The translations under genes were made by a program, and so were the position numbers. Under the pieces are notes generated by a model. That model saw only the letters and a program-made list of their open reading frames with translations. It ran no database searches and was not told where the DNA came from. DNA of 38,806 nt from a bacterium (GTDB taxonomy: Bacteria; Auribacterota; UBA3054): assembly GCA_017554565.1 (NCBI GenBank), contig JAFZID010000110.1:1-38806 (forward strand). Reading direction: 5' to 3'. Position 1 is the stretch's first letter, and each line of letters opens with the position of its first letter. Positions 1-38,806 of this stretch are shown here, one piece after another.

Positions 1-1401
<1,401 letters not shown>

Positions 1402-1428
1402 CAATAAATATAAATAAAAATTAAAATC

Positions 1429-2823
1429 ATGCCTTACACCTGCGATGTTTTCGTCATGGGCGCCGGACCCGGCGGGTACCCGGCCGCCATCAGAGCCGCC
1501 CAGCGCGGACTTAATGTTGTCATAGCCGAAAGGACCGCCGTGGGCGGGACCTGCCTCAACTGGGGCTGCATTCCCACCAAGGCTCTGGTCGCCTCCGCGG
1601 AAGCTTTTCACACCGTGAAAAACGCCGCCGCCTTCGGCGTCTCTAATCCTGAAGGCGCTACCATAGATTATCCAAAAGCCATTGAAAGAAAAGACGGCGT
1701 GGTCAAGAAACTGACGGGCGGCATCGCCCAGCTCCTGAAGGCTCACGGCGTCACCACCATCATGGGCAAGGCGCGCTTCGTCGATCAGAACCATGCGGAA
1801 GTCGAGACCGAAAACGGCATCGAAACGGTGGAATTCAAAAACTGCATCATCGCCACCGGCAGCGAATCCGCCCGTCCCCGCTTCATTCCCTTCGACGATG
1901 AAAGAATAGTGGAGAGCAAAACTTTCCTCGCGCAAACCACCCTCCCCTCCTCCGTCATAATAATCGGCGGCGGCGTGGTGGGCTGCGAATTCGCCGGGAT
2001 CTTGGCGGAATGCGGCACGAAAGTCACGATCGTGGAAATGCTGGACCGTCTCTTGCCCCTTGAAGATCCCGAGATCTCCAAGCACATCCTGAGAGCCTTC
2101 AAGAAGCGCGGCATAAATGTCATGCTGGGCGTCGGCATCTCCGATATTGCGCTAACCGAGACCGGCGTCACCGGCAAGGTCGGCGAAACGACCATCGAAG
2201 CGGAAAAGATGCTGGTGGCCATAGGGCGAGCCATGAATACAAACGACATCGGCCTCGACAGGATCGGCATTGAAACGGAACGCGGCTTCATCGCGGTAAA
2301 CGAAAAGATGCAAACGAAAGTTCCCAACATTTACGCCATCGGCGACATCACCGGCAAGATCCTTTTGGCTCACGTAGCGACCGCCCAAGGCATCGTGGCC
2401 GCGGAAAACTGCGCCGGCGCTGACGAAACCATGGATTACCGCGTGGTGCCCTCTTGCATCTTCACCGTGCCGGAAATCGCCTCCGTCGGCCTCTCCGAAC
2501 CGAAGGCCATTGAAGCAGGACATGAAGTCACGATCGCCCAGTTCCCCATCGGCGCCTTGGGCAAGGCGCTCGCCATGGGCGAAATCGAAGGCTTCTTCAG
2601 ACTCATAGCGGACGCCAAGACCGACGAGCTCTTAGGCGCGCAAGTCATGGGCGCTCACGCCTCCGACATCATAGCGGAACTGGCGCTCGCCATCTCGCAA
2701 AAATTGACCGCCAAGCAACTTGGCGACGTCATCCACGCCCACCCCAGCTTAGCTGAAGGCGTCATGGAAGCGGCCCACGCCATCCACAAACTCTGCGTCC
2801 ACCAGGCCCCTCCCAGGGTATAA
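1429..2823 (+). CDS. lpdA: Dihydrolipoyl dehydrogenase (E3)
   Basis: This FAD flavoprotein re-oxidises dihydrolipoyl groups of 2-oxoacid dehydrogenase complexes or the glycine cleavage system, reducing NAD+. It has an N-terminal FAD Rossmann motif (GAGPGGY, residues 11-17), the redox disulfide motif GGTCLNWGCIPTK (Cys42 and Cys47), a second nucleotide-binding motif (IIGGGVVGCEFA), the FAD-binding AIGD segment, and the C-terminal catalytic His-Glu motif HAHPSLAE (His438, Glu443). At 464 residues it is of normal length. No E1 or E2 gene lies nearby, so its partner complex cannot be told from context. It is the last GC-rich gene before an AT-rich island begins about 100 bases downstream. Confidence 0.97.
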   Translation: MPYTCDVFVMGAGPGGYPAAIRAAQRGLNVVIAERTAVGGTCLNWGCIPTKALVASAEAFHTVKNAAAFGVSNPEGATIDYPKAIERKDGVVKKLTGGIAQLLKAHGVTTIMGKARFVDQNHAEVETENGIETVEFKNCIIATGSESARPRFIPFDDERIVESKTFLAQTTLPSSVIIIGGGVVGCEFAGILAECGTKVTIVEMLDRLLPLEDPEISKHILRAFKKRGINVMLGVGISDIALTETGVTGKVGETTIEAEKMLVAIGRAMNTNDIGLDRIGIETERGFIAVNEKMQTKVPNIYAIGDITGKILLAHVATAQGIVAAENCAGADETMDYRVVPSCIFTVPEIASVGLSEPKAIEAGHEVTIAQFPIGALGKALAMGEIEGFFRLIADAKTDELLGAQVMGAHASDIIAELALAISQKLTAKQLGDVIHAHPSLAEGVMEAAHAIHKLCVHQAPPRV

Positions 2824-2929
2824 AATAAAAACCACAGAAATATATAGTTAATTTATTTTTGTAATCCTTTATAAGTCCGCATAAATTGGGATAGTATTTC
2901 CGATTGTATAGGATCTGAGAGCAAAGCAA

Positions 2930-5554
2930 ATGATTACCAAAAAAAATCTTGAGAAAACGCTTAGGGCTATCGGGTATAGTAAAAATACTAGTGGGAAGGT
3001 GTATAAAAAGAAATTTAAGGCGTTTAATTGCGTTATAGAAGTTGATTTCAAGGGTAATGGCGTTATCAAATATCCTGTTGATAAAGGGATGAAGATTACA
3101 CGAGAAACCATTTGTAATTTTGCCAAAAACGAAAATTTTGTTGTTCTGGAATGCATAACCAGACTCATGGACAAAGGATATCGTCCCGAACATATTGAGT
3201 TGGAAAGAGAATGGGCTTTGGGGCATGAAAGGAAAGGTGGATACGCGGATATTCTCGTGAAAGATGAAGCAGATAAAACGCTTTTTATAATTGAATGCAA
3301 AACAGACGGACCAGAATATAAAAAGGAATACAATAAAACCATCCTTGATGGTGGGCAATTGTTTTCATATTGGCAACAGGAAAGGAACTGTAAATGGCTT
3401 GTACTTTATTCATCTAATTTCGATGGGACAGAGGTTACATATACTACAGATAGCATAGATTGTAGTGACGATAAAAACATTAAAAATCTTGCCGATAAAG
3501 ATCGTTCAATTCGACTATACAAAGATGCACATACGGTCGAAGAACTATTTTCCGCTTGGGATGAAACTTATGAGAAAAAGTTTTGCGGTGATGTTATTTT
3601 CCGTAAAGATTCTCAGGCCTACAATATTGGGGTAAAGCCACGTCAGAAAAAAGATCTTGTAGATTTTACTCCAGATGATAAGATTGTAAATAGATTTGAA
3701 GAGATTCTACGTCACAATAATGTCAGCGACAAGGAGAATGCCTTTAACCGGCTAATTGCACTTTTTATCTGTAAGCTAGTTGATGAAAGCACTAAGGGCG
3801 ATGAAGATGAAGTTGAATTCCAATATAAGCAGGGAACTGATACCTATGAGACACTGCAGGATCGTCTTCAAAGACTTCATCGAGATGGCATGGAAAAATT
3901 CATGCGTGAAAAGATTTACTATATCTCCGCTGACTACCCAGAAAGGCTATTTTCAACGTATACCGGGTCGCAGAGAAAGAAGGCCATCGAGGATCTTAAG
4001 CATACAATCAAAATTTTAAAATTTTATTCTAACAATGACTTTGCCTTCAAAGATGTCCATAACGAAGAATTGTTTTATCAAAACGGAAAGATTCTAGTAG
4101 AAATGGTTCAGCTTTTTGAAAAATACAGAATCGTATACCCTTCAAAACATCAATTCCTCGGGGATTTATTTGAACAGCTTCTTAACAAAGGATTCAAACA
4201 AAACGAAGGCCAATTCTTCACACCGATGCCGATTACTCGCTTTATTTGGGATAGCCTTCCAATAGATAGAATGGTGAAATCAGACAGAGGAACAATATAT
4301 CCAAGAGTTATTGATTACGCCTGCGGAGCAGGACATTTTTTGACTGAAGCTATTGAAGCAATCAATTATCATGCAAAATCACAAGGAAATAATGATTGGG
4401 CAAGAAATAATATTTTTGGTATAGAAAAAGATTATCGTCTTGCCCGCGTTGCTAAAATCTCCTTATTTATGAATGGTGCTGGAGAAGGTAATATAATATT
4501 CGGAGATGGACTTGAAAACGAGCCGGACAAAGGAATTGAAAATGGTATTTTTGATATACTTGTCGCCAATCCTCCCTACTCAGTAAAAGACTTTAAGCAA
4601 CATTTACAGCTTAAAAACAACAAATTCACTCTTCTTGATCGTATAGGAATAAATGGTGGAGAGATAGAAACTCTATTTGTTGAACGCATTGGTCAACTTC
4701 TTAAACCTAATGGGATAGCAGCTGTAGTTCTCCCAAGTTCTATCCTTTCTAATGACAGTGCTAGCTATACAGGAGCTCGCGAACAATTTTTAAAGAACTT
4801 CTTTATACGTGCTATAGTTGCATTTGGATCAAAAACATTCGGAGCTACAGGTACTAACACCGTTGTGATGTTCCTAGAGAAGTTTAAAGAACCTCCTAAA
4901 CAGATAGATTTATTAGCAGATTCCATAGATGCTATTTTTTCCGGAGCAAAACTAAAAGATTGGAAAGATAAGGAAATACTTAAGGCATATACAGAACAGA
5001 TTGAGGTAGACGACGACAGTTACAGACTTTTCTTAACCAAGAAGATCTCTCTTGATGACTTACAAAACAATCATTATTTTCAAATGTATTTGACAGCATT
5101 TGCCAATTCAACCGACACGAAAAATCTACAAAAAACAAAGGCATACAAAAACAAAAGTCGCGAGGAGCAGGAGGCTCTTTACCTTGAGAGATTCTATTCT
5201 TATGCATTGGCAATCGAACGGGAAAAGCTTTTCTATTTTTCTCTGGTATATCGTCAGACTACAGTTATTATTACAGCTCCTACCGAAAACAAGGATCAGA
5301 AGGAATTCCTCGGATATGAATGGTCTAATCGTAAAGGTAATGAAGGAATACAAATTATTTCCAAAGGGGGTAAAATGTATAACGATGCTGACCGATCTGC
5401 CAAGGGAACGCTTGCTGATGTTATTAGAAAATCTTTTAATGGCAAGGCGCTGTCGTTTAGTGAAGAGCAACAAAAATTTGGTTCTATTGTAAACACCAAG
5501 GATATGTTGGATTATTCACGAGTTTCATTTAACAAAGCTATTAGAATAAGTTAA
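2930..5554 (+). CDS. Fused restriction nuclease / N6-adenine DNA methyltransferase
   Basis: This restriction-modification protein of 874 residues probably carries cutting and methylating activities in one chain. The N-terminal part has a PD-(D/E)XK nuclease core as in HsdR N-terminal domains: Asp107 in GGYADILV, then Glu122-x-Lys124 in FIIECKTDG. A helical N6_Mtase-type segment (QNEGQFFTPMPITRFIW) leads into the SAM motif DYACGAGH (462-469) and the catalytic NPPY (547-550). No helicase or translocase motifs are seen, so it is not a standard type I HsdR. The arrangement with a separate specificity subunit directly downstream (15-base gap) resembles type IIB/BcgI-like or type IIG systems. The gene is AT-rich with codon use unlike its neighbours, which suggests horizontal acquisition. 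There is no strong Shine-Dalgarno at the ATG. Recognition sequence and activity are unknown. Confidence 0.9.
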   Translation: MITKKNLEKTLRAIGYSKNTSGKVYKKKFKAFNCVIEVDFKGNGVIKYPVDKGMKITRETICNFAKNENFVVLECITRLMDKGYRPEHIELEREWALGHERKGGYADILVKDEADKTLFIIECKTDGPEYKKEYNKTILDGGQLFSYWQQERNCKWLVLYSSNFDGTEVTYTTDSIDCSDDKNIKNLADKDRSIRLYKDAHTVEELFSAWDETYEKKFCGDVIFRKDSQAYNIGVKPRQKKDLVDFTPDDKIVNRFEEILRHNNVSDKENAFNRLIALFICKLVDESTKGDEDEVEFQYKQGTDTYETLQDRLQRLHRDGMEKFMREKIYYISADYPERLFSTYTGSQRKKAIEDLKHTIKILKFYSNNDFAFKDVHNEELFYQNGKILVEMVQLFEKYRIVYPSKHQFLGDLFEQLLNKGFKQNEGQFFTPMPITRFIWDSLPIDRMVKSDRGTIYPRVIDYACGAGHFLTEAIEAINYHAKSQGNNDWARNNIFGIEKDYRLARVAKISLFMNGAGEGNIIFGDGLENEPDKGIENGIFDILVANPPYSVKDFKQHLQLKNNKFTLLDRIGINGGEIETLFVERIGQLLKPNGIAAVVLPSSILSNDSASYTGAREQFLKNFFIRAIVAFGSKTFGATGTNTVVMFLEKFKEPPKQIDLLADSIDAIFSGAKLKDWKDKEILKAYTEQIEVDDDSYRLFLTKKISLDDLQNNHYFQMYLTAFANSTDTKNLQKTKAYKNKSREEQEALYLERFYSYALAIEREKLFYFSLVYRQTTVIITAPTENKDQKEFLGYEWSNRKGNEGIQIISKGGKMYNDADRSAKGTLADVIRKSFNGKALSFSEEQQKFGSIVNTKDMLDYSRVSFNKAIRIS

Positions 5555-5569
5555 GAAACTGCAGTTGAG

Positions 5570-6178
5570 TTGAAAAGCAAATACACGTTGGAACCATTGG
5601 GAACTGTTTGTGAAATCACTATAGGCGGAACTCCATCCAGAAAGAATCCAAAGTATTTTACAGGGAAAAATTTATGGGTTTCAATAGCAGAAATGCAAGG
5701 GCAAGTAATTACTGACACAAAAGAAAAAATTACAGATAAGGCTATTTTGGATTCTAATGTAAAGCCTATACCTAAAGATACTACATTGTTGAGTTTTAAG
5801 CTTAGTATTGGCAGAGTAGCTATAGCAGGGAAAGAATTGTATACGAACGAGGCAATTGCTGCACTAATCCCAAAAAGTAAGAAAAAAATACTTGATAAAT
5901 ATTTGTATTATTTGTTTAAAAGTAAGCTAATCGATCTTGAAAGTGTCGGTAACAAAGCATTTGGAAAAAGTTTAAATTCAGCGTATCTTCGCGAAGAGGT
6001 TAAGATTCCTGTTCCGCCGATTCCTATTCAAAAGATTATTATTGACGAATGCTCAAAAATAGATAAAGAATTTGAAACAACCCGTATGTCTATTGAAAGC
6101 TATAGGCAAAAAATAGAAAATCTTTTTGAAAAGTTAGATGTTGCTAGCAAGACAGGAGGGCAAACCGAGTCTCTCTGA
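5570..6178 (+). CDS. hsdS: R-M specificity (S) subunit, single target-recognition domain
   Basis: This DNA-recognition subunit partners the preceding nuclease-methyltransferase. The start is TTG, 15 bases after the upstream stop. The 202 residues contain one target-recognition domain (opening LGTVCEITIGGTPSRKNPKYF, with the typical IPVPPIPIQK turn) followed by one coiled-coil spacer helix ending EKLDV. Full type I S subunits have two such halves and about 400 residues, so this is a half-size subunit. DNA just after its stop still encodes recognisable pieces of a second half in other frames, so it is most likely a truncated former two-TRD protein. Half-size S subunits can work as dimers, so it may still be functional. 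Family assignment is firm; activity is not known. Confidence 0.85.
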   Translation: MKSKYTLEPLGTVCEITIGGTPSRKNPKYFTGKNLWVSIAEMQGQVITDTKEKITDKAILDSNVKPIPKDTTLLSFKLSIGRVAIAGKELYTNEAIAALIPKSKKKILDKYLYYLFKSKLIDLESVGNKAFGKSLNSAYLREEVKIPVPPIPIQKIIIDECSKIDKEFETTRMSIESYRQKIENLFEKLDVASKTGGQTESL

Positions 6179-6400
6179 CACATAAAAGTTTAGTGTTTCC
6201 ATCGGGAAGTTTATTCAAGATAAAGAACTTGTTATTAACGGAAAAGCACGTCTATACCGTGCTAATTTTCAGTAACCGATAGGGCAGCTCAAGATAAAGC
6301 GATTGCTAAAATAGAAAAGATTTAAGCAGAGATATTTAAATTAGAAAATCACCTTAAGTCACTTTCTGATAATACAGCCAAAGTTTTCAATATTTTTTAA
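6179..6400 (+). pseudogene. Decayed second TRD of the specificity subunit
   Basis: There is no open reading frame, but short stretches look like S-subunit sequence. From 6186 one frame reads KFSVSIGKFIQDKELVINGK, resembling the opening of a target-recognition domain, before a stop at about 6276. From 6281, in the frame of the intact S subunit, it reads AAQDKAIAKIEKI, then a TAA, then AEIFKLENHLKSLS and NTAKVFNIF to a final stop near 6400. That is the usual C-terminal spacer helix of S subunits. The middle of the TRD is missing. This is best explained by deletion plus frameshift and nonsense mutations. The assignment rests on pattern recognition over short pieces. Confidence 0.65.
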
Positions 6401-6432
6401 CATAACATTTTGTTATTAGGAGCGAACTTCAT

Positions 6433-7170
6433 ATGAAAAAAACAGAAAAGTCGGGGTTCATATATGTTCTAACAAACAAGAGCTTTCACAGAGACAACTG
6501 GATTAAGATTGGATATGCGGAAGACGTGGATAAGCGTGCGAGAGAACTTTCCAACACAGCCTTACCACTTCCATATGAAGTGTATTGCACCTATGAAATC
6601 CCGAGAATACGAGGGAACAAAGATCCGGATAAACTATTGCATAACTTAATCAACAAACTCAATCCCGATCTTCGCATATCTCAAAACAGAGAGTTTTTCG
6701 AAATGTTTCCGTGGGATGCGTATGAGATGCTATTCGCTATAGCACAAATGCATGGCAAAACTGATAAATTGAGACGGAATGAAGAAAATCTTTCTGGGCA
6801 AAATGATCAAAACGATTCTGAATATTCCGTAGAACTATTATTCCCTTCAAATTCAGATAATCGCAATCTCTATGATAAATTTAAAAATGTCATTCTATCT
6901 CTGGACTCATCGCTTGAAGAGACACCAACACAGAATTATGTGGCATTCAAGAAGGGAAAAAGTAATATTGTTTGTTTATGGCCGAAGAGCAACTGGATAG
7001 AGATAGTGTTAAATGCAAAGGTAGGGCAAATTAATGATAAGAATGATATGGTTTATGATATTTCCAACAGAAAATGGTCATCAGAGCAATATGCGTTTAA
7101 ATTCTTTGACGACACAGATGTTGACGCCACAAAGGATTTGATCCAGCAAGTTTTGGACTTAAAGAAATAA
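6433..7170 (+). CDS. GIY-YIG (T5orf172-type) nuclease-like protein with C-terminal DUF5655-like domain
   Basis: The 245-residue protein has two parts. Residues 9-105 match the T5orf172/GIY-YIG fold: FIYVLTN opens the GIY strand, IKIGYAEDVDKRARELS supplies the YIG-like strand and the conserved Arg, and NREFFE carries the expected acidic residue. Residues 145-245 (YDKFKNVILSLDSS ... PKSNWIEIVLNAK ... YDISNRKW ... ATKDLIQQVLDL) resemble DUF5655, a small domain often found at the end of restriction-linked or HEAT-like proteins. The start has a good Shine-Dalgarno (AGGAG, about ten bases upstream). It sits in the same AT-rich island as the R-M genes and ends just before a strong terminator, so it is probably part of the same acquired defence cassette. 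Whether it cleaves DNA is not known. Confidence 0.75.
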   Translation: MKKTEKSGFIYVLTNKSFHRDNWIKIGYAEDVDKRARELSNTALPLPYEVYCTYEIPRIRGNKDPDKLLHNLINKLNPDLRISQNREFFEMFPWDAYEMLFAIAQMHGKTDKLRRNEENLSGQNDQNDSEYSVELLFPSNSDNRNLYDKFKNVILSLDSSLEETPTQNYVAFKKGKSNIVCLWPKSNWIEIVLNAKVGQINDKNDMVYDISNRKWSSEQYAFKFFDDTDVDATKDLIQQVLDLKK

Positions 7171-7206
7171 AACTGCGTATGAGGTAACGAGTTACTACTC
7201 ATAAAC

Positions 7207-7238
7207 AAAAAAGCCCGCGGAACTCCGCGGGCTTTTTT
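7207..7238. terminator. Strong bidirectional terminator closing the AT-rich island
   Basis: A perfect 14-bp stem (arms 7207-7220 and 7225-7238, loop AACT) has six A on the left and six T on the right, so it can act in both directions. It lies between the convergent GIY-YIG gene and the lipoprotein gene. GC-rich DNA resumes right after it. Confidence 0.93.
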
Positions 7239-7259
7239 GTTTCGGCGTTCAAGTGAAAG

Positions 7260-7694
7260 TTATTTCCTTTCCACCTGCGCGCGCTTGTTCATCTGCAAGC
7301 CTCTTTCGGCCAGCGCTTCTTCGCCGCCGATATCGAAGGTGTAGAAGTGGATCATGTCGCGCTTGTTGATGTTGTCCGCGTCCACCACCGCTTCAGGAAT
7401 GCCCCAGACAGCGGAGAAGGGCCAGAACAGCATGTTGACGAAGCCCAGCACAAAGTGCTCGCTGTCGCCGGCGTTGCCGCAGGCCAGATAGAAGTTGCCG
7501 CAACCGGGAAGCAGGTTAAGAAAACCGGCGGCCACGGGGCTGGCGGGTTTTTCCCACAATCCGATCGGATGGTCGATGGTGATGCCCTGGGACTGCAGGC
7601 TTCTGTAAGACTGTTTTTCCTGGATCGAAAGGCCGGAGCAGCCCTGCAGGAAAAGAAGCCCCAACGCCAGCGCGATCAAGAAGTGTTTTTTCAT
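7260..7694 (-). CDS. Conserved small lipoprotein of unknown function
   Basis: The 144-residue protein has a lipoprotein signal peptide with lipobox LQGC (Cys19), so it should be lipidated and membrane-anchored. The mature part has a short hydrophobic Gly/Pro-rich centre (FLNLLPGCGNFYLACG ... FVNMLFWPFSAVWGIPEAV), like small lipoproteins seen in several Gram-negative groups whose function is not established. A good Shine-Dalgarno (AAGGAA) precedes the ATG. The upstream secreted-protein gene ends 23 bases before it, so the two probably share one transcript. No function is proposed. Confidence 0.75.
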   Translation of the reverse strand: MKKHFLIALALGLLFLQGCSGLSIQEKQSYRSLQSQGITIDHPIGLWEKPASPVAAGFLNLLPGCGNFYLACGNAGDSEHFVLGFVNMLFWPFSAVWGIPEAVVDADNINKRDMIHFYTFDIGGEEALAERGLQMNKRAQVERK

Positions 7695-7717
7695 GTTCGT
7701 TCCTTTATTTGTTATTC

Positions 7718-8680
7718 TTATTCTTTCGTGAACCTGAAATAGCAGCCTATGTTGTATTGAGACTTCAAGGTCAGCTTGAACTTGTGGTTCTTCTTGTTGA
7801 GGGAGAACTTAAGAGCAACCTTGGCTCCCTCCACGATCGACGTATTGTCGCAGCAATACTGGTTGCCCTTGTCGATCAAATTAAAGCTCTGACCGCCGTA
7901 CATATCGGGATGCGAGATCCAGCCGTGATAGAAAGACACGGTGCTGTTGTTGAAGGGATCCTTGTCCTGGTTGTAAATATTGCTATTCTTGCCGGAGAAA
8001 GTGTTCTGAACAAGCAGATTCTCGACAAACGGGGAGCCCTCGGAAAATGTTCCCAGGTTGAAATATTTGTTGGCGTAAGTTGGGCCTATCTTGAAAGTCA
8101 GCGTGGTTTTTTTGCGCTTGAAATTCAAACTTACGTCATTGGCTTTAAAATAGGCGTCGGAGCCTTTGGGGATCAGGCAGAAATAGTCGGAAAATATGCT
8201 GCCTTTGCAGCTGATGAAAAATCTGTGCTGACCATCAGCGTCGATCCTTCCCAGCGTCTCGTCCGTCATTACGCCGGCCATCTTAAGCGTGCTCTCCGAT
8301 CCCGACTGATCTATCTTGCAGCCCTTGTTTCCTCCTTTGACTTTGAAGACCATGCCGGTGCCGGCGGCCGGGAAAGCAAAAGGTCCGCCGCCTTCGTAGG
8401 GAGCGTAGCCGCCGGAGGTCCTGCTGTTGAAAATGTAGTATTCGCCCGGTTTCAGTTTTTTGCTCCAGCCGCGGCCGCTGATGTCAGATTCTATTGTGGC
8501 AAGGATCTTGGTGTGGCTGTAATCCTCGCTGATGGAAAACTGGTAGCCCGGGACCGGCAATCCGCTCTCCTCGTCCTGCACTTCTATCAAAAGTTTTCCA
8601 TTGTAATTGATCATGGCGTCGGCGCAAAGAGATCCGAAGGCAGCCAAAAGCCCTAAAAGGAAAAACGTTCTCATCATCAT
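7718..8680 (-). CDS. Secreted protein of unknown function
   Basis: The protein of about 320 residues starts with a hydrophobic signal peptide (TFFLLGLLAAFGSLCADA). I do not recognise its family. The mature part is rich in Gly, aromatic and beta-prone stretches, and the segment at residues 30-75 (LLIEVQDEESGLPVPGYQFSI ... KKLKPGEYYIF) looks like a carboxypeptidase-regulatory-like or SpaA-type beta-sandwich, which is only suggestive. Three ATGs in a row open the frame (8680, 8677, 8674). The GGA of the ribosome site abuts the first, so the third gives the better spacing. An extended -10 promoter lies just upstream. Confidence 0.7.
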   Translation of the reverse strand: MMMRTFFLLGLLAAFGSLCADAMINYNGKLLIEVQDEESGLPVPGYQFSISEDYSHTKILATIESDISGRGWSKKLKPGEYYIFNSRTSGGYAPYEGGGPFAFPAAGTGMVFKVKGGNKGCKIDQSGSESTLKMAGVMTDETLGRIDADGQHRFFISCKGSIFSDYFCLIPKGSDAYFKANDVSLNFKRKKTTLTFKIGPTYANKYFNLGTFSEGSPFVENLLVQNTFSGKNSNIYNQDKDPFNNSTVSFYHGWISHPDMYGGQSFNLIDKGNQYCCDNTSIVEGAKVALKFSLNKKNHKFKLTLKSQYNIGCYFRFTKE

Positions 8681-8706
8681 TCCGTTCAGTTGGTTATCTT
8701 GCCTTT

Positions 8707-8715
8707 ATTATAACA
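8707..8715 (-). promoter_or_regulatory. Extended -10 promoter for the secreted protein / lipoprotein pair
   Basis: On the minus strand the sequence reads TGTTATAAT, a perfect -10 hexamer with the extended TGn element, about 27 bases upstream of the start codon at 8680. No convincing -35 is seen, as is usual for extended -10 promoters. Confidence 0.6.
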
Positions 8716-8752
8716 TATCGACCTATCGTCGCGGAGAGCGGCATACGCCAAA

Positions 8753-8897
8753 GGGAGCATATATCCCCTGCTCACGGACTACGCGCGCCTGGCCTTGATT
8801 TGCGTCCTCCGTGAGTTCGCAGGCGATAGAATCATGTGCCCGTAAGCAAACTCAGCGAAGCTTGTTTGCCAAGGGCATATGATTTATCGCCTGCGAA
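8753..8897. repeat. Cluster of three adjacent hairpins in an intergenic region
   Basis: This is the main content of the 279-base gap 8681-8959. Three inverted repeats lie end to end. A small one has arms AGGGA and TCCCC-like (about 8753-8769). A second has arms CTCACGGA and TCCGTGAG (8771-8815). A long imperfect one (8816-8897) has outer arms TTCGCAGGCGAT and ATCGCCTGCGAA that continue inward with ATCAT/ATGAT, TGCCC/GGGCA and GCAAAC/GTTTGC pairing. There is no T-tract, so it is not a simple terminator. It could be a REP/MITE-type palindromic element or a structured RNA. No coding potential is seen. Confidence 0.7.
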
Positions 8898-8914
8898 ATA
8901 ATGGGCGGTTATGA

Positions 8915-8920
8915 TATAAT
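8915..8920 (+). promoter_or_regulatory. Candidate -10 element for the dapL operon
   Basis: A perfect TATAAT lies 40 bases before the dapL start and just beyond the long hairpin. The region where a -35 would sit overlaps the hairpin's right arm (8892-8897) and has no good match, so the call rests on the -10 alone. Confidence 0.45.
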
Positions 8921-8959
8921 GACAAATAGTTTAATCTGCAATAGAACTTAAGGAACACT

Positions 8960-10129
8960 ATGGATTTTCCCCTTTCCAAAAGGCTTTCCATGCTGCCGCC
9001 GTATCTCTTCCAAGAGATCGACGCTCTGAAAAGCGAACTGAAGAAATCGGGCGCGGACGTCATCAATCTGGGCATCGGCGACCCTGACCTCCCCACTCCG
9101 CCGCACATCGTGGAAGCTTTAAGAAAAGCCGCCCTGAATCCCGCCAACCATCAGTACGACTTTGGCAACGGCAAACAGGCTCTGAGAGAAGCCTGCGCCG
9201 CTTATTATAAGACCCGTTTCGGCGTGACGATCGACCCCAACACCGAGATCATGCCGCTTCTTGGATCCAAGGAAGGCATCGGCCACATTCACCTTGCCTT
9301 CGTCAACCCCGGCGAAGTGGTCTTGGTTCCGGAACCGGGATACCCGGTCTATCACTCCGGCACGCTTTTCGCGGACGCGGAAACTTACTACATGCCTTTG
9401 AAGGAAGAGAACGATTATCTTCCCGACCTGGACGCCATTCCTGAAGAAATAGCGCAAAGGGCGAAGATGATGTTCCTCTGCTACCCCAACAACCCCATCG
9501 CCGTCACCGCGCCCTTAAGCTTTTATAAAAAGGCTTTGGACTTCGCGAAGAAATACAACATCATCATCGCCCACGACGCGGCCTACGCCGACGTTTACTA
9601 CGACGGCATCAAGCCCCACTCCTTTCTGGAAGTGGAGGGCGCCAAGGAATACTGCGTGGAGTACTACTCGCTGTCCAAGACCTACAACATGACGGGCTGG
9701 CGCGTGGCTTTCGCGGTGGGCAATCCGTCCCTGGTGGCCGGGCTCTCCCGCATCAAGGGCAACCTCGACTCCGGCATCTTCGGCGCCGTCCAGGACGCCG
9801 CCGTGGAAGCGCTGACGGGCGATCAGAGTTGGCGCGAAGAGCTGCTCCGTACTTACCAGGAAAGAAGGGATGCCCTCGTCAAGGGTCTGCAAGCCCTGGG
9901 CTGCCCCGTGAAGCCCAGCCAGGCGGCTTTCTACGTCTGGGCGCCCGTCCCCAAGGGCATGACCAGCAAGGAGACCACCATGAAGCTTCTTAAGGAAGCG
10001 GCGGTGGTGGCGACTCCCGGCAACGGCTTCGGGCCCTCCGGCGAAGGCTACATAAGAATGACTCTGACCGCTCCCAAGGAAAGACTCCTGGAAGCGGTGG
10101 AAAGGATCAAGAAGCTCAACATCTATTAA
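8960..10129 (+). CDS. dapL: LL-diaminopimelate aminotransferase
   Basis: This PLP-dependent enzyme converts tetrahydrodipicolinate and glutamate directly to LL-diaminopimelate, bypassing the succinylase and acetylase branches of lysine and peptidoglycan synthesis. It is a 389-residue class I/II aminotransferase with NLGIGDPDLPTP near residue 35, the substrate-side motif YPNNPIAV, HDAAYADVYYDG, and the PLP lysine Lys240 in SLSKTYNMTGWR. The sequence resembles the DapL-type group rather than plain aspartate aminotransferase. DapL is known from plants, Chlamydiae and other PVC bacteria, which fits the rest of the window. The folK start codon follows the stop directly, so it heads a long operon. 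A related aminotransferase specificity cannot be fully excluded. Confidence 0.88.
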   Translation: MDFPLSKRLSMLPPYLFQEIDALKSELKKSGADVINLGIGDPDLPTPPHIVEALRKAALNPANHQYDFGNGKQALREACAAYYKTRFGVTIDPNTEIMPLLGSKEGIGHIHLAFVNPGEVVLVPEPGYPVYHSGTLFADAETYYMPLKEENDYLPDLDAIPEEIAQRAKMMFLCYPNNPIAVTAPLSFYKKALDFAKKYNIIIAHDAAYADVYYDGIKPHSFLEVEGAKEYCVEYYSLSKTYNMTGWRVAFAVGNPSLVAGLSRIKGNLDSGIFGAVQDAAVEALTGDQSWREELLRTYQERRDALVKGLQALGCPVKPSQAAFYVWAPVPKGMTSKETTMKLLKEAAVVATPGNGFGPSGEGYIRMTLTAPKERLLEAVERIKKLNIY

Positions 10130-10621
10130 ATGAGTCTGACGTACCTTAGTCTTGGGTCAAATCTGGGTGACAGACTTGGCAATCTTAAAAGCGCGGTCGC
10201 AAAACTGCGCGAAAAGGTTTCCATTGTCTCTATGTCTTCCGTTTGGGAGACCGCGCCCATAGGCTGTCCGGAAGGGAGCGCGCCCTTTCTGAACGCTGTC
10301 GTTTCCTGCGAATGTTCATCGAGCGTTCGTGAACTGCTCGCTTTCACCCAAAGCGTGGAAGCGGAACTCGGAAGGCCGAATGAGCATGAAAAGAATTCTC
10401 CCAGGACTTGCGATATCGACATACTGACTTTCGGAGATGAAGCCGTAAACGAACCTGACCTCGCTGTTCCTCATCCCCGCATGAAGGAAAGGCTCTTCGT
10501 TCTGGCGCCTCTGAGGGAATTGCAGAAGGACGCTTTCCCCTTCGGCAAGGAATACGCTTCCCTAATTGACACTCAGGAAGTCCGTCTCTTCGCTCCGCCC
10601 TTTGTTCTGCAACAAGCATAA
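10130..10621 (+). CDS. folK: 2-amino-4-hydroxy-6-hydroxymethyldihydropteridine pyrophosphokinase (HPPK)
   Basis: The enzyme transfers pyrophosphate from ATP to 6-hydroxymethyl-dihydropterin in folate synthesis. The 163 residues carry the family landmarks: LSLGSNLGDR at the N-terminus, SSVWETAPIG, FLNAVV, the metal- and ATP-binding segment RTCDIDILTFGD, and VPHPRMKERLFVLAPL. The ATG directly abuts the dapL stop, implying translational coupling. No folB or folP is visible. The rnf genes begin nine bases after its stop. Confidence 0.95.
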   Translation: MSLTYLSLGSNLGDRLGNLKSAVAKLREKVSIVSMSSVWETAPIGCPEGSAPFLNAVVSCECSSSVRELLAFTQSVEAELGRPNEHEKNSPRTCDIDILTFGDEAVNEPDLAVPHPRMKERLFVLAPLRELQKDAFPFGKEYASLIDTQEVRLFAPPFVLQQA

Positions 10622-10630
10622 ATCAAATAT

Positions 10631-11611
10631 ATGGACACAAAACTACTTCGTCTTTCTTCATCGCCCCACATCAGATCGGGAGATTCCATCCCGAAGGTCA
10701 TGTGGACGGTCTTTTTCGCGCTGCTTCCGGCCTTGATCTGGAGCTACGTCATCTTCGGCCTCATGGCCGTCAAGCTTACGGTCGTGTGCGTTCTCTTCGC
10801 CATGGTCTGCGAAGCGGTCTGCCTGAAGATCAGGCAGCAGCCGCTTAAGTCCTGCTGGGACGGCAGCGCCGCCCTGACCGGGCTTTTGGTCGCCTTCAAC
10901 GTTCCGCCGACCATTCCCCTGTGGATGCCGATGCTCGGCACGGCCGTCGCGGTCATTATCGTCAAGCAGTGCTTCGGCGGCCTGGGCTGCAACATTTTCA
11001 ATCCGGCCCTCATTGGACGCGCCTTCCTTTTGGCTTCCTTCCCGAAGCACATGACAAGCTGGACCCTGGGCGCGCAGTTCGGCGGCAGCGTGGACGCCGT
11101 TTCCCAGGCAACTCCTCTGGGGCTATTGAAGGAAGGCGGCCAGGAGGCTCTTATAGAGGCTTTCGGCTCGAAGGGCAGCATGTATCTTGACCTTCTCTTC
11201 GGCTACGGCAGAGGCGCCATTGGCTGCGTGGGCGAGATCTCCGCCGCGCTGCTGCTTCTGGGCGGTCTCTTCCTGCTCATAAGAGGCATCATCAGCTGGC
11301 ACATCCCCGTAAGCTTCCTTTTGACGCTGGCCGTGGTCAACCTGATCTTCAAGGGCGATCCGCTGTTCGCGATCCTCTCGGGCGGCGCCATGCTGGGCGC
11401 CTGGTTCATGGCCACCGACATGGTCACTTCGCCGCTGACGCACAAAGGGCAATTGATCTTCGGCGCGGGCTGCGGACTTTTGACTTTCATAATAAGACGC
11501 TGGGGCGGTTATCCGGAGGGCGTTTCCTACTCCATTCTGATCATGAACGCCACGGTGCCCCTGATCGACGGTCTTATTTCTAACAGAGTATTCGGGACGG
11601 GCAAGAAATGA
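10631..11611 (+). CDS. rnfD: Rnf complex subunit RnfD (NqrB-like flavoprotein)
   Basis: This integral membrane subunit belongs to the Rnf complex, which couples electron transfer between ferredoxin and NAD+ to Na+ or H+ transport. It has 326 residues and many membrane segments. The sequence SQATPLG holds the conserved Thr (about residue 161) to which FMN is linked by a phosphoester bond in the RnfD/NqrB family. The conserved NIFNPALIGRAF and FMATDMVTSPLTHKGQLIFG segments are present. Its TGA overlaps the rnfG ATG (ATGA). In most rnf operons rnfC precedes rnfD; here folK does. Confidence 0.95.
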   Translation: MDTKLLRLSSSPHIRSGDSIPKVMWTVFFALLPALIWSYVIFGLMAVKLTVVCVLFAMVCEAVCLKIRQQPLKSCWDGSAALTGLLVAFNVPPTIPLWMPMLGTAVAVIIVKQCFGGLGCNIFNPALIGRAFLLASFPKHMTSWTLGAQFGGSVDAVSQATPLGLLKEGGQEALIEAFGSKGSMYLDLLFGYGRGAIGCVGEISAALLLLGGLFLLIRGIISWHIPVSFLLTLAVVNLIFKGDPLFAILSGGAMLGAWFMATDMVTSPLTHKGQLIFGAGCGLLTFIIRRWGGYPEGVSYSILIMNATVPLIDGLISNRVFGTGKK

Positions 11612-12252
11612 AAACCATACTGCATTACGGCTTAGTCCTTCTCATCATCGCCGGCGTGGCCGGCGTCGGCTTGTCTCTCGTCGATAAGATCACCAAAGAG
11701 CCCATTCAGGCCGCCCAAAGCAAAAGGCTCGAGGAAGGCCAGAAGCTGGCTTTCCCCAGCGCCGCCTCTTTCGGCGAACTTAAAAAGGTGGAAGCGGAAG
11801 GCAAGACCATCTCTTATTACGAAGTTTTCGACGAAAGCAAGAACGTGATCGGCTACGAGCTTTTGTACCAGGTCGGCGGCTATCAGTCCCAGATCAAAGT
11901 TCTCTCCGGCATCGAGCCCGACGGCAAGGTCGTCGCCATCAGAGTGCTGGAGCAGGCGGAAACTCCGGGCCTCGGCGCGGAAGTGGACGCGCTGCCCTCC
12001 AACGACACGATCTTCAGCGCCGTTTTGGGTCTCTTCTCAGCCAGGGATGAAAAAGCCGAGGAGAGCCAGATACCCTGGTTCCAGGCCCAGTTCTCCGGCA
12101 AGACGCCCGAGGACCTCATTGTCGTGAAGACGAAAGATCCGAAGCACATCACCGCTCTTTCCGGCGCGACGATCACTTCCACGGCTGTGACGAAAGCGGT
12201 CAAAGAACCCATCGAACTCTTCCTAAAAGCTAAAGCGGAGGGGAAACTATGA
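11608..12252 (+). CDS. rnfG: Rnf complex subunit RnfG (NqrC-like, FMN-binding)
   Basis: One N-terminal membrane helix (GLVLLIIAGVAGVGLSLV) is followed by a periplasmic FMN-binding domain. The flavinylation motif SGATITST begins at residue 185, with the Thr of SGAT as the expected FMN attachment site, added in other bacteria by ApbE. No apbE gene is seen in the window. The 214 residues are a usual length. It overlaps rnfD and rnfE by ATGA junctions. Confidence 0.95.
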   Translation: MKTILHYGLVLLIIAGVAGVGLSLVDKITKEPIQAAQSKRLEEGQKLAFPSAASFGELKKVEAEGKTISYYEVFDESKNVIGYELLYQVGGYQSQIKVLSGIEPDGKVVAIRVLEQAETPGLGAEVDALPSNDTIFSAVLGLFSARDEKAEESQIPWFQAQFSGKTPEDLIVVKTKDPKHITALSGATITSTAVTKAVKEPIELFLKAKAEGKL

Positions 12253-12842
12253 GTCTTTTTAAGGAATTTTTAAAAGGCATCTGGGAAAAGAACCCGGTAC
12301 TGGTCCTTTCCTTAGGCTTGTGCCCGACCTTGGCCACCAGCGGCAGCATGCGCAACGCCGTGGGCATGGGGCTTTCCGTCATCGCGGTTTTGACTTTCTC
12401 CAACATCATCATTTCTTTGATCAAGAGCTTCGTGCCTTCCAAGATCAGGATCCCCTGCTACATCATCGTCATCGCTTTTCTGGTGACGGTGGTGGACATG
12501 CTGATCGCGGGCTTCGCGCCTGAATTAAGCAAGGCCATCGGCCTCTTCATCAAACTGATCGTGGTGAACTGCATCATCCTTGGCCGCGCGGAAGCTTTCG
12601 CCGCCAAGAACAATCCTTTGCGCGCAGCCCTCGACGGACTCGGCATGGGCATCGGCTTCCTTATCGCCATCTCCATCATCGCCACCATCAGGGAAGTTTT
12701 GGGCGCCAACAAATGGTTCGGGCTCACGGTCGTCCCCGGCTGGGACCCCATCGGCATCATGATATTGCCCGCCGGCGCGCTTCTCACTTTCGGCCTGGTC
12801 ATGGCCGTGCGTAACGTCTTAGCCCAGAGGAGATCAAGATGA
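12249..12842 (+). CDS. rnfE: Rnf complex subunit RnfE (NqrD-like)
   Basis: A 197-residue membrane protein with about six helices. It opens FLKGIWEKNPVLVLSLGLCPTLA, where the Cys in the first helix is the conserved Cys that helps hold the membrane iron-sulfur site shared with RnfA. NCIILGRAEAFA is a second family signature and contains another conserved Cys. It overlaps both neighbours by ATGA. Confidence 0.96.
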   Translation: MSLFKEFLKGIWEKNPVLVLSLGLCPTLATSGSMRNAVGMGLSVIAVLTFSNIIISLIKSFVPSKIRIPCYIIVIAFLVTVVDMLIAGFAPELSKAIGLFIKLIVVNCIILGRAEAFAAKNNPLRAALDGLGMGIGFLIAISIIATIREVLGANKWFGLTVVPGWDPIGIMILPAGALLTFGLVMAVRNVLAQRRSR

Positions 12843-13513
12843 ACTTAGCAACTGCCTTTTTGGTCATCATCTCGGTTGTTCTCGTCAACAACTTCATCTT
12901 TTCCCGCTTCCTCGGCTACTGCCCCTACATCGGCGTCTCCACGGAAAAGAAGTCGGCCCTGGGCATGGGGCTCGCCGTCATCTTCGTCATGACGCTGGCG
13001 AGCGTAGTCTGCTGGCTGGTCTATCACTTCTTCCTCTATCCTTCCGAGAGCAATCTTTTCTACAAGATCTTCGGCGGAAATCAGGGCGTTGAGAATTTCG
13101 ATCTGCGCTACCTTATGACGCTGGTCTTCATCCTGGTCATCGCTGCCCTGGTCCAGTTCGTTGAGATGGTCATCCAGAAGATCGCCCCGCCCCTTTACGC
13201 GGCCCTCGGCATCTACCTTCCCCTTATCACGACGAACTGCGCCGTCCTCGGCGTTACGATCCTCAACATCGAGGGCGTGACGATCAACGGCACGGCCCTG
13301 GGCTACGGGCACCCAATGAGCCTCCTGTTTGGCGTTTTACAGGGGTTTGGCGCCGGATGCGGCTTCCTGCTCGCCCTCATGCTGATGGCGGGCATCAGGG
13401 AGCGCCTGGCGCTTCAAAACATTCCCAAGCCTTTCAGGGGAATGCCCATCGCCTTCCTTACCGCCGCGCTTTTGGCCATAGCCTTCATGGGCTTCGCCGG
13501 ACTTGTTAAATAA
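12839..13513 (+). CDS. rnfA: Rnf complex subunit RnfA (NqrE-like)
   Basis: A polytopic membrane subunit that pairs with RnfE. Family signatures are NNFIFSRFLGYCPYIGVS and YLPLITTNCAVLGV, each with a conserved Cys. At 224 residues it is longer than the typical 190-195, with extra residues near 65-90 (LYPSESNLFYKIFGGNQGVE) between the second and third helices. rnfB normally follows rnfA but is missing here; an S10 peptidase gene starts 15 bases downstream instead. Confidence 0.95.
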   Translation: MNLATAFLVIISVVLVNNFIFSRFLGYCPYIGVSTEKKSALGMGLAVIFVMTLASVVCWLVYHFFLYPSESNLFYKIFGGNQGVENFDLRYLMTLVFILVIAALVQFVEMVIQKIAPPLYAALGIYLPLITTNCAVLGVTILNIEGVTINGTALGYGHPMSLLFGVLQGFGAGCGFLLALMLMAGIRERLALQNIPKPFRGMPIAFLTAALLAIAFMGFAGLVK

Positions 13514-13528
13514 AAACCGAGAAATCTG

Positions 13529-14980
13529 ATGGAAAACGAAAAAGAAAAACAGAACGTCCCTGTGAAAGAAGAGCAGGAACAGCGGATCAAGACCAAGCAC
13601 TCCGTCTCCTTAGGAAACGCGAAACTGAATTACACCGCGACCACCGGCACGCTCTTCCTCAGAGAACACAAGGACGAGAGCAAAATAAAGGCCAAGATCT
13701 TTTTCACCTATTATGAAAAAGACGGCGTAAAGGACAAGACCGGCCGCCCCGTGATCTTCATCTACAACGGCGGTCCGGGCAGTTCCTCCATCTGGCTGCA
13801 CATGGGCGCCTTCGGCCCCAGGCGCTGCAAAATGAATCCCGACGGCTCCGCTCCCAAGCCGCCCTTTGAAATTGTGGACAACAAGGAGACGCTCCTCGAC
13901 ATAGCCGACCTTGTCTTCATCGACCCGGTCAGCACGGGCTTCTCCCGGGCCGCCGACCTTGAGCACGAGGACGAGTTCCACGGCCTTGAAAAAGACATCG
14001 AGGCCATGGGCGACTTCATCATGCGCTTCTGCAGTCAGCAAGGCCGCTGGATGTCCCCCAAATATCTCCTGGGCGAAAGCTACGGCACGACGCGCTCCGC
14101 GGGCCTGGCCGGATACTTGAACAACGAACAGGGCATGTACCTGAACGGCATCATCCTCGTCTCCTCCATCCTTGATTTCGGCACCGCGAGATTCGACTTC
14201 GGCAACGATCTCCCCTACATTCTCTTCCTTCCCACCTACGCCGCCATCGCCCAATACCACAAAAAGGCCGGCCAAGGCCAGAAGCAGGACGATTTCCTCG
14301 CCGAAGTGGAAAGCTTCGCGGTCAACGAATATCTCCGCGCGCTCTTTTTAGGCACGGCGCTTCCCGAAGAGGAAAAGCAGGAAGTCGCGAAAAAACTCGC
14401 CGCCTACACCGGACTCACCGAGCAGTTCGTGCTTGACTGCAACCTGAAGCCCTCCATCTGGCGCTTCACGAAAAACCTCCTGAAGGAGGAAGGCTATTCC
14501 GTCGGCCGCTTCGACGGCAGGATAAAAGGCCGCGACGGCGAAAAGGCCGGCGACCATCCCGAGACCGATCCCAGCCATTCCGCCACCGCGGGCGTCTTCA
14601 CCACCTGCTTCAACGATTACGTCAGGACGGAGCTGAATTACGAATCGGAAAAACTCTACCTGGTCCTGACCGGACGCGCCCATCCCTGGAAATTCGACCA
14701 CGAGGGCAAGTACGTCAACGTCAGCGACAGACTGCGCCAGGCTATCTGCCGCAACACGGATCTCAAGGTCTTGATCGCCAACGGCTACTTCGATCTGGCC
14801 ACGCCGTATTTCGCCACCTGGCACACGGTGAACCATATGCCCTTGACTCCCGAGCTGCAGAAGAACATCTCCCAGACCTACTACCAGGGCGGGCACATGA
14901 TGTACACCATCGACTCGGAGCGCGCAAAACTGAAAGCCGACATCGTCAGCTTCATCAAGAAAAGTTCGAATAAGAAGTGA
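13529..14980 (+). CDS. Serine carboxypeptidase-like protein, peptidase family S10
   Basis: An alpha/beta-hydrolase of 483 residues with the S10 hallmarks. The oxyanion motif NGGPGSSS lies near residue 80. The nucleophile is Ser184 in GESYG, the acid Asp422 in NGYFDLATP, and the base His456 in YQGGHMMY. The family removes C-terminal residues from peptides at acidic pH; bacterial members are little studied. Unlike most members, its N-terminus is charged (MENEKEKQNVPVKEEQEQR) with no signal peptide, so it is predicted cytoplasmic unless the true start lies elsewhere. Its stop overlaps the next gene in a TGATG junction. Confidence 0.9.
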   Translation: MENEKEKQNVPVKEEQEQRIKTKHSVSLGNAKLNYTATTGTLFLREHKDESKIKAKIFFTYYEKDGVKDKTGRPVIFIYNGGPGSSSIWLHMGAFGPRRCKMNPDGSAPKPPFEIVDNKETLLDIADLVFIDPVSTGFSRAADLEHEDEFHGLEKDIEAMGDFIMRFCSQQGRWMSPKYLLGESYGTTRSAGLAGYLNNEQGMYLNGIILVSSILDFGTARFDFGNDLPYILFLPTYAAIAQYHKKAGQGQKQDDFLAEVESFAVNEYLRALFLGTALPEEEKQEVAKKLAAYTGLTEQFVLDCNLKPSIWRFTKNLLKEEGYSVGRFDGRIKGRDGEKAGDHPETDPSHSATAGVFTTCFNDYVRTELNYESEKLYLVLTGRAHPWKFDHEGKYVNVSDRLRQAICRNTDLKVLIANGYFDLATPYFATWHTVNHMPLTPELQKNISQTYYQGGHMMYTIDSERAKLKADIVSFIKKSSNKK

Positions 14981-15366
14981 TGTTCGCTTTCGGTTCCGCT
15001 GACACGGCCTTCGTTTCCCCCAGGCACGCCCTTTATCCGCACATGACGATCTTCAAGAACGTCCTGGGCGACCTTATGCTGCGCGGCTGGAGCGCGGACG
15101 AGATAAAAGCGAGAACAAAGGATTTGGAAAACTGGCCCTGGCTCTCCCCTATCTTTTACAAGGCCTGCAGGGAGCTCAGCGATGAGGAACTCTACCTTGC
15201 CGCCCTGGCCAGGGCCGCCGCTTCCAAAGCGCCCGCCCTTTTGTGCGAGCTTCCCGCTGAACCTTCCGAAAAAATTCTAAACGCCATAGAACATTTGAAA
15301 ACTCAATTCACGGTAACGATCGCGCCTCCCAAAACAGGCACAGCTTGGAGCAAACAGACATTATGA
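14980..15366 (+). CDS. Degenerate ABC-transporter ATPase fragment
   Basis: A small protein of 128 residues (129 if the GTG at 14977 is used). It lines up by eye with the middle of MalK-type sugar ABC ATPases: ALYPHMTIFKNV matches the segment after the Q-loop, GWSADEIKART the helical domain, LSDEELYLAALARAAASKA the signature region, and PALLCELPAEPS the Walker B and D-loop. The key residues are gone: there is no Walker A, the Q-loop Gln is lost, LSGGQ reads LSDEE, and the Walker B Asp-Glu is Cys-Glu. It cannot be a working ATPase. It may be a relic or a reused fold. It is overlapped on both sides (TGATG upstream, ATGA downstream), which suggests it is still translated. Confidence 0.6.
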   Translation: MFAFGSADTAFVSPRHALYPHMTIFKNVLGDLMLRGWSADEIKARTKDLENWPWLSPIFYKACRELSDEELYLAALARAAASKAPALLCELPAEPSEKILNAIEHLKTQFTVTIAPPKTGTAWSKQTL

Positions 15367-15707
15367 AGGCAGCTCACTTTTGCATTTACGCATCCCTACT
15401 TGTCCTTTCCAACATCTTCATGACTTTCGCCTGGTACTATCATTTGAAAAACAAGGCCGACGCCCCTGTTATCCTCGCGATATTGACAAGCTGGGTGATT
15501 GCCTTCTTCGAATACAGCATCATGATCCCGGCCAACCGCTTCGGCAACCAGTCCTTCACCCTCATGCAGATGAAGATCACCCAGGAGATCGTCACGCTCT
15601 CGGTCTTCGTGCCCTTCGCGATCTTCATCATGAAGGAGAAAGTTTCCTGGAACTTCCTCTACGCCGCCATCTGCATGGTGGCCGCGGCCTACTTCATTTT
15701 CAAATAA
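15363..15707 (+). CDS. DUF486 / DMT-like small membrane protein
   Basis: A 114-residue protein with four predicted membrane helices, ending KVSWNFLYAAICMVAAAYFIF. The stretch TSWVIAFFEYSIMIPANRFG followed by QMKITQEIVTL is characteristic of DUF486, a family related to small drug/metabolite transporters. The ATG at 15363 overlaps the upstream stop as ATGA, so it is preferred over the in-frame TTG at 15345. It is the last gene of the long plus-strand operon. The substrate is unknown. Confidence 0.85.
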   Translation: MKAAHFCIYASLLVLSNIFMTFAWYYHLKNKADAPVILAILTSWVIAFFEYSIMIPANRFGNQSFTLMQMKITQEIVTLSVFVPFAIFIMKEKVSWNFLYAAICMVAAAYFIFK

Positions 15708-15730
15708 TATTTGGAAAAATCAAAGCCCGA

Positions 15731-15759
15731 AAAGCTCCGCCTCAGGCGGAGCTTTTTTT
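15731..15759 (+). terminator. Rho-independent terminator of the dapL-rnf operon
   Basis: Arms AAAGCTCCGCC and GGCGGAGCTTT (15731-15741, 15745-15755) with a TCA loop are followed by a run of T. It lies 23 bases after the DUF486 gene. Confidence 0.92.
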
Positions 15760-15791
15760 ATGTCGGATTCGTCCCCTGCAGGCGATTAAAT

Positions 15792-15818
15792 AAAAAGCGG
15801 ACGGGTTGCCCCGTCCGC
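15792..15818 (-). terminator. Rho-independent terminator of the bamA operon
   Basis: Arms GCGGACGGG and CCCGTCCGC (15797-15805, 15810-15818) form a 9-bp stem with a 4-base loop. On the minus strand it is followed by five T. It ends the minus-strand operon 35 bases beyond the stop at 15853. The rest of the 145-base gap 15708-15852 holds nothing else that I recognise. Confidence 0.85.
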
Positions 15819-15852
15819 CCAAACATGTAGGAGAAGAATTTGGTTTTGAAAT

Positions 15853-16578
15853 TTATTTGGATTTGTAAACGTCCCTGGGCTGCTTATACCCGGGTTCGCA
15901 ATAGTTGTAAGCCATTATTTTGCTGCCGTCCACGGAAAGCGGGCTGGTGTAATCAGCGGGCAGGTCGGCCAAGCCTTCCTCGGAGACGACGTAAACGTCA
16001 ACCTGGAAGAACTTCGGGAAATTCATGTTGAAAAAGCCAAGACGGGAGATCTTCTGGGTCTTGCGCAGATAGTAGGTCCTGTCGTCGTCAGTCCTGTAGT
16101 AGTAGGCAAGGTAATAGCTTCTCGGCTTGATATCTTTGCCGTAGTTGTAGAAGATATCGCCCTTGACCGTGCGCTTGGTGCTCTTCATGAACTTGATATG
16201 GAAGATGGGGTCGTCGGACCTTTGCAGCGTGGCGTCAACATAGTCCGGCCCTTGGGTGATGTCCATAAATTTGCCGGAGATGAGGCCCTCGGTGTTGGCG
16301 TAGCCTTGGAAGGTGTACTTTGAATACAAGAGCCGCATTTCCTGGCGGTTCTTCCAGAATTTCACCTTGCCGGCCACGGGATCCTTGTCCTGGCCGCCCA
16401 ATATGGTGGTGTAGCCGTCTCTGGCGACTATGACCGTGTAGGTCGCGCCGTCGGCGGTCAGGTTGTAAGAGCCCGTGTATTTCTTGAAGCCCGGCTTCTC
16501 CGCCGAAACGGAAAGGGCGGACAGAATCAGAAGCGCGCACAATGTTATCCCGAAAAATCTCTTCATATCGTTTCTCAC
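15853..16578 (-). CDS. Secreted protein of unknown function, last gene of the bamA operon
   Basis: A protein of about 240 residues with a signal peptide (RFFGITLCALLILSALSVSAEK). I do not recognise a family. The mature part is Tyr- and Lys-rich with alternating beta-like stretches (SYNLTADGATYTVIV, RSYYLAYYYRTDDDRTYYL). The GTG at 16578 forms a GTGA overlap with the upstream lipoprotein gene; an in-frame ATG at 16566 (MKRFFG) is an alternative start. Its place after bamA and a lipoprotein suggests an envelope role, by context only. Confidence 0.7.
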   Translation of the reverse strand: MRNDMKRFFGITLCALLILSALSVSAEKPGFKKYTGSYNLTADGATYTVIVARDGYTTILGGQDKDPVAGKVKFWKNRQEMRLLYSKYTFQGYANTEGLISGKFMDITQGPDYVDATLQRSDDPIFHIKFMKSTKRTVKGDIFYNYGKDIKPRSYYLAYYYRTDDDRTYYLRKTQKISRLGFFNMNFPKFFQVDVYVVSEEGLADLPADYTSPLSVDGSKIMAYNYCEPGYKQPRDVYKSK

Positions 16579-17207
16579 TTGGTTTTATATCCGTAGGTGC
16601 ACATGGGGAACTGCTGCATCATATCGCGGAAAAGCTCGTCGTAACGGTTGTGGATCTCCCTGGCCCACATGACTTCCCGCTCGTACATGTACATGAAGCT
16701 GACGCCCATGACCAAAGAGTCGCGGAAATCCTCGGCTTCCCAGACCTTGGCGCCGGTGGAGGCGTCGTAAAACGCCACTCTCACCGTCACGCTGTTATAG
16801 GAAAAGACCAATCCGTAGCGGCTGCACTGTTCCTTCACTTCGCCGTAGCAGACCAGATCAGTTCCCAGTATGCTCTTCATCTTTCCGGCGGAGCTTTCGT
16901 CCAGTTCCCTTCTGGTGGCCTTGGAGAGACGGTTGTCGGTCTCGGCCATGGGCTGGACGTTCCAGTTCTTATAGGAGACCAGATTGCCGAAGAAAGACCT
17001 TCTGGCGTAAGTGTTGGCGTTCTTCACGCCGCTGTTGTTGATGAAAGGCATTACCGCGATGGTGGTGTATTTCGGCTGGACCGCGAGACCGATCTGGTCG
17101 CGGGCGTTCATAACCACGCCCTCGTGGATGTTTTCATAGGCGCCCTTGGCGCAGCCGAAGAGCATTATGGAAGCCGCAGCTAAAAGTATGTATTTCACGC
17201 TTTTCAT
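16575..17207 (-). CDS. Putative lipoprotein, DUF799/GNA1162-like
   Basis: A 210-residue lipoprotein with lipobox LFGC (Cys19). The layout resembles the DUF799 (GNA1162) family: TTIAVMPFINNSGVKNA opens the domain, MKSILGTDLVCYGEVKEQCSRYG sits in the middle, then VTVRVAFYDASTGAKVWEA. Related folds (TolB-N or CsgG-like) occur in envelope complexes. Its ATG overlaps the bamA stop as TGATG, so it is translationally coupled to the outer-membrane assembly protein. The family call is made by eye and is moderate. Confidence 0.6.
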   Translation of the reverse strand: MKSVKYILLAAASIMLFGCAKGAYENIHEGVVMNARDQIGLAVQPKYTTIAVMPFINNSGVKNANTYARRSFFGNLVSYKNWNVQPMAETDNRLSKATRRELDESSAGKMKSILGTDLVCYGEVKEQCSRYGLVFSYNSVTVRVAFYDASTGAKVWEAEDFRDSLVMGVSFMYMYEREVMWAREIHNRYDELFRDMMQQFPMCTYGYKTK

Positions 17208-19795
17208 CAGAAGGAGAATCCTGTGCCGAGGGTTAAGCCGTCAAGCGGTTTCCAATCTTTCGAATCGGAATCCTTGAAGATGGGCACGCCGTAGTTGACC
17301 CTGATGGGCATGCGCCACAGCTGCAGAATAAGGCTGCCGCCCACGCTGGCGTTGACCTCGCCCATGTTGTCGAATTTCTTCTTCTCCACCACATAGGAGC
17401 CGTCGACCGCGCGCAGCGCTTTGTAGTAAGTTCTTTCCTTCCACCAGACGTTACCGATGTCGGTCCAGACGGCGCCGTGGACGCTGATGTTCTCGTTGTA
17501 ACGCCAGATCGGGAAGATGTATTCCGCGGACACCATGAACTTGAAGGTGCCGCCCAGGGGGTTGTCGCCGGAGTAATCCTTGGGACCCACGAAGCCGTAG
17601 CGGAAGCCGCGCATCTCTTCGCTTCCTCCCATGAAGAAGCGGTCGAAGATCGGCGTGTTGGAAGAAGCGAAGCCGATAGATCCGCGCAGCAGCAGGACAT
17701 GGGAGCCGGCGAATACGTAGTTGGGCTTTCTTTCGAAGAGTTCGAAGAGCTTGAAGTACTGGGAGTGGCTGGCTTCCACAAGACCGTAGATGGTGGAGCC
17801 TACGCCGACTCTGCCCTTCAAAATGGTCAGTGCGCCGGAAGTCGGAAGGAACAGGGCGTCCCTGGTGTCTCTCGTCAAAGTGATGGTCGGAGCAAGAACG
17901 GCGTAGCTGCCCTTCTCCTTCTTCAAGTACTTGTCATAGCGCTCGTATTCCAGAGGCACCATGCGCTTCTGGACGCGGCCGTTGCGCTTGTTGACATGAC
18001 GTCTCTTGATCCAGGCGGTATCCTCGCTGACGATGGTGTCGCCGTAGTCCAGGGACTTGTCAACGCCCACTCTGATGTACTCGCCGGCCAGGGCGCCTTC
18101 AACTTTGATGACGCCGACGTATTTGCCCACCTTGGGGATCCAGGCCATGCTTATGGGCGTGGCGGCCCTCAGGTCGCCGCCGATCCTCATGATCCTGAGA
18201 TCGGGGCCCAGGGCGTTGTTGTTTTTCCAATAAAGATCGAAGCCCGCGGCCACCTTGCGGCCCTTCAGCTGCTCGTGCAGGAAGTAGGGCTCGGTGAAGC
18301 TCAATATGACGTCCTGACGATGGATGCCGAAGTCGCCTTTGATGCGGAAATGCTGGCCGCCGCCGGTGAACCAGTTCTTGTAATTCTTCCAGTCGAAGTT
18401 AGGCTGCGTGACGGTGATGGTGCCGAAGAGCAAGTCCTGGCTGGAGAAGCCGACGCCCACGCCCACCTGGCCGGTGAGTTTTTCCTTCACGTCAACATAG
18501 ATGTCCTTCTTGCTGTGGTCCTGGGGATTGGGAGCCTCCACGATGTCCACCTTCTCGAAGTAGTCCATGTTCATCAGTCTCTGGCGGCTGGTGTCGATGC
18601 GGTAATAATTGTAGCGGTCGCCCGGGAAGAAGGAGAGTTCGCGGCGGATGACTACGTCCTTCGTCCTTTCGTTGCCGGAGATATAGACGATGCCGATGTC
18701 GAAGAGGGAGGATTCGTCCATCTCATAGAAGATATCGACCCTGACGCCGTCCTCGGGCTGGTCTTCCGCCAGAAGGACCTTGGAGGCGCAGACCGCGTCC
18801 GCGTAGCCCAGAGAGCGGAAATAATTCTTCAGGTTTTCCGTATCTCTTTCCACCGCCTGGGGGGTGTAGGGTTCGTCCCGGTGCACCTCGATCATGGAGA
18901 TGATGTTGGTGGCGTACATGCCGGTCAGCTTGCCCTGCCTGACGGTGATGCCGTTGACGAAATAAGGACGGCCTTCGTCGATGGTTATGTCAAGGGCCAA
19001 GCCGTCGCCTTTGGCCGTGGGATGCAGTTCGTAATCCACCTGGGCTTCCGGATACCCGATCTCCTGGTACATTTCCGTGATCTTCCAGATGTCGTCCCTG
19101 ACCTGGTCTTCCTGATAAGTTCCGAAAAGGAACCAGAAGCGGGACTTGGTGCCGATATGGAATTTTATCTTGGTGCTGCTGATAAGGGTATTGCCGGTGA
19201 TGTTGATTTCCCTGATGTAGGATTCCTGTCCTTCCGAGACCAGGATGGTTACCGTCGCATGAGTGCCGTCCGCCGTGTCTTCCAGGCTGTAAGTGACGTC
19301 CGCCATGCCGTAGCCTTTTTCAGCGTAATATTTGCGGATCTCCTCCACGGAGTTTTCGAGTTTTTCCAAGCTGACCGGTTCTCCGATGGCCAGCTGCACT
19401 TTGCCTAAAAGGTCTTTCTCCTTGATGTTTTCGTTGCCGGTGAAATCAAGTTTGTCCAAAATGGGGCGTTCCTTCACGGAATAAGTCAGAACGACTTCCC
19501 CGCCCGCTTCGCTGATGTAGCTGGAAGCGCTTTCAAAATCGCCGGAAGAGAGGATCCTCTCGGTGTCGGCGGAAGCTTTTTCTTCACTGTAGATCTCGTT
19601 GGGGTGAGTGCTTATGAGATCCCTGATGACCTCTTCGCTCACCCTGCGGTTGCCCGTTATGTCTATGCGGGAGATAACTGTCGTGCCTTCGGCGGCCATA
19701 AGGTTCATTGCGGCCGCGAAACCAAAAACGGCCGTGAGCGCGATAATTCTCAAGCGCCCTCCGAAGGGATTTTGGTAGTTAAATTTTGATCTCAT
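17207..19795 (-). CDS. bamA: Outer-membrane protein assembly factor BamA
   Basis: The core of the BAM machine, which folds beta-barrel proteins into the outer membrane. The 862 residues hold an N-terminal signal peptide (IIALTAVFGFAAAMNLMAA), POTRA repeats with recurring hydrophobic-G-N patterns (ISRIDITGNRRVSE, LDKLDFTGNENIKE, IREINITGNTLIS, IGIVYISGNERTKD), then a 16-strand barrel. The barrel has the conserved substrate-loop motif GGSEEMRGF and ends in an aromatic residue (TLGTGFSF), the expected beta-signal. The start is supported by AAAAGGAT a few bases upstream. It leads an operon with two envelope proteins. The presence of BamA shows a diderm cell. Confidence 0.95.
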   Translation of the reverse strand: MRSKFNYQNPFGGRLRIIALTAVFGFAAAMNLMAAEGTTVISRIDITGNRRVSEEVIRDLISTHPNEIYSEEKASADTERILSSGDFESASSYISEAGGEVVLTYSVKERPILDKLDFTGNENIKEKDLLGKVQLAIGEPVSLEKLENSVEEIRKYYAEKGYGMADVTYSLEDTADGTHATVTILVSEGQESYIREINITGNTLISSTKIKFHIGTKSRFWFLFGTYQEDQVRDDIWKITEMYQEIGYPEAQVDYELHPTAKGDGLALDITIDEGRPYFVNGITVRQGKLTGMYATNIISMIEVHRDEPYTPQAVERDTENLKNYFRSLGYADAVCASKVLLAEDQPEDGVRVDIFYEMDESSLFDIGIVYISGNERTKDVVIRRELSFFPGDRYNYYRIDTSRQRLMNMDYFEKVDIVEAPNPQDHSKKDIYVDVKEKLTGQVGVGVGFSSQDLLFGTITVTQPNFDWKNYKNWFTGGGQHFRIKGDFGIHRQDVILSFTEPYFLHEQLKGRKVAAGFDLYWKNNNALGPDLRIMRIGGDLRAATPISMAWIPKVGKYVGVIKVEGALAGEYIRVGVDKSLDYGDTIVSEDTAWIKRRHVNKRNGRVQKRMVPLEYERYDKYLKKEKGSYAVLAPTITLTRDTRDALFLPTSGALTILKGRVGVGSTIYGLVEASHSQYFKLFELFERKPNYVFAGSHVLLLRGSIGFASSNTPIFDRFFMGGSEEMRGFRYGFVGPKDYSGDNPLGGTFKFMVSAEYIFPIWRYNENISVHGAVWTDIGNVWWKERTYYKALRAVDGSYVVEKKKFDNMGEVNASVGGSLILQLWRMPIRVNYGVPIFKDSDSKDWKPLDGLTLGTGFSF

Positions 19796-19876
19796 AATAT
19801 CCTTTTAGTCGAAAGACAAAATTTCATATTAAATATCAATAGACATCCTAGCATAAAGCCACCCTCAAATCAAGGC

Positions 19877-19971
19877 TTATTAACAAGCTACAAGGGGCTT
19901 TATCCACATTTTAACAACCTAAATTTAGCCCATAAAGAGGCTTACTAACAATTATCCACAAGTTATCCACA
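19877..19971. promoter_or_regulatory. Cluster of DnaA boxes in a 315-base gene-free region
   Basis: The strong E. coli-type DnaA box TTATCCACA occurs perfectly three times on the plus strand: 19900-19908, 19952-19960 and 19963-19971. The last two have starts 11 bases apart. A weaker version, TTATTAACA, is at 19877-19885. AT-rich DNA without GC runs lies next to the cluster (about 19806-19858). The cluster sits upstream of bamA, between bamA and tadA. It may be a replication-origin element, a DnaA titration site, or DnaA control of bamA. The remainder of the gap 19796-20110 holds no gene that I can see. Confidence 0.6.
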
Positions 19972-20110
19972 ATTTTTGGCATGTGAGTATCAGGTGCATA
20001 ACCCAAGGAAAACTTGTTCATTTCGCCAAAAAGCCCTGCGCTTCATAAAAAGGAGAAAAACGTTTAACGAGCGCGAGGATAATAAAAGGAAGAAAGCAGC
20101 GGAAGAAAAA

Positions 20111-20566
20111 TCAGCGCTTGCTTTCCCGGCAGCGGGCGAAAAAGTCCTTCAGTATCTTTTCGCATGCCTCTTCGGAGATGCCTTCCAGGACCTGCAGGTC
20201 GGCGCCCAGGAAAGTGTGGGAGAGATTGGCGTTGGATAAAAGCGCTCCCCTGTCCCAGTCCCGGGCTCCGAAGACTACGCAGGAGATCCTTGAGAGGAGG
20301 ATGGCGCCGGCGCACATGGGGCAGGGCTCCAAGGTCACGTAAAGCGTGCAGCCGTTCAAGCGGCGGCCCAGTTTCTTCTGGGCTTCCGCGATGGCCAGCA
20401 GTTCCGCGTGGGCGGTGGCGTCTTTGTTTGTCTCGGTAAGGTTGTGGGTGGCGGCTATCACGTTTCCCTCCGCGTCCGTTATGACGCAGCCCACGGGAAC
20501 TTCGCCCATGGCGGCGGCTTCTTCAGCTTCTTTGACAGCCAGCAGCATGTGATCTTTGTGCTCCAT
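20111..20566 (-). CDS. tadA: tRNA-specific adenosine deaminase TadA
   Basis: The enzyme deaminates A34 to inosine in the tRNA-Arg(ACG) anticodon. The 151 residues have the zinc-binding and proton-transfer motif TAHAE (His53, Glu55) and PCPMC (Cys82, Cys85), plus the family's VPVGCVI and VVFGARD segments. The ATG at 20566 is chosen because the sequence from MEHKDHMLLA matches the normal TadA N-terminus. A much longer open frame continues upstream, but only as the antisense shadow of the next gene. It is transcribed divergently from the PEP-CTERM gene. Confidence 0.95.
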   Translation of the reverse strand: MEHKDHMLLAVKEAEEAAAMGEVPVGCVITDAEGNVIAATHNLTETNKDATAHAELLAIAEAQKKLGRRLNGCTLYVTLEPCPMCAGAILLSRISCVVFGARDWDRGALLSNANLSHTFLGADLQVLEGISEEACEKILKDFFARCRESKR

Positions 20567-20602
20567 GAGAATTATTTTACCAAATCTAAAAGCGAAAAAA
20601 TT

Positions 20603-20611
20603 TGCTATAAT
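20603..20611 (+). promoter_or_regulatory. Extended -10 promoter of the PEP-CTERM protein gene
   Basis: TGCTATAAT (perfect -10 hexamer plus TGn) lies 42 bases before the start codon at 20654. A GAGGT ribosome site follows at about 20643-20647. No clear -35 is visible. Confidence 0.65.
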
Positions 20612-20653
20612 GATTTGTTGACGATTAGAATTCACTCCAACACGAGGTAATTT

Positions 20654-23269
20654 ATGAAAAAAGGCATCCTTTTTCTTCTGGCGGCGCTGGCTGTTTCCGC
20701 GGTTTATGTCTGCGCGGACCCAAGCGTTTTCTTCAAGGAGGATTTTGAAAGCTACAATTCGGGCGATTTTCTGCCGCAGTGCGAAGCGGCGAGCGTCTGG
20801 CAGACCAAATACCAGACGAACTTCGCTTATAAAGTCGAAAGCGACGTCATGGATTCCAAATGCATTACCGTGACGAAGAACGACGCCGATGGCTTCAACT
20901 CCGGCAGTTCCGGCGTCTGGATCCCCACCGGGGCCGAGGAGAGCATGTTCACCGAGACCGGCATCATGAGGATCCGTTTGAAACACCGCTCGCTTAGCAA
21001 CGTCAGCGGCTTCATCTTCGGCAACGGCACCGCCAACGGCCGCGCGCTTTGGGCTTACCGCAACGGCGGCACTTTCTACATCATTCACAGCGACAAAATT
21101 CAGATGCAGTTCGGCGGCATTGGCGGAGACAAGGACAATCAGCTGGAATTCAACATCCAGTATCCCTCCCGCCGCCTTATCAACGTCATAGCCAACGGCA
21201 TTACCAATGTTCCGGCAGATACTATTACTCTTCCCAACTTCAGGATCACGCACATCGGCCCGGCGGTTCTGGCAGGAGGTTACGTGGCCACCGGCAGCGG
21301 CTACGTTACCGCCATCGACGACATTGAGGTCGCCTACGAAGCGCTGACTACGCCCGTCCCCTCCATGCCGACTGATCCCATACTTATCGGCCGCAACGTG
21401 GCCAGCCGCGAATTCGTCATAGCCAACAACGGCGGCGGCGAATTCAATTACACCGTCTCCGCCCTGGGCGATCCGGAATGGCTCACTTTCGCGCCCACCG
21501 GCGTGTGCAAGACCACAAAGAGCCACAAGGTCACTTTCAACCGCAGCGTCATGGGCGACGGTTTCTACCGCACGATCCTGACCTTCGACGCTTCCCCCTA
21601 CGGAAAGTTCGACATCCCTCTGAACATCAGATCCGGCCTGGTCTTCTACTATGAGGATTTCGAGGCGCCCTACTTCCAGGAGGGCGAGCTCCACGGCCAG
21701 CAGAACTGGGTCGGCAAGGTCGAGGACGACGGCTACACTCCCGGAACCAACGAAGCCTATATCAACACGCCCTCCGAGCCCTGGGAAGGACAATGCGCGA
21801 CCTTCGAGAAAGCCGGCGGCTGGGACGGCTACTATTACCCCATCTGGACGCCCTCCAACCTGATCATCAAGGTCTCCTGCAAATTCCGCTGGGACTTTGA
21901 AAACGAAGCCGACCGCTTCTATTTCCGCTCCACCTATTGGCGCAACCCGGCCATCTTCGACCTCTGGTATCACGCCGAGGGCAACGACGTCAGGCTCTGG
22001 GCCTACAACGACACCTCGGGATATCCCCTGGTGGGCGACTACGGTCTGCCCGGCAAGACCTGGCATGATTTCTCCTACACCATGGACTTCAGGATGCAGC
22101 AGCTCACTGAATTCACCTTCGGCGATTTCACCACGAACTTCTCGGAAAAGCCTCTGAGGAAGAAGATGAACGATCTTGTCGATCCCATGTTCTACTATGA
22201 GAAATTCTGCGTGCACGGCGGCGGCGAAGATTCCAGAGTGGGCGTCTCCATCGACAATCTGCTTATAACGGAAGTACAGCGTCCCAAGATCGCCATTCCC
22301 GCTTACGAAAAAGCCGTCTCCATGGGCGGGCTCAACGTTTACACCAATCTTTTGGAAAACGCCGGCGCCCAGAACTACAAGTTCACGGCCGAGGTCCTCG
22401 ACTACGCTGACAATCTGAAGCTCTCCCGCACCACGGGCTCCATCGGCACCAAAGGCATGGTCATCTACAGATTGAACCGCACCGGGTTGAAGGACGGCTA
22501 CTACACCGCCAGGATCAAATACGACTACGTCGCCTCCAACAGCACCAACTCCGGCTCCTTCGTCCAGCTCGTGACCTTCGGCGTGGGCGGCTGGTATTAT
22601 ACGACTGAATTCGAAGGCGAACTCTTCAAGCTCGGCTCCATCAACAATCAGGAATGCTGGAAAGTCGAAAACTTCTACGAAGTCGAGCCTTCCCTTAAGC
22701 TCTTCGACGGCATCCAGTGCCTCTACTTCGACCAGCAGAGCAAAGTGACCGTTTCCGCCGGTGTCCCGGCCGGAAGCCACTATTCCTTCCGCTGCCTGGT
22801 CAACCTGCCGGACAACAACAACACTACCTACCTCAGGTTCTGCCAGAACACCGGCGACGGCTTTCTGCCCTTCTACCTCAGAAGGGACCGCGACACCAAG
22901 GAAGTAGTCTTGGGCTTCAAGCCCGCCGGAGGAGACGGCGTGGAGGAACTTTTGAGGAACAACACGCTTGGCCAGTGGCAGACCTTCTCCTACACCATGG
23001 ATCTCGACGAAGCCAATTCCTGCGTCACGCAGGTAACCTTGGGAGATTATGAAACGAACTTATTGACCGGCGAGATCGTCCTCAACACCGCCTTCGACGG
23101 CCAGCCCGTCACCTCCTTCAACATCGAGGCGGTGAACGACGGTCCGGAAGAGGAAAGAGACACCGGCGCTTACATCAAGAACGTGGTGGTCTGCGACCAC
23201 ACGCTGCCTGAGCCGGCAATCTTCGGGCTCCTTGCCCTGGCCCTGCTCTTTTGGAGCAGAAAAAAATAA
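20654..23269 (+). CDS. Large secreted PEP-CTERM-tailed protein with three repeat units
   Basis: An 871-residue exported protein with an N-terminal signal peptide (GILFLLAALAVSAVYVCA). The C-terminal sorting tail has PEP at 852-854, a hydrophobic helix and a basic end (WSRKK). This tail is known to be processed by exosortase-type enzymes. Three related units start near residues 26, 330 and 647 with an (E)DFE/EFE ... G motif, and the second and third share a YTMD ... (F/L)GD(F/Y)xTN stretch. Each looks like a LamG/jelly-roll beta-sandwich. Units are separated by Ig- or BACON-like segments (EFNYTVSALGDPEWLTF; NYKFTAEVLDYADNLKL). It is probably a surface or matrix protein, perhaps carbohydrate-binding. 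No exosortase gene is in the window. Confidence 0.85.
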   Translation: MKKGILFLLAALAVSAVYVCADPSVFFKEDFESYNSGDFLPQCEAASVWQTKYQTNFAYKVESDVMDSKCITVTKNDADGFNSGSSGVWIPTGAEESMFTETGIMRIRLKHRSLSNVSGFIFGNGTANGRALWAYRNGGTFYIIHSDKIQMQFGGIGGDKDNQLEFNIQYPSRRLINVIANGITNVPADTITLPNFRITHIGPAVLAGGYVATGSGYVTAIDDIEVAYEALTTPVPSMPTDPILIGRNVASREFVIANNGGGEFNYTVSALGDPEWLTFAPTGVCKTTKSHKVTFNRSVMGDGFYRTILTFDASPYGKFDIPLNIRSGLVFYYEDFEAPYFQEGELHGQQNWVGKVEDDGYTPGTNEAYINTPSEPWEGQCATFEKAGGWDGYYYPIWTPSNLIIKVSCKFRWDFENEADRFYFRSTYWRNPAIFDLWYHAEGNDVRLWAYNDTSGYPLVGDYGLPGKTWHDFSYTMDFRMQQLTEFTFGDFTTNFSEKPLRKKMNDLVDPMFYYEKFCVHGGGEDSRVGVSIDNLLITEVQRPKIAIPAYEKAVSMGGLNVYTNLLENAGAQNYKFTAEVLDYADNLKLSRTTGSIGTKGMVIYRLNRTGLKDGYYTARIKYDYVASNSTNSGSFVQLVTFGVGGWYYTTEFEGELFKLGSINNQECWKVENFYEVEPSLKLFDGIQCLYFDQQSKVTVSAGVPAGSHYSFRCLVNLPDNNNTTYLRFCQNTGDGFLPFYLRRDRDTKEVVLGFKPAGGDGVEELLRNNTLGQWQTFSYTMDLDEANSCVTQVTLGDYETNLLTGEIVLNTAFDGQPVTSFNIEAVNDGPEEERDTGAYIKNVVVCDHTLPEPAIFGLLALALLFWSRKK

Positions 23270-23297
23270 GTTTTTCTAATTTGAACTAAGGAAAACA

Positions 23298-23334
23298 ACA
23301 CTCCCGGAATCATTTTTCCGGGAGTGTTTTTTTC
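23298..23334 (+). terminator. Rho-independent terminator after the PEP-CTERM gene
   Basis: Arms ACACTCCCGGAA and TTCCGGGAGTGT, separated by a short T-rich loop, are followed by seven T. It begins about 28 bases after the stop codon. Confidence 0.93.
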
Positions 23335-23389
23335 GCTGAAACGCGCTGCCGGGGCATGCTTTCGCCTCTCCCCTCTCGCAAGGGCCCGC

Positions 23390-23439
23390 CACTCAATATC
23401 TTGTTTCCAAAAGGCTCTTTTGATACAATATATTGAGTG
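23390..23439 (+). promoter_or_regulatory. Promoter of the JetABC-like operon framed by a perfect inverted repeat
   Basis: A -35-like TTGTTT (23401-23406) and a -10-like TACAAT (23424-23429) are spaced by exactly 17 bases. They are flanked on the outside by CACTCAATAT (23390-23399) and ATATTGAGTG (23430-23439), a perfect 10-bp inverted repeat. The layout suggests an operator whose two half-sites bracket the promoter. A ribosome site AGAAGGGA follows, just before the ATG at 23466. No regulator gene lies next to it. Confidence 0.7.
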
Positions 23440-23465
23440 TGTATTAGTGTAATCAAGAAGGGAAC

Positions 23466-25007
23466 ATGGATAATTTCAGCGATATCGGGGTGAATCCCCC
23501 GGAACGCGACCTTTTTCAGGTCATGGCGCCGGAACCGCCTTTTCTGGATCTTTTGCCCAGCGGTCAGTGCGCCTTTTTAAGTTCGGAGCGGCGGTGGTAT
23601 TACGCGACCATCCTTTATTTCCTCTTCCTGCGCCGCCAGGCCCATGAAGTGGAGAAATATCACAACGACATCTATGACGCCGTGCAGGTCAGGCTGGAAG
23701 AGGAAGGGCCTTACAGCCAGCAGGCCTTCCGGGCCGACATGGAGCAGCTGCTCATCTGGGGCAACGTGGAGCGCCGCATCGAGCCGAAACGGCTCCAGCA
23801 CATCGCCGACCGCCGGGTGCAGAAATTCCTCTATCGGCTTTCCGACCACACCAGGGCTTTTCTGGAAAGCCTCTCGCTTCTCAAGTCGGTGGAAAGCCTG
23901 AACGCCGTCTCCCTGGATCAGGACCATCTCCTGGACCTGCAGGAACTGGTTGAGAAAATAGGGCTCTGCCTGAGCGCCGGCGACAGTCTGAGCGAATCGG
24001 AACTCAGAAGGCTGGGCAGGAACATTTCCGAACTGGACAACCGCTGCCGTCTGATCTCCAATGAGATCAGCGATTTCGGAGCGAAGATCGCGACTTTCAA
24101 CATCGAGCCCTTCCAGCTGGAGACGCTGCCGGACATCATCGACAGGCTGGCCCGCTACGTGGACCAGTATCTTCAGCGCGTGGCCAATCTGACGCCGCCG
24201 GTTTACAGCGCCCTCTCCCGCTGGAATTCCCAGCAGGGTCTCGCCATTCTGCGCAAAGCCAGGGAAGCCATCATCGCCCACCACGAGAACAACCCGCTGG
24301 CCGGCGCGCTGGCGGAGCAGGACGACCCGGCCGAGCAGATGCTGGCCAGGCTCATCCCCTTCTTCGCGCCGGAGGGCGTCTTCCAGCTTCTCTGCGTCAG
24401 GGTAAACGAGCAGGTCCGGATCCTGATCAGCCGCATCAGGCAGTATCTCGACGACATCAGGCACCGCAACATCAGGATAAGAGTCCTGCGCCGCCGCGTC
24501 CACGAATGCATCACCGCGCCGGATTCCGCCTTCCCGGAGATCCGCTCCTTCATCAGGGAGCTGATGTCCACCGCCCAATTGTTCAACGATTCCGGCAACG
24601 GCACTCCCGACGACCGCGTGCCCCCGCCCAGGCCGAACTACTGGCGCCGCCGGGCCACCAGGCCGGCCTTCGTAAATTCCGCCATCATCGCCAAGACCGG
24701 CTCCGCCGAAGCCTCCAGGGAACTGGAGAAAGCCAAGGCCAGGAGGCTAAGGGACTTCATGCGGCTCAAAGCCTACGCTCACGGCCAGCGCGGCCCCGTT
24801 CATCTCTTCTCGCTGAAAGACATGAACGACATCAGGAACTACATGGACTCCGTCAAGTTCTACAAGATAGGCAGAAAGCACGGCATCCATCTGGGCTATT
24901 CCCTAAAGCAGCCCGACAAGAACGCGCCCCAGGCGGAATTCAAAAACCTCAAGTGGTATTTCTCCTCACCGGACTACATAGTAGATTTCCAGGAAAACAT
25001 AAAGTAA
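23466..25007 (+). CDS. jetA: JetA/MksF-like kleisin subunit of an SMC-like complex
   Basis: A 513-residue, mostly helical protein matching the expected first gene of Wadjet (JetABCD) or MksBEF operons by size, order and general sequence character. The N-terminal part (FLDLLPSGQCAFLSSERRWYYATILYFLFLRRQAHEVEKY) resembles the winged-helix opening of JetA/MksF kleisins. The middle is a long run of amphipathic helices. The C-terminus (SSPDYIVDFQENIK) is probably the part that contacts the ATPase head. Known relatives bridge the two heads of the ATPase. It is followed four bases later by the jetB-like gene. Assignment rests on operon context plus the clearly recognisable third gene; sequence evidence alone is moderate. 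Confidence 0.75.
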   Translation: MDNFSDIGVNPPERDLFQVMAPEPPFLDLLPSGQCAFLSSERRWYYATILYFLFLRRQAHEVEKYHNDIYDAVQVRLEEEGPYSQQAFRADMEQLLIWGNVERRIEPKRLQHIADRRVQKFLYRLSDHTRAFLESLSLLKSVESLNAVSLDQDHLLDLQELVEKIGLCLSAGDSLSESELRRLGRNISELDNRCRLISNEISDFGAKIATFNIEPFQLETLPDIIDRLARYVDQYLQRVANLTPPVYSALSRWNSQQGLAILRKAREAIIAHHENNPLAGALAEQDDPAEQMLARLIPFFAPEGVFQLLCVRVNEQVRILISRIRQYLDDIRHRNIRIRVLRRRVHECITAPDSAFPEIRSFIRELMSTAQLFNDSGNGTPDDRVPPPRPNYWRRRATRPAFVNSAIIAKTGSAEASRELEKAKARRLRDFMRLKAYAHGQRGPVHLFSLKDMNDIRNYMDSVKFYKIGRKHGIHLGYSLKQPDKNAPQAEFKNLKWYFSSPDYIVDFQENIK

Positions 25008-25011
25008 GCCT

Positions 25012-25758
25012 ATGAACGAACAATATTTTGAAAAAGATCAGGAGAACTACTCCGATCAGATCGACCAGCTGAACATCCACAACGTCAGGGCGCTCCTCAA
25101 TGTCCTGACCGAGTCGCCATTCTTCTACCAGACCGACGATCCCGACCTCTTCGCCTACCTGAGGATCAACCAGGAGGCCATCGGCCACTTCTTCGTCCGC
25201 TACTTCGGCTGGGAGCTCTACGTTGACCGGCAGCTGGCCAGAGTCATCAAACCGCAGCTTTACAACAACGCCCTGAAGCCCTCCCAGCGGGATCTCTTCG
25301 ACCTCACCAGGCGCGACGAGTGCTCCGTCTTCATGCTGCTTCTGGAATTCTACGAGAAGCTGCTCCGGGACTTCAACTCCAATTACGACGACGACAAGAG
25401 AATGCGCTTTCTGCTTTCCGACTTCGTGCAGTACTGCTTCAACCGCTTCAAGGAAGAGCTTGAGGACACCGAGAGCAGCGAGCGAGCCATCGTGGAAGCC
25501 TGCCGCACCCTCTTCCCGAAGCTGACGAAATACCGCTTCCTGGAGCAGAAGGAGAAAGCCGAGGCCCAGAAAGACGAGCGGCTGCCGGAGGGCATGTTCG
25601 AGCAGGTCATGTACGAATTCCTCCCGGGCATCCACTGCTACCGTCCGGACGTCCTGACCTTCAGGGAGATCGCCCGCCTCTACGACAAAAACGCCCCTGG
25701 CCTCTCCGAGGAGGAGAAGCTCATGAAGGAAGAAGAAAAAGAACAGGAAAATTTTTAA
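25012..25758 (+). CDS. jetB: JetB/MksE-like subunit of an SMC-like complex
   Basis: A 248-residue acidic protein in the second position of the operon, the right size for JetB/MksE (DUF4194 or DUF6063 class). The segment HNVRALLNVLTESPFFYQTDDPDLFAYL ... FFVRYFGWELYVDRQLARVI has the expected tandem winged-helix look. Relatives bind the kleisin and DNA near the ATPase heads. The C-terminus is strongly acidic and Lys-rich (SEEEKLMKEEEKEQENF). The ATG lies four bases after the jetA stop. Which Wadjet subtype it belongs to cannot be settled by eye. Confidence 0.72.
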   Translation: MNEQYFEKDQENYSDQIDQLNIHNVRALLNVLTESPFFYQTDDPDLFAYLRINQEAIGHFFVRYFGWELYVDRQLARVIKPQLYNNALKPSQRDLFDLTRRDECSVFMLLLEFYEKLLRDFNSNYDDDKRMRFLLSDFVQYCFNRFKEELEDTESSERAIVEACRTLFPKLTKYRFLEQKEKAEAQKDERLPEGMFEQVMYEFLPGIHCYRPDVLTFREIARLYDKNAPGLSEEEKLMKEEEKEQENF

Positions 25759-25781
25759 TCGCCCTTTTTAGGTGAATGATC

Positions 25782-28700
25782 ATGGATAGAAATTACAGTT
25801 GGGAAAACGCCCTAAGCCTGCGCGCCCTGCGCCTCATAAACTTTCACAACTTCGCCGACGAGACCATTAAGATCCACGGAAGCCTTTTCCTGATGGGCAA
25901 CAACGGCACCGGCAAGACCACCATCATAGACGCGGTGCAGCTGGCCCTGACCGGCGGGCAAAGGCTGATGTTCAACGCCGCCACCGTCATCGGAGGCAGA
26001 GCGGAATCCGGACGCAACCTTTCCGGCGTTCTTCTGCAGCACAACTTCGAGACCGGAAAAGTCGGCAGAGCCGGCGGCGCCGTGGGCTACGTGGCGTTGG
26101 AGCTTCTCGATCCCAAGACCCAGTCGCCGGTCACCATCGGCGTGGGCGCCTTTGCGGAAAACCTCGACCAGCGCCCGGAAATGTGGGGCTTCATCGTGGA
26201 CGCTCCCCTCTCCGAGGTCCAGCTCACTGTAAGAGTCAACGACGTGTCGGAAGCGCCCCAGTACCGCCCCGTGGACAAAAAGGAACTGCCTGGCCTCGTG
26301 GGCAAGACCAGAGTCTATGACATCGGGCGCTACCGCACCCAGGTCGCCAACCGCTTCTTCGGCGGCCGCTCCAACTTCGAACGCGTGGCGGATCTTCTGA
26401 AAGCCAGCAAATCCTACAAGGACCTTGTGGTCAAGGCCCGCGACTTCGAAGGCCTCTTCGCCGCCCTTTTGCCCGCCCCCGACCATCAGGTCTTCCAGGA
26501 CATTGAGACCACGCTCCAGAACCTGGAGACCATCGAAAGCGACATCAAGGGCCTGAGAAGGGAAGCCGAACTTTTGGAGGAAGCCAACCAGACCGTGGAC
26601 AAGATCGCCTCCTCCAAAGCCAGGATAGAAGAATGCCGCTACCTCAGGCTGGTCAACTCCCTCAATTTCCTTTCTTCGGAACTTAAGAACCAGGAAAGAG
26701 CCATCGCCGTCAACCGCCAGAACCAAGTTGAAGCCAAAAACAAGCTCGACGACCTCCTGCCCAAACTGGAGCAGTCCCGGACCACCCTGGCGGAAGTCCG
26801 GACCGGCACCGGAGCCAAACTCTGGGAAGAAGCCGAGCGTCTGGAAAAGGAACTGGCCAAAATCAAAGAAGACAGCGTGACCTTCAAGGAAGAGACTGAA
26901 AAAGAACTCGCCAAGCAGACCGCCCTGGAAAAAGACCACGCCAACGCCAACGCGGACGTATTGGACGCCCTGCGCTCCCAGAACGCCTTCATCAAGACCA
27001 TCTCCCTCCCCTCCTGCCCGGACAACGTAAAAGAATTCTACGATCACTTCTCCAAGACCGTCTCCTCTCTGAAAAAAGCCTACAAGAACGCTGAGGAGAC
27101 CGCCAGCTGCGACACCGAGGCTCTGGGCAGATCCCAGAAACTGGCCGTAAGGGCCGCTGACGGCCTTCTGCAGGCCTTAAGGGACGAGAAGCAGCTCCTT
27201 ACCATCCGCCTGAACGATCTGGCCCGTGAAAGCGAGATAAAGGCCTCCGTGCCCATCATGGAAGTCATGCCCAGAATGATGGGCTACCGGGATTTCCTGG
27301 ACAGCCTGAAACGGGAAGATCTGAAAGCCGAGCCCCTCTTCACGCTCCTTGATTTCGCCCCCCAGACCTCGCCGCAGATCATGAACCTCATCGAATCCTT
27401 CCTGGGCGACGAATGGCTCGGCACCATCATTCCCGATGAAGAGGACCAGGAGGAGATCGTGAGGCTGGCCTCCAAAGCCTATCCCGGCATAAGGATCGCC
27501 GACGCCGCGGAACTTTCCAATACCAGGAAGATCAAGGTCAAGGAAAACTCCCTGGCCAAATACCTGAAGACCGCCAACCCGATAGCCAAGCAGTTCGTCG
27601 ATCTCCAGCTGGGCGACATCCAGCTCTGCGACCTGGCCGCCACTCCCGACGGCGACTGGCTCTCCAGGGAAGGCCTGGTCAAATCCGGCCTGGTTTACCG
27701 CTACGTCAAGAGAGAAGCGGAAGGCCTCCTGGGCAAAGCCCGCCGCCAGGCCGCCCAGGAAAAACTCCTCACCGACCAGAAGATCAAGAGCAAAGAGCTC
27801 CAGAGCATAGCCGACGGACTGAAGAAAAAACTCTCCTCCCTCTCGGAGACCATAGAGACCGTCTACAAGATCAAGATGCAGCTGGAAGAGAAAGTCTCCC
27901 CCTGGCTCATAGCCCACCGTCTCACCCAGAGAGCCGCCAGCGAAAAACTCCTCTCCGACATCAAAGAGCGCGTGGAGAAAGCCCAGAGCCAGCAGCAGAG
28001 ATCCCAGCGTCAGATCGCCAGGATCCAGAAGCAGATAAAAGAACTCAGGGAAAACAAAGAGTTCCAGACCACCGGCGACATCCACAAGCAGCTTGACATC
28101 CTGAAGAAACGCCTCAACGACGAAGAGAAGGAAAGAGAGCAGCTCCTGGAGACCATCGCCCGCTACAAGGAAAGAGTCTCCATCCTGGAAAGCCAGAACG
28201 CCAAGACCAGGCTCAATTACAACGAAGCCATCAACCAAGCGGCCGACAAAAAGAAGATCCTGGAAGACCGCCTCTCCGAGGAATACCCCGACCTCGAGAG
28301 CTACCTCAAGGAGACCTACGGCGCCGACACCGTCCAGGAAGGCCGGCTGGCGGAGATCATCAAGATCCAGGAACGCGTCATCAACCGCGAGATAGGCAGC
28401 CTCATCGGCTCCGAAGACGCCCGCGCCAAAGGCGGCCTCATCCATCACGAGCTCCTTTGGACCAAATACGCCTTCACCTACCGCGAAGACGTCAACAAGC
28501 TTACCGACCAGGACGGCAGAGACCTCAAGGACATCACCGTCAAACTGAAAGACCAGCTGGAGCAGCTGGAGAACTCCGTCAACGACAACAGGAGAAAACT
28601 CCTTGAGAAGACCATCCTGGGCGACCTCTCCAACCAGTACACCAGAGACCTCTACCGCCTGAGGGAAAGCCTGGACGCCGTCAACCTCATGCTGGAGGGC

Positions 28701-29573
28701 TTGAGTTTCGGCCGCTCCCAGTACCGCTTCACCCAGAAGATCAAGAATGAGTACCGCCAGGTTTACGGCATCGTGAGAAGAGCCGGCGACATCGACGAGG
28801 AATCCCAGCAGCAGCTCAAAGCTTTCTTCGAGTCCAAGCTTACGGAACTCAGGATCCAGCCCGACGGCTCTCTCCCCGCCTTCCTGGATTACCGCCACTG
28901 GTTCGACTATCAGCTCCACGTCAAAGTCGTCGGAACGGAAGGCGAAGGCATCGAGCTTACCAACGACATCCGCCGCCTCGGTTCCGGCGGCGAGCAGGCC
29001 GTTCCGAACTACCTTCTCATCATGGCCATGAGCGCCCTCCTTTACAACCAGATCGGCGCCAAGATCCGCTTCCTCCTCTTCGACGAAGCCTTCTACGGCA
29101 TCGACGCGGAAAGAAGAGAAGAGCTCCTCCGCTTCGCCAACCGCCTCGGTCTCTCTTTGGTCATCGCCACCCCGGAAATGGACGGCGTCACGGAAGCCAT
29201 GCGGGAGTCCACCACGCTGCTGCTCGAAAAGAACGCCAACAACGAGATCTTCATCGGCAACTTCGTCTGGGAATCCCAGGAAGGCACTCAGATGGACATC
29301 TTCAACCAGGAAGCGAACGAAGAGGAGACCTACACCATCGGCGTGAAAGCCGCTCCCAAAGAGGAGCCCGCTACTGAATCGGAAAAACCTGAAGAGCCCA
29401 AAGAAGAAAAGCCCGCCCCCAAGCAGGCCAAAAAGCCCGCGCCGAAAACCAAAGCCCCCGCAAAAAAAGCGGCAAAAAAACCGACGCCCAAACCGGCGAA
29501 AAAACCGGCCTCCAAAAAGCCCGCGCCCAAAGCGAAAGCTAAACCCAAAGCCAAACCGAAAGGCAAAAAATGA
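25782..29573 (+). CDS. jetC: JetC/MksB-like SMC ATPase with a Lys/Pro/Ala-rich C-terminal tail
   Basis: A large ABC-type ATPase of the SMC/MukB/JetC class. The Walker A motif GNNGTGKTT is near residue 39. Long coiled coils lie at roughly 260-480 and 680-970 and flank a hinge-like region (GYRDFLDSLKRED ... PDGDWLSREGLV). The ABC signature RLGSGGEQ is near 1067 and Walker B FLLFDEA has Asp1101-Glu1102. The start at 25782 is preferred over the ATG at 25776 because AGGTGA then has proper spacing. The last 75 residues or so (from about 1189) are low-complexity Lys, Pro and Ala, like histone H1 tails, and are not usual for this family. Relatives load onto DNA and extrude loops; in Wadjet the JetD nuclease then cuts plasmids. 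No JetD is present here. The stop overlaps the cytidine deaminase start. Confidence 0.88.
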   Translation: MDRNYSWENALSLRALRLINFHNFADETIKIHGSLFLMGNNGTGKTTIIDAVQLALTGGQRLMFNAATVIGGRAESGRNLSGVLLQHNFETGKVGRAGGAVGYVALELLDPKTQSPVTIGVGAFAENLDQRPEMWGFIVDAPLSEVQLTVRVNDVSEAPQYRPVDKKELPGLVGKTRVYDIGRYRTQVANRFFGGRSNFERVADLLKASKSYKDLVVKARDFEGLFAALLPAPDHQVFQDIETTLQNLETIESDIKGLRREAELLEEANQTVDKIASSKARIEECRYLRLVNSLNFLSSELKNQERAIAVNRQNQVEAKNKLDDLLPKLEQSRTTLAEVRTGTGAKLWEEAERLEKELAKIKEDSVTFKEETEKELAKQTALEKDHANANADVLDALRSQNAFIKTISLPSCPDNVKEFYDHFSKTVSSLKKAYKNAEETASCDTEALGRSQKLAVRAADGLLQALRDEKQLLTIRLNDLARESEIKASVPIMEVMPRMMGYRDFLDSLKREDLKAEPLFTLLDFAPQTSPQIMNLIESFLGDEWLGTIIPDEEDQEEIVRLASKAYPGIRIADAAELSNTRKIKVKENSLAKYLKTANPIAKQFVDLQLGDIQLCDLAATPDGDWLSREGLVKSGLVYRYVKREAEGLLGKARRQAAQEKLLTDQKIKSKELQSIADGLKKKLSSLSETIETVYKIKMQLEEKVSPWLIAHRLTQRAASEKLLSDIKERVEKAQSQQQRSQRQIARIQKQIKELRENKEFQTTGDIHKQLDILKKRLNDEEKEREQLLETIARYKERVSILESQNAKTRLNYNEAINQAADKKKILEDRLSEEYPDLESYLKETYGADTVQEGRLAEIIKIQERVINREIGSLIGSEDARAKGGLIHHELLWTKYAFTYREDVNKLTDQDGRDLKDITVKLKDQLEQLENSVNDNRRKLLEKTILGDLSNQYTRDLYRLRESLDAVNLMLEGLSFGRSQYRFTQKIKNEYRQVYGIVRRAGDIDEESQQQLKAFFESKLTELRIQPDGSLPAFLDYRHWFDYQLHVKVVGTEGEGIELTNDIRRLGSGGEQAVPNYLLIMAMSALLYNQIGAKIRFLLFDEAFYGIDAERREELLRFANRLGLSLVIATPEMDGVTEAMRESTTLLLEKNANNEIFIGNFVWESQEGTQMDIFNQEANEEETYTIGVKAAPKEEPATESEKPEEPKEEKPAPKQAKKPAPKTKAPAKKAAKKPTPKPAKKPASKKPAPKAKAKPKAKPKGKK

Positions 29574-29986
29574 TGGACCAAAAGACCGCGCAAGCACTCG
29601 TCAATAAAGCCATAGAAGCCCGGGAAAAGGCCTACGCCCCCTACTCCAAATTCAAAGTGGGCGCCGCCATCCTGACAAATGACGGAACAATTTTCCCGGG
29701 CTGCAACATCGAGAACGCCTCCTACGGCGCCACCATTTGCGCGGAAAGAGTCGCCGTCGCCAACATGGTGTCAAGCGGCCACACCGATCCCACAGCCATA
29801 GCCATCTGCTACAACGAAACCGAATTCGCGCTTCCCTGCGGCATCTGCCGCCAGGTCCTTTCAGAATTCTCTGACCAAAAAGAAGACCTCATCGTCCTCA
29901 TGGCCAAACTGGACGGCACCTACCAGGAGACCACCCTCTCAAACCTTCTCCCCGGCGCCTTCAAACTTGCTGACGGTCAAAAATAA
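29570..29986 (+). CDS. cdd: Cytidine deaminase
   Basis: The enzyme converts cytidine and deoxycytidine to uridine and deoxyuridine in pyrimidine salvage. The 138 residues are those of the small tetrameric zinc form: FKVGAAI, FPGCNIENASYG, the catalytic ICAERVA (Cys57, Glu59) and PCGICRQ (Cys90, Cys93). The ATG at 29570 overlaps the stop of the SMC-like ATPase gene, with a second ATG directly after, so it is translationally coupled to that operon. This may be chance operon packing or a functional tie to the JetABC-like complex. A palindromic terminator follows. Confidence 0.95.
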   Translation: MMDQKTAQALVNKAIEAREKAYAPYSKFKVGAAILTNDGTIFPGCNIENASYGATICAERVAVANMVSSGHTDPTAIAICYNETEFALPCGICRQVLSEFSDQKEDLIVLMAKLDGTYQETTLSNLLPGAFKLADGQK

Positions 29987-30042
29987 TTTTGTATCTAAAA
30001 GTGCTGCGATTAGATAACTAATTTATTTCCAATATGTTATTC

Positions 30043-30083
30043 AAAAAGATTTGGCAACAACTTGTTGCCAAATCTTTTTTTGT
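30043..30083. terminator. Long perfect hairpin terminator downstream of cdd
   Basis: An 18-bp perfect inverted repeat (30043-30060 and 30062-30079) is followed by T on the plus strand and mirrored by an A-run on the other side, so it can terminate in both directions. Its core is one of the two copies of the 29-bp palindrome in this gap. Confidence 0.8.
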
Positions 30084-30171
30084 AACGCACTGGCAGGAAG
30101 CGTCTTACGTAAAAACGCTAGGTAAAACGATGGCGTTATTTGAGATTTGGCAACAGCTTGTTGCCAAATCT
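30047..30171. repeat. Two near-identical 29-bp palindromes
   Basis: The palindrome centred on TTGGCAACA / TGTTGCCAA occurs at 30047-30075 and again at 30143-30171, with starts 96 bases apart and one base different (central A against G). The DNA between them contains further short inverted segments (AACGC ... GCGTT). Only the first copy carries a T-tract. Together they fill most of the 199-base gap 29987-30185. They look like a REP-type dispersed palindrome. No coding potential is seen. Confidence 0.8.
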
Positions 30172-30185
30172 ATATAGCGATCAGT

Positions 30186-30560
30186 TCATCTCAGGGATTG
30201 GAGGAAGGACTGGACTTGGGGAAGATTTCTTGCGATCCAGTAAAGGATGGTGACGATCAGGATGACGACGGGGATCGTAACGGAGCGGCGGGCTTTTTGT
30301 GAAAAAGCGAGGATCAGGAGCGTCGGGACCGCCAGGAAAAGAATCGGGTTGTAGCTGAAGGCCGCGATTATTTTTCCGTGCACGAGACTGTGCAGCGCGC
30401 GGGAGGTCCCGCAGCCGGGGCATTCGAAGCCGGTAAGGGCGTGGAAAAAGCAGCGAGGGAAAAACGGGAAGGTGGTCGGATCAATTAAGGAGAAAAAGAT
30501 GATCAGGGCCAGAACGACCAGAACGGCGACGATCCAATTTATTTTCGCTCGTCTTTCCAT
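30186..30560 (-). CDS. DUF2752 membrane protein
   Basis: A 124-residue membrane protein with about three helices and the family signature ALTGFECPGCGTSRALHSL followed by HGKIIAAFSYNP. The paired cysteines in CPGCG suggest metal or thiol chemistry, but the function of DUF2752 is not known. Its start lies inside the end of the PrmA-GNAT gene (22-base overlap), so it is the last gene of the rpe operon. Confidence 0.92.
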   Translation of the reverse strand: MERRAKINWIVAVLVVLALIIFFSLIDPTTFPFFPRCFFHALTGFECPGCGTSRALHSLVHGKIIAAFSYNPILFLAVPTLLILAFSQKARRSVTIPVVILIVTILYWIARNLPQVQSFLQSLR

Positions 30561-31864
30561 ACGTGGCGGTAAAGTCTCGTCATGTGGTCGGAAGTGCTTT
30601 CCTTGACGAAGGTGTAAAACTCCCAGCCGTAGCGCTCATAGAAAGAAGTGTGCTCGGTGGCCAGGTAAAGCGTGTCGCAGCCCTTTGTCTGCATATCCCT
30701 GGCGATGTGGTTTAGGAGCGCGCCCGCCAGACCCTGCTTTCTAAAGGGCTCTTCCACGAAAACAGCGCAGACGTTGGGCGCGAGATCCGGCCTGACGTGA
30801 AAGTCGTTGGGAATGACGCCGGCGCCGGCGATGATCTTTTTCGTTTCCGGGTCTCTTATGACGTACCAGTAATTGTCCCTGGGCTCTTTCATGCTGGCGA
30901 GATAAGCGCTTTTGGGGATGTGCCATTTGTCGCTGAACCAGGAGGCCGCTTCTTCCATTTCCGGTTCCGTTTGCGGAACGGTCTCTATAGGTCTCGGTGT
31001 TATTGGGATCTTGAAGACGCCTGTTCTCCAGCCTTCGATGAGCGTCGATTTTTGCTCTATGGCGCCAAGGCGAGTGAAAAGAATTGAAAGCGCGGGATAC
31101 TGCTCGTCCAGGATGCCGGCCAAAACCAAGTATCCTCCCGGCGCCACGGCGGCCAAAAGACGCTCTACGTTGCGTTCTAAGACGGCGCAGAGAATGTTGG
31201 CGATAACTATATCGTATTTCCTTTCAGGGGCGTAAAAAAAGAGGTCCTGCTGAAAAACGGAGATCTTGTCTGCCACCTGGTTTTTTTCAGCGTTCTCTTT
31301 GGCGGCCATGACGGCCTGGGGCTCGTTGTCGAAGGCGTCTATCTCTTTGATGCCCAGTTTCGCTCCGGCCACGGCCAAGATGCCCGTGCCGGTGCCGGCG
31401 TCCAGAAGGCTGGCGGGCTTGCTTTGGTTCGTGAGTTCCTCTAAGAATTCCAAACAGGCTTTGCTGGTGCCGTGGCTGCCCGTGCCGAAGGCCATGCCGG
31501 GATCGTTCACTAGGATGATGTCGTTTGGTTCGGGAGAATAAGTTTCCCAGGAGGGCACGATGACAAGATTCTTTCCTATTCTGCTGACGTGGAAATTCTC
31601 TTTCCACTTCTCCGCCCAGTCTTCTTTCTTGACGGTCCTTTTTTCCAGGGAAAAATCAGAGGTCAGAAGTTTCGCGGTTTCCAGAAGTTTTCTTTCGGCG
31701 GTATCTGCTTCATCTTCGCTTTTCAAAAAAAGGCTGAAGACCGCCTTTTCGGAATCCGTGAGCTTTTCCACGGAAAGATCGGCTTCGAGATCGTCCCAAA
31801 GCTCCGCGAGCTGCTCGCAGACGATCGGTTCGGCGCTAAGGCGTAATTCGATGAGATCAGCCAT
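30539..31864 (-). CDS. prmA: Ribosomal protein L11 methyltransferase fused to a GNAT acetyltransferase
   Basis: A two-domain protein of 441 residues. Residues 1-288 are PrmA-like: an N-terminal substrate-binding region, the signature DPGMAFGTGSH (121-131), the SAM loop LLDAGTGTG (153-161) and IANIL (221-225). PrmA methylates ribosomal protein L11. Residues 295-441 are a GNAT N-acetyltransferase with the acetyl-CoA loop FRKQGLAGALL (374-384) and the C-terminal FYERYGWEFYT motif. Stand-alone PrmA has about 290 residues, so the second domain is an extra. The ATG at 31864 overlaps the upstream mutase stop (TGATG). The fusion may couple two modifications of a ribosomal protein; that is inference. 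Confidence 0.9.
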   Translation of the reverse strand: MADLIELRLSAEPIVCEQLAELWDDLEADLSVEKLTDSEKAVFSLFLKSEDEADTAERKLLETAKLLTSDFSLEKRTVKKEDWAEKWKENFHVSRIGKNLVIVPSWETYSPEPNDIILVNDPGMAFGTGSHGTSKACLEFLEELTNQSKPASLLDAGTGTGILAVAGAKLGIKEIDAFDNEPQAVMAAKENAEKNQVADKISVFQQDLFFYAPERKYDIVIANILCAVLERNVERLLAAVAPGGYLVLAGILDEQYPALSILFTRLGAIEQKSTLIEGWRTGVFKIPITPRPIETVPQTEPEMEEAASWFSDKWHIPKSAYLASMKEPRDNYWYVIRDPETKKIIAGAGVIPNDFHVRPDLAPNVCAVFVEEPFRKQGLAGALLNHIARDMQTKGCDTLYLATEHTSFYERYGWEFYTFVKESTSDHMTRLYRHVWKDERK

Positions 31865-33279
31865 CACTTCAGAAGGGCGGCGCCGAATTCCGTCATCTTT
31901 TCGGCTTCAGGAAGGGTGGGCGCTTCCGCGTAGAAGCGGCAGACCGGCTCGGTGCCGGAGAATCTCAATAGGAGCCAGGAGTCGTCCTCCAACTCGAATT
32001 TGACGCCGTCGATTGTTTTGATGTTGACGACCTTGCGGCCGAGGATCTCAGAGGGAGGCTCCGTCTCGAGTTTTTTCATGAAAGCGTCCTTGGCGTTGGG
32101 GTCGCACTCTTTGTCGATCCTGTGGTAGCGCAATTTCCCAAATTCTTTGTCGATGTAGGCAACGGCTTCGCCGGCGTTATTGAAGCCCAGGCCTATCAAG
32201 GCCTCTGTGAAGAGAAGGCCGGACAATACGCCGTCCCTTTCGGGGATGTGCTTCTGGTAGCCTAAGCCGCCGCTCTCTTCGGTGCCCACCAGGGCGCTGC
32301 CGTCAAGAAGATACGGCACGATATATTTGAAGCCAATGGGCTTTTCTTCCAGGGGAATATTGTATTTCTCGCAGAAGCGGTCGATGGTCTTGGAGCAGGA
32401 GACGGTTTTGATCATTTTGCCGGACCATCCTTTGCACTTCATAAAATAAAGCGCAAGAAGGAGCGCGATCTTGGGAGTGATGATGTACTCTCCCCTATTG
32501 TCCGCGGCCGCCAGGCGGTCGGCGTCGCCGTCCGTGACCAGACAGACGTCGAAGCCGTCTTTCACCGTTTTCGCGAGGCTCGCGGCCATGTTTTGGGGAA
32601 CGGGCTCGGGAGCGATGCCGGGGAAGGCGGGGTTGCGGTCAGATCTTATCGTGACAGCCTCGTGGCCGTATTTCGACAAGATGTCGGAGATATAAGTCTT
32701 GCCGACACCGTAGAGAGAATCCACGAGAACTTTTAATTTTTTCGTTCTGAGAAGATCCTTGTCCAGGAAATTCTCCACCCATTCCAGGTAGACTTTTTCC
32801 GGATCGCCCGCGAGGACCAAACCTTTTTTCTCAGCTTCTTCTTTCGTTATTCTTTGGGGCGGATTCTTACCTACTTGGGCTTCGATGCCCTTGGTGGTGG
32901 CGACGTCCGCGGAGCAGCCAGGGGGAAGCTTGATCTTGAAGCCGCTGTAGTTGGCGGGATTGTGGCTGGCGGTTATCATGACGCCGCCCGCCAGATCGTA
33001 ATGTTTTACGGTATAGGAAACAGCCGGAGTCGGCAGAGGCTTGTCTGAGAGCAGAACTTTGAAACCGTTGGCCCAGAAGATCTCGGAAACCAGCGCGGCG
33101 AAACGCTTCCCCAGGAAGCGGTGGTCGTAGCCGACGACAAGGGATGCTCCGGCTTGGCCTTCCGCTTTGAGATAATCGGCGTAGGCCTGGGCCGCCAGGG
33201 AAAGATTCTCGAAGGTAAAGGTGTCGGCTATTACGCCTCGCCAGCCGTCGGTGCCGAATTTTATAATGTGCTCAGACAT
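31864..33279 (-). CDS. Phosphoglucomutase/phosphomannomutase family protein
   Basis: An alpha-D-phosphohexomutase of 471 residues that moves phosphate between C1 and C6 of a hexose via a phosphoserine. FGTDGWRG lies at 8-15, the active-site serine is Ser105 in TASHNP, the Mg2+ loop is DGDADR, the sugar-binding loop GTEESGGLGY, and the phosphate-binding loop RFSGTEP. Whether it acts on glucose, mannose or glucosamine phosphate is not clear; the sugar loop suggests a glucose/mannose type rather than GlmM. It starts directly after rpe (stop and start separated by one base) and overlaps prmA. Confidence 0.93.
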   Translation of the reverse strand: MSEHIIKFGTDGWRGVIADTFTFENLSLAAQAYADYLKAEGQAGASLVVGYDHRFLGKRFAALVSEIFWANGFKVLLSDKPLPTPAVSYTVKHYDLAGGVMITASHNPANYSGFKIKLPPGCSADVATTKGIEAQVGKNPPQRITKEEAEKKGLVLAGDPEKVYLEWVENFLDKDLLRTKKLKVLVDSLYGVGKTYISDILSKYGHEAVTIRSDRNPAFPGIAPEPVPQNMAASLAKTVKDGFDVCLVTDGDADRLAAADNRGEYIITPKIALLLALYFMKCKGWSGKMIKTVSCSKTIDRFCEKYNIPLEEKPIGFKYIVPYLLDGSALVGTEESGGLGYQKHIPERDGVLSGLLFTEALIGLGFNNAGEAVAYIDKEFGKLRYHRIDKECDPNAKDAFMKKLETEPPSEILGRKVVNIKTIDGVKFELEDDSWLLLRFSGTEPVCRFYAEAPTLPEAEKMTEFGAALLK

Positions 33280-33280
33280 T

Positions 33281-33988
33281 TTATTTTTTATCCATCGCGT
33301 AGAAAGCTTTTATTCTCTCAGCCATGTCGGGCTTGCCGAAAAGGTAGCTGCCGGCTACGAAAGCGGTGGCGCCGGCCTTGTAGCAGAGGTCTTTCGTCTC
33401 GCCGTCCACGCCGCCGTCCACTTCTATGGCGCAGTCGAGAGCTCTCTTTTCTATCTCATTTTTCAGCGTTTCAATTTTGGGGAGCATGTCGGCCATGAAA
33501 CTTTGCCCGCCGAAGCCGGGCTCCACCGTCATGACAAGGACGATGTCGCAGAGCTCAAGGTACGGGAAGATCGCTTCCGCTTTGGTTTTCGGCTTGACCA
33601 CCAAGCCGACGGCGCAGCCGGAATTTTTAAGACCGGTCAGGGTGTCCGTCACGGTTCTGGCGTCTTTGAAAGCCGGGCTCTCGATGTGCATGGTGATGAT
33701 GTCGGCGCCCGCTTCCCTGAATTTGGGAGCGTAGGTGACGGGATCGTCGATCATGAGGTGCACGTCGAAGATCATGTCGCTTTTGGGCCTGAGTTTTTTC
33801 AAGACCGGGTGCCCGAAAGTGAGGTTGGGAACGAAGTGGGCGTCCATGATATCCCAGTGGATGAGGTTCGCGCCGGCCGCTTTCGCGGTCTCAATTTCCT
33901 CAGCCCACTTGGAAAAATCGCAGGATAGAAGCGAGGGGGAAACGCATATTCCCCTCAGAGTCTCTTTGATCTCTTTTATGCTCTTCAT
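33281..33988 (-). CDS. rpe: Ribulose-phosphate 3-epimerase
   Basis: The enzyme interconverts ribulose 5-phosphate and xylulose 5-phosphate in the pentose phosphate pathway. It is a TIM barrel of 235 residues with SPSLLSCDF, the metal-site HWDIMDAHFVPN, DVHLMI, VEPGFGGQSF and VDGGV motifs, all typical. The ATG at 33988 is chosen because the protein then starts at the usual distance from the first strand. No Shine-Dalgarno precedes it, and a good promoter ends only a few bases upstream, so the mRNA may be leaderless. It is the first gene of the operon ending with DUF2752. Confidence 0.95.
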   Translation of the reverse strand: MKSIKEIKETLRGICVSPSLLSCDFSKWAEEIETAKAAGANLIHWDIMDAHFVPNLTFGHPVLKKLRPKSDMIFDVHLMIDDPVTYAPKFREAGADIITMHIESPAFKDARTVTDTLTGLKNSGCAVGLVVKPKTKAEAIFPYLELCDIVLVMTVEPGFGGQSFMADMLPKIETLKNEIEKRALDCAIEVDGGVDGETKDLCYKAGATAFVAGSYLFGKPDMAERIKAFYAMDKK

Positions 33989-33995
33989 ATTAAAA

Positions 33996-34031
33996 ATTAT
34001 ACTAGAAGCCCGTTTTAAATACAAAACGGGC
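33996..34031 (-). promoter_or_regulatory. rpe promoter overlapped by a perfect palindrome
   Basis: On the minus strand a TTGTAT -35 (34019-34024) and a perfect TATAAT -10 (33996-34001) are spaced by 17 bases. A perfect inverted repeat (GCCCGTTTT at 34008-34016 and AAAACGGGC at 34023-34031, six-base centre) covers the -35 and spacer and could be an operator. The predicted transcript start is within a few bases of the rpe ATG. Confidence 0.65.
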
Positions 34032-34066
34032 GCCGGGGAACACTACCAACCAAATCCGCTAAATGT

Positions 34067-34072
34067 TATAAT
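34067..34072 (+). promoter_or_regulatory. Candidate -10 element of the MFS-HEAT gene
   Basis: A perfect TATAAT lies 37 bases upstream of the ATG at 34110. The -35 position (34044-34049) is a poor match. No strong Shine-Dalgarno is seen before the ATG. Confidence 0.45.
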
Positions 34073-34109
34073 TCTTCTTAAACAATCAAAGTTTATTCCT
34101 AATATTTTT

Positions 34110-36599
34110 ATGGAATCTGCTTCCGCCCAAAAGCCAAGCGCAAAACCGCAGCGTTTCTTTACCAACGGTGATCCGGTAACGGAGAGAGGCATACGCCGCG
34201 CCCTCAACATGACCATTCTGTCCGGAGTTTTCAGCAACGTCTGGACAGCCATTACCGTAAACCTCCCCTACCAGATGTATCTGTCGGTTCTGCAGGCTTC
34301 CGGTAAGCTGATCGGTCTGGCCGGCACGATAACGAGCTTCACGATGATACTGCAGCTGCCGGGGGCTTTCATTTCCGAGATGCTGAAGGAAAGGCGGCCT
34401 ATGGTCATCTTTTTCGCCTTCATTCAGCGCTTCCTCTGGTTTATCCCGGCCTTCATGCCGCTCTTAACTAAGGACTACAAAGTCCTGGCCATAACCTTGG
34501 TCGCCGTCTGCGTCACCAGTATGGCGCTCGGCAACTTCATCACCGGCTCCTGGCTGGCCTGGATGACTGATCTCATCCCCAACGACAAGGCCGGCAATTA
34601 CTGGGGCCGCCGCATGACCATCGTCATGACGGTCTATCTCGGCACGATCTTCCTTTCCGGTTACGCTCTGGACATTTTGCCCGGGCCATGGAAGGATCTT
34701 CCGCTCTTAGGTTTCATGGTGGTCTTCTTTGTTGCCGGCGTCTTCAGCATGATCGATATTTTCTATCAGACTAAGACGGCCGAAGTGACACCCGAGCATC
34801 CCAACCGTGAAAAGGGCATGATAGAAAGGGCGATGATACCTTTCAAGAGCAAAGACTTTCTCTACCTTACTTTCGCCTACAGCGCCTGGTTCTTCCTGAA
34901 CACCATCTTCGCGGCTTTCTCTTACATCTTCATCCGCGAAGAATACGGCATAAGCTACCATGTCATTTCCTTCATCGCCGGCGCGAACATCCTGGGCATA
35001 GTGGCCTTCAGCCGGATCAGCGGCTATATCATCGACAGGCTGTCCGCCAGGAACTATGTGATCTTTTTGATCATCATAGAACCCCTGGTCAACCTCTACT
35101 GGTTTTTCATCTATCCGGACAAAAGCTTCAGCTTTTCCCTGCCCTATATTGAACGCACTTTTGTTGTCGCCCAGCCGGTCCTGGTATTGATGATCGGGCA
35201 GTTCATGTTCGGCGCGCTGGCCAACGCCGTTTACATGGGACAGATGGCGCTCTTGGGCATTCATGCTCCTACCCACGACCGCTCCATCGCCATGGCGAGC
35301 CATAACTTCGTCGTGGGCATGATCTCGGCCCTGGGACCTGTTCTCGCCGGTATCTTCATCGACCACTTCAAGACTTATCACACCGTCGTCCTGGGATCTG
35401 ACTGGCGCTATATGCAGCTTATCGCGGCCGGATTGGCAGTCTTCGCCTGGGGCGCCGTGCTTCCCCTGTTCTTCAAGATCTCCGTAATGGCGAACGAGCT
35501 GCCCTTCAAGGACGCCGTAGGACGCCTGGCCTTCTACAATCCCATCAGGATGGCGCGCTCCATGTACAACATCATCACCATCCAGAACTCCACGGACGCG
35601 GAAGCCAGGGCGGAGGCCGTGGAAGAGCTGGGCGAAGAGAACGCGGCCATCGCGGTGAAAGACCTGGTGGAAAAGATGGGCGACCCCTCCTATGAAGTCA
35701 GGGAAGCCGCCGCCAAAGCCTTGGGCACCATCGGCAGCCCGGACGCCATCAAAGCCATCCTGGAACTTCTTAAGGACGAGGACACCGACCTGCCCATCAC
35801 CCTGATCAGGGCTTTGAGGATGAACAACAGCAAGGAAGGCATCCCCATCATCACGGAAAAACTGGATTCCCAAAATCCCTTCGTGCAGCGCGAGGCCGCC
35901 AGGACCCTGGGCGTCCTTGGCGGCGTAACCGCCATCCCCAGGCTCTGGGAGCTATTGAAGACCACCAACAACGCCACCGTGGCCACCGCCGTCTCCGGCG
36001 CCCTGGCCAAACTTGGCTGCTCCGACGCCATTAAGGACATCTGGCCTCACTACCGGCAGACTGAAAACGTGACCTTGAAAAAGGAAATGGCCCTGGCCAT
36101 CAGCACCATTCTGGTTCCCGACGGCGGCTTTTACGAGATCATGACCAAGGAGGACAAAGCCTTCGCCAGCCAGCCGGAAAAAATGATCTCCACTTTCTCC
36201 TGGAGCGTCATGTGCATAGCCGAGCGTCTCTCCTCTTCCCAGACGCCGGGAAGGACCCACCATCAGAACATCCTGCTCGCCAGCACGCAGAAAGAAAAAG
36301 CGAAAAGAATGCTCGTTGCCTACGAGAGCAATCCTCCCCTGGCGGCCCTCCTGGCCTGGAACATAGGAAAGGACATCGGATACCTGCGCTTCGGCTTCGC
36401 TTCGCCCCGCAACAGCAATTTGGACGAGGAGTATCTCGACAACCTCTACGACTGCGACGAACGTTTCGGACTGGGCATGTGGTTCATGCATCAGCTTAAC
36501 GAAGCAGCCAAAAACCTGGAATCCATCTCCTCCCTGGACATCCTCATCGTCATGCATTTCCTCTCCTGCTGGTGCCGGGAGGAAGCCACCAAGCCTTGA
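34110..36599 (+). CDS. MFS transporter with C-terminal HEAT-repeat domain
   Basis: A fusion of 829 residues. Residues from about 30 to 480 form a twelve-helix major facilitator domain (FSNVWTAITVNLPYQMYLSVLQASG; LTFAYSAWFFLNTIFAAFSYIF; GALANAVYMGQMALLGI). From about residue 495 a cytoplasmic HEAT-like/PBS-lyase repeat region begins (DPSYEVREAAAKALGTIGSPDAI; NPFVQREAARTLGVLGGVTAI), then a helical tail to the end. The ATG at 34110 is chosen over more distant in-frame starts because those would run through the rpe promoter. The substrate is unknown. The stop is directly back to back with the ybaK stop on the other strand, with no intergenic base. Confidence 0.88.
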   Translation: MESASAQKPSAKPQRFFTNGDPVTERGIRRALNMTILSGVFSNVWTAITVNLPYQMYLSVLQASGKLIGLAGTITSFTMILQLPGAFISEMLKERRPMVIFFAFIQRFLWFIPAFMPLLTKDYKVLAITLVAVCVTSMALGNFITGSWLAWMTDLIPNDKAGNYWGRRMTIVMTVYLGTIFLSGYALDILPGPWKDLPLLGFMVVFFVAGVFSMIDIFYQTKTAEVTPEHPNREKGMIERAMIPFKSKDFLYLTFAYSAWFFLNTIFAAFSYIFIREEYGISYHVISFIAGANILGIVAFSRISGYIIDRLSARNYVIFLIIIEPLVNLYWFFIYPDKSFSFSLPYIERTFVVAQPVLVLMIGQFMFGALANAVYMGQMALLGIHAPTHDRSIAMASHNFVVGMISALGPVLAGIFIDHFKTYHTVVLGSDWRYMQLIAAGLAVFAWGAVLPLFFKISVMANELPFKDAVGRLAFYNPIRMARSMYNIITIQNSTDAEARAEAVEELGEENAAIAVKDLVEKMGDPSYEVREAAAKALGTIGSPDAIKAILELLKDEDTDLPITLIRALRMNNSKEGIPIITEKLDSQNPFVQREAARTLGVLGGVTAIPRLWELLKTTNNATVATAVSGALAKLGCSDAIKDIWPHYRQTENVTLKKEMALAISTILVPDGGFYEIMTKEDKAFASQPEKMISTFSWSVMCIAERLSSSQTPGRTHHQNILLASTQKEKAKRMLVAYESNPPLAALLAWNIGKDIGYLRFGFASPRNSNLDEEYLDNLYDCDERFGLGMWFMHQLNEAAKNLESISSLDILIVMHFLSCWCREEATKP

Positions 36600-37082
36600 T
36601 CACCTGTCCAAGATAAGATCGCAAGTTGCGGCGCCGGTCGTTTTCAAAAGCGTTTCCGGCGCCGTGATTATTTGAAAACCGATTTCCCCGGCGCTGAAAC
36701 AGATCTTCTCCAATTTAAGCGCCGATTCGTCAAGAAAGACCGGAAACCTTCTTTTCATGCCTATTGGCGAGCAGCCGCCGTGGACGTAGCCCACTTCCTG
36801 GAAAAGCTCTTTGCTTTTCAGCATGGAAAGGCTCTTCTCCCCCGCCGCCTTGGCGGCCTTCTTCAGATCGAGTTCCGCAGGCCCCGGAATGACGAAGACG
36901 AAAATGCCCTTGGGATGTCCGTTGGTGGTGACCAGCGTCTTATAGACAGTCTCCGGCGGGAAGCCCAGGATCGACGCGACCTCCACGGCGCTGGGAACAT
37001 CCTTATAAGAAAAGGAGCGCAGCTCGAAAGCTGCGCCTTCCTTTTCCAGTATCCTCACCGCGTTGGTCTTGTGGGTCTTCAC
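36600..37082 (-). CDS. ybaK: YbaK/EbsC-family aminoacyl-tRNA deacylase
   Basis: A 160-residue member of the YbaK (Cys-tRNA(Pro) deacylase) family, which clears cysteine wrongly loaded on tRNA-Pro. PPETVYKTLV carries the conserved Lys (Lys48). GIFVFVIPGPAELDLKKAAKA and VGYVHGGCSPIGMKRRFPVFLD are family signatures. The start is GTG, overlapping the upstream synthetase stop as GTGA. Exact substrate specificity within the family is not certain. Confidence 0.93.
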   Translation of the reverse strand: MKTHKTNAVRILEKEGAAFELRSFSYKDVPSAVEVASILGFPPETVYKTLVTTNGHPKGIFVFVIPGPAELDLKKAAKAAGEKSLSMLKSKELFQEVGYVHGGCSPIGMKRRFPVFLDESALKLEKICFSAGEIGFQIITAPETLLKTTGAATCDLILDR

Positions 37083-38725
37083 TTTTTCAAAAGCTCTTCG
37101 GCGATCTCTTTCAGAGCGCGGAAGTCTGTTTTGCCTGTGCCTTGCAGCGGGATCTTTTCGACTTTCAGGACCTGGCTGATCCTGGCGAGGTTGGAGAATC
37201 CGCCTTCTTTAAGCGCGTTGTTCACTTCCGTCTTGTCGATGTCCTGGGTCGTCAGCATGACGATGAAGGGCTTGCCGTCGCCCTCAAAATACTGCAGAGC
37301 CAAACTCGGGCCCATGGCGTTGGAGGGCCACTTGGCTTCCAAAATTTGCTCCAGAGCCGGCAGGCTGATCATCTCGCCGCCAATCTTCACGAAGCGTTTC
37401 AAACGGCCGGAAATAACGATGACGCCTTCTTCCGTAAGGTAGCCGATGTCGCCGGTGTTGTACCATGTCAGGCCGTCGAATTCCAGGAAGGGGCTCTTCA
37501 GACTCTTGTCAAGGTAACCGCTGAAAATGCTGGGGCCGGAAACGCAGATGATGCCTTCCTGCATGGGAGGAAGCTTCTCATTGGTCTCAAGGGAGACGAT
37601 GGCGGCCTTCACATGCTTGAAAGGTTTGCCCACGCCGACGGTCCTGGGCGCTTTGTAATCGCCGACAGCGATCACGGGAGAGCATTCCGTAACGCCGTAG
37701 CCTTCCCTCAGGATGGCCTGGGGCGCGATCTTGTCGTAGCCCTCGAAAACTTCCTGCGGCGTTCTCTCACCGCCTGACACGACCTTAAGAACATACTGCA
37801 GCTGCTCTGGCCTGGCCGCTTTCAGAATGCCTTTCAAAAAAGTTGGAGTGGCCGGCAGAATGGACATTTTCCAATCTTCCAGCATCTGGGCCAGATTCTT
37901 GTAATCCAAAGGATTGGGATAGTGCACGGTCCTGACGCCCGCCACCATCGGCAGCACTACGGAAGTGGTGAGGCCGTAGGAATGGAAGGGCGGGAGAATG
38001 GAAAATATGGAGTCCTGGGAATTGGCCAAAAGCGCCTCGGCCGCGTCGCCGCTGTTGATAAGCAGATTCTTGTGCGTAAGAGGAACGCCTTTGGGCAGGT
38101 TCTCGGAACCAGACGTGAAAAGGATCAGCGCGACGTCGTCCTCTTTAGTGTCCTTCTGGTTGTAGAGGGAAAGGATGGTGTCAACGGGCAGCAGGCTCTT
38201 CACGAAGGCTTTCAGTTTGCCCCAGGGCGTGGCGCCCGCTTTCAAAATATCCTCAAGGAACATGAGCTTGTCCTCAAAGAGATCCTTGGGCACGTTGTCC
38301 ATGCGGCTCCAGACTTTCTTGGAGGTCAGAATAGTCGTCAGTTCCGCGGTCTTTAGAACGTGTTCCAGGCTCTTCCTGCCCAGCGTCCAGTTCAGGGGCA
38401 CGGGAACTTTCTTCGCCATGATGCAGCCCACTAGAAGATGGTCGGTGGCCGCAAGCGACGGCATGAAGATGCCGATCCTTTCCGCCTTGATATTCTTGAC
38501 GGAATCGGCAATGAGAAGCGTCACGACGCGGGATTTGGCGTAGTCAAGTTCGCCAAGTATCGCGTCGGCGTCGGAAATATACTTTTTGCCCAACCGCGCG
38601 CATGCTTTCAGATAGGCTTCAGGGATCGTCGAGCCGTCGATGAACGGTTCGGGCCTATTTTCATTGGCGAACCATTTTTTTGAAGGCATGAAACGGAAGG
38701 ATTTGTTGTCTTGTTCGTTGCTCAT
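37079..38725 (-). CDS. Acyl-ACP/acyl-CoA synthetase-like AMP-dependent ligase
   Basis: An ANL-superfamily adenylating enzyme of 548 residues. It has the P-loop TSGSENLPKG (204-213), PPFHSYGLT, EGYGVTECSP, YNTGDIGYL, the hinge GRLKRFVKIGGEMIS and the catalytic Lys near 532 in GTGKTDF. PFHSYG and RFVKIGGEMIS are closest by eye to the acyl-ACP synthetase half of Aas, which reloads fatty acids for phospholipid repair; here there is no fused acyltransferase. The ATG overlaps the stop of another synthetase gene upstream (ATGA), and its own stop overlaps ybaK. Confidence 0.85.
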   Translation of the reverse strand: MSNEQDNKSFRFMPSKKWFANENRPEPFIDGSTIPEAYLKACARLGKKYISDADAILGELDYAKSRVVTLLIADSVKNIKAERIGIFMPSLAATDHLLVGCIMAKKVPVPLNWTLGRKSLEHVLKTAELTTILTSKKVWSRMDNVPKDLFEDKLMFLEDILKAGATPWGKLKAFVKSLLPVDTILSLYNQKDTKEDDVALILFTSGSENLPKGVPLTHKNLLINSGDAAEALLANSQDSIFSILPPFHSYGLTTSVVLPMVAGVRTVHYPNPLDYKNLAQMLEDWKMSILPATPTFLKGILKAARPEQLQYVLKVVSGGERTPQEVFEGYDKIAPQAILREGYGVTECSPVIAVGDYKAPRTVGVGKPFKHVKAAIVSLETNEKLPPMQEGIICVSGPSIFSGYLDKSLKSPFLEFDGLTWYNTGDIGYLTEEGVIVISGRLKRFVKIGGEMISLPALEQILEAKWPSNAMGPSLALQYFEGDGKPFIVMLTTQDIDKTEVNNALKEGGFSNLARISQVLKVEKIPLQGTGKTDFRALKEIAEELLKK

Positions 38726-38806
38726 TTGCTTTGCTTGAGTTTTAACTTAAGTGAACGGTAGTCTGTTTTGCCGGTTCCGAGGAGCGGCATCTCAGGAATG
38801 TTTATG
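38722..38806 (-). CDS. C-terminus of a second AMP-dependent synthetase, cut by the window edge
   Basis: Only 27 codons and the stop are present. The frame reads INIPEMPLLGTGKTDYRSLK and continues with a Lys-rich end. The GTGKTDYRSLK motif matches the catalytic-lysine C-terminus of the neighbouring synthetase (GTGKTDFRALK), so a tandem paralogue runs off the right edge. The stop overlaps the next start as ATGA. This frame is too short for ordinary ORF calling. Confidence 0.8.
   Translation of the reverse strand, partial: INIPEMPLLGTGKTDYRSLKLKLKQSK

What the first reader, a model, noticed from the sequence alone, without database searches (positions are those of the whole stretch)
29346..29573. 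Histone H1-like tail on an SMC ATPase
After the ATPase head the protein ends in about 75 residues made almost only of Lys, Pro and Ala with some Glu at first, including repeated AKKP/PAPK-like units. SMC, MukB and JetC proteins normally end soon after the head. Such a tail should bind DNA without sequence preference and could load or anchor the complex, or stand in for a missing partner.
Basis: partly seen in the sequence, partly recalled or inferred. Interest (0 to 1): 0.75.

Follow-up and report, generated by a model that had tools for sequence, protein, structure and literature searches.

The report
Basic-tailed Wadjet-like condensin without nuclease
A rumen bacterium carries a DNA-looping machine of the kind known from anti-plasmid defence, but without its cutting enzyme and in place of the usual chromosome-organising and partition proteins, and in this one genus its motor protein has gained a histone H1-like, lysine-rich tail that probably holds it on DNA.

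Summary
The tail is real. It is about 75 residues of Lys/Pro/Ala after a Glu/Pro stretch, ending a 1265-aa JetC-like SMC ATPase. All six complete orthologues of the genus carry it, with varying length and sequence, so it is no frameshift. All four C-termini seen in other families of the same class end soon after the head, so it is a genus-level addition. Its last 50 residues are the most K/P/A-rich and most positive of about 1,500 proteins in a sister genome. Similar tracts sit on that genome's RpoD, TopA, RsfS and IF-2. Lys-rich tails on bacterial DNA-binding proteins (TopA, HupB) are known, and there they hold the protein on DNA.

The larger finding is the complex itself. jetA-jetB-jetC resembles Wadjet type II but no jetD was found. 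JetC is single-copy in 14 of 15 genomes of the class, under strong purifying selection. All 15 lack canonical SMC, ScpA and ParB, which most other classes of the phylum keep. Best reading: a nuclease-less Wadjet-type complex has become the chromosomal condensin, as MukBEF did in enterobacteria. The tail likely adds non-specific DNA affinity. The condensin role is inferred from genomes, the tail's function from analogy.

The parts
23466..25007 (+). jetA: kleisin-like subunit, 513 aa, DUF2397 / JetA2
   Evidence: Pfam DUF2397 61.6 bits (cut-off 28.5); PADLOC JetA2 E=4e-14; AlphaFold model (pLDDT 64) best PDB matches Wadjet-II JetABC 9qe0 (E=1.9e-7) and MukF
25012..25758 (+). jetB: KITE-like subunit, 248 aa, DUF2398 / JetB2
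   Evidence: Pfam DUF2398 31.6 bits (cut-off 26.9); PADLOC JetB2 E=1e-9; structure model too poor to use (pLDDT 45)
25776..29573 (+). jetC: SMC-like ATPase, 1265 aa, with C-terminal tail
   Evidence: PADLOC JetC1 E=1e-68 and JetC2 E=7e-41; Pfam SbcC_Walker_B and AAA_29 over cut-off; one copy per genus genome
25896..25919 (+). Walker A GNNGTGKT (residues 41-48)
   Evidence: invariant in nine sequences from three families of the class
27258..27740 (+). probable hinge, about residues 495-655 (limits approximate)
   Evidence: inference: Pro/Gly- and aromatic-containing stretch between two coil-like arms
28974..29093 (+). ABC signature RLGSGGEQ (28974-28997) and Walker B FLLFDEAF (29070-29093)
   Evidence: catalytic residues invariant in the alignment
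29346..29408 (+). tail, first part: Glu/Pro-rich spacer of variable length (residues 1191-1211)
   Evidence: becomes EP repeats in some genus members
29409..29570 (+). tail, second part: Lys/Pro/Ala block (residues 1212-1265)
   Evidence: 43-47 of the last 50 residues are K/P/A and net charge is +19 to +22 in six species; absent in other families
29560..29986 (+). AAGG (29560-29563) inside the tail's last codons, as likely ribosome-binding site of the overlapping cytidine deaminase gene (ATG 29570 or 29573, stop 29986)
   Evidence: AAAGGC plus A-run conserved in all six species, ATG overlapping or just after the jetC stop; NCBIfam cytidine deaminase

Best explanation
jetABC encodes a MukBEF-type loop-extruding complex related to Wadjet type II that has lost the nuclease subunit JetD and serves as the chromosomal condensin of this bacterial class, in place of Smc-ScpAB. 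Shown from sequence: subunit identity, an intact ATPase, no JetD found, class-wide conservation, and joint absence of SMC, ScpA and ParB. Inferred: that it folds and segregates the chromosome. In this genus JetC gained a (by composition) disordered tail with an acidic, proline-rich spacer and then a K/P/A block. As with the lysine tails of actinobacterial TopA and HupB, the block most likely binds DNA without sequence preference through charge. It would keep the head module close to DNA between ATPase cycles, helping loading and residence in cells that have no ParB to load a condensin. The tail is an auxiliary gain, not an essential part, because sister families do without it.
For: Tail in 6/6 complete genus orthologues, absent at four C-termini in other families; highest K/P/A content and charge in the sister genome's proteome. 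JetA, JetB and JetC match Wadjet families; JetA model matches Wadjet-II JetA and MukF. JetC in 14/15 class genomes and 0/29 others of the phylum; operon order kept in every family where the region was read. Core dN/dS about 0.05-0.15. SMC, ScpA and ParB all missing in 15/15 class genomes, while 26, 24 and 26 of 29 others have them; chance that incompleteness alone hides one gene in all 15 is about 7e-13. JetD: Pfam JetD_C 0/44, with C. glutamicum as positive control; four JetD references find nothing in G003. The four annotated plasmid relatives all carry JetD directly after JetC. Analogies: PMC7398561, PMC5676037; MukBEF replacement: PMC10586767.
Against: No experiment. The tail sequence evolves several times faster than the core, so only its composition is constrained, and relaxed drift of low-complexity sequence is possible. 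Similar tracts on four other proteins of the genome hint at a genus-wide tendency. The Pfam test for type II JetD (DUF2399) had no ringing control, so that absence rests on JetD_C, on phmmer/tblastn with two type II JetD proteins in G003, and on gene neighbourhood. The genomes are metagenome-assembled, 64-93% complete.
Confidence: 0.6

Rival explanations
1. The tail is a near-neutral low-complexity extension, grown by repeat slippage and tolerated, its end held in place by the ribosome-binding site of the downstream cytidine deaminase gene.
For: Length varies (73-103 residues after the DIF motif) and the sequence changes rapidly; internal direct repeats and a short DNA match to the RpoD tract; conserved AAAGGC before the next ATG; K/P/A tracts on other proteins of the genome.
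Against: Composition and charge stay almost constant (+19 to +22) across species whose proteins differ by up to 14% while the tail sequence drifts; tail dN/dS stays below 1 in every pair; the other tracts are on nucleic-acid-related proteins.
Confidence: 0.25
2. The system is still anti-plasmid or anti-phage defence, a Wadjet whose JetD is replaced by an unlinked or unrecognised nuclease.
For: Subunits match Wadjet models; a YhcG nuclease gene lies between jetB and jetC in one relative.
Against: Single copy, conserved through the class with kept genus synteny, unlike patchy defence genes; no conserved extra gene in the operon; the class would then have no recognisable condensin at all.
Confidence: 0.15
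3. The tail serves something other than DNA: RNA or ribosome association, binding to the cell periphery, or head-to-tail autoinhibition between its Glu-rich and Lys-rich halves.
For: RsfS and IF-2, both ribosome-associated, carry similar tracts; the tail contains both acidic and basic blocks. In C. glutamicum the related MksB sits at cell poles (PMC10123090).
Against: RpoD and TopA, both DNA-acting, carry the most extreme K/P/A tracts besides JetC; JetC is a DNA motor, so DNA is the nearest polyanion.
Confidence: 0.15

Closest known systems
Wadjet type II (JetA2-JetB2-JetC2-JetD2; DUF2397, DUF2398, TIGR02680, DUF2399)
   Same: Gene order A-B-C; JetA and JetB fall in DUF2397 and DUF2398; JetA model resembles Neobacillus vireti Wadjet-II JetA
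   Different: No JetD; JetC scores best against type I models; JetB is shorter (248 aa against 412-474 in the plasmid references); class-wide single-copy conservation; genus members have a basic JetC tail
MukBEF / MksBEF condensins
   Same: Three subunits (SMC, kleisin, KITE) without nuclease; MukBEF replaced Smc-ScpAB (PMC10586767); JetA model also matches MukF
   Different: Sequence families are Wadjet-like, not MukB/E/F; different lineage; role not shown by experiment here
Lysine-repeat tails of actinobacterial TopA and HupB (PAKK/KAAK motifs)
   Same: C-terminal Lys/Ala/Pro units compared to histone H1; in those proteins needed for processivity or stable nucleoid binding
   Different: Here on an SMC-type ATPase, after a Glu/Pro spacer; function not measured

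Membership tests
Wadjet type II | JetA2 (DUF2397) and JetB2 (DUF2398) next to an SMC-like JetC | tested here: met
   both Pfam families over cut-off; JetC by PADLOC
Wadjet type II | JetD nuclease in the operon | tested here: not met
   No JetD beside jetABC in the window or the read relatives; JetD_C 0/44 with ringing control; DUF2399 0/44 but no control rang; JetD references negative in G003
MukBEF-type condensin | SMC ATPase with Walker A, signature and Walker B, plus kleisin and KITE subunits, no nuclease | tested here: met
   the KITE assignment rests on JetB family matches only
MukBEF-type condensin | Sole condensin: canonical SMC and ScpA absent | tested here: met
   15/15 class genomes lack both
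MukBEF-type condensin | Organises or segregates the chromosome | not testable with these tools
   needs Hi-C or depletion
Histone H1 / HC1-HC2 proteins | Homology to an H1 or HC family model | tested here: not met
   tail alone: no Pfam histone or HC2 match at E up to 5; only the TopA tail of the sister genome hits HC2, below cut-off
Lys-rich DNA-binding tails (TopA, HupB type) | Extreme K/P/A composition and positive charge on a DNA-acting protein | tested here: met
Lys-rich DNA-binding tails (TopA, HupB type) | Tail raises DNA affinity or processivity | not testable with these tools
   needs purified full-length and tail-less protein

The most novel reading that the evidence does not exclude
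A whole bacterial class has lost Smc-ScpAB and ParB and runs its chromosome with a nuclease-less Wadjet-II-like JetABC, a defence-type loop extruder in a housekeeping role, in which one gut genus fitted the motor with an H1-like DNA tether that may substitute for ParB-guided loading.
Probability: 0.55. Interest if true: 0.8.

Novelty: new variant of a known kind. Interest (0 to 1): 0.62.

Why it matters
Wadjet and MukBEF share a motor but have opposite outcomes, cutting plasmids or folding chromosomes. A lineage in which a Wadjet-II-like JetABC stands alone, without JetD, SMC, ScpA or ParB, is a natural test of how a loop extruder moves between defence and housekeeping. The tailed and tail-less JetC orthologues offer a ready comparison of what a non-specific DNA tether does to an SMC motor.

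Tried and rejected
Frameshift or error: rejected, the tail is open in six species. Tail from a histone gene: no match; DNA similarity to the RpoD tract is 40 nt at 82%, within what composition could give. Tail compensating for missing HU: two HU-family genes found. Mobile or viral origin of jetC: no viral contigs relative, and plasmid relatives are distant, at most 30% identity over part of the head. JetB structure: model too poor and fold search uninformative. PDB sequence searches gave nothing for JetA and JetB and only weak Rad50/PtuA ATPase matches for JetC. The phylum could not be named; relatives are deposited only as 'Bacterium isolate RGIG...' from ruminant gut samples. The Streptomyces TopA lysine-repeat primary paper was not held, so its review PMC7398561 is cited.

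Full report
OBSERVATION. The open reading frame 25776-29573 (+) encodes 1265 residues, and from residue 1191 (29346) to the stop it is a Glu/Pro-rich stretch followed by a Lys/Pro/Ala block. Of the last 50 residues 45 are K, P or A, with net charge +22. In the sister genome G003, fetched in full (10 contigs, 2.07 Mb), the orthologous tail ranks first of 1,520 proteins both in K/P/A content and in positive charge.

CONSERVATION OF THE TAIL. The whole-genome search found jetC in 8 of 8 genomes of the genus. The six with a complete 3' end all carry the tail, with 73-103 residues after the conserved DIF motif; the other two stop at contig ends. The letters change quickly, but composition and charge do not (43-47 K/P/A in the last 50 residues, net +19 to +22). 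In other families of the same order the protein ends 15-18 residues after DIF (L017-L019), and a fourth, separately assembled C-terminus also ends close to the head (L023), so the tail is an acquisition of this genus. Pairwise dN in the tail is about 2 to 17 times that of the core, with dN/dS still below 1 in every pair; alignments of such sequence are uncertain, so these numbers are rough. The final KPKGKK is nearly invariant, and its DNA (AAAGGC plus an A-run) lies just before the start codon of the following cytidine deaminase gene in all six species, which probably explains that part of the conservation.

WHAT THE PROTEIN IS. PADLOC calls it JetC (JetC1 E=1e-68, JetC2 E=7e-41). The two genes upstream are JetA-like (DUF2397, 61.6 bits against a cut-off of 28.5) and JetB-like (DUF2398, 31.6 against 26.9). 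An AlphaFold model of JetA built from 11 class sequences (mean pLDDT 64, moderate) finds the Neobacillus vireti Wadjet-II JetABC structure first (9qe0, E=1.9e-7) and then MukF. The JetB model was too poor to use. Walker A, signature and Walker B residues of JetC are invariant, and core dN/dS is about 0.05-0.15, so the ATPase is under purifying selection.

NO NUCLEASE. The gene after jetC in the genus is cytidine deaminase, and no JetD-like gene lies next to the operon in the relatives read. The JetD_C family is absent from all 44 genomes of the phylum, while the control Corynebacterium glutamicum rings. DUF2399 is also absent, but no control genome rang for it. Two type II and two type I JetD proteins from plasmids find nothing in G003, although they find each other within each type. 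In the four annotated plasmid relatives JetD directly follows JetC.

NO OTHER CONDENSIN. All 15 genomes of the class lack canonical SMC: TIGR02168 gives at most 46 bits, apart from the head mostly over coiled-coil positions, whereas 26 of 29 genomes of other classes have clear SMC hits. They also lack ScpA (0/15 against 24/29) and ParB (0/15 against 26/29). If one gene were hidden only by incompleteness, the chance of missing it in all 15 is about 7e-13. A six-frame motif scan of G003 finds, among frames of 480 aa or more with Walker A and signature, only UvrA-like, ABC-F-like and RecN-like proteins (named by me from their motifs and length) and JetC, and the only ParA-type Walker motif is in an Mrp-like protein. 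jetC is present in 14 of the 15, with the operon order A-B-C in each family where the region was read. G013 lacks a hit, but that genome is only 80% complete.

MECHANISM. Shown: subunits, intact ATPase, joint absence of JetD, SMC, ScpA and ParB. Inferred: that JetABC folds the chromosome by loop extrusion, as MukBEF does; MukBEF itself is described as having replaced Smc-ScpAB in enterobacteria (PMC10586767). For the tail the best analogy is the lysine repeats of actinobacterial TopA, which confer high processivity and have been likened to histone H1 (PMC7398561), and the PAKK/KAAK tail of HupB, which is needed for nucleoid binding (PMC5676037). An acidic, proline-rich spacer followed by a basic block fits a flexible tether that holds DNA near the heads. 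In G003 K/P/A tracts also occur on RpoD (a long N-terminal tract), TopA, RsfS and IF-2. The tail is thus part of a habit of this genome on nucleic-acid-related proteins, which supports a polyanion-binding role but also leaves room for a low-complexity drift explanation.

MEMBERSHIP. The complex passes the subunit tests of Wadjet II but fails the JetD test, so I do not file it as a Wadjet defence system. It meets the sequence features of a MukBEF-like condensin, while the functional test is open. The tail works like an H1 or Lys-repeat tail by composition but is not homologous to H1 or HC families by the models used.

VERDICT. The tail alone is a new instance of a known kind of appendage on a new kind of protein. 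The surprising part is the host complex: a nuclease-less, Wadjet-II-like JetABC as apparent sole condensin of a bacterial class. Searches of an open-access paper library turned up no earlier report of this, which is not proof of novelty.

Noticed in passing
L152:9005-11830 (sister genome G003, contig C10): The primary sigma factor RpoD (942 aa) begins with a very long K/P/A tract made of PAPKK/PAKK/APAKK units, spanning at least the first 300 residues as printed.
   Followed up: partly
G017, G018, G019 (another family of the phylum): These 91-98% complete genomes also lack SMC and ScpA, keep ParB, and have no JetC of this clade; their condensin is unknown.
   Followed up: no
L166:4078-4638 (-) and L169:5942-6436 (+): A YhcG/DUF1016 nuclease gene and an ORF6N gene sit between jetB and jetC in two relatives; not conserved.
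   Followed up: partly
window 2930-8000: GC falls to 35% over an N6-methylase/Eco57I gene, followed by a T5orf172/DUF5655 gene: a probable acquired restriction-modification island.
   Followed up: no
window 30539-31867 (-): Fusion of a PrmA-type ribosomal protein L11 methyltransferase with a GNAT acetyltransferase domain, conserved in the genus.
   Followed up: no
window 20654-23269 (+): An 871-aa protein without any Pfam match lies upstream of jetA; its orientation is inverted in some genus members.
   Followed up: no
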